Part shown: piece by piece, positions 1-50,586 of the stretch | How positions within the stretch are numbered: position 1 is the first letter of the stretch | How the letters are laid out: every line of letters begins with the position of its first letter | Assembly (NCBI GenBank): GCA_029568995.1 | Contig: JAKPYU010000054.1 | Location: 1 to 50,586 of the forward strand | Reading direction: 5' to 3' | From: Candidatus Omnitrophota bacterium | GTDB lineage: Bacteria; Hinthialibacterota; Hinthialibacteria; Hinthialibacterales; JAKPRU01 | DNA length: 50,586 nt | Position numbers and translations under genes: made by a program | The notes under the pieces: generated by a model | What the model was told of the DNA's origin: nothing | The model's database searches: none | The model's input: the letters and a program-made list of their open reading frames with translations, nothing else

Positions 1-1035
1 CCCCTGAAATGCAACCGGCGCAATCTCTCCCGGCCCGATGGATGCCGCCGGTAGAGGTTCCGGGGCGATCTCGATTACTGCCGGTTCCAGTACGGGCTTC
101 GCCGTTGCTAAGGCATCCTGCAGATTTCCACCCCCCTCCAGAAAATTGTACACATCGCCCTTTTCCGGTAATCCAAGGGTCGCCGGGTCGATCTCCAGGA
201 TTGCAGAAGGAGGACTCGGCAGGGCTTTCAAGCAGTCGATTACATCTGCGATGTACTTCCGGCCCGGTTCGTCATTATCCTGCCAGCAGTAAACTATCTT
301 GCCTGCAAGCGGAGACCAGTCCGCGCCACGGGCATTCTGACTGCCACCTGGTGACGTCGTGGCCACGATGCCCGGAAGGGCTAAGGCGTTGATCGCATCC
401 GCACACTTCTCCCCTTCAACAACGATAGCAATAAGGGCATTGACAATAAGATCGCGCCTGTAAAGCGGATGAGGCTTGGCTGGTGCGCCGAAAAAGTAAC
501 GGCCACTTTCGCGCTTGCATTGCCGGAACTCCTTCCCGGATTCCGTTTTGATCCGATAGACGATAAGATGGTTTTCGGATTCCAGCCCGTAATGATAGAC
601 AGATTCGACCTTGCCGGACTTCGCCACCGCAGCCGTTAATGCGTCCAGGCTATCCCATCCGCGCCCGCCTGTGCCCGCTGGGGCACGAGCAGGCTTTGGC
701 CTATGGGTTTCATCGCGTGATTGTGCTTGCGCCGTATATGGATTTTCGCCCAACAGAGACGCGACCGCTTCCTTGAACGTTTGCCCGGCCCGGATTTTCT
801 GCCACTCCACGACATCGCCATCCGCTTCACATGAAAAGCACTTGCACCGCCAAACGCCGTTAGATGTTTGATACAAACTCGCTGACGGATGTTCGTCAGG
901 ATGTTGCGGATGTGGACACCGCCCACGGCTAACGTTTGGTCCCCATCCGATTACGCGCCGGATAAGGCTTTCATCCCGGCGGATTGCGTCCAATTCCAGG
1001 CGAGTCCCGGCCTGGTCGGTTGCGACGGCGGCCAT
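1..1035 (-). CDS. Primase-like protein, CHC2 zinc finger plus TOPRIM (partial)
   Basis: The frame starts at ATG 1035 and stays open to the window edge, so at least 345 residues are present and the C-terminus is missing. Residues 40-69 form a CHC2-type zinc finger (C40, H45, C66, C69), as in DnaG-like primases. Residues 203-265 carry TOPRIM signatures: the acidic EGEK motif at 207-210 and DND at 253-255. Enzymes of this build make RNA primers for replication of phages, plasmids and integrative elements. The start overlaps the stop of the upstream HTH gene (TAATG), so the two are probably translated together. Its place beside an integrase and a tRNA supports an integrated element. A helicase domain may follow beyond the edge, as in phage primase-helicases, but that is inference. 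Confidence 0.82.
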   Translation of the reverse strand, partial: MAAVATDQAGTRLELDAIRRDESLIRRVIGWGPNVSRGRCPHPQHPDEHPSASLYQTSNGVWRCKCFSCEADGDVVEWQKIRAGQTFKEAVASLLGENPYTAQAQSRDETHRPKPARAPAGTGGRGWDSLDALTAAVAKSGKVESVYHYGLESENHLIVYRIKTESGKEFRQCKRESGRYFFGAPAKPHPLYRRDLIVNALIAIVVEGEKCADAINALALPGIVATTSPGGSQNARGADWSPLAGKIVYCWQDNDEPGRKYIADVIDCLKALPSPPSAILEIDPATLGLPEKGDVYNFLEGGGNLQDALATAKPVLEPAVIEIAPEPLPAASIGPGEIAPVAFQG

Positions 1036-1268
1036 TACTCTTCACCCGTGTCGGTGGTAGACGTGCGGAGATGTTCAGAAATCCAGGTAGTTAAATCGCC
1101 TCTCCGATACCGAACCATCCGACAGGACAAGCGAACATATTTCGGCCCGCCGCCCCGATGCCGCCGCTGTTCGAGAAACCTCTTGCTGACGTTCAGAAAT
1201 TGCGCGGCTTGGGCCTGGTCAAGTAATTCTTCATGCTGAAAATCGGGGATGATATGGGACTGAGACAT
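1035..1268 (-). CDS. AlpA/excisionase-like helix-turn-helix protein
   Basis: This 77-residue protein has a MerR/AlpA-type winged helix fold. A helix reading AAQFLNVSKRFLEQRR is followed by a Gly-Gly-Pro turn, then a short strand and the pattern VRYRRGDLTTWI near residues 52-63, typical of the HTH_17 excisionase family. Such proteins bind near attachment sites as excision directionality factors or regulate element genes. The start ATG is preceded by GGAGG about 10 bases upstream. The stop overlaps the primase start by one base. It lies between the integrase and the primase in the same orientation, so a role in excision or control of the element is likely, though the exact role is inferred. Confidence 0.75.
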   Translation of the reverse strand: MSQSHIIPDFQHEELLDQAQAAQFLNVSKRFLEQRRHRGGGPKYVRLSCRMVRYRRGDLTTWISEHLRTSTTDTGEE

Positions 1269-1538
1269 GATGGGGGAACCTCCACAAGGTGGATTGTGTT
1301 CTCCTCATCGTCTCGATGGGAAGGATTCTTACTCGAAGAATGTTTCTCGATGCTTACCGCGGCCCGTGTTGTCACAACATGGACCGCATTTCCACTTTCA
1401 GGAAATCATAGTGTCGGGTTCCCGCTTAGTCAAGCGCCAACTATCGCATTCCTACCATTACCTATATTATCCCCATTTATATCTACTTAATTCCACACGG
1501 TTTACGAAATTGCAAAAAGTTTGCGCGAATGTTCTCAT
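1269..1538. other. Intergenic leader between integrase and HTH gene
   Basis: These 270 bases separate the integrase stop from the HTH start. They are more AT-rich than the flanks, especially 1430-1540. This is where a promoter for the leftward HTH-primase pair would sit. I found no convincing -10/-35 pair, no hairpin with a T-run and no credible small gene. Confidence 0.4.
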
Positions 1539-2720
1539 TCATTGCGCCTCTTTCGTTTTGCGTTTGAACCGCGCCAGGCTGACAACTTTCCCCAGCCGCT
1601 CGGTAGTGTCCTGGACGACATCCCGTGCAAGGTGTCCGTAGTGCGCCTGTGTGACGTGAATGCTCGAATGTCTCAACAGCCGTTGAATGATCTGCAATGG
1701 CACACCATCGGAGGCCAGGATCGAACCATACGACCGGCGCATATCGTGCAAGTGGAGATCCGGCAGACCAGCCCTCTCTCGAATCCTGTACCAGTTCTTT
1801 TCGATGTTGACCCTATGCGCCCCCGGACGTTCGCCCGGAATGACATGCGGGTTCCCCTGTAGTCTTGGGAGATTCTCCAGGATCTCGATTGCAGGCAGAT
1901 TCAAGGGCACACTCTGCGCATGACCGCTTTTCGTTTCGGGCAAGCGCAATTCCTTCCGCTCGATTGAAACGTCCTGCCATTGTGCGCGGAGGATCTCACT
2001 TTTCCGGCAACCTGTGAGAACCATCAACATAACAGCCGCCCGGACATAGATATCCGGTTCCTGGTCCAGGGATTCAATCAGCCGTGCCAGTTCTTCTCCC
2101 TGTATCCACCGATCGCGCCGATGTTCCGGGAACTTCGTCACACCCTTTGCCGGATTCGGATGCCCTTGCGGGAGATATCCTTGCCGTTCTCCCCAGCTGA
2201 ACATCGAGGATATCAAGGCTGTCACTCTGTTTGCCTCAATGGGCTTTTCCTTGCCGATGGACTCATGCAATTCGGAGACGTTATGGCGGGTGACGGATCG
2301 TGCCCTCCGGGTCCCCCAGGCCGGAATGATCCGCCCTTCGATCCGGTTCCGGTCCTGCCGGAATGATCGTTTATGGGCTTTGGAGTATTCGAGATACGAG
2401 GCACAAAGTTGCTCGATGTTGACGGCTTTCTTGGATTCGATCTTCTTATCAAGCGGGTCCTCACCGGAGAGGACTTCGGACAATTTTGCTCGTGCCAGCC
2501 GTCGGGCCTGGTCAACGGTAAGGATGGTGGCACTTCCAAGACTCATCCGGCGTTGACGACCTGCAAGCCGATAGTCGATCAAATACCGCTTCTTGCCTGT
2601 GGGGTATATTCGGATCGCCAGGCCACTGACCTCAGAATCGAAATAGATGTCACTGTCATGTTTTCCGGTTTTCTCGCAGACCAATCCGTCAATAAATCCT
2701 TTTGTGAACCGTGTGGCCAT
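1539..2720 (-). CDS. Tyrosine recombinase (P4-like integrase)
   Basis: This 393-residue protein has the usual length and build of P4-family integrases: an N-terminal arm-binding DUF4102-like domain (about 1-90), a SAM-like core-binding domain (about 100-185) and a C-terminal catalytic domain. The full catalytic set is visible: R239 in TGCRKSE, K264 in TKSGH, H325 and R328 in HDMR, H351 in LLRHSS and the nucleophile Y361 in AHYGH. It would catalyse site-specific integration and excision. Its start lies about 145 bases from the 3' end of tRNA-Thr, the standard arrangement when the tRNA is the attachment site. The gene looks intact, so the element may still be mobile if its other end is preserved. 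Confidence 0.95.
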   Translation of the reverse strand: MATRFTKGFIDGLVCEKTGKHDSDIYFDSEVSGLAIRIYPTGKKRYLIDYRLAGRQRRMSLGSATILTVDQARRLARAKLSEVLSGEDPLDKKIESKKAVNIEQLCASYLEYSKAHKRSFRQDRNRIEGRIIPAWGTRRARSVTRHNVSELHESIGKEKPIEANRVTALISSMFSWGERQGYLPQGHPNPAKGVTKFPEHRRDRWIQGEELARLIESLDQEPDIYVRAAVMLMVLTGCRKSEILRAQWQDVSIERKELRLPETKSGHAQSVPLNLPAIEILENLPRLQGNPHVIPGERPGAHRVNIEKNWYRIRERAGLPDLHLHDMRRSYGSILASDGVPLQIIQRLLRHSSIHVTQAHYGHLARDVVQDTTERLGKVVSLARFKRKTKEAQ

Positions 2721-2741
2721 GATCGTTTTCTCCTGTGATTG

Positions 2742-2779
2742 CCGTCAACAAAAACGTCCGTCAACAGTATCCGTCAACA
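2742..2779. repeat. Three direct repeats of CCGTCAACA, candidate integrase arm sites
   Basis: The 9-mer CCGTCAACA occurs at 2742-2750, 2758-2766 and 2771-2779, between the integrase start and the tRNA 3' end. Short direct repeats at this place are typical of arm-type binding sites for the N-terminal domain of tyrosine integrases. They may also lie in the integrase promoter and allow self-regulation. The repeats are seen directly; the function is inferred. Confidence 0.5.
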
Positions 2780-2864
2780 CAGCATAGGCAAAACGGTGTA
2801 GGTGTCAAGTAGGGGTCATTCTCAGAAAAGCCTTATTTTGTGGGGTTTTGTGGGAGAATAGGTA

Positions 2865-2937
2865 AGCCGGCGATGGGACTTGAACCCGCGACCTGCTGAT
2901 TACAAATCAGCTGCTCTACCAACTGAGCTACGCCGGC
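2865..2937 (-). tRNA. tRNA-Thr (anticodon UGU)
   Basis: A full cloverleaf can be drawn: acceptor stem GCCGGCG/CGCCGGC, D arm with AGCTCAGTTGGTAGAGC, anticodon stem GCTGA/TCAGC around loop TTTGTAA (anticodon TGT) and T arm GCGGGTTCAAGTCCCAT. It decodes ACA. The CCA end is not encoded: the bases after the acceptor stem are T, T, A, C. The gene lies 28 bases downstream of frr on the same strand, and its 3' end faces the integrase, making it the probable attachment site. Confidence 0.95.
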
Positions 2938-2965
2938 ATGTTGGACTGATACGACAACAAGGCCG

Positions 2966-3526
2966 CTAGAAATTCATGATCTCTTTTTCTTTGTCTTCCA
3001 GGGCGTTGTCGATCTTTTCGATAAACTGGTTAGTGAGTTCCTGTACACGATCCTGCATTTTGCGGGCGTCGTCTTCGGGAATATCGCCGTCTTTCTCCGC
3101 CTTCTTGAGATCGTCATTGGCCTCCCGGCGAATCCCGCGAATATGGACTTTCCCTTCTTCGGCGAGTTTCTTGACGACTTTCGCCAAATCTTTACGCCGT
3201 TCCTCCGTCAGGGGAGGGATCGACAATCGAATCAACTTGCCATCGCTGTTCGGCGTCAGCCCCAGATCGGACTTGTTAATTGCCCGCTCGATATCCCCGA
3301 TAATCGACTTGTCGTACGGTTGCACGACGATCAATCGAGCCTCCGGGACGGAGACATTCGCCAACTGCCGCAACGGTGTGCGTGTCCCGTATGCTTCCAC
3401 AGAAACGCCGTCGAGTAACGCGGCGGAAGCCCGGCCTGTGCGCAACCGAGCCATCTCTTGCCGACAGGCCTCTACGGCCTCTTCCATACGTAATTCGGTA
3501 TCGTCCAGGTAATCTTGGGATATCAT
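2966..3526 (-). CDS. frr: Ribosome recycling factor
   Basis: This 186-residue protein has the normal RRF length. After termination RRF splits post-termination ribosomes together with EF-G, in the cytoplasm. Family signatures include LRTGRASAALLDGV near residue 30, the LIVVQPYDKS segment in the middle of the protein and RRKDLAKVVKKLAEEGKV further on, then the long C-terminal helix region with EDDARKMQDRVQELT. It is the last gene of the rpsB-tsf-pyrH-frr cluster, 43 bases after pyrH, an order conserved across many bacteria. Nothing is odd about it. Confidence 0.97.
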   Translation of the reverse strand: MISQDYLDDTELRMEEAVEACRQEMARLRTGRASAALLDGVSVEAYGTRTPLRQLANVSVPEARLIVVQPYDKSIIGDIERAINKSDLGLTPNSDGKLIRLSIPPLTEERRKDLAKVVKKLAEEGKVHIRGIRREANDDLKKAEKDGDIPEDDARKMQDRVQELTNQFIEKIDNALEDKEKEIMNF

Positions 3527-3569
3527 CGCAACCTCCGATTCCGGCCCCCTCTTGGGAAGTCGCCGGTTT

Positions 3570-4286
3570 CTAGCCTTCCACTCGTGTTCCCGTGCGATCT
3601 CCCCGCAAGGCTTTCAGAATCCCATCCGGTACGGTCATATCGAAAACCACGATCGGCAAGTGATTCTCGCGGCACACAGCAACGGCAGCGGTATCCATTA
3701 CCCCTAATCCGCGCTGAATGACCTCCGAATACGTCAAGCGGTCATAGCGTTCGGCATCGGGAAATTTCTCCGGATCCTGCGAATAGACGCCATCCACCCG
3801 TGTGGCTTTGTAAACCGCATCGGCCTGGATCTCCGCGGCGCGCAACGCGGCTGCGGTATCCGTTGTGAAGAACGGATTACCCGTACCCGCCGCCAGAATG
3901 ATCACTCGTCCCTTTTCCAGATGTCGGATCGCTCTTCGGCGGATATACGGTTCTGCCACGCGAGTCATATCGAATGCGGTCAATACGCGCGTTGGAATCC
4001 CGTGACGCTCCAGGGAGGCTTGCAGGGCCAGCGCATTGATGACCGTCGCCAACATGCCCATGTAATCCGCCGTAGATCGATCGATCCACGAAACGTCTCT
4101 TGCGCCTCCCCGCCAAATATTCCCACCCCCGACCACGACTGCCAGCTGCAGTCCATCCGAAACCGCCCGCGCGATCTGACATGTAATGTCTTCCAGGGTG
4201 GGAAAATGGATGCCTTTTCGTTCGGTTCCGGCAAGGGCTTCTCCAGACAGTTTCAGGAGAACGCGATGAGGAGGACCATCCGACAT
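3570..4286 (-). CDS. pyrH: UMP kinase
   Basis: This 238-residue cytoplasmic enzyme phosphorylates UMP to UDP with ATP, in pyrimidine nucleotide synthesis. It belongs to the amino-acid-kinase fold. The N-terminal phosphate loop LLKLSGEAL follows the start closely, VVVGGGNIWRG comes next, and the GTGNPFFTTDTAAALRA nucleotide region and the KATRVDGVYSQDP segment typical of PyrH are present. The start ATG lies 31 bases after tsf and the next gene, frr, begins 43 bases downstream, so one transcript is likely. Length and motifs are normal. Confidence 0.97.
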   Translation of the reverse strand: MSDGPPHRVLLKLSGEALAGTERKGIHFPTLEDITCQIARAVSDGLQLAVVVGGGNIWRGGARDVSWIDRSTADYMGMLATVINALALQASLERHGIPTRVLTAFDMTRVAEPYIRRRAIRHLEKGRVIILAAGTGNPFFTTDTAAALRAAEIQADAVYKATRVDGVYSQDPEKFPDAERYDRLTYSEVIQRGLGVMDTAAVAVCRENHLPIVVFDMTVPDGILKALRGDRTGTRVEG

Positions 4287-4317
4287 GTTCCAGACCTTGT
4301 TCTTTTCTCGTTACGGA

Positions 4318-4914
4318 TCATTCCTCGCCCAGCTGAAACCGGGCGAACCGACGGATCACAATATTCTCGCCGATCTTACCGATGAGTTCTTTCAACAATT
4401 CCTCAACCGTGATATCCGGGTTCTTGACGAACGGCTGTTCCAGGAGGCAGATCTGGGCGTAGAACTTCTCCAGGCGGCCTTCTACCATCTTCTCAATCAC
4501 CTTCTCCGGTTTGCCTGAAGCCTTTGCCTGATTAACCAGCACCTCGCGTTCGGACTCGAGCACGGATGCCGCAACCTGGTCCCGGGAGACACACTGGGGA
4601 CTGGACGCGGCAACGTGCATCGCAATGTCCTTGGCGAATTGCTGGAATTGCTCGTTTCGAGCCACGAAATCGGTTTCGCAATTCACCTCCACAAGCACTC
4701 CGATCCGATTCCCCGGATGGATATAGGAAAAGACCACCCCTTCTTTGGCTGTGCGTCCGACGCGTTTCGCCGCGCTTGCAATGCCCTTCTCGCGAAGAAT
4801 CTTGATGGCTCGCTCCATATCGCCACCGGCTTCGGTAAGGGCTTTTTTGCAGTCCATCATTCCGGCACCGGTTTTCTCGCGAAGATCTTTAACCTGTGTG
4901 GCTGAAATCTCCAT
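4318..4914 (-). CDS. tsf: Translation elongation factor Ts (short form)
   Basis: EF-Ts exchanges GDP for GTP on EF-Tu in the cytoplasm. The N-terminal UBA-like domain is clear (residues 1-50: VKDLREKTGAGMMDCKKAL), followed by the exchange motif NCETDFVARN near residue 80. At 198 residues it is the short form, with one core subdomain as in Thermus or cyanobacteria, rather than the roughly 280-residue Escherichia coli form. It lies between rpsB (79 bases upstream) and pyrH (31 bases downstream), the classical order. Confidence 0.97.
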   Translation of the reverse strand: MEISATQVKDLREKTGAGMMDCKKALTEAGGDMERAIKILREKGIASAAKRVGRTAKEGVVFSYIHPGNRIGVLVEVNCETDFVARNEQFQQFAKDIAMHVAASSPQCVSRDQVAASVLESEREVLVNQAKASGKPEKVIEKMVEGRLEKFYAQICLLEQPFVKNPDITVEELLKELIGKIGENIVIRRFARFQLGEE

Positions 4915-4993
4915 TCATGTCTCCTTTTTCAACAATCCGCAAATCCGCAGCAGTCTGCTGTTCTCTCCTCTATCCGGTCCAGTCCCGCTTTGG

Positions 4994-5812
4994 CTATCTT
5001 TCGTCTTCGAGATCCTCATCCGCACCGTCGCCGAAGGATTCCTCTTCATCGCCGTCAATGGCTGCATCTTCGTTCAGTGCGACATCGTCCTCGTCTTCCA
5101 AGTCTTCGCGGACCTGCTGGCCTTCAGCCGCGGCCATCTTCCCTTCGATCACAGCGTCCGCAATACGTGCGGTCATCAATCGCACCGCCCGGATTGCATC
5201 GTCATTTCCCGGGATCACGAAGTCGATCGTGTCCGGGTCGCAGTTGGTATCGACAATGGCAATGACCGGAATACCGAGCTTATTCGCTTCCTGAACGGCG
5301 ATCTTCTCCTTACGGGTATCGGTCACGAAAATGGCACGTGGAACATCGTTCATGTCCTGGATCCCGCCGAGGTTCTTCTCGAGTTTGTCCCGTTGTTTAA
5401 CGAGATGACTGACCTCTTTTTTCTTGAGTTTCTCGATGGTTCCGTCCTGGATCATCCCTTTGATCTTGTCCAGCTTGTCGAGGCTCTTGTGGATGGTTTG
5501 ATGGTTGGTAAGCATTCCACCGAGCCAGCGCTGGTTGACATACGGCATTCCGCACCGCTTGGCTTCTTCCACAATGGTCTCTTGGGCCTGTTTCTTCGTA
5601 CCGACGAACAGGACTTCTCCGCCTTCCGCTGCCATATCCCGAACGAAACGGCATGCTTCTTTAAGAAGGCGGACAGTCTTCTTGAGGTCGATGATATAGA
5701 TGCCGTTTCGCTGGCCAAAGATGTATTTGGCCATTTTGGGATTCCATCGACGGGTTTGATGCCCGAAATGGACCCCAGATTCCAAGAGTTGTTTCATGTT
5801 TACCGCGGACAA
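4994..5812 (-). CDS. rpsB: 30S ribosomal protein uS2
   Basis: This 272-residue small-subunit ribosomal protein binds late in 30S assembly and recruits S1. Family blocks are plain: [19 protein letters not shown] at the start, [15 protein letters not shown], and [21 protein letters not shown]. The chosen start is TTG at 5812, because an AGGAG lies about 8 bases upstream; an in-frame ATG five codons later (5797) would put that site too far away. The last 35-40 residues form a very acidic tail rich in Asp and Glu, longer than in many S2 proteins. It is the first gene of the cluster. Confidence 0.96.
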
Positions 5813-6113
5813 AAAACGATCTCCTCTCTATGTAAGAGATGTTAAATGCATAGCCTTGACTAAATACCACTTCTCGGCTTTCCCTTCAAGGGGACTCCAT
5901 ACAGGGATTTGTCCTAGGTTGTTCATTATCATAGAGATAATTCTCCGGTTATTTTCTCTTGAGGCGACCTTTTCAGTGTTCTGCGCGATCACACTGCCCC
6001 ACATTCCTTGCGATTCCCGAAAGCGAAAAGACTGCCTTCCGTTGCACCCGGAAACGGCCCATGGGACACTGCGCAATTGATAATTCTGACCTCCAGGAGC
6101 GTGTGTTTAAGCA
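5813..6113. promoter_or_regulatory. Divergent promoter region between rpsB and the ROK gene
   Basis: This 301-base gap separates two divergently read genes and must hold promoters for both. On the minus strand a TATGAT hexamer near 5928-5933 could be a -10 element for the rpsB operon, which would give a leader of over 100 bases. No clear -35 match was found. An RNA element in the leader of rpsB is possible, but I see no hairpin strong enough to claim it. Confidence 0.35.
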
Positions 6114-7085
6114 ATGGAACAGTTATCCATCGGAATTGATTTAGGTGGCACATATATCAAAGCCGGAGTGATTACCAATCAAGGCAAGGCAATCCGGCAA
6201 TGGAAAATCCCGACAGAAGGACAACAGGGAGGCCCCGCCGTCGTCCGGCGCATGTCGGACTTGGTCGCCGAGATACTGGAATCTCCGGAGGTGGCGTCGA
6301 AAAGAGACTCTGTTGTTGGGGTCGGAATCGGCAGCCCCGGACTGGTAGACCAGCGCGCCGGAACAATCACCAGGCCGGTGAACATCCCCAACTGGGAGGA
6401 TGCGGTTCCGATCAAGAAAATCTTTGAAGAACGTCACGGATTGCCGACACAGGCCGATAACGACGCGAACGCCTGCGGGTTGGGGGAAGCGTGTTTCGGT
6501 GCGGGTCGCGGAAAATCGGTTGTGGTGGCTTTGACGCTTGGAACCGGTGTCGGCGGGGCCATTGTTGTGGATGGGAAGGTGTTTCATGGTTCAAGGGGAT
6601 ATGCGGGTGAGCTGGGACACACCTGCGTAGACCCGGAAGGTCCGCCATGTGCCTGTGGGGGGATCGGATGTGTAGAAGGGTACGCCTCCGCGAACGCCAT
6701 CGCCCGATACGCGACAGAACTTGTCGCCCAGGGTCGTCACAAATCCTACCTGGTGGACTGGTCCAGGGATGGCACGCCGATCACCTCCAAGATGGTTTAC
6801 GAAGCTGCCGTAAAACAGGATCCTCTGGCCTTGCGCGTGATCGCCCGTGCCGGACGATATTTGGGAGTGGCTGTATCGAATTTCTGTGTTGCATTGAATC
6901 CGGAGGTCGTGGTGATCGGCGGCGGAGCCTCGGCAATGGGGGATTTGCTGTTCGATCATATTCGGCGTGAAATGGAAATGCGTGTCTATTTCAGCCCTTA
7001 TTACACGACAGAAGTCTGCCGTGCTCAGCTGGGAGAAGATGCCGGATTCACCGGGGCCGCCTGTCTGGCTTTGACGGTCAGATAA
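6114..7085 (+). CDS. ROK-family sugar kinase (probable glucokinase)
   Basis: This 323-residue protein has the full ROK pattern. The N-terminal phosphate motif GIDLGGTYIKAGV covers residues 7-19, the catalytic base is D117 in DNDAN, a second phosphate loop GTGVGGA is at 143-149, and E166/H169 lie in GELGHT. The zinc signature CACGGIGCVE is at 179-188 with C179, C181 and C186. ROK kinases phosphorylate glucose or N-acetylated hexoses in the cytoplasm; this sequence is closest in style to glucokinases, but the substrate is inferred. A TAA two codons upstream of the ATG limits how far the start can move. It reads away from rpsB and converges on the radical SAM gene. Confidence 0.9.
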   Translation: MEQLSIGIDLGGTYIKAGVITNQGKAIRQWKIPTEGQQGGPAVVRRMSDLVAEILESPEVASKRDSVVGVGIGSPGLVDQRAGTITRPVNIPNWEDAVPIKKIFEERHGLPTQADNDANACGLGEACFGAGRGKSVVVALTLGTGVGGAIVVDGKVFHGSRGYAGELGHTCVDPEGPPCACGGIGCVEGYASANAIARYATELVAQGRHKSYLVDWSRDGTPITSKMVYEAAVKQDPLALRVIARAGRYLGVAVSNFCVALNPEVVVIGGGASAMGDLLFDHIRREMEMRVYFSPYYTTEVCRAQLGEDAGFTGAACLALTVR

Positions 7086-7116
7086 CACGCAGTCGCCTGA
7101 TATCTTCTGGAGCCGG

Positions 7117-8412
7117 TCAATCCACGACAGGCATTCTCTGTGCTTTTTTTCGATAACTCCAGTTCATGGCCAGACGGGATGGAATACCACGGTAACTCCG
7201 AAAAGTGCGCATCAGGACTTTGCCGAGAGTATAGGATTCTCGGAAAGTCCGATAGAAATGATTCTGCAGTTCACCGACTGACATGTTCCGCGGCTGGAAA
7301 ACCACTTCAGCCGTGTGATATTTGGCCCAGTCGCGGTCAATGATCCTCCCCTGTGACTCCAGGGTTTCAAAGAGCCGGGTTCCGGGGAACGGCGTCAGAA
7401 CATGGTACTCGACCGCGTCAATGCGATGTTCGAAGACAAAGTCCAACGTCCGTTGAAAAACCGTCAGATCGTCTTCATCCAATCCGAAAATGAAACTCCC
7501 AAGGATGTTGATCCCAGCCTTTTGGATTCTGCGGATGGCTTCTCCGAAGCCACCGGCGCGGTTCCACTTCTTATTGAGGTTTGCCAGGTTCTGTTCCGAT
7601 AGGGATTCAAAACCGATAAAGGCGTAGCGCCCTCCACTTTTCGCATACAGATCCAGTAATTCGTCGTCTCGTGCGAGGGTGATGGATGTCTGGCCACCCC
7701 AGGTTCGTTTCAGTGGGATCAGGGCGCGAAAGAGTTCCTTGGCATACGTGGGATTTCCGCAGATATTATCGTCCACGAACAAGAAGTCCCGGGTGTCAAA
7801 CGCCCGAATCTCCTCCAGCACCTCCGCCACAGGACGGGTCCGGAACTTGCGCCCGAATACACCGGTTACCGCGCAGAAGTCACAGTCGAATGGGCAACCT
7901 CTCGTGGCCTGGACGGTATTGAAACAGGCGACATACATGTCCCGGTCAAGAAGATCGCGTCGGGGAATCTTCATATCCCGCATATCGCAGAGATTCTCCC
8001 CTCGGTAGATCCGCTGGAGTTTTCCCGCCTCCAAATCTCGAAGCAGGGTTTCCCAAATCAGTTCCGCCTCACCGATCACCACTGCATCAGCATGATGAAG
8101 GGCCTCCTGGGGCAACGCGCTCACATGCACGCCGCCGAGCACAACGGGAATTCCCCGCTTGCGGAATCCATCGGCAATTTCGTAGGCGCTCGGAATCTCC
8201 GCCGTGAACGAGGTGATTCCTACAAGATCCACCTTGCAGTCGAAATCCACCGGCTGGGCACGGGAATCGAGAATCGAGACTTGCCAATCGTTGGGAGTCA
8301 GTGCTGCGAGGGTCGGCAGGCTCAAGCGCACAAAGCCGGTTTTCCCACGAGTCACTTTACCCCAGAACCCCCGTTCGTTCTGGGGCAATACCAGGAGCAG
8401 TCTCTTATCCAT
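7117..8412 (-). CDS. B12-binding-domain radical SAM protein
   Basis: This 431-residue protein has an N-terminal cobalamin-binding-type Rossmann domain (about 1-135, with IPVVLGGVHVSALP near 88-101) and a radical SAM barrel with C173, C177 and C180 in the CxxxCxxC cluster motif. Residues 205-212 and beyond fit the usual barrel, and FPGTRLFETL marks the C-terminal part. Such enzymes often do C-methylations or ring rearrangements of lipids or natural products; the substrate is unknown. The ATG at 8412 is preferred because the domain begins there and AAGAGA lies just upstream. A GTG at 8457 overlapping the upstream stop (TAGTG) would add 15 residues. It is probably cotranscribed with the unknown gene upstream. 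Confidence 0.87.
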   Translation of the reverse strand: MDKRLLLVLPQNERGFWGKVTRGKTGFVRLSLPTLAALTPNDWQVSILDSRAQPVDFDCKVDLVGITSFTAEIPSAYEIADGFRKRGIPVVLGGVHVSALPQEALHHADAVVIGEAELIWETLLRDLEAGKLQRIYRGENLCDMRDMKIPRRDLLDRDMYVACFNTVQATRGCPFDCDFCAVTGVFGRKFRTRPVAEVLEEIRAFDTRDFLFVDDNICGNPTYAKELFRALIPLKRTWGGQTSITLARDDELLDLYAKSGGRYAFIGFESLSEQNLANLNKKWNRAGGFGEAIRRIQKAGINILGSFIFGLDEDDLTVFQRTLDFVFEHRIDAVEYHVLTPFPGTRLFETLESQGRIIDRDWAKYHTAEVVFQPRNMSVGELQNHFYRTFRESYTLGKVLMRTFRSYRGIPSRLAMNWSYRKKAQRMPVVD

Positions 8413-8456
8413 GAAGGTCTCTTTGTCTCTGAGGCAAGCGCCGATCCGGACTGCCA

Positions 8457-9257
8457 CTAGGTGATCCCGACGAGGTATTCGGGTGCGATAAAGAACTCCC
8501 CGTTAAGGAACCGCAATGCCTCATACGATCCTCGAAGGGTATCCAAGGCCTCATCGAGCGCGCGTTTAGACGGAAACAGACGGTGTTCGGAAGAGCAGGC
8601 TTCCAGGACACGATCTTTGGGCAGATGGAGTCCGTGATCCACAAACAGGCGGCAGATAAAGGCCAGACGGTCGCGCGTGATCGCGTCCTCCTCGCAGACA
8701 ATCACTTCCAGGAGAGGTCGAAGCACGGTCTCTCGTTCAACTGGCGTACCCGGGTCCGCATGGATCGTGATTTGGCTGGTAATTTGATTTCGAGCGAACT
8801 GGAGAAAGTGGCTTAATTGCTTATCCGAAAGTCCTTTTCGCGTTCTCGACAGGCGCTGAAGGCACAATTCCAGTGCCTGGCTCAATACGGATTCTTCCAC
8901 TGGGCGGCCATATTGGGACAAATGCAGATTCCGAAGACGCTGGGATAGTTCCTCGACAAACTCGATGATCTGGGGACAAGATAAAAAGGGGTGTTTGCGC
9001 ACAAAGGAGGTTGCTACCCAATGACTGACCGACCGATCGCTGGTCAGCCTCTCGATGACCCGATTGCGGTTGCGGGTCTCCTCCTCGGAATGGCGCATTT
9101 GGGAGGTCCTCCGTGTCGGTCCGCCTGTTCCCAACTCATGACCGGAAATACTCGGAGAATCCGGCTCTGTAACGATAGAGAGTCCTGGATGCTCCCCCAT
9201 GCTTCCCTCTGGCTGATGGACCAGTCCCGGAGCCTCCGTTTTCCCCTTCGTTACCAT
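8457..9257 (-). CDS. Unknown 266-residue helical protein
   Basis: I do not recognise this protein. The first 60 residues are polar and rich in Pro, Ser and Glu, and probably disordered. The rest is a run of predicted amphipathic helices with regular Leu/Arg spacing (for example LSQRLRNLHLSQ and LSHFLQFARNQI). There is no signal peptide or membrane segment. An AAAGG lies about 6 bases before the ATG, so the start is well supported. Its stop touches a possible GTG start of the radical SAM gene, and both share an orientation, so a function tied to that enzyme is reasonable but unproven. Confidence 0.7.
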   Translation of the reverse strand: MVTKGKTEAPGLVHQPEGSMGEHPGLSIVTEPDSPSISGHELGTGGPTRRTSQMRHSEEETRNRNRVIERLTSDRSVSHWVATSFVRKHPFLSCPQIIEFVEELSQRLRNLHLSQYGRPVEESVLSQALELCLQRLSRTRKGLSDKQLSHFLQFARNQITSQITIHADPGTPVERETVLRPLLEVIVCEEDAITRDRLAFICRLFVDHGLHLPKDRVLEACSSEHRLFPSKRALDEALDTLRGSYEALRFLNGEFFIAPEYLVGIT

Positions 9258-9341
9258 AGGTCGCCTTTCTCAACGGATATGCGGAACGTTCCACACAGAA
9301 AACCCAAAAGGACAACGATTCATCGGCCTGATCCGATAGAT

Positions 9342-9548
9342 TCAATCGGACAAGAAAGACTTGCGTGGTCCCTTCTTCATGCGTTTCACGGCCCGAAGAT
9401 GCTTCTTCCGTTTGCGAACACTCGGCTTATCGTAGTAAGAGTTCTTTCGGATATCCTGAAAAACACTCTCTCTGACGCATTTCCGCTTGAAGCGCTTCAG
9501 GGCCATCTCGACGGTTTCGCCCTCATGTAAATCGACAATAACACTCAT
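9342..9548 (-). CDS. rpsU: 30S ribosomal protein bS21
   Basis: This 68-residue basic protein matches bS21: MSVIVDLHEGE at the start, then MALKRFKRKCVRESV and a Lys/Arg-rich C-terminus with RKRKKHLRAVKR. bS21 sits near the anti-Shine-Dalgarno end of 16S rRNA and helps initiation. The start at 9548 is chosen because it begins exactly where the family does; an upstream in-frame ATG would add 19 residues that look unlike S21. It lies 298 bases downstream of an RNA-binding protein gene on the same strand. Confidence 0.94.
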   Translation of the reverse strand: MSVIVDLHEGETVEMALKRFKRKCVRESVFQDIRKNSYYDKPSVRKRKKHLRAVKRMKKGPRKSFLSD

Positions 9549-9749
9549 GGGTTCTCGCCCCTGTCTCCATTCGATTTCGGGATTGAATTCTACACTCCGC
9601 AACACCCAGCCATATTCTCACGAACAGACTTCCCCGTTGGGTTGATACGGTTTTACCTGTGTTCGGACGTCCACAAACCCAGATCATCAGACCACGAATC
9701 ACTTGGACTTCAGGATCGGGTATATGAATCGAACGCCCAATTGTGTCTG

Positions 9750-9821
9750 CCGGTCAGGTCCAAGAGCCTGTGAATACAAGAATCTTCTCCCATGATTCAC
9801 CTGCCCGTTGGCGCTGACCGG
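9750..9821 (-). other. Nested inverted repeats between rbp and rpsU
   Basis: In the 298-base spacer, perfect 8-base arms CCGGTCAG (9750-9757) and CTGACCGG (9814-9821) enclose a second perfect pair, GTGAAT (9770-9775) and ATTCAC (9795-9800). Internal loops of 12 and 13 bases separate the two stems. In a transcript running from rbp into rpsU this could fold into a two-stem structure about 200 bases before the rpsU start. It has no T-run, so it is not a typical terminator. A role in rpsU control is only a guess. Confidence 0.35.
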
Positions 9822-9846
9822 TTCAACACACTATCTTATTGGAATA

Positions 9847-10143
9847 TCAATAACGCCTTTGACGTCGGCCGCCGCCTCCGCCACCACCACCACGGTCCTG
9901 CTGGGGCTTTGCTTCATTTACCTTCAGCGTTCGCCCACCGATTTCCGTGCCGTTAAGTGCCGAGATCGCGGCAACCGCGTCATCGCTTTCCATCTCAACG
10001 AAAGCAAAACCACGAGACCTGCCGGTGTCACGATCTGTGATCACTTCCGCCGAATGAACGGAACCGTACTGCTCGAACATCTCCCGAAGCTGACCATCGG
10101 TTGTCTCAAAAGGCAAATTCCCCACATAAATCTTCTTGGCCAT
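9847..10143 (-). CDS. RRM-type glycine-rich RNA-binding protein
   Basis: This 98-residue protein is one RNA recognition motif followed by a Gly/Arg tail. RNP2 is IYVGNL (residues 5-10) and RNP1 is RGFAFVEM (44-51); the tail after residue 84 is a Gly run ending in RRQRRY. Such proteins bind single-stranded RNA and in cyanobacteria are often cold-induced chaperones. The ATG at 10143 has AAGGAGCAAGGAAA directly before it, so this start is strongly preferred to an in-frame start ten codons upstream. It precedes rpsU on the same strand, the order known for cyanobacterial rbp-rpsU pairs. Confidence 0.93.
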   Translation of the reverse strand: MAKKIYVGNLPFETTDGQLREMFEQYGSVHSAEVITDRDTGRSRGFAFVEMESDDAVAAISALNGTEIGGRTLKVNEAKPQQDRGGGGGGGGRRQRRY

Positions 10144-10743
10144 TTTCCTTGCTCCTTGTGAATCTCGCTTCAATCCTGAACCGAGTGGAATAATAAACGA
10201 CTGATCTGAACGGATACGCTGAAAGGGAAGGTGCTGATTGGCTGGAAATCATGACACAGGATTAAAGCCGCCGAGCTGCGATGACACTTGGTCACATCCG
10301 GTTCCACTTCTGGGCGCATACTCACAAATCCTGCATATCATAGCACAATATCAAGAAAATCAAACGATCCCCGCCAAAAAAAACAAAGTTTCGTTTCTTT
10401 TGTATGGACCGGAATCAGGACCGGACTTTCCGTAAAGGTCCATTTTGTCCGATCCCGGAGATCGAATCTCCCGGTGACGTCTCCGGAGTCTCAGGCAGTC
10501 CCGGAACACCTCCCTGCGTATGAGGAGGAATATAAATTATCCTGATTTTATTGGACTTATGATCCATCATCCCAACCTTTCCAGATCAACGAGCGTTATA
10601 GAACTAGTCTTCTCAACTTAACAGGATTGGACTTCAGTGGGGATTCGAGTCACCCCGTTTGTCGTCAGAACCTGTTATTTCATGAGTTAAGTCGATACAT
10701 TTAACAGGGAAAGTTACTTTCGGTTGGCGCAGGGAGGACCGTT
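10144..10743. other. 600-base divergent intergenic region
   Basis: This gap lies between the leftward RNA-binding protein gene and the rightward metallo-hydrolase gene. It holds the candidate rbp promoter described separately and an A-rich stretch near 10375-10395. No protein frame in it has a family match or a good start site. The last bases (GGGAGGACCGTT) are the ribosome-binding site of the next gene. Confidence 0.5.
10338..10365 (-). promoter_or_regulatory. Candidate sigma-70-like promoter for rbp
   Basis: On the minus strand TTGATT (10359-10364) is followed after 15 bases by TATGAT (10338-10343); reading the -35 as TTTGAT gives a 16-base spacer. A start near 10331 would give a leader of roughly 190 bases before the RNA-binding protein, a length often seen for cold-shock genes. 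The match is reasonable but found by eye only. Confidence 0.35.
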
Positions 10744-11571
10744 ATGCGCATACGGATTCTCGGCAGTGGAGCAGCGGAAGGATTTCCGGCCCTGTTCTGC
10801 GAATGCGAAACCTGTCGTCGAGCAAGAGCCATTGGGGGGAGGAATCTACGTACCCGGACCTCTGTACAAGTCGACGAATCCGTTCTGATCGACCTTCCTC
10901 CCGACATTCTCAGCCAAGTCCAACGCGAAGGATTCTCGCTGGCCTCTGTCGAGCATATTCTGATCACTCATAGCCATCGGGATCATTTTGCACCTGCAGA
11001 ACTCCATTTGCGTCGGGAGCCGTTTGCCCATTGGGAGAACCAGCCGCCTCTTCACCTGTATGGAACAGATCACACATGCGAAGTTTTTCGGGAAACATTC
11101 GGGGAACCACCCATCGAACAGGGAGTGCTCTTCCACACCATCCATCCGTTCGTGTCGTTTGCAGCAGGGGACATGTTTGTCCTCCCTATTCCGGCCAGCC
11201 ACTCGTCATACCTCAATCCTGTGAACTATATTCTATTCAGACGGGGAAGAACCCTTCTGGCGGCATTTGACACGGGCTGGTATTCGGAGCAGACCTGGTC
11301 TGCCCTGAATGAGTGGCAATTCGATGTCTTGGTTGCGGAATGCACAACCGGACACAAATCCGATCCCATGAATGAACACCTGTCCGTGCATTCCGTTAAA
11401 AGAATGCACAGCGAGCTGAAGCGAAGGGGCTGCCTGAAGGACACATCACGGTTCGTAACCGTTCATTTCTCTCATGATGGAGGTCTTTTGCATGAGGATC
11501 TGGAACGGGTGTTTTGCGGAACCGGAATTGAGGTGGGCTATGACGGAATGGTTGTGGAGGTTCCGGACTGA
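10744..11571 (+). CDS. PhnP-like metallo-beta-lactamase-fold phosphodiesterase
   Basis: This 275-residue protein has the metal-binding motif HSHRDH: H76, H78, D80 and H81. It also has a cysteine group near the N-terminus (C19, C21, C24) that matches the structural zinc site of PhnP. Further metal ligands are likely in ASHSSYLNPVNY, in the ALDTGW-like FDTGW segment and near the C-terminal VTVHFSH. PhnP hydrolyses cyclic phosphate diesters in phosphonate use, but no other phn gene is in view, so only a general phosphodiesterase role is claimed. GGGAGG lies 7 bases before the ATG. The heparinase-like gene follows on the same strand. Confidence 0.85.
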   Translation: MRIRILGSGAAEGFPALFCECETCRRARAIGGRNLRTRTSVQVDESVLIDLPPDILSQVQREGFSLASVEHILITHSHRDHFAPAELHLRREPFAHWENQPPLHLYGTDHTCEVFRETFGEPPIEQGVLFHTIHPFVSFAAGDMFVLPIPASHSSYLNPVNYILFRRGRTLLAAFDTGWYSEQTWSALNEWQFDVLVAECTTGHKSDPMNEHLSVHSVKRMHSELKRRGCLKDTSRFVTVHFSHDGGLLHEDLERVFCGTGIEVGYDGMVVEVPD

Positions 11572-11652
11572 GAACAGCGACGGAATCCCATCTTGGAAGT
11601 GCATGGAACAATCTGGTACAATTCGATCTACATTATGGAGACATGGGGACCT

Positions 11653-13755
11653 ATGAACGCCTTATGCGCCCGTGTGACCGGCAAGACGCAGAACCTTGCG
11701 TTTTTTCTTTTTCTGTTTGTTTTTCCTTGTGTTTCTGTTCGAGCGGAAATCGGTGTGCCCGCCAGGGTTCCATTGTTGTTTGAGATCGGGGAGCCGTTGC
11801 TGCAATGGGTAGATCTCTCCCGTCCGGAATTTCAAGACGCACAGAACCTGATCACTCAAGGTCGTCGCGAGGAGGCTCTGCGCAGCCTGCTTCTTTATTT
11901 CCGTTCCTCGCAACGTCCTCGCATTTTCCAAAAACCACCGGAACCGGACCTGCTTGCCGACACCTTGAATGCAATCGAGATTCTGGAACGCAAGATTACT
12001 ATCCAGGGCGAAACCGTCCCCCTCGAGAGCTGGAAACAGGTGAAGGACGGGGACGAGAACTGGAACTGGGAGATGCAGTGCCATACCTGGTGGTCGGAAG
12101 TGGCGAGAGCCTATTTCAATACGCACGAGGAGCGGTTTGCGGAATTTCTCAGCGGCATGATCATGGACTGGTTCTTGTCCAATCCGTGCCCGGCGCAGGA
12201 TGTTACCCCATTTCGGGACAAGCCGATTCCGACCGCATGGCGGACGCTCGACGTGGGAACGCGACTTGCCGATAGTTGGCCTGATGTGTTTTGTTTCCTG
12301 CGGGATTCCCCTTCTTGGACCGATGAATCGCTGGCGATTTTCCTGCGTTCCATTCATGAGCAGGCGGATTACCTTGTGCGTTACCCCAAGGCGTCCAAGT
12401 GGCTCCTGGTTGAGAGCTCCGGTCTATTGACCGCAGCCCTGGTGTTTCCTGAATTCCTGAAAGCAGGGGAATGGAAGGAAATCGCCGAAGTCCGTCTGGA
12501 TGGATTGGCAACCGATCTGATTCTGCTCGACGGCTCCCATGCGGAGGGCGCGGTGTCCTATTTGATTCCGTGCCTGAGACGCTTCAGTCAAGCAACCCGG
12601 CTGCTTCAGATGAACGGTTCGGACCCATCTCCTGATTTACTGCAGGCATCCCAGCTGGGATTTGCCTATCTGATTGGCATCGCGGAGCCGAATCTTTTCC
12701 TGCCTGCGATTAACGATTCCGATCGATTTTATCTTCCGGATGTGCTGAACGAATTCGGAGAGAATGTTCCCCCTCATCCGGAGATTGAATACATTCGCTC
12801 CGAGAGGGCGGGGGGAGTTGCTCCTCCGTCGGTCAGCACTTATTACCCCGTTGCCGGGCACTTTATTTTTCGCAACGGTTGGGAACCCGATAGCCTCTAT
12901 GCCCTTTTCGATGTTGGAATTTTTGGAAATGGACTTGCTCACGAGGACCGATTGCAGTTCGAACTGGCCGCTTTTGGCGAAATCCTGACAGGAGATATGG
13001 GTCGTTCGACTCACAAGTTCAGCCCCGCAAGTGAATACTTCATGGGAACCGAAGGACACAACTGCATCCTCATCGACGGTCGAGGTATGTACTATCGTTC
13101 CACACCGCCGACCAACTGGTTGAATCGGAGACCGCTCGAATGCCCCGCTATGCTGGAATCGGAAGTTCAATGGGCGCAGGCAACCTACTTCGGACCATGG
13201 AGACCTGCTTCCCCGAGTAGGGGACGGCGGGTTGCCTCCACAGCGGCCACCAAAGAAATGGGATTTTCTTGGACCAGGAGGTTTACCTTTGTGAATCCTT
13301 CGGACGGATCCCCAGCGTTCTGGATCGTCTCAGATCGCATCGAGGGAGAAGGAGAACATACAATTGACCAGCTGCTGGGGTTCCTTCCGGGTCAGCTCTC
13401 GGTAAATCAGGAAGAGCATCGGATTTATTTTCAGCGCAACGGGGTGAATCTGGTTGCACAGTCCCTGGCAAAATCCAAGGTAGAGATCACTATGGTGGAG
13501 GGAAGGGAACGTCCATTCCGAGGCTGGTTCTCCTCTGCTCTGGGGGTTGTCGAACCAGCACCGTCCGTTTACATTTCCGGAAAGGCAAATCTGCCCGAAC
13601 GACGGGATATCCTGATCATGCCCTATCGTGCGGGGGAATCCTGTCCGTTGTTGTCTGCCCGGTTTGATGAAGAACGGTTGATATGCGAGACAACACTTGG
13701 CAAGACCGAGGTTCCTCTTGTGTTCGCGGAAGACCTCCGGGTCACGCAGCCTTGA
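11653..13755 (+). CDS. Heparinase II/III-family exported polysaccharide lyase-like protein
   Basis: This 700-residue protein starts with a signal peptide (hydrophobic FFLFLFVFPCVSVRA, cleavage after about residue 31). An alpha-helical toroid region follows (about 60-390). A beta-sheet heparinase II/III-like domain starts around 410, with GNGLAHEDRLQFELAAFGE and the DMGRSTHKFSP segment. Family members cleave uronic-acid polysaccharides such as heparan or alginate by beta-elimination, outside the cytoplasm. The exact substrate cannot be told, and catalytic residues were not mapped one by one. The ATG at 11653 is chosen because the signal peptide begins there and GGGGA precedes it; in-frame starts upstream would spoil the leader. 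Confidence 0.85.
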   Translation: MNALCARVTGKTQNLAFFLFLFVFPCVSVRAEIGVPARVPLLFEIGEPLLQWVDLSRPEFQDAQNLITQGRREEALRSLLLYFRSSQRPRIFQKPPEPDLLADTLNAIEILERKITIQGETVPLESWKQVKDGDENWNWEMQCHTWWSEVARAYFNTHEERFAEFLSGMIMDWFLSNPCPAQDVTPFRDKPIPTAWRTLDVGTRLADSWPDVFCFLRDSPSWTDESLAIFLRSIHEQADYLVRYPKASKWLLVESSGLLTAALVFPEFLKAGEWKEIAEVRLDGLATDLILLDGSHAEGAVSYLIPCLRRFSQATRLLQMNGSDPSPDLLQASQLGFAYLIGIAEPNLFLPAINDSDRFYLPDVLNEFGENVPPHPEIEYIRSERAGGVAPPSVSTYYPVAGHFIFRNGWEPDSLYALFDVGIFGNGLAHEDRLQFELAAFGEILTGDMGRSTHKFSPASEYFMGTEGHNCILIDGRGMYYRSTPPTNWLNRRPLECPAMLESEVQWAQATYFGPWRPASPSRGRRVASTAATKEMGFSWTRRFTFVNPSDGSPAFWIVSDRIEGEGEHTIDQLLGFLPGQLSVNQEEHRIYFQRNGVNLVAQSLAKSKVEITMVEGRERPFRGWFSSALGVVEPAPSVYISGKANLPERRDILIMPYRAGESCPLLSARFDEERLICETTLGKTEVPLVFAEDLRVTQP

Positions 13756-13907
13756 CCGAGAAAAAAGAGAGAACGCCGGCGGCAGGCGGAATTGTCAAAG
13801 AGGTCATCCTGCGGAATGGGGACGCCGAATTGAAAATCCTGTTCCGGCCCCACAGGACGAATGACCTATCCACTTGTCGCCGGCGCCGATCAAAAAAGAC
13901 CGTTGAT

Positions 13908-13929
13908 GCACCGCTCATGGTGCTTTTCG
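13908..13929 (+). terminator. Weak candidate terminator after the heparinase-like gene
   Basis: A short hairpin, GCACC (13908-13912) and GGTGC (13919-13923) with a 6-base loop, is followed by TTTTCGTT. It lies about 150 bases after the heparinase-like stop. The stem has only five pairs, so confidence is limited. Confidence 0.35.
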
Positions 13930-13946
13930 TTCGATAAGGAGGGGGA

Positions 13947-13985
13947 AGGGGCCGGAACCGCGAGGGGGAGGGAGCTCCGGCCCCT
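13947..13985. other. Strong GC-rich hairpin without T-run
   Basis: Perfect 10-base arms AGGGGCCGGA (13947-13956) and TCCGGCCCCT (13976-13985) enclose a 19-base purine-rich loop. No T-run follows on either side. It could halt transcription in a factor-dependent way, protect an mRNA end or be part of a repeat; none of these is shown. Confidence 0.5.
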
Positions 13986-14578
13986 GGAAGATCGGAATCG
14001 TTCTCCCAAATAGAAAGATAACCGGCACAAAATCCGCCACTTACATTGTCGATGTTTTGTGACTTTTCTGGAGACAACATCACTCTTCTCATATATTCTT
14101 TATGTTTCATATATGGCACGATATGATTCTATCTTGTCATATCTCGTTGACATTATATCACTGCCTGAATGCCAATGCCAGTTTTTTTATTCCAAAGTCT
14201 TGCTTATTTTTATATCAGCTATAAAATATGGCATAGTTGCTAAATATCATTTCACATTATCGGCACTCGGAACTGTTCTTATGTCTCACCTGATGCGCCC
14301 GACATACGCCAGAATCCAACGATCCCGCCTCGATCATTCGGTTTGGAGCAAGCCAAATACCTCTTCCAATGAGTTGATACCGACTGAGATTTACTTTCCT
14401 GGGTTAGTATATAGCGAACTTCCAGCGATGTCAAGTGCTTTTAAGATGCGGAAGAGGTTTTTTTTCCGACGGCGGTATACAACATGGAAAATCGCTTCAA
14501 TATTGAGCAAAAACTTGATTTCCAGCCAGGATTGGGATACCATAATATTGTTACTATCTTCAGTAAGGAGATATCAGG
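13986..14578. other. AT-rich spacer upstream of the XRE/S24-like gene
   Basis: This stretch, especially 14040-14260, is far more AT-rich than the rest of the window and has no convincing gene. A 231-residue open frame crosses it but has no family features and runs into the next gene in another frame. At 14120-14143 there is an inverted repeat with arms GATATGA and TCATATC spaced 10 bases apart, a possible operator. The final bases before 14579 (AAGGAG) are the ribosome-binding site of the regulator gene. Confidence 0.5.
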
Positions 14579-15787
14579 GTGTCTCGATTCGCGGATGTTC
14601 TAAAAAAGTACCGCCACGAGGCTGGATTGACGCAGCAGCAGTTGGGAGATCGGTTGCGGCTTTCATCGCCGTACATCGCCCAGATCGAGACCGGACTCAA
14701 GCCGCCACCATCCCAGGAGATTGTGGAGCGGATCGGGCGTGTCTTGAGGCTTGACGAGAAGCAGTTGAAGGGCTTTGTGGACCTGGCTCAGCAAGAGCGC
14801 GGACGTCAGAGTCTTTTGAAGGCCACTACAAAACTGGGATATGCCATATCGGGAAACCAGGTTCTGGTGTCCGAAGCGGCGATCCGAAACGCGGTTGACG
14901 AGGTGTTGTCGGAGATGTTCCGGGATGTGAAGGACGAAGCAGAAAGGGGCGCGTTTGTGCGCGGCTTTGCCATGGCGGGCGAGGTCGAGCCGGATAACGA
15001 TGCCGCGCCGATTCTCCGACATCGCGTGGAGATGCTGGGATGGGTGAAGGAATACCTTGGAGAGGAACCGCATGTGGGACTGAAGTTCCTGTCTTTGATG
15101 TACGACCGGATGGCGCTGGGGGAATCCTCGGAGCTGATTTACCAGGACCCCACTCCGCTCCGGTTGACCATGGAAGAGGAGCGGAAAGATCCGGGTCGAT
15201 TGCTGGCACGTCTCAAGGCGGCGGTGGATGAGGCCCGCAGGATCAGTGAAGGCGGGGTTCCATCTCCGCAGGTGGCTTCTACGGGTGAGGCAGCGCCACC
15301 AGTGCCCGCTGCCCCATCAGAGATGACCGGGAATCGGTATATCCCGGTGATGGGGATTATCCCGGAGGATGCAGAGAACATCGTGCTGTCCTCGGATATG
15401 GACCCCGTGGAGATTCCCCGGAGCTGGCTGGATGAGTCCGCGAACTATCGGGCAGTGGAGGTCCGCAGCAGTGCTTTCCAGTCGTTTGGGATATGGCCTG
15501 GTACCACGGTTCTGTTCGAAGCGGACGCGCAACCGGCCTCGGACGATCTCGTGGTGCTTGAGGTCGATCATCGTCAGACGATAATGGTAGTAAAGATCCG
15601 GATGGCGGAGGGAGAGAATTTGATCCTTCAGGGTGGTGGCCCTTCCGCTCCGGTGGTCTATGTGAATCACAACCGTCCGGCGACCATTCTGGGTGTTGTC
15701 CGGCATTTTCTATCCACCTTTCGGGACCTGAAACGGTCGAAACCCGCCGCTTCGGCGGCGTTCGGGAGGAGATCTCATGAACCCTGA
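14579..15787 (+). CDS. XRE-family regulator with LexA/S24-like C-terminal domain
   Basis: This 402-residue protein has a classic XRE helix-turn-helix at 4-60 (LTQQQLGDRLRLSSPYIAQIE). An unrecognised middle region (65-245) and a Pro/Ala linker follow, then an S24 peptidase-like domain (about 253-378). The Ser-Lys dyad may persist as S298 (in VRSSAF) and K339 (in VVKI). However, where LexA/CI proteins have the Ala-Gly cleavage dipeptide after VPVxG, this one reads IPVMGIIPEDAEN, with no Ala-Gly. It may therefore be a sensor that does not cleave itself. The GTG start has AAGGAG 8 bases upstream. It overlaps the next gene by 11 bases. Confidence 0.82.
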   Translation: MSRFADVLKKYRHEAGLTQQQLGDRLRLSSPYIAQIETGLKPPPSQEIVERIGRVLRLDEKQLKGFVDLAQQERGRQSLLKATTKLGYAISGNQVLVSEAAIRNAVDEVLSEMFRDVKDEAERGAFVRGFAMAGEVEPDNDAAPILRHRVEMLGWVKEYLGEEPHVGLKFLSLMYDRMALGESSELIYQDPTPLRLTMEEERKDPGRLLARLKAAVDEARRISEGGVPSPQVASTGEAAPPVPAAPSEMTGNRYIPVMGIIPEDAENIVLSSDMDPVEIPRSWLDESANYRAVEVRSSAFQSFGIWPGTTVLFEADAQPASDDLVVLEVDHRQTIMVVKIRMAEGENLILQGGGPSAPVVYVNHNRPATILGVVRHFLSTFRDLKRSKPAASAAFGRRSHEP

Positions 15788-16484
15788 AATTGTGAGAGAA
15801 TTCGTCCAGACCAATTTCCAGCCCTTGATGCTTTCCGTGGCAGGACTGTCGTGCGGGGCGGGAATTGCCCTGCTGACGACGCTTCGCCATCGGCGGAAAG
15901 ACGTTGAGCGAACGGATGGATGGAACCTTCTGCCGTCCCGAATTACGGATTGGTGTGACGGGAACCGAATCTCTCTCAAGTCTTTCCAGGTGACTCCGGG
16001 CCGCGAAGAGAACCTTCTCAAGACCCTCGCATACGCCTGCAAGAACGATCCCGAGCGCCCATTGCACGTGGATTTCAGCGAGGGCCTGTTTAATTTCCGA
16101 CATGCGTTGTCCTCTCTCAGTCATCTTCGCCTGGAAGGGGCTTCGGCGGACCGTTCCATCCTGGTTCCGGACGCGGATTTGCCTGCCGTGACATTCGAGC
16201 GGGTGCGTGACTGCCTGGTGCGGGGATTCACGATTGAGGGGGGGGTGTATTGCTCGAAAAGCGAGTTGACCGTGCGCGACTGCGTGGTTCATCCGGGCAG
16301 AGACTGTGCGGGCATTGAGGCCACGAACGGGTCCATGGTGACATTCAGCGGCACGATTGCGCCGCAAAGCGGCGGTGTTGCAATTCGGGCCGAAGGCCGG
16401 TCCTGCGTGATCCTTCAGCCACCGTATTCCATCGACGAAAATGACAGCATTCTGATCGACCCCGGGAGCGAGATTATCTTTTAG
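15777..16484 (+). CDS. Membrane-anchored beta-helix-like protein of unknown function
   Basis: This 235-residue protein is not a family I can name. An N-terminal hydrophobic segment (about 16-35, LMLSVAGLSCGAGIALLTTL) could anchor it, and the rest is rich in short beta-strand repeats (for example LEGASADRSILV, FTIEGGVYCSKSELTVRDCVV, SMVTFSGTIAPQSGGVAIR) typical of right-handed parallel beta-helices. Several cysteines are present. It starts inside the end of the XRE/S24-like gene (11-base overlap), so translation is probably coupled and the two may act together. Carbohydrate or surface binding is possible but only inferred from the fold. Confidence 0.65.
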   Translation: MNPEIVREFVQTNFQPLMLSVAGLSCGAGIALLTTLRHRRKDVERTDGWNLLPSRITDWCDGNRISLKSFQVTPGREENLLKTLAYACKNDPERPLHVDFSEGLFNFRHALSSLSHLRLEGASADRSILVPDADLPAVTFERVRDCLVRGFTIEGGVYCSKSELTVRDCVVHPGRDCAGIEATNGSMVTFSGTIAPQSGGVAIRAEGRSCVILQPPYSIDENDSILIDPGSEIIF

Positions 16485-16693
16485 TCGGGGGGTATGAGGG
16501 CGGAAGACTCGTTCGAACTGACCCGGTTTTACACCCGTAGCCGGCCAGACGCACAGGTGTAGTACGGTTTTTGATGAAAAGGGGATTTGCAGGGTCGGAA
16601 GCGCCTGGAATTATGGAACAGGATGAAGAGAAGAGGGGAGTAATCGAGAGGAAGCATTAAGGCAATCGGGGAGTCAGGCGATACTGTTTGCGC

Positions 16694-16736
16694 ATAAAAA
16701 AACCGCGCCGTCGGCTAAAAACCGGCGGCGCGGTTT
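16694..16736 (-). terminator. Rho-independent terminator of hppA
   Basis: On the minus strand the arms CCGCGCCG (16726-16733) and CGGCGCGG (16703-16710) close a strong stem, extended by A/T pairs and an inner GC pair set, followed directly by a run of seven T. It lies about 30 bases past the hppA stop. The upstream A-run makes it partly bidirectional, so it may also end transcription from the rightward genes. Confidence 0.9.
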
Positions 16737-16766
16737 GGATTTACGGTCCTGTTTACTGTAATCCCT

Positions 16767-19007
16767 TTACAGGAACAGCGGAGCGAGTACCAAAGTAATG
16801 GTAGACAACAGTTTCACGAGAACGTGCAGCGACGGGCCTGCGGTGTCCTTGTAGGGATCGCCGACGGTGTCACCGACAACGGCTGCACCGTGCACGGGAT
16901 TCTTGGTCTTGTTGCCTTGCGCATCGGTCAGGTACTTCCCGCCATGCGCACCGGCTTCGATGTATTTCTTGGCGTTATCCCAGGCACCACCGGAGTTGTT
17001 CAGGAACAAAGCCATCAGAATGCCGCCGATGGTTCCCACCATCAACAAACCGGCTACCGCCTCCGCCGAGATCAATTCCTGACCCTCGGTAATGAACATG
17101 CGGAAAATCAAGCCGATGGCCACCGGGCCGAGAACGGGAAGCAAACCGGGAGCCACCATTTTCTTGAGGGCCGACTTGGTCACAATGTCCACGCAGGAGC
17201 CATAATCCGGCGTAAAGTCCTTAGGGAACTGAATGATGTCGTTGACGCGTGGCAGTTTGGCATACTGGCGTCGAACTTCCTCAATGATCGACTGGGCGGT
17301 TTTGCCGACCGCGCGGATCGCCATCGAGGAGAACAGGAAGACCAGCATGATGCCGAAGAACGCGCCGCAGAATACCTCCGGCTTGGAGAGATCGACGGTG
17401 AAGTGGAAGCCTTCCGGTTTTCCCGCGTACTGGATGACCTCATCCATGTATGCCTGGAAGAGCAGGTAGGCGGCCAACCCGGCGGAGCCGATAGCGTACC
17501 CCTTGGTGAGCGCCTTGGTGGTGTTTCCGACAGCATCCAGGCGGTCCGTTTTTTTGCGGATTTCCTCGGGCTGCTGACTCATCTCCACAATGCCGCCCGC
17601 GTTATCGGTGATCGGCCCGAAGGTGTCCATGGCCAGGATATATGCGGCGGTTGCCAACATGCCCATGGTGGCCACGGCGGTTCCGAAGAGACCGGCGTGC
17701 TCCAGGCCGCTGGTTTTACCGAGGTAGTACGAACCGAGCAGCGCGGCGATCATGACGATGGTCGGCGCGGCGGTGCATTCGAGGCCGACGGCGGTTCCGG
17801 CGATGATGTTGGTGGCAGGGCCGGTTTTGGATTGTTCGGCGATGGTCTGCACCGGGCGGTACTTATATTCGGTGTAGTACTGGGTGATGTAAACGAACAG
17901 CACAGAGGTCACGACGCCCACGACTCCGCACAGGAAGAAGTGCCACCAGGCGCTGGGAGCGGCCTCCGTATACAGCAGCCAGCGGGTTGCGATCAGGAAC
18001 CCCACCATCGCCAGGGCCACGGCGATGTAATAACCCCGGTTCAGGGCGGTCATGGGATCCATTTTTTCCTCTTTGTCCAGCTTGACCATCATGATGCCGA
18101 TGACGGAGGCGATGATTCCAAAGGCACGGGCGACCAGGGGGAACATCATCACGCCGATGATCCCCATGGAGAAGCCAATGCCCGCTTTTTCGGAGATACC
18201 GGCGAGGGTTGCGCCGAGGATCATCGCGCCGATGTTTTCGGCGGCGGTGGATTCGAACAGGTCGGCACCACGGCCCGCGCAGTCGCCGACGTTATCGCCG
18301 ACGAGGTCGGCGACCACGGCGGGATTGCGGGGGTCATCTTCCGGTATCCCGGCTTCCACTTTGCCGACCAGGTCCGCGCCGACATCGGCGGCCTTGGTGT
18401 AGATTCCGCCGCCGAGTTGGGCGAACAGGGCCACAAAGGACGCGCCGAATCCGTACCCGACAATCAGCAGGGGAATGCGGGTTGACTCAACGGTTGTGGT
18501 CATGCTGACCAGCGCATAGAGACCTGCGACGCCGAGAAGGCTCATGGCAACGACCAAGAGGCCGGACACGGCCCCGCCGCGCAAGGCGATCTGCAAGGCA
18601 TCGTTCAGGCTGCTGAGCGCCGCATGCGCGGTGCGGATGTTGCTGCGGATTGAGACCCACATGCCCACGTATCCCGCGAACATGGAGCAGAGCGCGCCCA
18701 GGATGAACGAGAAACCAATCCAGAAGGCCAACGCCAGGGACGATCCCACCGGGTCGAAGTCATGATGGCTGCGGATGAAGCCATAAGCGATGAAGATGAT
18801 CAGCGCCACAATTACCGACAGAACCATAATGGTCTGATTCTGGCGGCGCAGAAATGCCTCCGCGCCTTCCTTGATTGCGTTGGAGATTTTCTGCATCTCC
18901 GGACTGCCCGTACTCTTGTTCAGCACCCATCGGGACAGGTAGTACGCGAACCACAGCCCGAAGAGACTGATTGCGATGACGATAGCCAACAATACGAACG
19001 TCGTCAT
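16767..19007 (-). CDS. hppA: Membrane-bound proton-pumping pyrophosphatase, K+-independent type
   Basis: This 746-residue integral membrane enzyme couples pyrophosphate hydrolysis to ion pumping. About 16 membrane segments are visible. The catalytic loop with DVGADLVGKVEAG (208-220) and DNVGDCAGRGADLFES (238-253) is intact, as is TDNAGGIVEM (467-476). The potassium-specificity site reads GNTTKALTKG with K498 and T501. K+-independent enzymes have Lys and Thr here, and K+-dependent ones Ala and Gly. All known K+-independent members pump protons, so this should be an H+-PPase. AAAGGA lies about 11 bases before the ATG. It is followed by a strong terminator and looks monocistronic. Confidence 0.97.
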   Translation of the reverse strand: MTTFVLLAIVIAISLFGLWFAYYLSRWVLNKSTGSPEMQKISNAIKEGAEAFLRRQNQTIMVLSVIVALIIFIAYGFIRSHHDFDPVGSSLALAFWIGFSFILGALCSMFAGYVGMWVSIRSNIRTAHAALSSLNDALQIALRGGAVSGLLVVAMSLLGVAGLYALVSMTTTVESTRIPLLIVGYGFGASFVALFAQLGGGIYTKAADVGADLVGKVEAGIPEDDPRNPAVVADLVGDNVGDCAGRGADLFESTAAENIGAMILGATLAGISEKAGIGFSMGIIGVMMFPLVARAFGIIASVIGIMMVKLDKEEKMDPMTALNRGYYIAVALAMVGFLIATRWLLYTEAAPSAWWHFFLCGVVGVVTSVLFVYITQYYTEYKYRPVQTIAEQSKTGPATNIIAGTAVGLECTAAPTIVMIAALLGSYYLGKTSGLEHAGLFGTAVATMGMLATAAYILAMDTFGPITDNAGGIVEMSQQPEEIRKKTDRLDAVGNTTKALTKGYAIGSAGLAAYLLFQAYMDEVIQYAGKPEGFHFTVDLSKPEVFCGAFFGIMLVFLFSSMAIRAVGKTAQSIIEEVRRQYAKLPRVNDIIQFPKDFTPDYGSCVDIVTKSALKKMVAPGLLPVLGPVAIGLIFRMFITEGQELISAEAVAGLLMVGTIGGILMALFLNNSGGAWDNAKKYIEAGAHGGKYLTDAQGNKTKNPVHGAAVVGDTVGDPYKDTAGPSLHVLVKLLSTITLVLAPLFL

Positions 19008-19637
19008 GCTGCTCTCTATCCTTTCGTTTTGTTTTTGTTGTCAAAACCGAATCATCTTCCCGACGATCCCGGCGATAACCAGATTACAGGACTGTTTTCC
19101 CGGACGATTGCATGCGACCTTACGACATGCATGTCGCCGCCTGCTTCAGAATCCCAATCCTAACCTCCGCAGAGGATGAGATTGATCAGAGTAAAGAGGG
19201 GAAATTCCCTCCATTTTCCGTGGGAGCGAGACCCTCCGAGGACTTTTTCCGACCGGATTGGATGGGAAAGACGGGTCATGCCAATCAGCCTGCTGCTACG
19301 CGCATGGATCTTGAGTAGTCTAAGCCCCTTCCTGGGGCTGTTCAAGGTTCCACGCCCGACTTACGGCAGGGCGCGGTCGGGTGGTCAGTGTCACGTTTCA
19401 TGACATTTCTTTTACATGGTGCCGTCGGAATTGTTTTTTTGAGGTTTATTCTCGATTTTTGAGAAGGATATCCCGAATTCGGGACGGTGCGGTCCCGGGA
19501 ACAGGGCAAGTGGGTGGTTGACCTTTTGGCGGACCGGAGTAGAATGATTGGCGATGGGAATCGGGTCCTCACGGAAGGGGACATCTCGCGGATAGGGGAT
19601 TCTCAGGCGGAGCGATCGGCTCAGAGAGAACTGTGGG
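19008..19637. other. 630-base intergenic region between hppA and the 304-residue gene
   Basis: The region separates divergently read genes and must hold their promoters. Apart from the 14-base palindrome and a short CCCGAC/GTCGGG inverted repeat near 19358-19383, I see nothing definite. Small open frames here have no family features. The leading strand has a T-run near 19430-19440. Confidence 0.4.
19123..19136. promoter_or_regulatory. 14-base perfect palindrome upstream of hppA
   Basis: CGACATGCATGTCG is a perfect palindrome about 116 bases before the hppA start. A similar half (GCATGCGAC) lies just beside it. The symmetry suggests a dimeric repressor or activator site, but no regulator is identified. 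Confidence 0.35.
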
Positions 19638-20552
19638 ATGAAAGAGAGCAGCGACTCAAGACAATCCATCGTGTGGGAAAAGATACTCTCTTTGCCTGCC
19701 AAGGAGCTTGCCTCCCAGGTCAGACGAGCCGCCGTTGAATGCCAGAGCGCCCTGTCCATGCTCACGGGACGCAAGGAGATCCCTGCCGACGTGCTCAACA
19801 GCCTTCAACAAGAAGTGAGTGGAATGCTGGAACGGATCGGGCTGATTATTGGCCGTCTGCATTTCACGGACACGCAGGCCAAAGACCTGAGCGACACGCC
19901 CACGATGCAGCGTTATCTGAATATCCTCAAGATTCTACAAGGCGGCAGAGGAAATCTGTCCCCCTTCGAAAAACATGCACTGGAAACAGAGCGTGATGCA
20001 ATTGCGGAAAACGCGTTTGGGGAGATTGCCAAGTTGGGATCGCTATTGCAGGCGGGATTGCTGCTTCGCCTGGAGGTCATTCAGCATTGGAAGGCGCTTC
20101 TTTACAAGGCTGTCGAGACGTACAGCAAGTTCAAAGATGTGTTGAGGAATAGTCTTCATGCGATCAAGAACCAGGTTACGAACAGTACCGTGGGCAAAAT
20201 CCTGATTGCGGTGCTGTCCCATGAGGACACATTTCCTTCCAGATTGTTCAACGCCAGGAAACGTGAATTACCGTCCGATCTGGGAGACATGGACCGTCAT
20301 GCCGTACAGGAGCTTGAGGAACTCTGTGCTGTGGAGTCCCAATTGCAGGTAGTCCGGGGTGAGGTAGTCAAACTGGAACATACCGATTCCCGTATCCGGT
20401 ACGAGATTCGGAGAACCGGGACGAAAGACGCGGCCAAAGTACAGGCTGTTCTTTCCGGCCAAACCGCTGCATCGGAGGAAGGCGCATCCCAACAATCCGA
20501 AGGCGAAGCCGATTCGAGAGCGCCGAGCATTTTGAAGCGCGCGGATGATTGA
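19638..20552 (+). CDS. Unknown 304-residue cytoplasmic protein
   Basis: I do not recognise this protein. It has no signal peptide or membrane segment. Most of it is predicted helix with heptad-like Leu/Ile spacing (for example ILNILKILQ, LLQAGLLLRLEVIQHWKALL). The C-terminal 50 residues are polar and disordered (Ser, Glu, Ala). It stands alone, read rightward toward the leftward dehydrogenase gene, with a palindromic repeat in between. No enzyme motif was found. Helical bundle scaffolds or phasin-like proteins are possible resemblances only. Confidence 0.65.
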   Translation: MKESSDSRQSIVWEKILSLPAKELASQVRRAAVECQSALSMLTGRKEIPADVLNSLQQEVSGMLERIGLIIGRLHFTDTQAKDLSDTPTMQRYLNILKILQGGRGNLSPFEKHALETERDAIAENAFGEIAKLGSLLQAGLLLRLEVIQHWKALLYKAVETYSKFKDVLRNSLHAIKNQVTNSTVGKILIAVLSHEDTFPSRLFNARKRELPSDLGDMDRHAVQELEELCAVESQLQVVRGEVVKLEHTDSRIRYEIRRTGTKDAAKVQAVLSGQTAASEEGASQQSEGEADSRAPSILKRADD

Positions 20553-20587
20553 GGTATTGCCGGTCGAAATAGGGTTGATGCTACTAT

Positions 20588-20681
20588 TGTCTCCCTCACC
20601 CTAACCCTCTCCCGGAGGGAGAGGGGATTTCCAGGAGATTTCCTGGTCCGGATCCGTTCAGGTGACCGGGGTGAGGGGGAG
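20588..20681. repeat. Dispersed palindromic repeat (REP/MITE-like)
   Basis: Outer arms TCTCCCTCACCC (20590-20601) and GGGTGAGGGGGA (20669-20680) match with one mismatch. Inside are a perfect 9-base stem CCCTCTCCC/GGGAGAGGG with a 3-base loop (20605-20625) and a CCAGGA/TCCTGG stem (20631-20646). I recognise this pattern as a repeat common between genes in many environmental genomes. Its right arm encodes the last residues of the neighbouring dehydrogenase. Three nested hairpins could also act as a bidirectional terminator between the convergent genes. Confidence 0.75.
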
Positions 20682-21614
20682 ATCGCCGAGAAGGAGACGG
20701 GCGACATTTTCGGCGGCGAGAAGGCGAGCACGTTTGCGGGCCTCACGAGTTGCACCGCCGATATGCGGGGTCAGGACGACGTTCGGCATCTCTAAGAGAG
20801 CCGGATGCACCTCCGGTTCGTTCTCAAATACATCCAGCCCTGCCCCGGCAAGCCGGCACGACCTGAGAGCCTCTACCAGCGCACTTTCCTCTACTACTCG
20901 TCCACGGGCCATATTGATGAACAGGGAACCGTGTTTCATCTGCTCGAACCGTTGACGATTCATTAACCGCTCGGTTTCGGGAGTAAGGGGAACGTGGAGC
21001 GAGACAATATCCGACTCGGCAAGCAGGCTGTCCAAATTGCGCCGTGCCGGATCATCGGTCTGCTGACGTCGGTAATGGATTACCTGCATATCGAATCCCC
21101 CCGCCCTTCGGGCGACCGCCTGTCCGATCTTGCCGTATCCGACGAGTCCAAGCACCTTTCCGGCCAGTTCGATTCCATCAAACTGTTCCGGCTGCAGAGC
21201 TCGCCAGGCTCCTGAACGGACATATTGACAAGCCGACTCGATCCGTCGGGTGAGGGCGAGAAGCAGCGCCATCGTGAAATCCGCCGTGGAATTGACTACC
21301 GCATCGGGGATATATGTAGCGATAATTCCGCGTTCGGCCAATAACGGAAGGTCCAGATTATTTGTTCCGATGGCAATATTGGCAACGATTTTCAGGTTGG
21401 GAGCAGCATCGAGCAGTTCACGATCCACGCGCAATTCGCCCAGGTTCATGATTGCGGCCAGGTCGGGGGCGTGTTGAAGTACTTCCTCACGCGACATCAG
21501 CCGTCCATCGGGGGAACCTTTAATTACTTCGGCAATTCCTTCCAATGGAAGGAGATGTTCGGGAGGAGGTGAGTCGGTGATCAAGACTTTCGGTGTCGCG
21601 ATTTCGTGGTTCAC
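20658..21614 (-). CDS. D-isomer-specific 2-hydroxyacid dehydrogenase
   Basis: This 318-residue NAD(P)H-dependent cytoplasmic enzyme reduces 2-keto acids such as glyoxylate, hydroxypyruvate or their sugar-acid relatives. The nucleotide loop is GYGKIG in the centre of the protein. The catalytic Arg is in NMARGRVV, the Glu in FENEPEVHP and the His in TPHIGGAT, so the active site is complete. The start is GTG at 21614 with GAGGA just upstream. The last residues (LPLTPVT) and the stop lie in the palindromic repeat, and the ribosome-binding site lies in another repeat-like motif. It is the last gene after a sulfatase and a beta-propeller protein, so it may use a sugar-derived acid; that is inferred. 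Confidence 0.92.
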   Translation of the reverse strand: MNHEIATPKVLITDSPPPEHLLPLEGIAEVIKGSPDGRLMSREEVLQHAPDLAAIMNLGELRVDRELLDAAPNLKIVANIAIGTNNLDLPLLAERGIIATYIPDAVVNSTADFTMALLLALTRRIESACQYVRSGAWRALQPEQFDGIELAGKVLGLVGYGKIGQAVARRAGGFDMQVIHYRRQQTDDPARRNLDSLLAESDIVSLHVPLTPETERLMNRQRFEQMKHGSLFINMARGRVVEESALVEALRSCRLAGAGLDVFENEPEVHPALLEMPNVVLTPHIGGATREARKRARLLAAENVARLLLGDLPLTPVT

Positions 21615-21615
21615 T

Positions 21616-21643
21616 GAGATTCCTCACATTCGTTCGGAATGAC
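21616..21643 (-). repeat. Short dispersed intergenic repeat fragment
   Basis: On the minus strand this reads GTCATTCCGAACGAATG followed by TGAGGAATCTC, a sequence I recall as a widespread intergenic repeat in environmental bacterial genomes. It contains a CATTC/GAATG hairpin and supplies the GAGGA ribosome-binding site of the downstream dehydrogenase. The identification is from memory. Confidence 0.4.
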
Positions 21644-21681
21644 AATTGTCCAGTTTCATTAGCATGGAACGGGTGAACGAC

Positions 21682-23130
21682 TTACTCCGCTCCGGCCGTC
21701 CCTTTTGGCTTCTTCGGCTCTGAGGGAACATCCTCCGCATTGGTTGAGGGCAGCCATTTCTGTAGATCTGCCTTGATGGCCGTGTATTGCGGATCTCCGG
21801 CGAGATTGGTCCATTCCAGGGTATCCTTGGAATGGTCGTACAGTTCCTCGGTCTTGTCGGAGTACTGGATATATCGCCAGCGGGCGGAACGGACGGAGTG
21901 ATTGTTCCGACCGTGTGTCGTTAATGCGGGCCGGTCCCACGGCGTGTACGGATTTTTTAGTAATGGAAGAAGGCTGACGCCCTCCAATTCCGGCTTTTTA
22001 TCCAGATTGCACAAGTCGATGAGCGTGGGGTAGATATCCAGCAGGTTCACGGGAGCGTCGCACCGTCCGCCGGCAGAAGTGACACCCGGCGCAATGACCA
22101 TGAGGACATTATGAGTGGCTTCCTCCCAGAGTGCGAACTTGCGCCAGTGGAGTTTTTCGCCCAGATGCCAGCCATGATCGGACCACAAGACGATGATTGT
22201 GTTGTCGCGATATGCGCTTTCATCAAGCGCCTGGATTACGCGACCGACGCATTCATCCATGAAGCTGATGCTGGCAAGATAGGCCTGGACGGCCTTTCGC
22301 CACTGGTCGTATTTGATTACGTTTGCATGGTCCTTTTCTGGTTTCGCCATGCTCTTTCCGATGGGGGGAACATCGTCCAGATCGTCGTCCTTTACAATGG
22401 GTAATGTAATTCCGTCCAGCGGGTACTGCTCGAAGTATTTCGGCGGAACATACCAGGGCAGATGAGGACGGAAGAACCCACATGCCCGGAAGAACGGCGT
22501 GTCGTGTTTTTTGCGGAGATGTTCGATTGTGCGGTCTGCAACCTGCCAGTCGCCCATTTCGAACGGGCTGACATCGACCGGTCCCCAGTCGAAATGTGCG
22601 GCGTCGGGGATGCCGTTCAGAGGGAGTTTGTCTTCGGGAGGCGTGGGATCATCGGGTCGGCTTTTTGTCTGGGATGGCCAGTAGTCCATCCAGGAAGGGG
22701 GATCGAGAAAGGCATCATGGTAGATCTTTCCCGCGCCGGTTGCGGAATATCCGTGCGCCATGAAATGTTGAGGGATCGTGACTACATCCTTGAGAATTGC
22801 GCTCTTTCGCCAGGGCTGGCTGTTATGGTAGACACCGGAAGTAGCTGGGCGAATGCCGGTCATCAGGGCAGCACGGGACGGATTACAGGCGGGTGCGGCG
22901 CAATAGGCGCTTGTGAACAGGACTCCCCGCGCGGCCAGGGCGTCCAGGTTGGGTGTCTTGACATCGGGATGCCCGCCGAGGCAGCCGATCCAATCGTTGA
23001 GGTCGTCTATTGCGATGAACAGAACATTCGGCTTTGAGGTTCCATCGGGGCCGGCTTGTAGCCGAATCGGTCCCGCAGTCAGGGCGGCCATTCCGGTTCC
23101 GGCTACTTTCAGGAAATCGCGACGTTTCAT
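21682..23130 (-). CDS. Tat-exported sulfatase (iduronate-2-sulfatase-like)
   Basis: This 482-residue enzyme begins with a twin-arginine signal (MKRRDFLKVAGTG, hydrophobic to about residue 20). The sulfatase consensus CNPSR is at 82-86; C82 is the residue converted to formylglycine. Metal-binding D42/D43 lie in FIAIDDLND, and SDHGWHLGEKLHW and related segments complete the alkaline-phosphatase-like fold. Overall style (LGGHPDVKTPNLDALA, NLLDIYPTLIDL) is that of iduronate-2-sulfatase relatives, which remove sulfate from glycans in the periplasm. The substrate is inferred. It needs a separate formylglycine-generating enzyme, which is not in the window. The beta-propeller gene ends 16 bases upstream. 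Confidence 0.93.
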   Translation of the reverse strand: MKRRDFLKVAGTGMAALTAGPIRLQAGPDGTSKPNVLFIAIDDLNDWIGCLGGHPDVKTPNLDALAARGVLFTSAYCAAPACNPSRAALMTGIRPATSGVYHNSQPWRKSAILKDVVTIPQHFMAHGYSATGAGKIYHDAFLDPPSWMDYWPSQTKSRPDDPTPPEDKLPLNGIPDAAHFDWGPVDVSPFEMGDWQVADRTIEHLRKKHDTPFFRACGFFRPHLPWYVPPKYFEQYPLDGITLPIVKDDDLDDVPPIGKSMAKPEKDHANVIKYDQWRKAVQAYLASISFMDECVGRVIQALDESAYRDNTIIVLWSDHGWHLGEKLHWRKFALWEEATHNVLMVIAPGVTSAGGRCDAPVNLLDIYPTLIDLCNLDKKPELEGVSLLPLLKNPYTPWDRPALTTHGRNNHSVRSARWRYIQYSDKTEELYDHSKDTLEWTNLAGDPQYTAIKADLQKWLPSTNAEDVPSEPKKPKGTAGAE

Positions 23131-23146
23131 TGTGCTTCTCCTATAC

Positions 23147-24637
23147 CTATTTGACGAACTCGAAAGCGAACAGGTTGGCGTTCGTTATTTCAAATTCAAC
23201 CTGGATGCTCTTGCCGGCGACGGCAGAGAGATCGCTTTTGCGCCAACGGACCGGGGCGCGCAATGAGTCCTCGGTAATCGGTTCGCACTCGGCAAAGGTC
23301 AGGCCCGGAAAGGCTTTGCCCGTGTCTGCGTTGATGATCTGCGCGCGTAATTGTCCGCCGGATGCGTTCACATTTACCTGTAGCGTCCCTGCAGGTGTAG
23401 TCAAGGCAATCGGAACGGTTTTCAGCGTGCCGGATTGTGTGCCGCTCGCGCGTCGGGCAACGTAGCGATCCAGCGGCATTTTGACCAGGCCGATCTGACG
23501 CTCCGACAGGCGGTTCATTTTGTGCCCCTGTTTGTATCCGCCGTAGTAGAGATAGACCTCATCGCCGACGATCAGCTGATCATCAATCCAGGCGTGGGCG
23601 TGATCCCAGGCGGCGGGATTGTCATCCGGTTCGAAGAATTTGGCGCGGTCCCGCACCCAGGTTCGACCATCGCGACTCCAGGCGAGGGAAGTGTGAGCTC
23701 GCCCGAAACTGCCTTCCTCGGTTCCTGTGGCGCGAAGATCATCGCGGAGGATTTTGACCATGCCGATCAGCAACGAGCCTCGTGCGAGGTAGCCATCCAT
23801 CGCGTAGAACTGGGTCTCGCCTTCATCCCACTTGCTGCTCGCAACCAGTACAAACCAGGGTTTCTCCCAATGCAGGAGATCGTTACTGAAACTCATCATG
23901 GTTGTGCGTCGTTGTCCGCTCCAGTTGGCGCTTGTGATGTAAGTCGAGATGGTTGCGACATAGACCTTGCGGATGGGGTCCCAGGAGAGTCCGGTGATAT
24001 CATGGTCGTGCGGTATGATCACACCCTCGGTAAGCGGACGCCAATGAATCCCATCGGCGGAAACCAGCAGACGAAAGCCGCCATCCAGCCAATAGCTGTA
24101 AACATATCGCGCGGATGGATCGGGATGTTTCGGCCCGCGATCCAGGACCGAGGAACCGAACTGGATTTCCGGTGTTTCGCAGATTTGAGACGGGCGAATG
24201 AAATGGATGCCGTCCTCCGATTCCATGGTCGCCAGATGCGAGCGGCCGGTGTTTTTGTCATCGCGCCACGCGCCGTACCAGATTCGATATCGTCCCGTCT
24301 GCGGATCGCGGATCACGCTCAGGTAAGGCTGGAAGCAACGATCTTCGGGGCCGGTGACAATGGGATTGGGGATGGCGGGGTCCCGCTGCGGTTGAATCAC
24401 AATGCGCTCGATATTGGCGCTTTGGGCGATGAGATAGTTATCCATGAGCAGGTGCGGACCGGGCTGTGCGGGCACGGGGAGGTCGGCCTTTGGGGCCGGT
24501 CCGGGGATGCCGTCATCCGGTCGATAGATTACGGAGCGATCCTCCCGGTCCGTTGCACCGGATGGAGTATCGTCGGCACTTGCTGCGGAAGTTGTCAACA
24601 GGAGGATCAGGAGAAGTGGGATTGGGTGGATTTTCAT
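23147..24637 (-). CDS. Secreted five-bladed beta-propeller glycosidase-like protein
   Basis: This 496-residue protein starts with a signal peptide (IPLLLILLLTTSAASA, cleavage near residue 21). The body has repeated blade motifs (YRIWYGAWRDD, GFRLLVSADGIHW, TSLAWSRDGRTWVRD, VYLYYGGYKQG), as in GH43/GH32-type propellers. The C-terminal part (about 405-496) is a beta-sandwich-like region. Such proteins act on side-chain sugars and often sit next to sulfatases in Planctomycetes-like genomes. Catalytic acids were not assigned, so hydrolase activity is likely but unproven. The start at ATG 24637 is chosen because the signal peptide begins there. It heads the leftward operon with sulfatase and dehydrogenase. 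Confidence 0.78.
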   Translation of the reverse strand: MKIHPIPLLLILLLTTSAASADDTPSGATDREDRSVIYRPDDGIPGPAPKADLPVPAQPGPHLLMDNYLIAQSANIERIVIQPQRDPAIPNPIVTGPEDRCFQPYLSVIRDPQTGRYRIWYGAWRDDKNTGRSHLATMESEDGIHFIRPSQICETPEIQFGSSVLDRGPKHPDPSARYVYSYWLDGGFRLLVSADGIHWRPLTEGVIIPHDHDITGLSWDPIRKVYVATISTYITSANWSGQRRTTMMSFSNDLLHWEKPWFVLVASSKWDEGETQFYAMDGYLARGSLLIGMVKILRDDLRATGTEEGSFGRAHTSLAWSRDGRTWVRDRAKFFEPDDNPAAWDHAHAWIDDQLIVGDEVYLYYGGYKQGHKMNRLSERQIGLVKMPLDRYVARRASGTQSGTLKTVPIALTTPAGTLQVNVNASGGQLRAQIINADTGKAFPGLTFAECEPITEDSLRAPVRWRKSDLSAVAGKSIQVEFEITNANLFAFEFVK

Positions 24638-24726
24638 GGGCGTTCTCAAGGATGAGGATGATTTGATGTTCTGCATTTATCAGAACGCAAATGGGCAGGA
24701 AGGGCAAGAGGGGGGAGAGGGAGAGC

Positions 24727-24754
24727 AATTAAGAATTAAGAATTAAGAATTAAG
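24727..24754. repeat. Four tandem copies of AATTAAG
   Basis: The 7-mer AATTAAG repeats four times without error and adjoins the 20-base array directly. It is a low-complexity element I have seen described between genes in several environmental genomes. Confidence 0.9.
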
Positions 24755-24822
24755 GACACGGACGAGCACGGACGGACACGGACGAGCACGGACGGACACG
24801 GACGAGCACGGACGGACACGGA
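24755..24822. repeat. Tandem 20-base repeat, three full copies and a partial
   Basis: The unit GACACGGACGAGCACGGACG occurs at 24755-24774, 24775-24794 and 24795-24814 without mismatch, then GACACGGA. The unit itself is built from a near-repeated ACGGACG. It lies between divergently read genes. The perfect copies indicate recent slippage or expansion. It is not a CRISPR: there are no spacers. Confidence 0.95.
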
Positions 24823-24930
24823 GAAGTATTTCTTTTGCCTTGCATTTCGTGTATTGAATCGAGGGCGTGAAGCCAAGCTGGCGCGTACCGTTCGGCAGCA
24901 AACCGGCGAGTCGAGAAGAGGCGTGGATCG

Positions 24931-26160
24931 ATGCGGATCCTGCATGTCCTTCCATACTTTTATCCGGCCTGGCGCATGGGAGGCACTCCCAGGGCGGTCT
25001 ATGAGCTTGCCCTGGTCCAGAAAGATCTCGGTCATGAAGTCGCGGTTGTGACGACCGATCTGAGTTCTCCCGGCCATGGGTTATCCTTTTCATCTTTTGA
25101 TCCGAGTGACGTTCTCCAGGAGACACCGGACGGCTTTGCGGTGAATCACCGAGGATTGGAGATTTTCTACTATCGTTCGCGAACGGCTCATTGGTCTTCG
25201 CGTATCGGGGCCTATTTAACTCCCGGCTTTTTACGGCAGTTGAATACGACAGCAGAAGAGAAGATCCCGCAGGTGGTTCACATCCATGAGTTTCGTACCG
25301 GACTGTCTTTGTCGGCAGCCGCTTTTGCCCGCGAGCGCGGCATCCCTCTTGTCGTGTCAACCCACGGATCGCTCTTTTCACCGTGCTCCGTCGGGAAGAG
25401 AGCGCTGAAAAGGATTTTCGATCTCGCGATCGGTCACCGGCTTGCATCTCAGACCGCCTGTTTCCATGCAGTCTGTACCCATGAAGCCGAGCAGATTGAA
25501 CGCCTGGGTGTCAGCCAGAAGAAGATACGAGTCATCCCCCACGGGTTCAGTCCGGCGGGGTGTTCTCGTGAGAATACGATGCGGAAACCGCCGTTTCCCG
25601 CTCTTCTGTTTGCAGGCCGAATCGATCCCATCAAAGGTCTTGATACGCTGCTGCAAGCCTGGTCCCTCGTCACGTGCCAATATCCGGAGACCGGATTGCT
25701 GCTCCTCGGACACGGTGATCCCGGTTATATCAAGACGCTCACAGTTCGATTCGGTCTCCTGCGCACTGTCGAACCGGAGTGGCAGGCCGGCAAAGCCGTA
25801 TATGGCGGTCATGCATCACCGTCGGTGGTTGCGGAAAGACTGTCCCGTGCATCCTGCCTGGCCGTGCCATCCAACTACGAGATTTGGGGGCTTGTGATTC
25901 TCGAATCGTTGGCGGCGGGGTGCCCGGTTGTTGCGACGCAGATCTGCGGTTGCCTCGAATATCTGGACGGCGTATCGGGGGTGACCGTTGTCCCGGCGGA
26001 GCACGTTGAATCACTGGCCGAAGCACTCAAAGCGGTCATCACAGCCCCTCCACCGGTATCCTCATTACCGGCCGGCTTATCCTGGCAGTGCGTCGCCGAA
26101 GAAATGGTGGCGCTCTATTGCCGTGAGATAGAGAACCGAACGGATTCCGGACGCAAATAG
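24931..26160 (+). CDS. GT4-family glycosyltransferase
   Basis: This 409-residue GT-B enzyme has the N-terminal glycine-rich acceptor motif MRILHVLPYFYPAWRMGGTPRAVYE at the very start and a C-terminal nucleotide-sugar domain with LLFAGRIDPIKGLDTLL and the EX7E-type motif in VPSNYEIWGLVILESLAAGCPVV. It should transfer a sugar from a nucleotide donor to a glycan or lipid at the cytoplasmic face. Donor and acceptor are unknown. AGAGG lies about 9 bases before the ATG. It begins the rightward group with the GT2 and DUF2304 genes. Confidence 0.93.
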   Translation: MRILHVLPYFYPAWRMGGTPRAVYELALVQKDLGHEVAVVTTDLSSPGHGLSFSSFDPSDVLQETPDGFAVNHRGLEIFYYRSRTAHWSSRIGAYLTPGFLRQLNTTAEEKIPQVVHIHEFRTGLSLSAAAFARERGIPLVVSTHGSLFSPCSVGKRALKRIFDLAIGHRLASQTACFHAVCTHEAEQIERLGVSQKKIRVIPHGFSPAGCSRENTMRKPPFPALLFAGRIDPIKGLDTLLQAWSLVTCQYPETGLLLLGHGDPGYIKTLTVRFGLLRTVEPEWQAGKAVYGGHASPSVVAERLSRASCLAVPSNYEIWGLVILESLAAGCPVVATQICGCLEYLDGVSGVTVVPAEHVESLAEALKAVITAPPPVSSLPAGLSWQCVAEEMVALYCREIENRTDSGRK

Positions 26161-26365
26161 CAGGCTTTGCGCCGAGATTCGGATCATGCAACGGACTTTT
26201 TGTGAGAGCAAGCAGAGCCTGCCGGTCAAACTGAGACGGGAATTCAATCACGGCTTTACCATTCATGCATCCGGATGGTAAAGTGTCTTTCCAATTTTGG
26301 TATTCCGCCACTTGCCAGGTAGATCCGTCAGCCAAAGTGACGTCGATACTCCGGACTATACGGAA

Positions 26366-27109
26366 ATGTCTCCATCAGACACGATTATCATTCTTCCCGC
26401 CTACAACGAGGCGAACCACATTTTGCAAACGCTCGCCGATCTTTCCAGCGTATCGACTCAGGCCGAGTACGATCTGCTGGTTATTAACGACGGGTCCACG
26501 GATCAGACGGCGGATCTGGCGCGTCAGGCGGGCTGTCCCTGCCTATCACTTCCCGTTCATCTGGGGTACGGAACCGCGCTTCAAACCGGTTACAAATACG
26601 CGGTTCGGAATGGATACCGATATGCGATCCAGATGGACACGGACGGGCAACATGACGTCCGATTTCTTCCGGAGATCCACCGGCAGTTAAGACTGAAGAC
26701 AGCCGATGTGGTGGTCGGTTCGCGCTTCCTGCCGCACGATGAGACCAGTCCGACGCCCCGGAGACCGATTTACGCAGGCACCCTTTTACGGCGTTTGGGC
26801 ATCCGGTTGTTTCGAATCATTTTGCGATTGTGGGGGCTTTCCGTGACCGATCCGACATCCGGATTTGTCGGATTACAGCGATCGGCCTGCGAGTTTCTGG
26901 CGACGGATATCTTTCCATTTGACTATCCTGACGCCGATGTGCTTCTCCTGTTGCACCGGAACGGCTTTGCCATCCGCGAGATTCCTGTATATATGTACAC
27001 GAACCCGGAACGGGGGAGTATCCATCGAGGATGTGCTCCATTCTGGTACATGATCAAGGAGCTCCTTGCGGTGCTGTTTGCGGGGGTTCGTTCGAGAGAA
27101 ATCGTGTGA
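26366..27109 (+). CDS. GT2 glycosyltransferase, polyprenyl-phosphate mannose synthase-like
   Basis: This 247-residue protein matches the DPM1-like part of GT2: PAYNEANHI at the start, VINDGSTDQTADLA, the DTDGQHD metal motif, VVVGSRFLP and TDPTSGFVGLQR. Relatives attach mannose or glucose to polyprenyl phosphate on the cytoplasmic side, making a membrane sugar donor. There is no membrane segment, as in the soluble DPM1 type. ATG 26366 is chosen because the family begins there; a TTG 69 bases upstream is possible. DUF2304 follows 35 bases later, a pairing often seen. It is a candidate source of lipid-linked sugar for the GT-C proteins at 32.8-36.9 kb. Confidence 0.9.
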   Translation: MSPSDTIIILPAYNEANHILQTLADLSSVSTQAEYDLLVINDGSTDQTADLARQAGCPCLSLPVHLGYGTALQTGYKYAVRNGYRYAIQMDTDGQHDVRFLPEIHRQLRLKTADVVVGSRFLPHDETSPTPRRPIYAGTLLRRLGIRLFRIILRLWGLSVTDPTSGFVGLQRSACEFLATDIFPFDYPDADVLLLLHRNGFAIREIPVYMYTNPERGSIHRGCAPFWYMIKELLAVLFAGVRSREIV

Positions 27110-27144
27110 TCGACGCACTTTACTCAGTGCCAGGAGGAACCGTC

Positions 27145-27504
27145 ATGCCACTCACCCAGAAAATCTTCGCCGTTATCTTCAGCGTCCTGTTCCTTTACGC
27201 GATCTTTGAGATGGTGAGAAAACGGCGGCTGCTCGAGCAGTATTCCGTGATTTGGCTGGCCTTGGGGACCATCATGCTCGTCCTGGGGCTCTGGTATGAC
27301 GCTCTGTTATTCGTTACAAGGCTGATCGGCGCCGGATTCACGAGTTCGACACTCTTTTTCTTCGGCATAACCATCTGTCTGCTGCTCAATCTTCAAGCAT
27401 CATTCGAACTATCCCGCAATGCGACTCACATCAAGAACCTGACCCAGGAGGTTGCTCTGCTCAAGCACGAATTGGAGGAGAAACAGAAGGAGATGAACCA
27501 ATGA
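27145..27504 (+). CDS. DUF2304 membrane protein
   Basis: This 119-residue protein has three hydrophobic segments (about 5-20, 33-50 and 60-80) and a C-terminal coiled coil (NATHIKNLTQEVALLKHELEEK), the layout of DUF2304. The function of the family is unknown, but members are often next to DPM1-like glycosyltransferases, as here, and may anchor or stabilise them at the membrane. The start is firm: AGGAGG lies 7 bases before the ATG. It ends 4 bases before the stop of the leftward GT2 gene. Confidence 0.88.
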   Translation: MPLTQKIFAVIFSVLFLYAIFEMVRKRRLLEQYSVIWLALGTIMLVLGLWYDALLFVTRLIGAGFTSSTLFFFGITICLLLNLQASFELSRNATHIKNLTQEVALLKHELEEKQKEMNQ

Positions 27505-27508
27505 CGGT

Positions 27509-28456
27509 TCATCGCCTTAACAGACTGATGAGGATGCCGGCCAGGGCGGCACTGTTTCTCAAGAGGAGAACCAATGGATAGAGCCACAAAGCGGGGTCGC
27601 AGCGTAATCGCGCGAGCCGCAGAGTCCATACCGCGTTGAAAGACATCGAACCACACCACACCCACACCGTCGCCCACGGAAACCACCACGCGCAAACCAG
27701 TGAGGCATAGGCCAACGCGGTCAGAAGAACCAAAAGGGCGACCCATCGGTCCGCGGGGTAAAGAAACCTCTGAGTCACCTGGGGACGGAACCGGCCATAC
27801 CAATAGAATCGGGCCAGGTACGCACCAAGAGATGTCTTAAAGGCGTGAATTGCCTGTGCCTCCCGGACGAAGCGAAGGTGGAATCCCGCCCGGATCAGCC
27901 GCGCATTGAAGTCTGAATCCAGCGTGGCGTTGTAAAGAGTTTCATCGAATCGTCCGATGCGCTCGAACGCCCAGAAATGATACAATGCGTTGGCGGAAGA
28001 GATGTGAGCCGCATAACGCGGCTGGTCAACCAGTTTTACTTCGACCTCGATTGCGGCAAGGCGGGCGATCCATGGCGCTTCCGATACACCGATCAGACAT
28101 CCGCCCGCGCCGGCGACGCTTTCTTCCTGCAAGGCTTCCAGGCACAGCCGCACCCAATCGCGGGCCAGAACCACATCACTCTCGACAATCGCCACGTACT
28201 CCCCCGAAGCCCGTTCCAGACCCCGGTTCAATGCCGCTGCTTCGCCTTTATGCTCCCCCTCCAGCAGTTCGATGCTCATGGCTGGATTCAGGGCTGCGAA
28301 CTCGCGCACCAAATCTCGTGTGGAATCTGTGGAACCATCATCGACAACAATGATGCGGTATCGGACATCCGGAGCGTCTTGAGCCAGAATGGACTGAAGA
28401 GTCGAGACTATGGTCGATTCCGCGTTGAATGCGGGAACGAGAAAAGTGACAGTCAT
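27509..28456 (-). CDS. GT2 glycosyltransferase with C-terminal membrane segments
   Basis: This 315-residue GT-A enzyme starts with VTFLVPAFNAEST, then VVDDGSTDSTRDLV and the SDVVLARDW metal-site region, with EAIVESD in place of a plain DxD. Residues about 225-315 hold two or three hydrophobic segments that should anchor it in the membrane, as in exopolysaccharide or O-antigen transferases. The substrate is unknown. It lies 32 bases after the SPASM radical SAM gene, so it is probably the last gene of the leftward radical SAM operon. Confidence 0.9.
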   Translation of the reverse strand: MTVTFLVPAFNAESTIVSTLQSILAQDAPDVRYRIIVVDDGSTDSTRDLVREFAALNPAMSIELLEGEHKGEAAALNRGLERASGEYVAIVESDVVLARDWVRLCLEALQEESVAGAGGCLIGVSEAPWIARLAAIEVEVKLVDQPRYAAHISSANALYHFWAFERIGRFDETLYNATLDSDFNARLIRAGFHLRFVREAQAIHAFKTSLGAYLARFYWYGRFRPQVTQRFLYPADRWVALLVLLTALAYASLVCAWWFPWATVWVWCGSMSFNAVWTLRLARLRCDPALWLYPLVLLLRNSAALAGILISLLRR

Positions 28457-28488
28457 TGGATTCCTGCAACGCTATAATGATCGAAGAC

Positions 28489-29517
28489 CTAATCGGTTGT
28501 GATCTCAGAAAAAGGAACGCCTGGCTGCAACAGGTAAGCGTTCGTGAGCGCATCACAGCCTCCACACACCGACCGTTGGTTGTGGAAGAAATCATCCCAG
28601 GCCGGGGAGCGCCACACCGCCAGGATATCACCCGATACCTCCTGCAAATTGCCGAACGATCTATGTCGCAAGTCGCAACATGGGGTGACATCCCCTGCGA
28701 CCGTGACATAAACCGAATCGTCAGTCTTAAGACAATACCTTTTCTCATCCATCAAGGCTCTAAGCCATGCCGGTTGCCGATTCACTGACCAGACACGTAT
28801 GCCTCGGTTCCTGCCGTAACCGGCCAGTTCTGCCAGCAGCGCCTGCTCCTCCTGCCAGGGTGGGCGAGCGTCAAGGTGATCGGGGGCGGGAAGAAGACGA
28901 ACGAGATTCACCTCGTCGAGTGTCAATTCGGCCGCCAGGTCGATGATCCGCAAGGTATGGTCGCGAATGACCGGCGAAGCCACACATTGAAGCCGTATAC
29001 GCGGTTCTCGCATTTTGTTCCGAACTTGCGCCAGGCACCGAATCCGGTCGACGACCTGCTCGGATGGAGGATGAAGAAAGGGCAAGAAAGACCGATCCGC
29101 GATCTCCTGATCCGGCCACAGATCCAGCGATAGGGTAACGCCGGCCACCCGCCGCTGAACGAGCGCCCGGGCCAGTTCCTCATCCAGTAGAGATCCGTTC
29201 GTGGTAAAGCGGATGTTCGAAGAAGGCCAGGCATCCCCGATCCGGTCGATCGCCTGGAGAAATCTCGGATGGAGCAATGGTTCGCCCCAGCCGGTCAGAA
29301 CAACATTGCGGATGGGTGGAGTAGCAGCCAACAGCCTGTCCAGGATGTCAAGCGACAAGTCTTCGCGGGGGATTGCCCCCGTTGTGTGCGGACACATCCG
29401 ACATGCGAAATTGCAGCGATTTGTCAGCTCGATCTGGATTTCCCGGGGGTGACGGGCACGGAAATGCAGCCCCAGCCGGAGCGCTTTACGGACTCTGCCG
29501 ACACCGTCGATAAACAT
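28489..29517 (-). CDS. Radical SAM protein with SPASM domain
   Basis: This 342-residue protein has the radical SAM cluster motif at C35, C39 and C42 (CNFACRMC) and a C-terminal SPASM-like set of cysteines (CLKTDD, TPCCDLR, CGGCDAL) that binds extra iron-sulfur clusters. SPASM enzymes modify peptides, proteins or sugars (for example anaerobic sulfatase maturases and dehydrogenases). The family length is normal. The start at ATG 29517 is supported by GGAGG four or five bases upstream, which itself lies just after the stop of the upstream gene (11-base gap), so translation is likely coupled. It could be a sulfatase-maturing or sugar-modifying enzyme, but the motifs do not decide it. Confidence 0.9.
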   Translation of the reverse strand: MFIDGVGRVRKALRLGLHFRARHPREIQIELTNRCNFACRMCPHTTGAIPREDLSLDILDRLLAATPPIRNVVLTGWGEPLLHPRFLQAIDRIGDAWPSSNIRFTTNGSLLDEELARALVQRRVAGVTLSLDLWPDQEIADRSFLPFLHPPSEQVVDRIRCLAQVRNKMREPRIRLQCVASPVIRDHTLRIIDLAAELTLDEVNLVRLLPAPDHLDARPPWQEEQALLAELAGYGRNRGIRVWSVNRQPAWLRALMDEKRYCLKTDDSVYVTVAGDVTPCCDLRHRSFGNLQEVSGDILAVWRSPAWDDFFHNQRSVCGGCDALTNAYLLQPGVPFSEITTD

Positions 29518-29528
29518 CAGTCCTCCAC

Positions 29529-31001
29529 TTACCGGCGCGTGACCAGACGTAAAGCAAGCCAAGCGTCCGACAAAAGAGACCGCAGCGACCTGGCATGTCG
29601 CAGTCTCCACCAAACCTGCGACGGACGAAGGTAAAAACGCCGATACGCCTGGTCGACCAGCCGGTTCAACCGTTCCCGCGAAAGATGAGGATAGGACACG
29701 ATACTTTTGCGAAACGGATTGATCGCGTCGTCTTCATCGACCAGGAAACCCTCTCGGCACGCCTGTTCATAGAACGGCGTTCCTTTGAAAGGGGTTGCGA
29801 CAGTGAACATGACATGGTGTACGTCCAAATCCAAGAGCGTGTCCACCGTATGACAAATGTTTTCCTCCTGCTCAAGCGGGCATGTGCCGAACATGATGTT
29901 GATCTTCGGCTCGATGCCGTAACGTCGCAAAAGAGAGATGGACCGGTAAATGGTTTCGACTTTCAGGTCCTTATGAATCGCATCGAGAATCGGTTGTGAA
30001 AAAGTCTCCACCCCGATGTCAATTGTCACACATCCTGCTGCACTCAAAAGCCGGACAATTTCTTCATCAACAAGATAATCCGAGCGCGACAAGCATCCCC
30101 ACTGGAGATCGAGCGACCGCAGCCCGTCGCATATTTCTTTTGTGCGGGACCGTCCCCCGAGGAATTGATCGTCCATGACCATGACGGCCCGGTAACCCGC
30201 CTCGGCGATTTCGCGGAACTCCGCGATAACCCGCGCCGGTGAAGCGAATACGGCGGGAGGTTTCTCTCCGGGATGACAGCGCACGTATTCCAGTTCCCGC
30301 GCGAAACTGACGGAATTCGGGACACAGAATGCGCATCGCCACCGGCATCCACGCGACGCCAGGATGGTCGCAACAGGGCGAACGGAGAATTTCGGATTGA
30401 ATAAGGCTCTCTTGTGTCTTTGGACGGCCGGATGGCGGTGGTGGGTGAAGGGAAGGTTGTCCAAATCGACGAACTGCTCGCTATGCGGTGTTTCGCAGAT
30501 CTCTCCGTTGCGGACATAGGAAGCGCCGATCGGCTCCCCTGTGGCAAGATAATCGGCGACATGCCTTTCCGGTTCTCCCCGGAAAACCAGAACCCGACCC
30601 TCGGAGATTTGCGGCGGGATCGCTCGCAGGTATTCCTCCGGGACCCGTGTCGGCTCAGGGCCATGGAAGAAGATTCGAGCCTTCGGGGCACACTCCAGCA
30701 ACAGGGGCAAAACGGCCAGGTCGGTGGGCTTGGCGAGAATGACCGAGTGCAACACAACAACATCCGGGTGCCAGTCTGCCACTCTCCGCAAGAACTCATC
30801 TCGGGAGAACCGCTCCAGAACGGCATTGATCAGATCCACCTCATGCCCCCGGCCTTCCAGGTATGACATCAGGTACAGTTGTGCCAGATCGGGCAGCGGA
30901 TACAGCATGTAGGTGCATCCGGCGAAGCGTTCCGGAATCCTGTAACGATCCAGCGGGGGAGGTTCCGCGAAGAGGATCCGTTGAGGGGATGTGGTTGTCA
31001 T
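29529..31001 (-). CDS. B12-binding-domain radical SAM protein
   Basis: This 490-residue protein has an N-terminal cobalamin-binding-type domain (about 1-160, with DVVVLHSVILAKPTD and GEPERHVADYLATG) and a radical SAM barrel with C219, C223 and C226 (CRWRCAFC). Its substrate is unknown. In this kind of protein the pair of domains often methylates or rearranges unactivated carbon atoms in lipids or hopanoids. The usual cobalamin DxHxxG motif is not evident, so real B12 use needs proof. It lies 51 bases after the next upstream radical SAM gene and 11 before the SPASM gene. Confidence 0.88.
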   Translation of the reverse strand: MTTTSPQRILFAEPPPLDRYRIPERFAGCTYMLYPLPDLAQLYLMSYLEGRGHEVDLINAVLERFSRDEFLRRVADWHPDVVVLHSVILAKPTDLAVLPLLLECAPKARIFFHGPEPTRVPEEYLRAIPPQISEGRVLVFRGEPERHVADYLATGEPIGASYVRNGEICETPHSEQFVDLDNLPFTHHRHPAVQRHKRALFNPKFSVRPVATILASRGCRWRCAFCVPNSVSFARELEYVRCHPGEKPPAVFASPARVIAEFREIAEAGYRAVMVMDDQFLGGRSRTKEICDGLRSLDLQWGCLSRSDYLVDEEIVRLLSAAGCVTIDIGVETFSQPILDAIHKDLKVETIYRSISLLRRYGIEPKINIMFGTCPLEQEENICHTVDTLLDLDVHHVMFTVATPFKGTPFYEQACREGFLVDEDDAINPFRKSIVSYPHLSRERLNRLVDQAYRRFYLRPSQVWWRLRHARSLRSLLSDAWLALRLVTRR

Positions 31002-31052
31002 CGATTCCTTCCGTATAGCAAGCCGAATCCAGCATAGGCCGGAAAAACCTAT

Positions 31053-32519
31053 TCATGTACGCGCCGGGTTGTGTGTGCTCCGGTCGTTTTCGGGTTTCGA
31101 CAGTTTGCCTGACCGTCGAAGCGCCAGCGCAGACCGAACCGCCCCCCAGATGAAACGGGGTGACGGATGCCGGATTGCACGGGCCGCATAGTCGATCCAA
31201 ATTCGCGGCTGTTTATAGAACTCACGGAGCAGCCGCGAGTGCCACGCGCGAAGATCCTCCTTCGTTAATCCATGGGGCACAAAGGCCGGTTCTATGAGGT
31301 TCATGCAAGCCCAGTCATTGTCCATTGTTCCGTACAACGACGCTTCCTGAGACAAGGGCGAGCCGGGGAATGGAGTCATGCACATCACGCTCACGTCCGA
31401 CAGAGGCAGCCGGTGCATGAGTTCATCTGTCTGCTCCAGCGTCTCGATGGTTTCGCCGGGACTGCCGACGATAAAGAAGCCTTTCGCCCGGATTCCGGCA
31501 CGACGCGTGATGCGAACGGCTTCCTCAATCTGGGCGAGAGTGATCCGTTTCCCCAGCCGGTCCAGGATCGCCTGAGAGCCGCTTTCGATACCGAACGAGA
31601 TGTGCCAGCAGCCTGCCCGGCGCATGAGATCGAGAAGATCCGGCTTGACCAGGTCCACGCGGCTGTTACAGGACCATGAAAGGCGGAGATTGGATCGGAT
31701 CAACGCCTCGCAGATTGCCTGAAGCCGCCGAGGGAGAAGCATGAACGTATCATCCTCAAATGTGAGATCTCGAATCCGATAGTCGGTTACCAGATGTCGG
31801 ATCATCTCCAGAAGGTATTCCGGCGAATAGCCGCGCACGCGATCACCGAACACGCTCGTATCGCAGAATATGCATGTGTACGGGCAACCCCGTGAGGTCA
31901 CCAGCGATGTGGAAGGAAGACGCCGGACTTTGAAATAGGGTGGGTTGTACGCCTGTGGAAATCCCGATAACAGATCCCATGCGGGAAACGGGAGCGAGTC
32001 CAGATCGACGATGGTTTCGCGATTCTCTGTGCGGATTATCTTGCCTTGAGAGTCCCGATACACGATTCCCCTTACCTTCGACAGATCCCCTCCGTCGATC
32101 AAAACGCCAAGAAGATCGGGCAGTGTCTGCTCCCCCTCGCCGATTACCGCGACATCGAAGTGATTGCCGCTCTGAAGGGTTTGTTCGGGGACCGCGGTGG
32201 CGTGAGGCCCTCCAATCAGCACCGTGAGATCGGATCGGCGGTCCTTTAGTTCTTTGGCGAATTGCTGCGCCGGGAGAACCGATAAGGTTGTTATGCTCAA
32301 CCCGACAATCCGAGGTCCAAGGGCCTCGACTCGGTTAAGCGCCTGCTGGAATGAGAGGTTCTCGGCGGAAGCGTCCAGGACAGAGACGCGACGTCCCCCG
32401 GCGCGAACCACGGCGGCTAGAGTTAAAATCCCCAAAGAGGACGCGCCGCTGCCGGCACCCGATAGATCTCCGTATCGTTGCTCCATGCTGCAGGGAGGTG
32501 TCATCAATAGAAGATCCAT
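31053..32519 (-). CDS. B12-binding-domain radical SAM protein
   Basis: This 488-residue protein begins with a cobalamin-binding-type domain (1-140: GASSLGILTLAAVV, GLSITTLS, VLIGGPHATAVPE, VIGEGEQTLPDLL) and a radical SAM domain with C212, C216 and C219 (CPYTCIFC). The barrel includes FEDDTFML and FGIESGSQAILD, common in this family, and FFIVGSPGETIETL further on. It is the first gene of the leftward operon of three radical SAM proteins and a GT2. Substrate unknown; lipid or glycan modification is suggested by the neighbours. Confidence 0.9.
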   Translation of the reverse strand: MDLLLMTPPCSMEQRYGDLSGAGSGASSLGILTLAAVVRAGGRRVSVLDASAENLSFQQALNRVEALGPRIVGLSITTLSVLPAQQFAKELKDRRSDLTVLIGGPHATAVPEQTLQSGNHFDVAVIGEGEQTLPDLLGVLIDGGDLSKVRGIVYRDSQGKIIRTENRETIVDLDSLPFPAWDLLSGFPQAYNPPYFKVRRLPSTSLVTSRGCPYTCIFCDTSVFGDRVRGYSPEYLLEMIRHLVTDYRIRDLTFEDDTFMLLPRRLQAICEALIRSNLRLSWSCNSRVDLVKPDLLDLMRRAGCWHISFGIESGSQAILDRLGKRITLAQIEEAVRITRRAGIRAKGFFIVGSPGETIETLEQTDELMHRLPLSDVSVMCMTPFPGSPLSQEASLYGTMDNDWACMNLIEPAFVPHGLTKEDLRAWHSRLLREFYKQPRIWIDYAARAIRHPSPRFIWGAVRSALALRRSGKLSKPENDRSTHNPART

Positions 32520-32806
32520 AGGAGGAATCCTGAGCGATCCGCAACTCGTGAAGGGAAGTACACTCCTGTTGTCTTTCCATCAACGCACAAAACGATGAAA
32601 GTCTGCATTGATGCGGTCCGTTCGCATACGGCCCGTCATCGAATCCTCATCAAACACTTACTCTACCATTGCCTCGAAGTCTCGTGCTAGGATCGCCGAA
32701 AAATGGCAAGATCATCGGAGAAACAGACACTAATCCGTGAAGTATATATGAGTTATTTTTCATCAAAGCGCGGCAACCGGTAAGAATCTAAAGAATCGTT
32801 TTGGCT
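32520..32806. promoter_or_regulatory. Divergent promoter region, radical SAM operon and GT-C pair
   Basis: This 287-base gap lies between two divergent operons and should hold both promoters. An AT-rich stretch at 32735-32775 (GTATATATGAGTTATTTTTCATC) lies just before the rightward gene. I found no clean -35/-10 pair. No open frame of interest is seen. Confidence 0.35.
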
Positions 32807-34810
32807 ATGACGCAGCGCCCTCCCATCCTGACCAACCCCTGGATCCACGTCCCGGTGATTCTGATTCTTGTGTTCCTGGCGTATATTCCCGCTTTGTCTG
32901 TGTCGTGGTACTTCGATGACTTCAGTTACGCCGTTGAGAACTGGAAATTACACACGCCGGAGAGGATGAATCTGGTTTTTCATAATTTCCTTCATCGCGG
33001 CGTGGTGCTTTTGAGTTACGCGATCGATTGGCATCTTTCCAACAAATTCGGTCTTCAAGACATTTCCACAGAGACGGTCAATCCCTCGCTGCCGATTTAT
33101 CATCTTTCGAGCATCGTCTATCACCTGCTGAATGTGGCAGGGGTATTCCTGCTGGTCCGCAAGCTGATCTCTTTGCTGAGCGGCGTAGAGAAGAAGGAAG
33201 GCGCGGAGGCGGAGAGCGAACCGATGTGGCCGGCATCGGCCGTCGCGCTGCTGTACGGCCTGCATCCGATCAACACGGAGGCCGTAACCTACCTGTCGGG
33301 CCGCGCTTCGGTTTTGGCAACGATCGGGTACGTTTTCGGATTATGGAGCTTCTTGATTGCCGCGGAGCGGTTTGGGTTTCTTGACGAGCATCCGGGGGAG
33401 CGGTCACGCCGCGACCGTGTCATCGGGATATCTGCGTTTCTGTGCGCAGCCGTGTGTTTTGTTCTGGGGATCGGATCAAAAGAGATTATTGTCACGATGC
33501 CTGTCATGGGGATCCTGATTCTGGCTTTTCTCATAGCGCGTCAATTCCCGCTGGGAACGGTGTTGAGACGCTTGCTTCCGTTTTGCGCGTTCGCGGGTGT
33601 TCTTGTGGTGGGGTTCCTCGTATACCGTATCCAATCTCTCGGTGGGATCGTGGGTTTCGAGGAGTCCGGCATCCGACCGTGGTGGGTGAATCTGCTCAGC
33701 CAGATTGGGGTGATCAGTCTTTATTACCTTCCGCGACAGTTATGCCTGCTGCCTTTGTGTATCGAGCCGGAAGTGCCTGAAATCCACAGTATCTTGCATC
33801 CGAACGTGATTTTCGGAATCATCGTGTTGGGCGGGTTGGTGTTTCTGGCGGTGCGGTCTGCCGAACGAGCGCCCCTCGTCACCATCGGATTGCTTTGGTA
33901 TTTCGTTGCTCTTGCGCCGACCTCCAGCATCGTGCCTCTCAACGATTTGGCGGCGGAGCGTCATACGTACCTGCCGAATGTCGGTTTTGTGCTGGCGTTT
34001 GCAGGCGGATTGAATTGGGCCGGAGCGACCCTGGCGCAACTTAGATCTCAACCCCATGCGTCAACGGGTAAAGTGCCGATTGTGGTGGTTGGATGCCTCG
34101 CTGTTTTACTGGGCGCTTTCACGGTAGAACGGAACCTTCTTTACACAGACCCGATTCAATTCTGGCTGGACACGGAACGACGCTCGCCGCACAAATCGCG
34201 CGTTCAAGGCCACCTTGCGCGAGAGTATCACAATCTTGCGCGAGCCTGCCTGGTCGATAACCGTCTCCAGGAAGCCGAGGAGGCATTGCAGGAGACCTTG
34301 CGACGTTTTGCGCACATTCCACCCGAGATCCGACCGCTGTTTGCGGACACTCCTGTTGTTCTGGGAGTCCTTCTTATGACCGAGTCCAAGGAATACACGA
34401 AGGCCGCCCAGTTATTCGAACAGTGTATCCAGTACTGGCCGGAGCAGAATGCAATCTGGAACAACCTGGGAATCTGCTATCTGAAGACGGGCGAGTTGGG
34501 CAAGGCCAGAGAATTAGCCCTCCAGTGGCTCAAGAGAGATCCCGACAGTGTTTCTGCCCGATTGTTGACGGCGAACTGTTTATACGCAGAAGGGAATATG
34601 GATCAGGCTGAAATCTCCTACCTCGAAATCATCAACACTTATGGTGAAGTTCCAAGCGCTTTGGGCATTCTTGCCAACATTGCCCGGGCCAGGGGAGACA
34701 CCGCCACCGCCGAAAAGTACCAGGCGCGTGCTCTTGCCAGTTGGCCCGAAGATGTCTCCAAGCCCACGGAAGTCGACGGCATAGCCCGCAAGATTCATAT
34801 TGCCAAATGA
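32807..34810 (+). CDS. TMTC-like GT-C membrane glycosyltransferase with C-terminal TPRs
   Basis: This 667-residue protein has 9-10 hydrophobic segments in residues 12-470 and TPR repeats in the last 180 (for example AAQLFEQCIQYWP, IWNNLGICYLKTGELGKARE). The first luminal loop carries the acidic pair D37-D38 (YFDDFSYAVENW), as in GT-C enzymes. HPINTEAVTYLSGRASVLA and SKEIIVTMP match blocks of eukaryotic TMTC O-mannosyltransferases (DUF1736). It should transfer a sugar from a polyprenyl-phosphate donor outside the membrane, with TPRs holding the acceptor. Acceptor and sugar are unknown. No ribosome-binding site stands out; ATG 32807 follows a TTG two codons upstream. A paralogue follows at once. 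Confidence 0.85.
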   Translation: MTQRPPILTNPWIHVPVILILVFLAYIPALSVSWYFDDFSYAVENWKLHTPERMNLVFHNFLHRGVVLLSYAIDWHLSNKFGLQDISTETVNPSLPIYHLSSIVYHLLNVAGVFLLVRKLISLLSGVEKKEGAEAESEPMWPASAVALLYGLHPINTEAVTYLSGRASVLATIGYVFGLWSFLIAAERFGFLDEHPGERSRRDRVIGISAFLCAAVCFVLGIGSKEIIVTMPVMGILILAFLIARQFPLGTVLRRLLPFCAFAGVLVVGFLVYRIQSLGGIVGFEESGIRPWWVNLLSQIGVISLYYLPRQLCLLPLCIEPEVPEIHSILHPNVIFGIIVLGGLVFLAVRSAERAPLVTIGLLWYFVALAPTSSIVPLNDLAAERHTYLPNVGFVLAFAGGLNWAGATLAQLRSQPHASTGKVPIVVVGCLAVLLGAFTVERNLLYTDPIQFWLDTERRSPHKSRVQGHLAREYHNLARACLVDNRLQEAEEALQETLRRFAHIPPEIRPLFADTPVVLGVLLMTESKEYTKAAQLFEQCIQYWPEQNAIWNNLGICYLKTGELGKARELALQWLKRDPDSVSARLLTANCLYAEGNMDQAEISYLEIINTYGEVPSALGILANIARARGDTATAEKYQARALASWPEDVSKPTEVDGIARKIHIAK

Positions 34811-34870
34811 TCTCTCGCGTTCCCGCCGGAGCGTGACTACACTCTTCCAAACGAGTCCGGTTCTGACGAG

Positions 34871-36940
34871 GTGACCCAGGTGGGAAAGAATCCAACCACG
34901 ATGAAGAGGCGACCGGCAAAACCCACCTCTACTGCCTCGCGACGCTCCGACTTTCCGGCCAATCCCTGGTTTCAGACTTCGGCAATCCTCCTATTCGTGT
35001 TCCTGGTTTATAGTCCGTCGTTGTCTGCGCCCTGGTATTTCGACGACGAGGGTACCATTACCGAGAATCTGAAATTGCGAAACATGTACGGCATTCGGTA
35101 CATCGTAGCTGATTTCATTCATCGTGGCGCCGTGCAGCTGAGTTATGCGCTTGATTGGCAACTATCCGAAAGATTCGGCGTTTATGCACAAGATGCGAGC
35201 GGCAACATTTCGGCGAGACACGCCACGACGATCTATCACCTTTCGAGCATCGTCTATCACCTGCTGAATGTTGCCGGTGTTTTCTTGCTTATTCGAAAGA
35301 TGATGGTCTTGCTGAGAAACCGGCAGACGGGAGAAAGCGGACAGGTGGACTATCAGATGGTTTATCTGCCGCCGATTGCCGCCTTGCTTTACGGCCTCCA
35401 TCCGATCAACACGGAGGCCGTAACCTACCTGTCGGGTCGCGCTTCGGTCTTGGCAACGGTGGCTTACGTCTTCGGGATGTGGAGCCTTTTGATTGCCGCC
35501 GAACGATTTGGGCTTCTTGACGAGCATCCGGAGGAACGGTCACGGCGCGACCGCATCATCGGAACACGCGTGTCTCTGTGCACCGTGGCGTGTTTCATTC
35601 TGGGAATCGGGTCAAAAGAGATCATTGTGACCATGCCAGTGACAGGCGTTGCCATCCTTGCTCCTGTCGCGGCGCACCGTTTGTCGTGGCGGACGGCGCT
35701 CAGACGGTTGGTCCCCTTTTGCGCTGTTGCCGGTTTGCTTGTGACAGGGTTTTTCGCCTATCGTATTCAGGCTCTCGGAGGGATTATCGGTTTCGAGGAG
35801 GCCGAGATCCGGCCATGGTGGGTGAATCTGCTCAGCCAAATTGGGGTGATCAGTCTATATTACCTTCCGCGACAGCTGTGCCTGCTGCCCCTGTGTATCG
35901 ATCCGCAGGTGCCCGAGATCCACAGCGCTTCCCATCCGAACGTGATATTCGGAATCATTATATTGGGCGGTCTGGTGTTTCTGGCGGTGCGATATGCCAA
36001 GCGAGCGCCCCTGGTCACCATTGGATTGCTTTGGTATTTCATCGCCCTTGTGCCGACCTCCAGCATTGTCCCACTCAACGATTTGGCGGCGGAGCGTCAT
36101 ATATACCTGCCGAATGTCGGTTTTGTGCTGGCGTTTGTGGCGATACTCGGTCAATGGATAGAGCACTTGGTGCGTCAGCGTATTCGAGGTCGTGCGGTCA
36201 TGGCCGTCGCGATGGTTGCATGCACCTGTGTGTTCGTGGGCGCTCTTACGGTGAAACGAAACCTTCTCTACACAGACCCGATCCGATTCTGGCAAGACAC
36301 AGAGCGGCACTCACCGGATAATCCACGGGTTCAGTACCATCTTGCGACGAGTTATGCTCTGCGCGGCATCCGGTATTCCGATCTCAATGCCGCCAACGAA
36401 GCGGTAAAGATATGCGAGAAGATTCTGGCAAAACCGGAGCGGTTCTCACCCAGGACTTCCGAGTATTTCGGGACGACCGCCATGCTTCTCGGATGCGTTT
36501 ATATGAGGAACTTCAAGGAATACGATAAAGCAGCACGCGTATTCGAATTCTGTATTGAGCACTGGCCGGATCGCAGCGAATCCTGGAAAAACCTGGGAGT
36601 TTGTTATCTGTTAACCAAAAAATTTGACAAGGCAAAGGAACTGTCGGATCGGTGGCTTGAGAGGGAGCCGGATAATGTGAGTGCGAAGCTGCTTGTCGCC
36701 AACTCTCTGTTTATGCAAAAGCATCTCGGCGAAGCGGAGACCCGCTACCTTGAAATCCTCAAAACTCACGGTGAGATCACGAATGCGTTGGACAACCTCT
36801 CGAACATCGCTCGAATGAAGGGAGACGCCGGAGCGGCCAAAGAATACGAAGCGCGGGCTTCGGCCAGTCGGCGGAGCGAATCTCCCGGAGCGCCCGGAGA
36901 ACCGCCGAGGTCTTTCGAAATCCAAGCGAATGAATTCTGA
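34871..36940 (+). CDS. TMTC-like GT-C membrane glycosyltransferase, tandem paralogue
   Basis: This 689-residue protein has the same layout as its neighbour: membrane segments to about residue 480, the acidic pair D58-D59 (YFDDEGTITEN) and TPRs at the end. Long blocks are almost identical in DNA with the previous gene (for example the LLYGLHPINTEAVTYLSG segment), while the N-terminus and TPR part differ more. That fits a tandem duplication with later divergence of the acceptor-binding end. The start is GTG 34871 or ATG 34901; neither has a strong ribosome-binding site. Two copies may serve different acceptors or act as a pair. Confidence 0.84.
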   Translation: MTQVGKNPTTMKRRPAKPTSTASRRSDFPANPWFQTSAILLFVFLVYSPSLSAPWYFDDEGTITENLKLRNMYGIRYIVADFIHRGAVQLSYALDWQLSERFGVYAQDASGNISARHATTIYHLSSIVYHLLNVAGVFLLIRKMMVLLRNRQTGESGQVDYQMVYLPPIAALLYGLHPINTEAVTYLSGRASVLATVAYVFGMWSLLIAAERFGLLDEHPEERSRRDRIIGTRVSLCTVACFILGIGSKEIIVTMPVTGVAILAPVAAHRLSWRTALRRLVPFCAVAGLLVTGFFAYRIQALGGIIGFEEAEIRPWWVNLLSQIGVISLYYLPRQLCLLPLCIDPQVPEIHSASHPNVIFGIIILGGLVFLAVRYAKRAPLVTIGLLWYFIALVPTSSIVPLNDLAAERHIYLPNVGFVLAFVAILGQWIEHLVRQRIRGRAVMAVAMVACTCVFVGALTVKRNLLYTDPIRFWQDTERHSPDNPRVQYHLATSYALRGIRYSDLNAANEAVKICEKILAKPERFSPRTSEYFGTTAMLLGCVYMRNFKEYDKAARVFEFCIEHWPDRSESWKNLGVCYLLTKKFDKAKELSDRWLEREPDNVSAKLLVANSLFMQKHLGEAETRYLEILKTHGEITNALDNLSNIARMKGDAGAAKEYEARASASRRSESPGAPGEPPRSFEIQANEF

Positions 36941-36984
36941 TTTACAGGATCTCAACGGAATTCTCAACCTGTGCGTGTGACTGG

Positions 36985-37581
36985 ATGAATCGAATGGTTG
37001 CAGCAAACAGCCGGGATGCAGAGAACGGCCCACCCGTTCCGACGCTTGATTGGCTTCGAGGCTGGCGGCTGGCGGTCGTGGGGATCTACTACGTATTGTG
37101 TCTGGTCCTGCCGACAACCGTCTCCTCGTGGATTTCCAAGTGGATCGGCCAACATGGCTGGGTTCCGTTCAACCGGTATTTGCGCATTGTTTTGATCCTC
37201 TGCGGAATCGCGACTGTCGGTCTGATTCTGAAGAAACTGTGGAAACGTGAGGGGTCATTGTATGGGTGGTTGTCAATCGGCGGAACCGGTGCAGTCTTGT
37301 ACCTCCTGGCCAGGCATCTTGTTGTTCTCCCGAGCGAATACATTCACTATCCTGAATACGCGGGCCTGTATGCTCTCCTGTTCTGGGCAACCCGAGGACA
37401 AGTGTGGTGGTCCCTCGGATTGACTATCCTGGCGGGCACGCTCGATGAGGCGATCCAGGCATTTGTGCCCAGGAGGGTTATGGACATCAATGATATCTTG
37501 CTCAATATTGCAGGAGGGCTGATCGGAGTGATCCTTGTTTGGCTGCTCCGTCCCGGAGAGAGTGGGCAACATGAATCATAG
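36985..37581 (+). CDS. VanZ-like family membrane protein
   Basis: This 198-residue protein has four or five hydrophobic segments and the VanZ-like signature: EYIHYPEYAGLYALLFW and the final DEAIQAFVPRRVMDINDILLNIAGGLIG with its conserved DE...Q...R...D..D..N pattern. VanZ proteins can modify envelope properties or resistance to glycopeptides, but this family is mainly of unknown role. It lies 44 bases after the second GT-C gene and overlaps the next gene by 11 bases, so it belongs to that group. Confidence 0.88.
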   Translation: MNRMVAANSRDAENGPPVPTLDWLRGWRLAVVGIYYVLCLVLPTTVSSWISKWIGQHGWVPFNRYLRIVLILCGIATVGLILKKLWKREGSLYGWLSIGGTGAVLYLLARHLVVLPSEYIHYPEYAGLYALLFWATRGQVWWSLGLTILAGTLDEAIQAFVPRRVMDINDILLNIAGGLIGVILVWLLRPGESGQHES

Positions 37582-37984
37582 AATTTCACGCCCTGCCATA
37601 TGGGGCGTTGTCGGCGTGCTGATCCTTCTTTCGGTCGCGTTAGGCGGCGTGTCACAGTATGCGGCGGTCCGCTTGCTCCAGGCCGGGATCGGGAAACACG
37701 CGTACGGAAAACCCTTTGGCGCGGGCACCAGGGAATTCAGACCGCAAGGTGTATATGTCGGCCAAGTGGTTGCTCTCAAGACATACGCGCTTCCGACCGA
37801 AGAGATGGATGTACCCGGACTGCAATCGCGCTACCTGATACGCCGCCGTACCGCTGACGGCGAAGTCTATGAAGCGTACTACGCCACCGATCTTCTCGAT
37901 CTCCTCGATGTCCCTCCGGCAGAACCGATCATTGGCGCATTCCCGCCGTTGGGCTATCTCGATGTGGTCCATAAGAATGAATAA
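37571..37984 (+). CDS. Small membrane-anchored protein of unknown function
   Basis: This 137-residue protein has one N-terminal membrane segment (about 9-30, AIWGVVGVLILLSVALGGVS) and a soluble part of about 105 residues outside it. I do not recognise its family. It starts inside the end of the VanZ-like gene (11-base overlap) with GGAGAG about 10 bases upstream, so translation is coupled. A joint role with VanZ at the envelope is inferred from that overlap. Confidence 0.72.
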   Translation: MNHRISRPAIWGVVGVLILLSVALGGVSQYAAVRLLQAGIGKHAYGKPFGAGTREFRPQGVYVGQVVALKTYALPTEEMDVPGLQSRYLIRRRTADGEVYEAYYATDLLDLLDVPPAEPIIGAFPPLGYLDVVHKNE

Positions 37985-38015
37985 TTGCAGATGTGAATAG
38001 TCATCCGGCGATTAC

Positions 38016-39197
38016 TTATCCCGCTTTTTGCTCTTCGATAGCCTGTAAGTAGATCTCATGTATCATCCGCGCCGTTTTCTCCCAGTGAAAACCGGATGAC
38101 CAAGCCACCCTCTGCCTGACGGCTTCCGGCGACCGGTCACGCAAGGCCTCCTGCATGCCATGGGCGATGTGGTTCGGATCATAGGGGTCCACATAAACTG
38201 CCATTTGTCCGCCGACCTCCGGGATCGACGAAACACGGGAAGCCACAACCGAGGTGCCACATGCCAGGGATTCCAGAACGGGAAAGCCGAATCCCTCATA
38301 AAGCGAAACACACACACTGCAAGATGCACACTGATAGAGGGCGGGCAGATCGGTTCGGGGCACATGCCCCAGAAACCGGACCCACTCATCTACCCCCAAC
38401 GCCTTCACCCGCTTGAAGAATCCTTCCGATCCATGGTCGCGGACACCCGCGATTACCAGTTGCCGGTCTCGTTCCCCTCCCGATTCCCTCAGGTATTGAA
38501 AGGCGGTCAACAACCGGTCGAGGTTCCGACGAGGACTGACGCTGGCCACGGTGAGAATATAGCCATCGCGAATGTTGTATTTCTTCTCCAGTTCTGCGAA
38601 CCTCTTCGCCCGCTGGTTCTCGTCCAAGGGATGGAAACGTTGAGAATCGACGCCCGGATAGATTGTCACCGCTTTCCCGATGGCTTGGGGAAAAAGCGAA
38701 AGAAGATCGGAGCGCGTGCATTCGGAATCACAAATAATCCGGTCTGCCTGACGCACGACGCGTGGCAGACACCACCGCAGCGCCATGGCGTTTTTGGCTT
38801 CGACCAAGCGTGGGAATCGAAGTGGAATCAAGTCATGCAGTGTCAAGACCAATGCACACGGCTTACGCCATAAAGGCAGGCTGATGTTGTCCACGGAATG
38901 AAACAGATCGATCTGATTCTGTTTGAGATATCGAGGGAGCGCCGTATTTGACCAGAGCAGGCGCCGTTTGTGCCGAGTCGAGACCACTTTTACATTGGGG
39001 GGAAACACAAATGGTGACCGGTCCCGGTTTTCCCGAATCACAGAGAACGCCGCGATCTCCTCGGGAAGTTCATTTGACAGACAATGCCATTGATGATCCG
39101 AATCGTTTGAGATCAACGAGCGCAATAGTCCATCCGTGTAGGTTCCGAATCCGATGTCGGTATATAAGAAGCTGATGTCCAAGGCAAACGAGGCCAC
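38016..39197 (-). CDS. GT4-family glycosyltransferase (mannosyltransferase-like)
   Basis: This 393-residue GT-B enzyme has the signatures of GT4 mannosyl or rhamnosyl transferases: LYTDIGFGTYTDGLLRSL at the start, LTLHDLIPLRFPRLVE, TVASVSPRRNLDRLL and the EX7E region SLYEGFGFPVLESLACGTSVV. It should add a sugar to an oligosaccharide in the cytoplasm. The start is GTG 39197, preceded by GGAG at about 6 bases; a 6-base hairpin (CCGGAG/CTCCGG) lies just upstream. It converges on the small membrane-protein gene and stands apart from the rightward operon that begins at 39.5 kb. Confidence 0.92.
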   Translation of the reverse strand: MASFALDISFLYTDIGFGTYTDGLLRSLISNDSDHQWHCLSNELPEEIAAFSVIRENRDRSPFVFPPNVKVVSTRHKRRLLWSNTALPRYLKQNQIDLFHSVDNISLPLWRKPCALVLTLHDLIPLRFPRLVEAKNAMALRWCLPRVVRQADRIICDSECTRSDLLSLFPQAIGKAVTIYPGVDSQRFHPLDENQRAKRFAELEKKYNIRDGYILTVASVSPRRNLDRLLTAFQYLRESGGERDRQLVIAGVRDHGSEGFFKRVKALGVDEWVRFLGHVPRTDLPALYQCASCSVCVSLYEGFGFPVLESLACGTSVVASRVSSIPEVGGQMAVYVDPYDPNHIAHGMQEALRDRSPEAVRQRVAWSSGFHWEKTARMIHEIYLQAIEEQKAG

Positions 39198-39560
39198 GAT
39201 TCACTCCATCCGGAGAATTCCTCCGGGTACTCTATATTCTCAGCGGGAGGATAACAATGGATTTCCGGAAGGGCAAAGGGCCAATCCGAATGAATTGCCG
39301 CAGGTTCCCGCCGGTGCGGCGTTTTTCTGCCCTCATGCCACGGATAACTTCCTGAATTTTCTTGGGTTATCTTGCTTGTATTTCAACAAATGCGAAGCTG
39401 CTCCTCTCTTCCCGTTGATCATGTTTACACGGAGTGGTACGATCCGGCCTGTGCAGTCCAGGCGTAGCCGGATGGATCGTCTCTGCCAACCTGAAATCCC
39501 AGGCAGTCTGGCTGGTGGCCCTGACGGGTCGAGTTTTTGCAGGGTTGGGGGCTGAATACC
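39198..39560. promoter_or_regulatory. Divergent region between the GT4 gene and the sugar operon
   Basis: These 363 bases separate the leftward GT4 gene from the rightward operon and should hold the operon promoter. A 134-codon open frame on the plus strand covers most of it but shows no family features. Apart from the leader hairpin I see no definite element. Confidence 0.4.
39210..39226 (-). promoter_or_regulatory. Hairpin in the leader of the GT4 gene
   Basis: CCGGAG (39210-39215) and CTCCGG (39221-39226) form a perfect 6-base stem with a 5-base loop, 13 bases before the GTG start. It could affect translation initiation or be chance. Confidence 0.3.
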
Positions 39561-41087
39561 ATGGACACCGACGCAAAAATCAGGAATCTGGAAGACCTCG
39601 CCGACCTGCTGATCTCCGTTCGGCAAGAAGGCAAGAAGATTGTGCATTGCCATGGTGTCTTCGATCTGCTGCACATCGGTCATATCCGTCATTTCCGACA
39701 AGCCAAGAGCTACGGCGACGTGTTAGTGGTGACGATCACTCCGGATCGATTTGTGGACAAAGGCCCCGGGCGCCCGGCGTTCTCACAGGATCTCCGCGCG
39801 GAGGCTGTGGCTTCGGTGAACGAAGTGGATTACGTATCGATTAACGCTTGGCCTACGGCGGTGGAGACACTCAGACTTCTCAGGCCGCATTTCTATGCCA
39901 AAGGCTCCGAGTTCAAAGGTCCTCAATCGGATTATACGGGCAAGATCGACAAAGAACTGGAAGTGATCGAAGAGATCGGCGCCCAGGTTGTGTTTACGGA
40001 AGACATTGTTTTCAGTTCCTCGAACCTGATCAATCGATTTCTCTCGTGCAGGCCCGATGAGGTTCAGGAGTATCTGGGTCTTTTCCGTCAGCGTTACAGC
40101 ATCGAATACGTTCACGATGTCCTGAACAGGATGGGTTCGCTCAAGGCCCTCGTCATCGGGGATGCGATCCTCGACGAGTATCAGTACTGTGAAACCATCG
40201 GCAAGTCGAACAAAGACCCTGTGTTGGCGATGCAGTTTCGGTCCAGTGACCTATTCATCGGCGGCGCGCTTGCGGTGGCCAACCAGGTTGCCGGGTTCGC
40301 CGGGGAGGTCAAGCTGGTGACGCTGCTTGGCGAACAAGAAAGTCACGAAGGATTCATCAGAGAGAATCTTCATTCGAAGGTTGTCCCGCATTTTGCCGTG
40401 CGGCCCGGCGCCCCCACGCTGGTTAAGAAACGTTTTTTGGATGGATATTCATTCAACAAATTACTCGAGATCTATATTATGGGCGACTCGGATCTTCCCG
40501 AAGAAACGGATGCCGACTTGTGCCGCCGGATGAAGGAAGAGGTCTCGAAATACGATCTGGTGATTGCGGCGGATTACGGTTATGGAGCCATCGGTCGGCG
40601 GATGGTCGATACGCTCTGTGAGAATGCGCCGTATCTGGCCGTGAACACCCAGTCCGGCGCCGGGAACCGGGGTTTTCATACGGTGAGCCGCTATTCCCGT
40701 GCCGACTTCGTCTGCCTGAGCGAGCAGGATATCCGTCTCGAATCCCGCACCATGGGCGGCGAGCTCAGACCCATCATGGAAAACCTGGCGGAGAGGCTTA
40801 CCTGCCCAACCATGGTTGTGACCCAAGGCCAGAGAGGATGTTCCGTAAGAAAAGGGAAGGGGAATTTTGTGGCGTGTCCGGCTTTTGCGGAGAGGGTTGT
40901 GGATCGTGTTGGTGTGGGGGAAGTGTTCTTTTCGGTGACCGCGCTGGCCGCCGTTCTTGGGGCCGAGGACGAATTGATCGGGTTCCTCGGAAACGTCGTG
41001 GGCTCCCTGGCTGTCGGGATCATCGGCAACCAGAAAGCGATAGAGAAGAAAAGTGTCGAGAAATATGTTACCTCCCTTTTAAAATAG
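39561..41087 (+). CDS. Nucleotidyltransferase-PfkB kinase fusion, HldE-like in reverse order
   Basis: This 508-residue protein fuses an N-terminal cytidylyltransferase-type domain (26-160; the HIGH signature is at 38-41 and CHGVFDLLH precedes it) to a C-terminal PfkB-family kinase domain (about 195-505). HldE of heptose synthesis has these two domains in the opposite order. The kinase half matches HldE in GDAILDEYQY and GGALAVANQVAGFAG. But the catalytic Asp of the GAGD motif is replaced: the segment reads DRVGVGEVFF, with E454 at that place. Kinase activity may be lost or altered. The product could be an activated heptose or another sugar. It is the first gene of the rightward operon. ATG 39561 is preferred to an in-frame start 8 codons upstream. 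Confidence 0.85.
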   Translation: MDTDAKIRNLEDLADLLISVRQEGKKIVHCHGVFDLLHIGHIRHFRQAKSYGDVLVVTITPDRFVDKGPGRPAFSQDLRAEAVASVNEVDYVSINAWPTAVETLRLLRPHFYAKGSEFKGPQSDYTGKIDKELEVIEEIGAQVVFTEDIVFSSSNLINRFLSCRPDEVQEYLGLFRQRYSIEYVHDVLNRMGSLKALVIGDAILDEYQYCETIGKSNKDPVLAMQFRSSDLFIGGALAVANQVAGFAGEVKLVTLLGEQESHEGFIRENLHSKVVPHFAVRPGAPTLVKKRFLDGYSFNKLLEIYIMGDSDLPEETDADLCRRMKEEVSKYDLVIAADYGYGAIGRRMVDTLCENAPYLAVNTQSGAGNRGFHTVSRYSRADFVCLSEQDIRLESRTMGGELRPIMENLAERLTCPTMVVTQGQRGCSVRKGKGNFVACPAFAERVVDRVGVGEVFFSVTALAAVLGAEDELIGFLGNVVGSLAVGIIGNQKAIEKKSVEKYVTSLLK

Positions 41088-41159
41088 GATCTTGGCGGAA
41101 GTTTTCTTCCGCATCTTCAAGTGAATTTCCATTCGATCGGCGAGGGATATAATACGGAT

Positions 41160-42155
41160 ATGAAATCGATAACTACTGTTCTGGTGACCGGCGGGGCCGG
41201 CTACGTTGGCGCGGTGCTCGTGCCGAAGCTGCTGCGAGAAGGCTACCGTGTCAAAGTGCTGGATCTTTACATGTATGGGGAAGATGTCCTGGATGAAGTC
41301 AAGGACGATCCCAAACTTGAACAAATCCAGGGAGATCTTCGCGACCGGACGCTGCTGAAAGACTGTATCCCGGGTTGCGACGCGGTGATCCACCTCGCCT
41401 GCATATCCAACGACCCCAGTTTTGAATTAGACCCGGAATTGGGCAAGTCGATCAACTATGATGCATTTCTGGCCCTGGTGGACATCTGCAGGGATTCCGG
41501 AGTGAAACGATTCATTTACGCTTCTTCCTCCAGTGTGTACGGCATCAAAGAAGAAGAGGAGGTCACCGAGGATCTGCCTCTTGAACCCTTGACCGACTAC
41601 TCCAAATACAAAGCCCTGTGTGAAGACTACCTGTGGAAGAACAAAGGAGAGATGGTGGCTCTGACCGTCCGGCCTGCCACGGTTTGCGGATATTCCCCGC
41701 GTCTGCGGCTGGATTTGACCGTCAACATTCTGACCAACCACGCGGTGAACAACAAGAGAATCAAAGTGTTCGGAGGCGAACAGCAGAGGCCGAATATCCA
41801 TATCGAAGATGTGACCGATCTGTACGTCAAGTCCCTGGAATGGCCCGACGAGTCGATCAACGGCAAGGTCTACAACGCCGGTTACCAGAATCACACAGTC
41901 CGAGAGATCGCGAATGTTGTTCGGAGGATTGTCGGGGAAGACGTGGATATTGTGACGACACTCACCGACGACAACCGATCTTACCGGGTGAACTCCGATA
42001 AGATTAAACGGGAGCTGGGATTCGCGCCAAGGCACACAATTGAAGAAGCGGTCCACGACCTGCTGGCCGCCTTCCGGCAGGGCAAGATCCCCAACTCCAT
42101 GGAAGATGAGCGTTATTTCAATATCAAGATGATGCAGGCCATCCATTTAAGATAA
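41160..42155 (+). CDS. NAD-dependent epimerase/dehydratase (extended SDR)
   Basis: This 331-residue enzyme has the Rossmann motif GGAGYVG (11-17) and the catalytic Ser and YxxxK: S122-S125 in ASSSSVYG and Y147/K151 in YSKYK. It should act on a nucleotide sugar by epimerisation, dehydration or reduction, in the cytoplasm. The family is close to UDP-glucose 4-epimerases and related enzymes; the exact reaction is not settled. ATG 41160 is chosen as the point where the Rossmann fold begins. It lies 72 bases after the fusion gene and 25 before a methyltransferase. Confidence 0.92.
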   Translation: MKSITTVLVTGGAGYVGAVLVPKLLREGYRVKVLDLYMYGEDVLDEVKDDPKLEQIQGDLRDRTLLKDCIPGCDAVIHLACISNDPSFELDPELGKSINYDAFLALVDICRDSGVKRFIYASSSSVYGIKEEEEVTEDLPLEPLTDYSKYKALCEDYLWKNKGEMVALTVRPATVCGYSPRLRLDLTVNILTNHAVNNKRIKVFGGEQQRPNIHIEDVTDLYVKSLEWPDESINGKVYNAGYQNHTVREIANVVRRIVGEDVDIVTTLTDDNRSYRVNSDKIKRELGFAPRHTIEEAVHDLLAAFRQGKIPNSMEDERYFNIKMMQAIHLR

Positions 42156-42180
42156 TCCCGTATCAAACAGGTTGACGGCG

Positions 42181-42870
42181 ATGAGAAAGAACGATTCCAA
42201 GGATCTCTGGTTATCCATCGACGAGAAAATGCGGCCCAACCCCATCCAACTGGGGCCGTATACCACGCAGGCCTACATTCAAGACCCGATTCGCATGAGC
42301 TTCATCACCTCGCGCTATAAATTCTGTGCACGGCTCCTGACGGGAAGCAAGGCTGTTCTGGAGATCGGCTGCGGCGATGGTTTTGGCGGCGCGATGGTGG
42401 CCGGGGTTGTTGAGGAACTGATTTGCACGGATATCAACGAACGCCTCCTCGCTGATAACCGCGAGAGACTGGCTGTTTTCAAGAATCTCTCTTTTCAATA
42501 CCACGATTTCCGGGAGAACCCGTTTGCCCGCCGAATGGACGCCATTTACATGATCGATACAATCGAACATCTATTCCCGGAAGAAGAGCCGGTGTTCATG
42601 ACGAATGTAACCGGCTCTCTCACCGACCACGGGGTCTGTGTCATCGGCACGCCCAATATCACGGCGGACAAGTTCGCGAATGTGTGGTCAAAAGAAGGCC
42701 ATGTCAACCTGAAAAGCCACGAGTCGCTGATGGAGCTGGGCCGAGCCTATTTTCACAATGTGTTCTTCTTTGCGATGAATGATGAAGTTGTCCACACAGG
42801 ATTTCCTCCAATGGCCCATTTTCTCTGGGTCCTCTGTGTGAGTCCGAAAAAGAACGGCACTCCGGCGTGA
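42181..42870 (+). CDS. Class I SAM-dependent methyltransferase
   Basis: This 229-residue protein has the SAM-binding motif VLEIGCGDGFGGAMVAG in the first third, the acidic CTDINERLL and the IYMIDTIEHLFPEEE catalytic-side segment. It probably methylates a sugar or lipid intermediate of the operon. Position two downstream of an epimerase fits O-methylation of a nucleotide sugar, but acceptor is unknown. A TTG start 9 bases upstream is possible; AGG lies about 9 bases before the ATG. Confidence 0.88.
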   Translation: MRKNDSKDLWLSIDEKMRPNPIQLGPYTTQAYIQDPIRMSFITSRYKFCARLLTGSKAVLEIGCGDGFGGAMVAGVVEELICTDINERLLADNRERLAVFKNLSFQYHDFRENPFARRMDAIYMIDTIEHLFPEEEPVFMTNVTGSLTDHGVCVIGTPNITADKFANVWSKEGHVNLKSHESLMELGRAYFHNVFFFAMNDEVVHTGFPPMAHFLWVLCVSPKKNGTPA

Positions 42871-42902
42871 GAGGGGAAGAGGGACGGAATGGGGTTGTCG
42901 TG

Positions 42903-43526
42903 ATGGGTCCAATCGGCGTTGATTTGGATAACACCATTGTGTGCTATGACGATGGTTTTTATCGTACGGCCATGGAACTCGGGCTGGTCGGCCCGGACGT
43001 GGGTCGAGGGAAGAAGGCCATTCGGGACGCCATCCGGGAGATTCCCAATGGTGAAATCGAGTGGCAGAAACTCCAGGCGGAGATCTACGGTCCCCGGATG
43101 GATCAGGCGCAGATGATTGACGGTGTGGAGAGGTTTTGCAGGGAGTGCGTCCGCCGGTCCTTACGGATTCACATTATCAGTCACAAAACGGAATTCGCCC
43201 ATTACGACCCGACCCGAACCAACCTCCGAACAGCGGCCATGAACTGGATGGATACCCACGGATTTTTTGCCTCCGACGGTTTCGGTCTCCAGCGAGACAG
43301 CGTGTTTTTTGAATCCACCCGGGAGGCCAAGATCGAGCGAATCAGGAGCCTGCGCTGTTCTCATTTCATTGATGATTTGGAGGAGACTTTTCTGGAGGAA
43401 ACCTTCCCGAACGAGGTGCACAGGATTCTTTTCGATCCCTACGGACACTATGGGCCACGTCCGGGGATGACGGTCTGCTCCTCCTGGGGGGAGATCACTC
43501 ACCACCTGTTTGACGATGCGTCATGA
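42903..43526 (+). CDS. HAD-superfamily hydrolase-like protein
   Basis: This 207-residue protein begins with the HAD motif GVDLDNTIV, with nucleophile D7 and D9. A later Lys-containing segment (HIISHKTEF) and the final DDLEETF acidic pair match motifs II and III of HAD phosphatases. Such an enzyme could remove a phosphate from a sugar phosphate, as GmhB does in heptose synthesis. Substrate is inferred. The ATG at 42903 was preferred; a GTG at 42867 overlaps the methyltransferase stop. Its stop overlaps the next start (ATGA). Confidence 0.82.
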   Translation: MGPIGVDLDNTIVCYDDGFYRTAMELGLVGPDVGRGKKAIRDAIREIPNGEIEWQKLQAEIYGPRMDQAQMIDGVERFCRECVRRSLRIHIISHKTEFAHYDPTRTNLRTAAMNWMDTHGFFASDGFGLQRDSVFFESTREAKIERIRSLRCSHFIDDLEETFLEETFPNEVHRILFDPYGHYGPRPGMTVCSSWGEITHHLFDDAS

Positions 43527-44581
43527 GCGAAACGAGCGACACAACCGAATACAGACGGCTCTTCGAGAGCCAATTGGGCGCCGATTTGAAGACGCTGGAG
43601 AGAATCGGCGCGGGGCGTAATTCCCGGGTTTACCGGCTGGTTCGCGCCGATGGGCGTTTGTGTCTGGCCAAGGTATATCACCGCCACAAAGAAGACCGGC
43701 GCGACCGCCTGGGAGCGGAGTTCGGCGGGTTGACGTTTCTCTGGCAGAACGGCATACGGGCAATCCCCGAGCCGCTGGCCTGCGATCCGGAGCATGGATT
43801 TGCCCTGTACGAATACATTCACGGCGACACAATCGAACCCCATCAAATCCGCATGGTCGATATCGACCGGGCGGTTGAATTCCTGGTTGCTCTGGAGGAT
43901 CTGAAGAGGCGGCCCAAAGCATCCGACCTCCCTTCGGCTTCGGAGGCCTGCTTCACAGTTGCCGACATTATTTCCGGCGTTCAGCAGAGGGTTGCGAGGT
44001 TATCCGAAGTTCCTGAGAACGACATTCTGGCCACGGATCTTCACCGGTTTCTGAACGAAGAATTCACGCCGTTTTTCGAACGGATCAAGTTGTGGTCCCG
44101 CTCCCGGCTGGAGAGGGCGGGCTTGAGCGTGAACCGGGAACTCCCCTTGCATGAGCGCACATTAAGCCCATCCGATTTCGGTTTCCATAATGCGCTGCGC
44201 CGTCCGGACGGGAGCCTGGCCTTTCTGGACTTCGAATATTTCGGCTGGGACGATCCGGCCAAGATGATCGTCGATTTTCTATTCCATCCCGGCATGGCGT
44301 TGTCGATGGATCACAGAAAACGGTTTTTGGATGCGATTTTGAAGCATTTCCGTGCGCTTGGGCCATTGCCCGCGCGTGTGTCGGCGGTATATCCTCTGTT
44401 CGGATTGAAGTGGTGCCTGATTCTGCTGAATGAATTTGTGCCGGTGGATTTAGCCCGGCGGGATTTTGCCGGCGGCACGCAGACAGACCTTGAGCATCGG
44501 CGGGCCGATCAGCTGGCCAAGGCGGTAAACATGATGACGGAAGTGAAGCAACGCTATGAGTCTGATTCCCTTTTCGATTGA
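43523..44581 (+). CDS. APH-fold kinase-like protein
   Basis: This 352-residue protein has the aminoglycoside phosphotransferase fold: IGAGRNSRVYRLV (28-40), the ATP-binding K50 in LAKVY, a catalytic loop SPSDFGFHNAL with D218 and N223, and the metal Asp D236 in FLDFEYFGWDDPAK. In APH proteins the loop normally reads HxD; here the His is Ser, so activity may be unusual. It may phosphorylate a sugar or lipid intermediate. It overlaps the HAD stop by four bases and the transketolase gene by 26, implying coupled translation. Confidence 0.82.
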   Translation: MSETSDTTEYRRLFESQLGADLKTLERIGAGRNSRVYRLVRADGRLCLAKVYHRHKEDRRDRLGAEFGGLTFLWQNGIRAIPEPLACDPEHGFALYEYIHGDTIEPHQIRMVDIDRAVEFLVALEDLKRRPKASDLPSASEACFTVADIISGVQQRVARLSEVPENDILATDLHRFLNEEFTPFFERIKLWSRSRLERAGLSVNRELPLHERTLSPSDFGFHNALRRPDGSLAFLDFEYFGWDDPAKMIVDFLFHPGMALSMDHRKRFLDAILKHFRALGPLPARVSAVYPLFGLKWCLILLNEFVPVDLARRDFAGGTQTDLEHRRADQLAKAVNMMTEVKQRYESDSLFD

Positions 44582-45428
44582 GAACCAGATCGGCGCGTCG
44601 ACACGGTTGGACGAACGCTCGATTCATCTCCGCCGCCGGATTGTCCGAATCCTGGAGTGCAGCCAGCGCGGGCATGTCGGAGCCACGTTCTCACTGATCG
44701 AGATCCTCCGGGTCCTGTACGACGATATCCTTCGGTATGACCCCAAGAATCCCATCTGGGGAAAACGAGACCGCTGCATTTTGAGCAAGGGCCACGGCTG
44801 CCTGGCCCAATATGTCATGCTGGCGGAAAAAGGATTTTTCCCGGAAGAGGAATTGTGGAAGTTCTGCCAGGCGGACGGTATCCTGGGCGGGCATCCGGAA
44901 GCCGGCAAGATCCCCGGCGTGGAGGCTTCCACGGGTGCCTTGGGCCATGGTCTTCCCATCGGTGTCGGGATGGCGATCCATGCCCGCTACGAAGGCTCCG
45001 ACCATCGCGTGTTCGTCGTTGTCGGGGACGGCGAGTGCAATGAAGGTTCGGTCTGGGAAGCGGCGATGAGCGCGGGCAACCGAAAGTTGTCCAACTTGTG
45101 CGTCGTAGTTGACTACAACAAGCAGCAATCCTACGATACGACTTTTGCCGTCCAGAATCTGGAGCCTTTTGAGGACAAGTGGAGAAGTTTCGGTTTTGCC
45201 GTGACTGCCGTGGACGGTCACGACATCAACGCCCTGAGAGAAGTTTTCTCAAAAGTGCCGTTGAAACCGGACCTGCCAACAACCATTCTCTGCCACACGG
45301 TGAAGGGCAAGGGAGTCGACTTCGTGGAAAACAATCTCAGCTGGCATCACAAAAGTCGCCTGAAAGAAGAAGAGATTCGCGCCCTGTACGAAGCGCTGGA
45401 AGGCTATCCATGCGGCAAACGTGCCTGA
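44556..45428 (+). CDS. Transketolase, N-terminal subunit
   Basis: This 290-residue protein is the thiamine-diphosphate-binding half of a split transketolase. It has the H40 of GHVG, the SKGHGCLAQY segment (77-86), and the ThDP motif GDGECNEGSVWEAA at 157-170, with the N188 end in VDYNKQQ. It would act with the next gene, transferring a two-carbon ketol unit between sugar phosphates. Split transketolases are normal in many bacteria and archaea. Here it lies in a nucleotide-sugar operon, so it may supply or build a long-chain sugar such as sedoheptulose phosphate; that is inferred. It starts inside the kinase-like gene (26-base overlap). Confidence 0.93.
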   Translation: MSLIPFSIENQIGASTRLDERSIHLRRRIVRILECSQRGHVGATFSLIEILRVLYDDILRYDPKNPIWGKRDRCILSKGHGCLAQYVMLAEKGFFPEEELWKFCQADGILGGHPEAGKIPGVEASTGALGHGLPIGVGMAIHARYEGSDHRVFVVVGDGECNEGSVWEAAMSAGNRKLSNLCVVVDYNKQQSYDTTFAVQNLEPFEDKWRSFGFAVTAVDGHDINALREVFSKVPLKPDLPTTILCHTVKGKGVDFVENNLSWHHKSRLKEEEIRALYEALEGYPCGKRA

Positions 45429-46339
45429 ATTCCGTTTACGAGTTGGCCAAGAAGGACGACCGAATTTTCTTTGTCGGTTCGGACCTGGGTTCCGGGACTC
45501 TCCAGGAATTCCGCAAGGAGATCCCGGACCGCTTTTTCATGGAAGGCGTTAATGAAGCGCACGTCATCGGAATGGCTTCCGGCCTGGCTCTGGAAGGGAA
45601 GATCGTTTATGTGAACACCATCGCCACATTTATCACCCGGCGCTGTTTTGAGCAGGTGGCCCTGGACCTGTGTATGCACAACGTCAAGGTCCGCCTCATC
45701 GGGAACGGGGGTGGTTTGGTGTACGCGCCCCTGGGACCGACCCATCTGGCTTTCGAGGATATCGCCATTCTCCGGGCGCTGCCGAACATGACCATCGTGG
45801 CCCCGGCGGACAGGGATGAAATGCGGCGGCTGATGCCCCAAACCGTTGAATGGCCTGGGCCGATGTATATTCGCCTGGCCAAGGGATTTACCGATCCGAT
45901 CGTCACCACCGACGACATCCCGTTTGAGATCGGCAAGAGCCTGCCGATGCGAAAGGGCAAGGACGCGCTGATTGTTACCACCGGGATCACCCTGAAACTG
46001 GCGCAGACCGCTTCCGAAATCCTGAGCGGGGACGGGATCGAGGCGGCTATACTCCATATACCCACGATTAAACCGCTGGATTCCGCCGCGGTCCTGAATT
46101 TGGCCTCATCCGTGAACGCCATCGTGACTGTCGAGGAACACAGCATCGTCGGCGGGCTGGGCGCGGCGGTGGCGGAGATTCTGGCGGAAGCCGGATTCGA
46201 CACGCCGAAGCGTTTCAAGCGGATCGGGATCCCGGATACATTCCCGGATCAATACGGTACCCAGGACAGCCTGATGGCCCGCTATGACATCACCGCTGAA
46301 ACCATTACCTCGACATTGAGGGAGTTTTTGACACATTGA
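45410..46339 (+). CDS. Transketolase, C-terminal subunit
   Basis: This 309-residue protein is the pyrimidine-binding half. The catalytic Glu is E49 in EGVNEAH, followed by GPTHLAFED (109-117). A C-terminal domain follows with VEEHSIVGGLGAAVAE. It starts inside the N-terminal subunit gene (19-base overlap), with AAGG about 7 bases upstream, so equal amounts of both subunits are likely. Length is normal for split forms. Confidence 0.93.
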   Translation: MRQTCLNSVYELAKKDDRIFFVGSDLGSGTLQEFRKEIPDRFFMEGVNEAHVIGMASGLALEGKIVYVNTIATFITRRCFEQVALDLCMHNVKVRLIGNGGGLVYAPLGPTHLAFEDIAILRALPNMTIVAPADRDEMRRLMPQTVEWPGPMYIRLAKGFTDPIVTTDDIPFEIGKSLPMRKGKDALIVTTGITLKLAQTASEILSGDGIEAAILHIPTIKPLDSAAVLNLASSVNAIVTVEEHSIVGGLGAAVAEILAEAGFDTPKRFKRIGIPDTFPDQYGTQDSLMARYDITAETITSTLREFLTH

Positions 46340-46387
46340 CATTGCGCCGTCCGTTCGACGAAACAACTATATTCCAGGAGGATATTC

Positions 46388-47050
46388 ATGGGTCGCTTGA
46401 TGAACATTATCACCCCGCTTCACAAAAGAACGGCCAGGAAATACATCGACCGGATGGTCGATGACAAGGTCCACTGCATGCTCAAAGCCAAAGAGTATGA
46501 ATTCGACTACTGGGACGGAGACCGGCGTTACGGATACGGCGGCTACAAATATGACGGCCGCTGGAAACCCGTTGCCCAACAGTTTATCGATATTTACGGT
46601 CTGAAACCCGATTCCAAAGTCCTGGACATCGGCTGCGGTAAGGCGCATATTATTCACGAGATGAAACAGATTCTGCCCAAGGCCGAGATTATCGGCTTTG
46701 ACATTTCCCGCCACGGGATCGGCGATGCTCCGGAAGGGATTCGGGATCATTTATTCCGATACCGCGCCCAAGACCGGTATCCCTGGGGCGACGACTATTT
46801 CGACCTGGTGATCTCCCTGGGCTGTTTCCACAATCTGCGCATTTTCGAACTGGAGACGGCTCTCCAGGAGATGGAACGGGTCGGCAAGCAAAAATATCTC
46901 ATGCTCGAAAGTTATCGAAACGAGCAGGAGTTGTTCAATCTTCAGTGCTGGGCATTGACCGCCGAATCGTTTTTCGATACCGCCGAGTGGATCTGGCTGT
47001 ATCGTCATTTCGGCTACACCGGCGATTACGAATTTATCTATTTTGAGTAA
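46388..47050 (+). CDS. SAM-dependent methyltransferase
   Basis: This 220-residue protein has the SAM motif VLDIGCGKAHIIHEM, then the acidic IIGFDISR and the DLVISLGCFHNL catalytic region. The N-terminal 60 residues, rich in Tyr and Asp, resemble no other I know. It is the second methyltransferase of the operon and is likely to act on the same sugar. AGGAGG precedes the ATG at normal distance, so the start is secure. Confidence 0.87.
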   Translation: MGRLMNIITPLHKRTARKYIDRMVDDKVHCMLKAKEYEFDYWDGDRRYGYGGYKYDGRWKPVAQQFIDIYGLKPDSKVLDIGCGKAHIIHEMKQILPKAEIIGFDISRHGIGDAPEGIRDHLFRYRAQDRYPWGDDYFDLVISLGCFHNLRIFELETALQEMERVGKQKYLMLESYRNEQELFNLQCWALTAESFFDTAEWIWLYRHFGYTGDYEFIYFE

Positions 47051-47064
47051 CCATGAGGGACATT

Positions 47065-48120
47065 ATGCAGATCGAGACAATGAAGGCGGCCATCCTGGTG
47101 GAGCAGCGGAAGCCGCTCGAAGTGGCCGAAATCAAACTGCCGAAGGAACTCGCGTTCGGCCAGGTGCTGGTGAAGATCCACTACAGCGGCATCTGCGGCG
47201 CACAGATTAACGAGATCGACGGAGCCAAGGGACCGGACAAGTTTTTGCCCCACCTTCTGGGGCACGAAGGTTCGGCGACGGTTTTGGAGGTGGGACCGGG
47301 CGTCAAGACCGTCAAGCCGAACGACCGGGTGGTAATGCACTGGCGTCCGAGCGACGGCCTTCCGTGCGAACCGCCAAAATATGATTGGAACGGACGCACG
47401 GTCAATGCCGGATGGGTGACCACGTTCAACGAATACGCCGTCGTATCCGAGAACAGGCTGACGGCCATCCCCCAGGATTTCGATCTCAAACTGGGGCCGC
47501 TGTTCGGCTGCGCCGTGACAACCGCCATCGGCGTGATCAACAATGATGCGCAGGTCAAGATCGGGCAGTCGGTTGTGGTTTTCGGAGTCGGCGGAGTCGG
47601 TTTGAACATCGTACAGGCGGCGCAGATGGTGTCGGCTAATCCGATTATCGGCATAGATATTCTGGACTCCAAACTGGAGATGGGCAAACGGTTCGGCGCG
47701 ACACACGGTTTCAATTCAACGAAGACCAATGACCTGGATGGGGAGATTCGCCGGATTGTCGGCGAGCGTGGTGCGGATGTGGTGATCGACACGACCGGGA
47801 ACGCCCGTGTAATCGAACGGGCCTATGAGCTGACCCATCCCGACGGAAAGACCATTCTGGTCGGTGTGCCGAGGAAGGTGAAAGAGAATTACGTGTCCAT
47901 TTACACGCTGCCGCTTCATTTCAAGAAAGTCCTGACCGGCTCTCACGGCGGCAGCGCGGAACCGCACATCGAAATTCCGCGCTATATCAACCTGATGCGG
48001 GCCGGAAAGATGACCCTGGACGGACTCATCACGCACGAATTCCGCCTCGACGACATCAACCAGGCGATTGAGCTGGTACGGAGCGGCGAAGCCGGACGGG
48101 TTGTGGTGAAGATGGATTGA
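47065..48120 (+). CDS. Zinc-type medium-chain alcohol dehydrogenase
   Basis: This 351-residue MDR enzyme has the catalytic zinc ligands C44 (SGICG), H67-E68 (GHEG) and C149 (FGCA), and the nucleotide loop GVGGVG (174-179). The four cysteines of the structural zinc are missing, unlike many alcohol dehydrogenases. It would oxidise or reduce a sugar alcohol or carbonyl with NAD(P). ATG 47065 is preferred because GAGGG lies five bases upstream; an ATG 12 bases earlier lacks one. It follows the methyltransferase closely. Confidence 0.9.
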   Translation: MQIETMKAAILVEQRKPLEVAEIKLPKELAFGQVLVKIHYSGICGAQINEIDGAKGPDKFLPHLLGHEGSATVLEVGPGVKTVKPNDRVVMHWRPSDGLPCEPPKYDWNGRTVNAGWVTTFNEYAVVSENRLTAIPQDFDLKLGPLFGCAVTTAIGVINNDAQVKIGQSVVVFGVGGVGLNIVQAAQMVSANPIIGIDILDSKLEMGKRFGATHGFNSTKTNDLDGEIRRIVGERGADVVIDTTGNARVIERAYELTHPDGKTILVGVPRKVKENYVSIYTLPLHFKKVLTGSHGGSAEPHIEIPRYINLMRAGKMTLDGLITHEFRLDDINQAIELVRSGEAGRVVVKMD

Positions 48121-48166
48121 AGACTCCGCATTCTACTCTGTTCTGTCTGAAAAAGGAGGATAGGAA

Positions 48167-50083
48167 ATGGTCAGAAAAATCATAGGGTCTTTTCTGTCTC
48201 GACTGGCTTCGGCGTTTGCGGCGAATCCGGCTGATCGTGAGGTTGTTGATCCGGCCGGGAGCCAATCGGAGAGTTCTCTCGGTGCAACCGGTTCTCTTCA
48301 GATTCCCTGCCGGGAACTCGCGGACAAGTATTTTCAGATCGGATTATCCAACGTAGAGAAGGAGTCTTTTGAGGCGGCGGCCGTGGCATTTGAGGCGGCG
48401 CTGGAATTTGACCCGGCTGACCATGGAGCCTGCCACTATTTGGGTTTTTGCCATTTCAAATTGGGGCTGTACGAGGACGCGATCCGATTATTCAACAAGG
48501 CCGTTGAAATAGGACCGGGCAACCCGGATTATTCTATTTCGATCGGCGATACTTACATGGTAATGGGGAGGTATGAGGATGCCGTGAAATCATTCGAACG
48601 AGTTTTGGAAGCCAAGCCGGATGACGGTTTAACCCACGCCAAAAATGCGCAGGCCCTCATGGAACTCAATGCCCTGGATAAAGCGTGGGAGTATGTCTGC
48701 CGATCCATTGAACTGAATCCGAGCGCGTATGCGGAGGAGGTCAAGAAAGACATCCTGTCGCGGCGGCAGCATTCAAATAGGCCCGAGACGACTAATCTTG
48801 GTCACGCACTGGACGCACAGGGCCACAATATAGCGACCGCTGAGCAGGGCGAGAGGCAAGATTCAGGGATCAACCATGGCCTGTCGCGCGTGTATGGCGA
48901 TCTGGACGAGGTCGAGCGCTTCCTCAACGATGCGAGTACAATTATCACCGATCTCTACAAGGCGAATCCCAACGACGAGAGAGTTCGATCTGCATTGGCA
49001 AGGGTGCATTGGAAGGCGGGGCGTTTGCATCGGGCGGGAGCGGCCCTGGCATACTTCGAGACAAACAGCCCCGATAACCCACACTACCGCCTAATGCACG
49101 GTCAGATTCTCAAATCCCAAGGAAGGTGGGCAGAAGCCCTAGAGGAGTTCAAGCACGTTTGGAGGATAGCCCCCATGACTAAGGAGCTCTATCACGAGAT
49201 CTATGTCACCGTGATAGCCCTCGGCAAGCATGACGAATTGACCGATATTTTTGACAAGGCTTTGGAATTGGGGGTTTTCGCCGACGCGCCACTGGGTGCG
49301 TACAATCAGAGCTTCCTGACTGCCAGCAAGGAGTTCCAACGGCACCAGGAGGAGGCCATCGCACGTGGGATACCTCCCATCATCATCAATGCCCAGCCGC
49401 GAAGCGGAAGCACCTATTTGCAGTATGCCATTTCAGATGGATTGAACATTCCTGGTTGTTACATCTGTGCGGCAACCCACACATATCACGCCCGCATGAT
49501 GCCGACCGCGGCGAAGCTTTTCGCCCGAGGCGGCGCCGTGTTCCGCCCTCACTGGATCGCCACTCCGGAGTTGTTTGCGGACATGAGGAGATTCAACCTG
49601 AACAAGATCCTCGTCAGTATCCGTGACCCGCGAGACACTTTTCTCTCCAAGACGAGCAAATACGAACGTCTCCTGGGCGAATCAAACTGGCTTTCTGAAC
49701 TCCAACTATCCGCTTATCCTCTACCAGCCGGGAGTCAAGGCGAATGGCAGCAAACAGCATTCAAAGGCAGCTTGGAGATAGATATCCAGCTCATAGAAAG
49801 CTGGATTGTCGCTTCCCAGGAACAGGACGACATCAAAATCCTAATTACAAAGTATGACGATCTCATCATGGATGAGAAGGCCGTTATTGATCGGATTCTA
49901 GAGTTCCTTGAGATAGACCGCGATCAGTTCTCTTGGGATAAGGTTCCAGACAAGAAAGACACGCCTTATTTCTATCGTGGGAAGTCGCAGGTGTGGAGAG
50001 AACACCTCAGTGATGGGGACCGCGAGTTGGCGTGGTCCTTAATGACACCACTTGTCAAGGAGTACCTGAATCTGGAGCCGTAG
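48167..50083 (+). CDS. TPR-sulfotransferase fusion protein
   Basis: This 638-residue protein has TPR-like repeats in residues 50-200 and 240-395, then a sulfotransferase domain (about 403-638). The PAPS-binding loop is at 410-418 (QPRSGSTYL) and the 3'-phosphate motif is RDPRD at 486-490. It would transfer sulfate from PAPS to a sugar or protein, with TPRs placing the acceptor. No PAPS-making genes are in the window. The start is firm: AGGAGG lies 7 bases upstream. The second half uses more AGG, ATA and CTA codons than the neighbours, which may mark a different origin. Confidence 0.88.
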   Translation: MVRKIIGSFLSRLASAFAANPADREVVDPAGSQSESSLGATGSLQIPCRELADKYFQIGLSNVEKESFEAAAVAFEAALEFDPADHGACHYLGFCHFKLGLYEDAIRLFNKAVEIGPGNPDYSISIGDTYMVMGRYEDAVKSFERVLEAKPDDGLTHAKNAQALMELNALDKAWEYVCRSIELNPSAYAEEVKKDILSRRQHSNRPETTNLGHALDAQGHNIATAEQGERQDSGINHGLSRVYGDLDEVERFLNDASTIITDLYKANPNDERVRSALARVHWKAGRLHRAGAALAYFETNSPDNPHYRLMHGQILKSQGRWAEALEEFKHVWRIAPMTKELYHEIYVTVIALGKHDELTDIFDKALELGVFADAPLGAYNQSFLTASKEFQRHQEEAIARGIPPIIINAQPRSGSTYLQYAISDGLNIPGCYICAATHTYHARMMPTAAKLFARGGAVFRPHWIATPELFADMRRFNLNKILVSIRDPRDTFLSKTSKYERLLGESNWLSELQLSAYPLPAGSQGEWQQTAFKGSLEIDIQLIESWIVASQEQDDIKILITKYDDLIMDEKAVIDRILEFLEIDRDQFSWDKVPDKKDTPYFYRGKSQVWREHLSDGDRELAWSLMTPLVKEYLNLEP

Positions 50084-50132
50084 GGCTGGGGGAATTTCAG
50101 GACCAGAGGCTACGCTCCGACAGGATTGAAAG

Positions 50133-50586
50133 ATGAGATGTGAATCAGGCCGGATCACGATGATCATCGGTTCGGACAGCATGATTGGAGGTGCGGTGAT
50201 GGCGCACCTGGAACATGCGTTGGAACCGGTTGTCGGCACATATTTTCTTCCCGAAAGTTCGGGGAAGAACCGAACCTACCTGGACCTGTCCCGGGATTTG
50301 TCCGGCTGGCGTCCGGACCGGCCCGTCCGGGTGGCGTACCTCTGCGCCGGAGTAACGAAATTGGAGGACTGCCGACAGGACCCGGCCGGTTCCGCACGCA
50401 TTAACGTCGGCGGAACCGTCGCGGTTGCCAAGGCGCTGATTGAACAGGGCGCATTTGTTGTATTTCTCTCCAGCAACCGGGTGTTTGACGGCTCCCGGCC
50501 TCATGTCGAGCCTGACTCCGTTCACTGTCCCGTGACCGAATACGGGCGCCAGAAGGCCGAGACCGAACGAATCCTCCGCCAGTGGG
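50133..50586 (+). CDS. RmlD-like NDP-sugar reductase (partial)
   Basis: The frame starts at ATG 50133 and runs off the edge with no stop, giving at least 151 residues. It shows a Rossmann-like GSDSMIGGAV, the SSNRVFDG segment typical of dTDP-4-keto-rhamnose reductases and the YGRQKAE catalytic YxxxK. It should reduce a 4-keto nucleotide sugar in the cytoplasm, though rhamnose itself is not proven because rmlABC are not in view. AGGA lies 7 bases before the start. It continues the rightward operon after the sulfotransferase. Confidence 0.8.
   Translation, partial: MRCESGRITMIIGSDSMIGGAVMAHLEHALEPVVGTYFLPESSGKNRTYLDLSRDLSGWRPDRPVRVAYLCAGVTKLEDCRQDPAGSARINVGGTVAVAKALIEQGAFVVFLSSNRVFDGSRPHVEPDSVHCPVTEYGRQKAETERILRQW

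Follow-up and report, generated by a model that had tools for sequence, protein, structure and literature searches.

A split transketolase with an altered substrate site in a nucleotide-sugar gene cassette shared by many phyla

The window, a 50,586-nucleotide stretch of contig JAKPYU010000054.1 from Candidatus Omnitrophota bacterium, carries a split transketolase on two adjacent genes, TKN and TKC. Judged by its residues, the pair is a member of the split transketolase family, a variant whose specificity site has changed: the residues of catalysis are intact, those that bind the substrate phosphate have been replaced. We are highly confident that it is a dedicated glycan paralogue of transketolase, belonging to a sugar operon. 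As for its reaction, we favour, tentatively, the transfer of a two-carbon ketol unit onto a nucleotide-activated ketosugar, which would yield a branched sugar.

All three transketolase domains score above their Pfam cut-offs, divided over the two genes. The 290-residue TKN matches Transketolase_N with 157.9 bits (cut-off 22) against 28.6 bits for E1_dh; the E1-alpha/E1-beta sequence type is not matched. TKC, of 309 residues, matches Transket_pyr (95.6 bits) and Transketolase_C (92.7 bits). Its open reading frame was listed from 45179, a longest-frame start only; we took the ATG at 45410, which agrees with the starts of orthologues, the stop codon ending at 46339. The genes then overlap by 19 bases (45410-45428). 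Both the overlap and the division into ThDP-binding and pyrimidine-binding halves had been claimed in an earlier, sequence-only reading of this DNA, and the domains and the start codon confirm them. Neither gene contains an internal stop codon, and GC3 is 0.70 for TKN and 0.74 for TKC. Orthologues of the pair, flanked by the same genes, recur across many phyla, which argues that the pair is real and not a chance arrangement.

Table 1. Genes of the putative sugar operon in the window, with the matches on which their assignment is based.
Gene	Position	Strand	Assignment	Basis
HldE-like	39561..41087	+	HldE-like fusion	CTP_transf_like 45.4 bits, PfkB 36.4 bits (Pfam); ORF may start at 39537
EPI	41121..42155	+	Sugar-nucleotide SDR, relative of Cj1427-type C4-dehydrogenases	Best PDB match 6vo6, 164.7 bits
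MT1	42172..42870	+	SAM methyltransferase	Pfam Methyltransf_25
HAD	42903..43526	+	HAD-fold phosphatase-like protein	Predicted fold; ORF listed from 42867
APH	43523..44581	+	APH/choline-kinase-fold small-molecule kinase	Pfam APH 34.2 bits
TKN	44556-45428	+	ThDP-binding half of split transketolase	Transketolase_N
TKC	45410-46339	+	Pyrimidine-binding and C-terminal half of split transketolase	Transket_pyr, Transketolase_C
MT2	46388..47050	+	SAM methyltransferase, cassette marker gene	Pfam Methyltransf_31 60.8 bits
Zn-dehydrogenase	47053..48120	+	Zinc alcohol dehydrogenase	ADH_zinc_N 87.3 bits
TPR-sulfotransferase	48167..50083	+	TPR protein with C-terminal sulfotransferase domain	Sulfotransfer_1 31.5 bits
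RmlD-like	50133..50585	+	RmlD-like SDR, truncated at the edge of the window	RmlD_sub_bind 48.8 bits

The genes from the HldE-like fusion to RmlD likely form one operon, since they share a strand and are tightly spaced: the successive gaps are 33, 16, -4, -4, -26, -19, 48, 2, 46 and 49 bases, APH overlapping TKN by 26 bases on its upstream side. The kinase-like gene before the transketolase and the methyltransferase and dehydrogenase after it, recognized in the sequence-only reading, are now identified as APH, MT2 and the Zn-dehydrogenase. In the HldE-like fusion the nucleotidyltransferase precedes the PfkB kinase, the reverse of the order in E. coli HldE, and its scores stay below the HldE equivalog cut-off (139.6 against 521) and those of the two domain models (109.6 against 345 and 84.3 against 181.5). 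The catalytic GxGD motif of its kinase reads GVGE, so that the NDP-sugar step may be impaired in the window copy, or else be supplied from outside it. EPI retains the Y-x3-K motif; its best PDB sequence match is 6vo6, which we take to be Cj1427, and to Cj1427 it is only a distant relative.

Comparison of HAD and APH with the PDB by sequence gave weak or no matches, and HAD has no Pfam match; comparison of their folds gives general classes only. The AlphaFold model of HAD (pLDDT 95.7) is closest to the deoxyribonucleotidase-like protein 3bwv, and its motifs D-x-D-N-T, S-H-K-T and D-D are conserved among relatives. That of APH (pLDDT 93.3) is nearest to APH(9)-Ia and the choline kinase LicA, with conserved catalytic motifs. 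The two proteins look like an active phosphatase and an active kinase, respectively. The TPR-sulfotransferase lies downstream, outside the conserved core; the sulfation suggested in the sequence-only reading hangs on this single, non-conserved gene.

Numbered after E. coli TktA, ten ThDP-, metal-binding and catalytic residues (H26, H66, H100, D155, E160, N185, H261, E411, F437 and H473) are identical in TktA, the window pair and more than 90 relatives. The substrate side differs. For orienting the substrate phosphate, a five-residue 'RSFHR motif' has been described (PMC11659671); we placed it on R358, S385, F434, H461 and R520 from the order of residues, the S385 column being anchored by its ungapped distance from D381. 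RSFHR is read in E. coli and in a second transketolase of the same assembly, RGIGK in the window. In addition, D469 is replaced by leucine in TKC, and in TKN R91 is replaced by cysteine and I189 by serine. RGIGK together with leucine at 469 occurs in 73 of 83 core proteins, and R91, the salt-bridge partner of D469, is cysteine in 80 of 94. Proteins with I/L/H-F-G at positions 434-437-461 form a single clade (42/42, SH-like support 0.979; FastTree on a thinned set), apart from canonical split transketolases.

H461 and S385 have been linked to the phosphate of natural substrates, and changes at S385, D469 and R520 have served to evolve E. coli transketolase towards non-phosphorylated, bulky, aliphatic and aromatic aldehydes (PMC3657141, PMC5073344). 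With the RSFHR set and D469 replaced, we do not class the pair with the pentose-phosphate transketolases; by its residues it is best described as a substrate-shifted paralogue. R358 is kept, and position 520 still carries a positive residue, which is compatible with an anionic or phosphorylated substrate.

The best PDB match of both halves is the split transketolase of Carboxydothermus hydrogenoformans (6yaj, 6yak; 238.7 and 199.5 bits). It too consists of two chains with the same domain division and the same ThDP and catalytic residues, but in the alignment it keeps the equivalents of H461 and D469, and it acts as a conventional transketolase in vitro (PMC7661550). An analogy in terms of specialization is SqwGH, the 6-deoxy-6-sulfofructose transketolase, which is also split and also departs from the RSFHR set, its reported motif being RAFDR (PMC11659671). 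SqwGH is, however, catabolic, and RAFDR differs from RGIGK with leucine at 469; no sulfoquinovose genes were recognized in the window. We know of no sugar operon around the Carboxydothermus hydrogenoformans enzyme.

We scanned 84,980 species genomes with aligned transketolase C-halves and found 304 related places, of which the best 80 are 56-72% identical and span about 17 phyla, with archaeal carriers (Woesearchaeota) among these 80. The phyla include Desulfobacterota, Acidobacteriota, Cyanobacteriota, Omnitrophota, Planctomycetota, Verrucomicrobiota, Nitrospirota, Elusimicrobiota, Bdellovibrionota and Myxococcota. Gene order was counted in 56 loci with enough flank, using mechanical gene calls and leaving out the antisense shadow families c15 and c24 as artefacts. 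Because this set was deliberately made up of the closest relatives, the order conserved in it describes their clade and not transketolases generally. TKN lies directly upstream of TKC in 55 loci, APH directly upstream of TKN in 52, and MT2 directly downstream of TKC in 42. HAD is present in 44 loci, in 42 of them directly before APH; EPI is found in 49 and MT1 in 23. The HldE-like fusion occurs in 48. The slot 3' of MT2 is filled by a Zn-dehydrogenase, one being present in 30 loci, by a radical-SAM protein (11) or by family c25 (8), and the Zn-dehydrogenase never occurs together with the radical-SAM family rSAM-B or with c25 in the 56 loci (Fisher p = 5e-5 and 1e-3).

A GmhA-like SIS gene is found in 34 of the 56 loci, and a SIS (GmhA-like) and PfkB pair is located elsewhere in the source genome. 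The absence of GmhA from the window, taken in the sequence-only reading as an argument against the standard heptose route, thus loses its force. In locus L040, a split transketolase adjoins a GmhA-like gene. Three full planctomycete loci are devoid of both HAD and APH; minimal planctomycete cassettes have HldE-EPI-TKN-TKC-MT2, without SIS, HAD or APH, and L213, for example, comes down to HldE-EPI-TKN-TKC-MT2-MT1 with a single glycosyltransferase-like gene in between. We take the cassette to be a mobile one that serves a single unusual surface-glycan sugar. The open-access literature held no paper on this cassette when searched for transketolases in O-antigen or polysaccharide clusters; subscription papers were outside the scope of the search.

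The reaction was approached through 27 HldE-like loci, namely the window and loci mostly retrieved by an HldE-seeded search, with ThDP pairs scored within the retrieved stretch. A two-chain ThDP enzyme is present in 20 of them: 11 are of the window's transketolase type, five are E1-like, two loci have both, and two have a third, shorter type. Against a background of 3% per locus, our own rough estimate, ThDP pairs beside HldE-like genes are far beyond chance. An E1-like pair therein fills an equivalent neighbourhood to that of the window pair. PDH-E1-like pairs have been implicated in the two-carbon branching of NDP-4-ketosugars in paulomycin biosynthesis, and the same is proposed for everninomicin (PMC4802897, PMC10338323). 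Cj1427, for its part, oxidises GDP-heptose at C4 (PMC10680097).

A homologous TKN encoded on a Paenibacillus plasmid forms a fusion with a sugar-nucleotide SDR and adjoins TKC, rfbF and rfbG. The products of rfbF and rfbG make a CDP-4-ketosugar. Together, the E1-like pairs in HldE-like loci, the Cj1427-like EPI and this fusion point to the transfer of a two-carbon unit to an already activated sugar. The HldE-like enzyme, with the GmhA-like isomerase encoded elsewhere, would make an NDP-heptose-type sugar, and EPI would oxidise it to the 4-ketone. The transketolase pair would then add a two-carbon ketol unit to the 4-keto carbonyl. The product, a hydroxyacetyl-branched (or extended) sugar, would be reduced by the Zn-dehydrogenase and methylated by MT1 and MT2; APH and HAD would provide accessory phosphorylation and dephosphorylation steps. 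The higher-carbon or branched product proposed in the sequence-only reading agrees with the rebuilt active site, but its order, with activation after the transketolase, fits less well than activation first. The two-carbon transfer to an activated sugar is our leading, still tentative, explanation. Counting against it, the transketolases characterised so far take, to our knowledge, aldehydes and not ketones.

Known systems resemble this route in parts. Plm8/Plm9 (paulomycin), EvdU5/EvdS3 (everninomicin) and YerE (yersiniose) set a ThDP enzyme beside NDP-4-ketosugar enzymes, a role that EPI may have in the cassette. They are, however, of the E1 or acetolactate-synthase type and transfer an acetyl group from pyruvate, whereas the window pair, as a transketolase, would pass on a hydroxylated ketol; the likeness is one of working principle only. 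The GDP-heptose modification of Campylobacter jejuni shares the heptose kinase/nucleotidyltransferase logic and has a C4-dehydrogenase related to EPI (PMC10680097). The resemblance of EPI to that dehydrogenase is, as noted above, distant. We know of no accompanying set of transketolase, HAD, APH, MT2 and Zn-dehydrogenase in the C. jejuni pathway.

Somewhat unlikely, yet the nearest competitor, is an early-acting transketolase that joins a C2 ketol to a special aldehyde. The resulting unusual ketose phosphate would pass through SIS, C1 phosphorylation by the HldE-like enzyme, HAD in the role of GmhB, and activation by the HldE-like enzyme. Canonical transketolases accept aldehydes, APH could phosphorylate the acceptor, and the frequent SIS, HldE-like and HAD genes of the 56 loci mirror the GmhA/HldE/GmhB series. 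Yet SIS is found in six of the seven HldE-like loci that have no transketolase; it is therefore not diagnostic of the transketolase step, which need not feed an isomerase. The minimal planctomycete cassettes dispense with SIS, HAD and APH altogether, the site for the sugar-phosphate head group is lost, and the cluster around the TKN-SDR fusion already yields a CDP-sugar.

It is unlikely that the substrate lies outside nucleotide sugars (a cyclitol, an alditol or a lipid head group), or that an atypical donor such as hydroxypyruvate serves a non-sugar decoration. The fold of APH, nearest to choline and spectinomycin kinases, that of HAD, nearest to nucleotidases, and the several radical-SAM alternates of the cassette would suit such chemistry; the steady company of HldE-like, Cj1427-like, C-methyltransferase and glycosyltransferase genes argues for a sugar.

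The assembly is a draft of 807 contigs with 7.2% contamination, and ownership of the contig by the source genome is not certain. In a search of 386 genomes, relatives of the HldE-like gene were found in 26 and of MT2 in 22, from many families, and both genes were absent from the two congeners. This absence and the state of the assembly would fit a binning contaminant carrying a cassette foreign to the organism; we consider it improbable, given that GC runs from 0.52 to 0.58 along the window with no break and that a genome of the same order holds a related cassette (L041). Gene identities would be the same if the contig were a contaminant.

The assembly encodes a second, canonical split transketolase on another contig (C616), whose N and C halves share 42% and 35% identity with those in the window, as well as a DXS-type enzyme (C292) and an E1-beta-like protein (C44). 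With this canonical enzyme present, a housekeeping identity was rejected for the window pair, and its attribution to a nucleotide-sugar operon, already made in the sequence-only reading, stands; it probably does not serve central metabolism. Across genomes, the neighbours do not vary at random, so that the refuting case set out in the sequence-only reading does not arise, and a further transketolase was found in 13 of 15 other cassette genomes (in one of the 13 as a fragment only). The remaining two, both metagenome-assembled, gave only DXS/E1-like matches besides the cassette.

An ordinary transketolase copy raising the supply of sedoheptulose 7-phosphate for heptose is very improbable: HldE-like and GmhA-like genes are near, and the arrangement in L040 shows a split transketolase beside a GmhA-like gene, but the joint change of RSFHR/D to RGIGK/L with that of R91 is missing from the genome's second transketolase, and the cassette is kept in genomes already owning a transketolase. 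The active-site changes equally disfavour standard heptose supply as its sole role.

For biocatalysis, nature has apparently altered the positions that engineers picked to release E. coli transketolase from phosphorylated substrates (S385, D469 and R520), plus H461 and F434. Solidesulfovibrio carbinolicus DSM 3852, Crocosphaera watsonii WH 8501 and Geothrix limicola are cultured carriers within reach of glycan chemists. Few enzymes are known to us that form carbon-carbon bonds in nucleotide-sugar pathways. With less assurance than for the window pair itself, we suggest as a possibility that this whole transketolase subfamily, distributed with its cassette over bacteria and some archaea, transfers hydroxylated two-carbon ketol units to nucleotide-activated ketosugars and makes hydroxyacetyl-branched sugars. 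If true, nucleotide-sugar biosynthesis would have a branch that forms carbon-carbon bonds and that we did not find described in the open-access literature searched. That a cassette built around a re-tooled transketolase is so widespread points to surface sugars of a perhaps uncatalogued class.

The PfkB domain of the window's HldE-like fusion has GVGE in place of the catalytic GxGD motif (window 40890-41000); GxGD is kept in all 48 other relatives in the alignment of HldE-like proteins. Kinase function may be impaired in the window's copy. A neighbour seen repeatedly beside the HldE-like gene, for example at L120:9271-10359, is a protein whose Rossmann domain is ArgZ-like/deoxyhypusine-synthase-like; among the 56 full loci it occurs in 11. 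Further genes lie upstream of the operon.

Further genes of the window, upstream of the operon
Feature	Window position
Phage-type integrase	1539-2720
B12-binding radical-SAM protein (1 of 3)	7117-8457
Heparinase II/III	11593-13755
H+-pyrophosphatase	16767-19007
Sulfatase	21682-23130
B12-binding radical-SAM protein (2 of 3)	29529-31001
B12-binding radical-SAM protein (3 of 3)	31053-32519

Split transketolases also occur at other loci. At L040:8257-10700 the gene immediately upstream of the pair is a GmhA-like SIS gene, and the region resembles a Kdo/LPS-type one; at L049:4630-7921 a pair with the motif LSPSK/L adjoins a sugar kinase and transporter-like genes and is probably catabolic. On a Paenibacillus cellulosilyticus plasmid (L228:5097-7927), the ThDP-binding half is fused to a sugar-nucleotide SDR and followed by the C-terminal half, with rfbF and rfbG nearby. 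Plasmid pDCAR1 of Solidesulfovibrio carbinolicus (L226) carries two split pairs within one polysaccharide cluster: one is canonical-like, close to FabG and PseF genes, and the other is of the changed type. The cassette locus L178 comes from a metagenome bin labelled Klebsiella pneumoniae; for this cassette the label is probably wrong.

Other ThDP enzymes adjoin HldE-like genes as well. A pair of a third type, with a C-half of only ~165 aa, is found at L118:10123-11422 and L137:13748-15083. Pairs resembling pyruvate-dehydrogenase E1-alpha/beta are found in L116, L121, L125, L132, L133, L134, L135 and L144; L133 and L135 hold both an E1-like and a transketolase pair. Beside HldE-like genes, the E1-like pairs apparently substitute for the transketolase pair.
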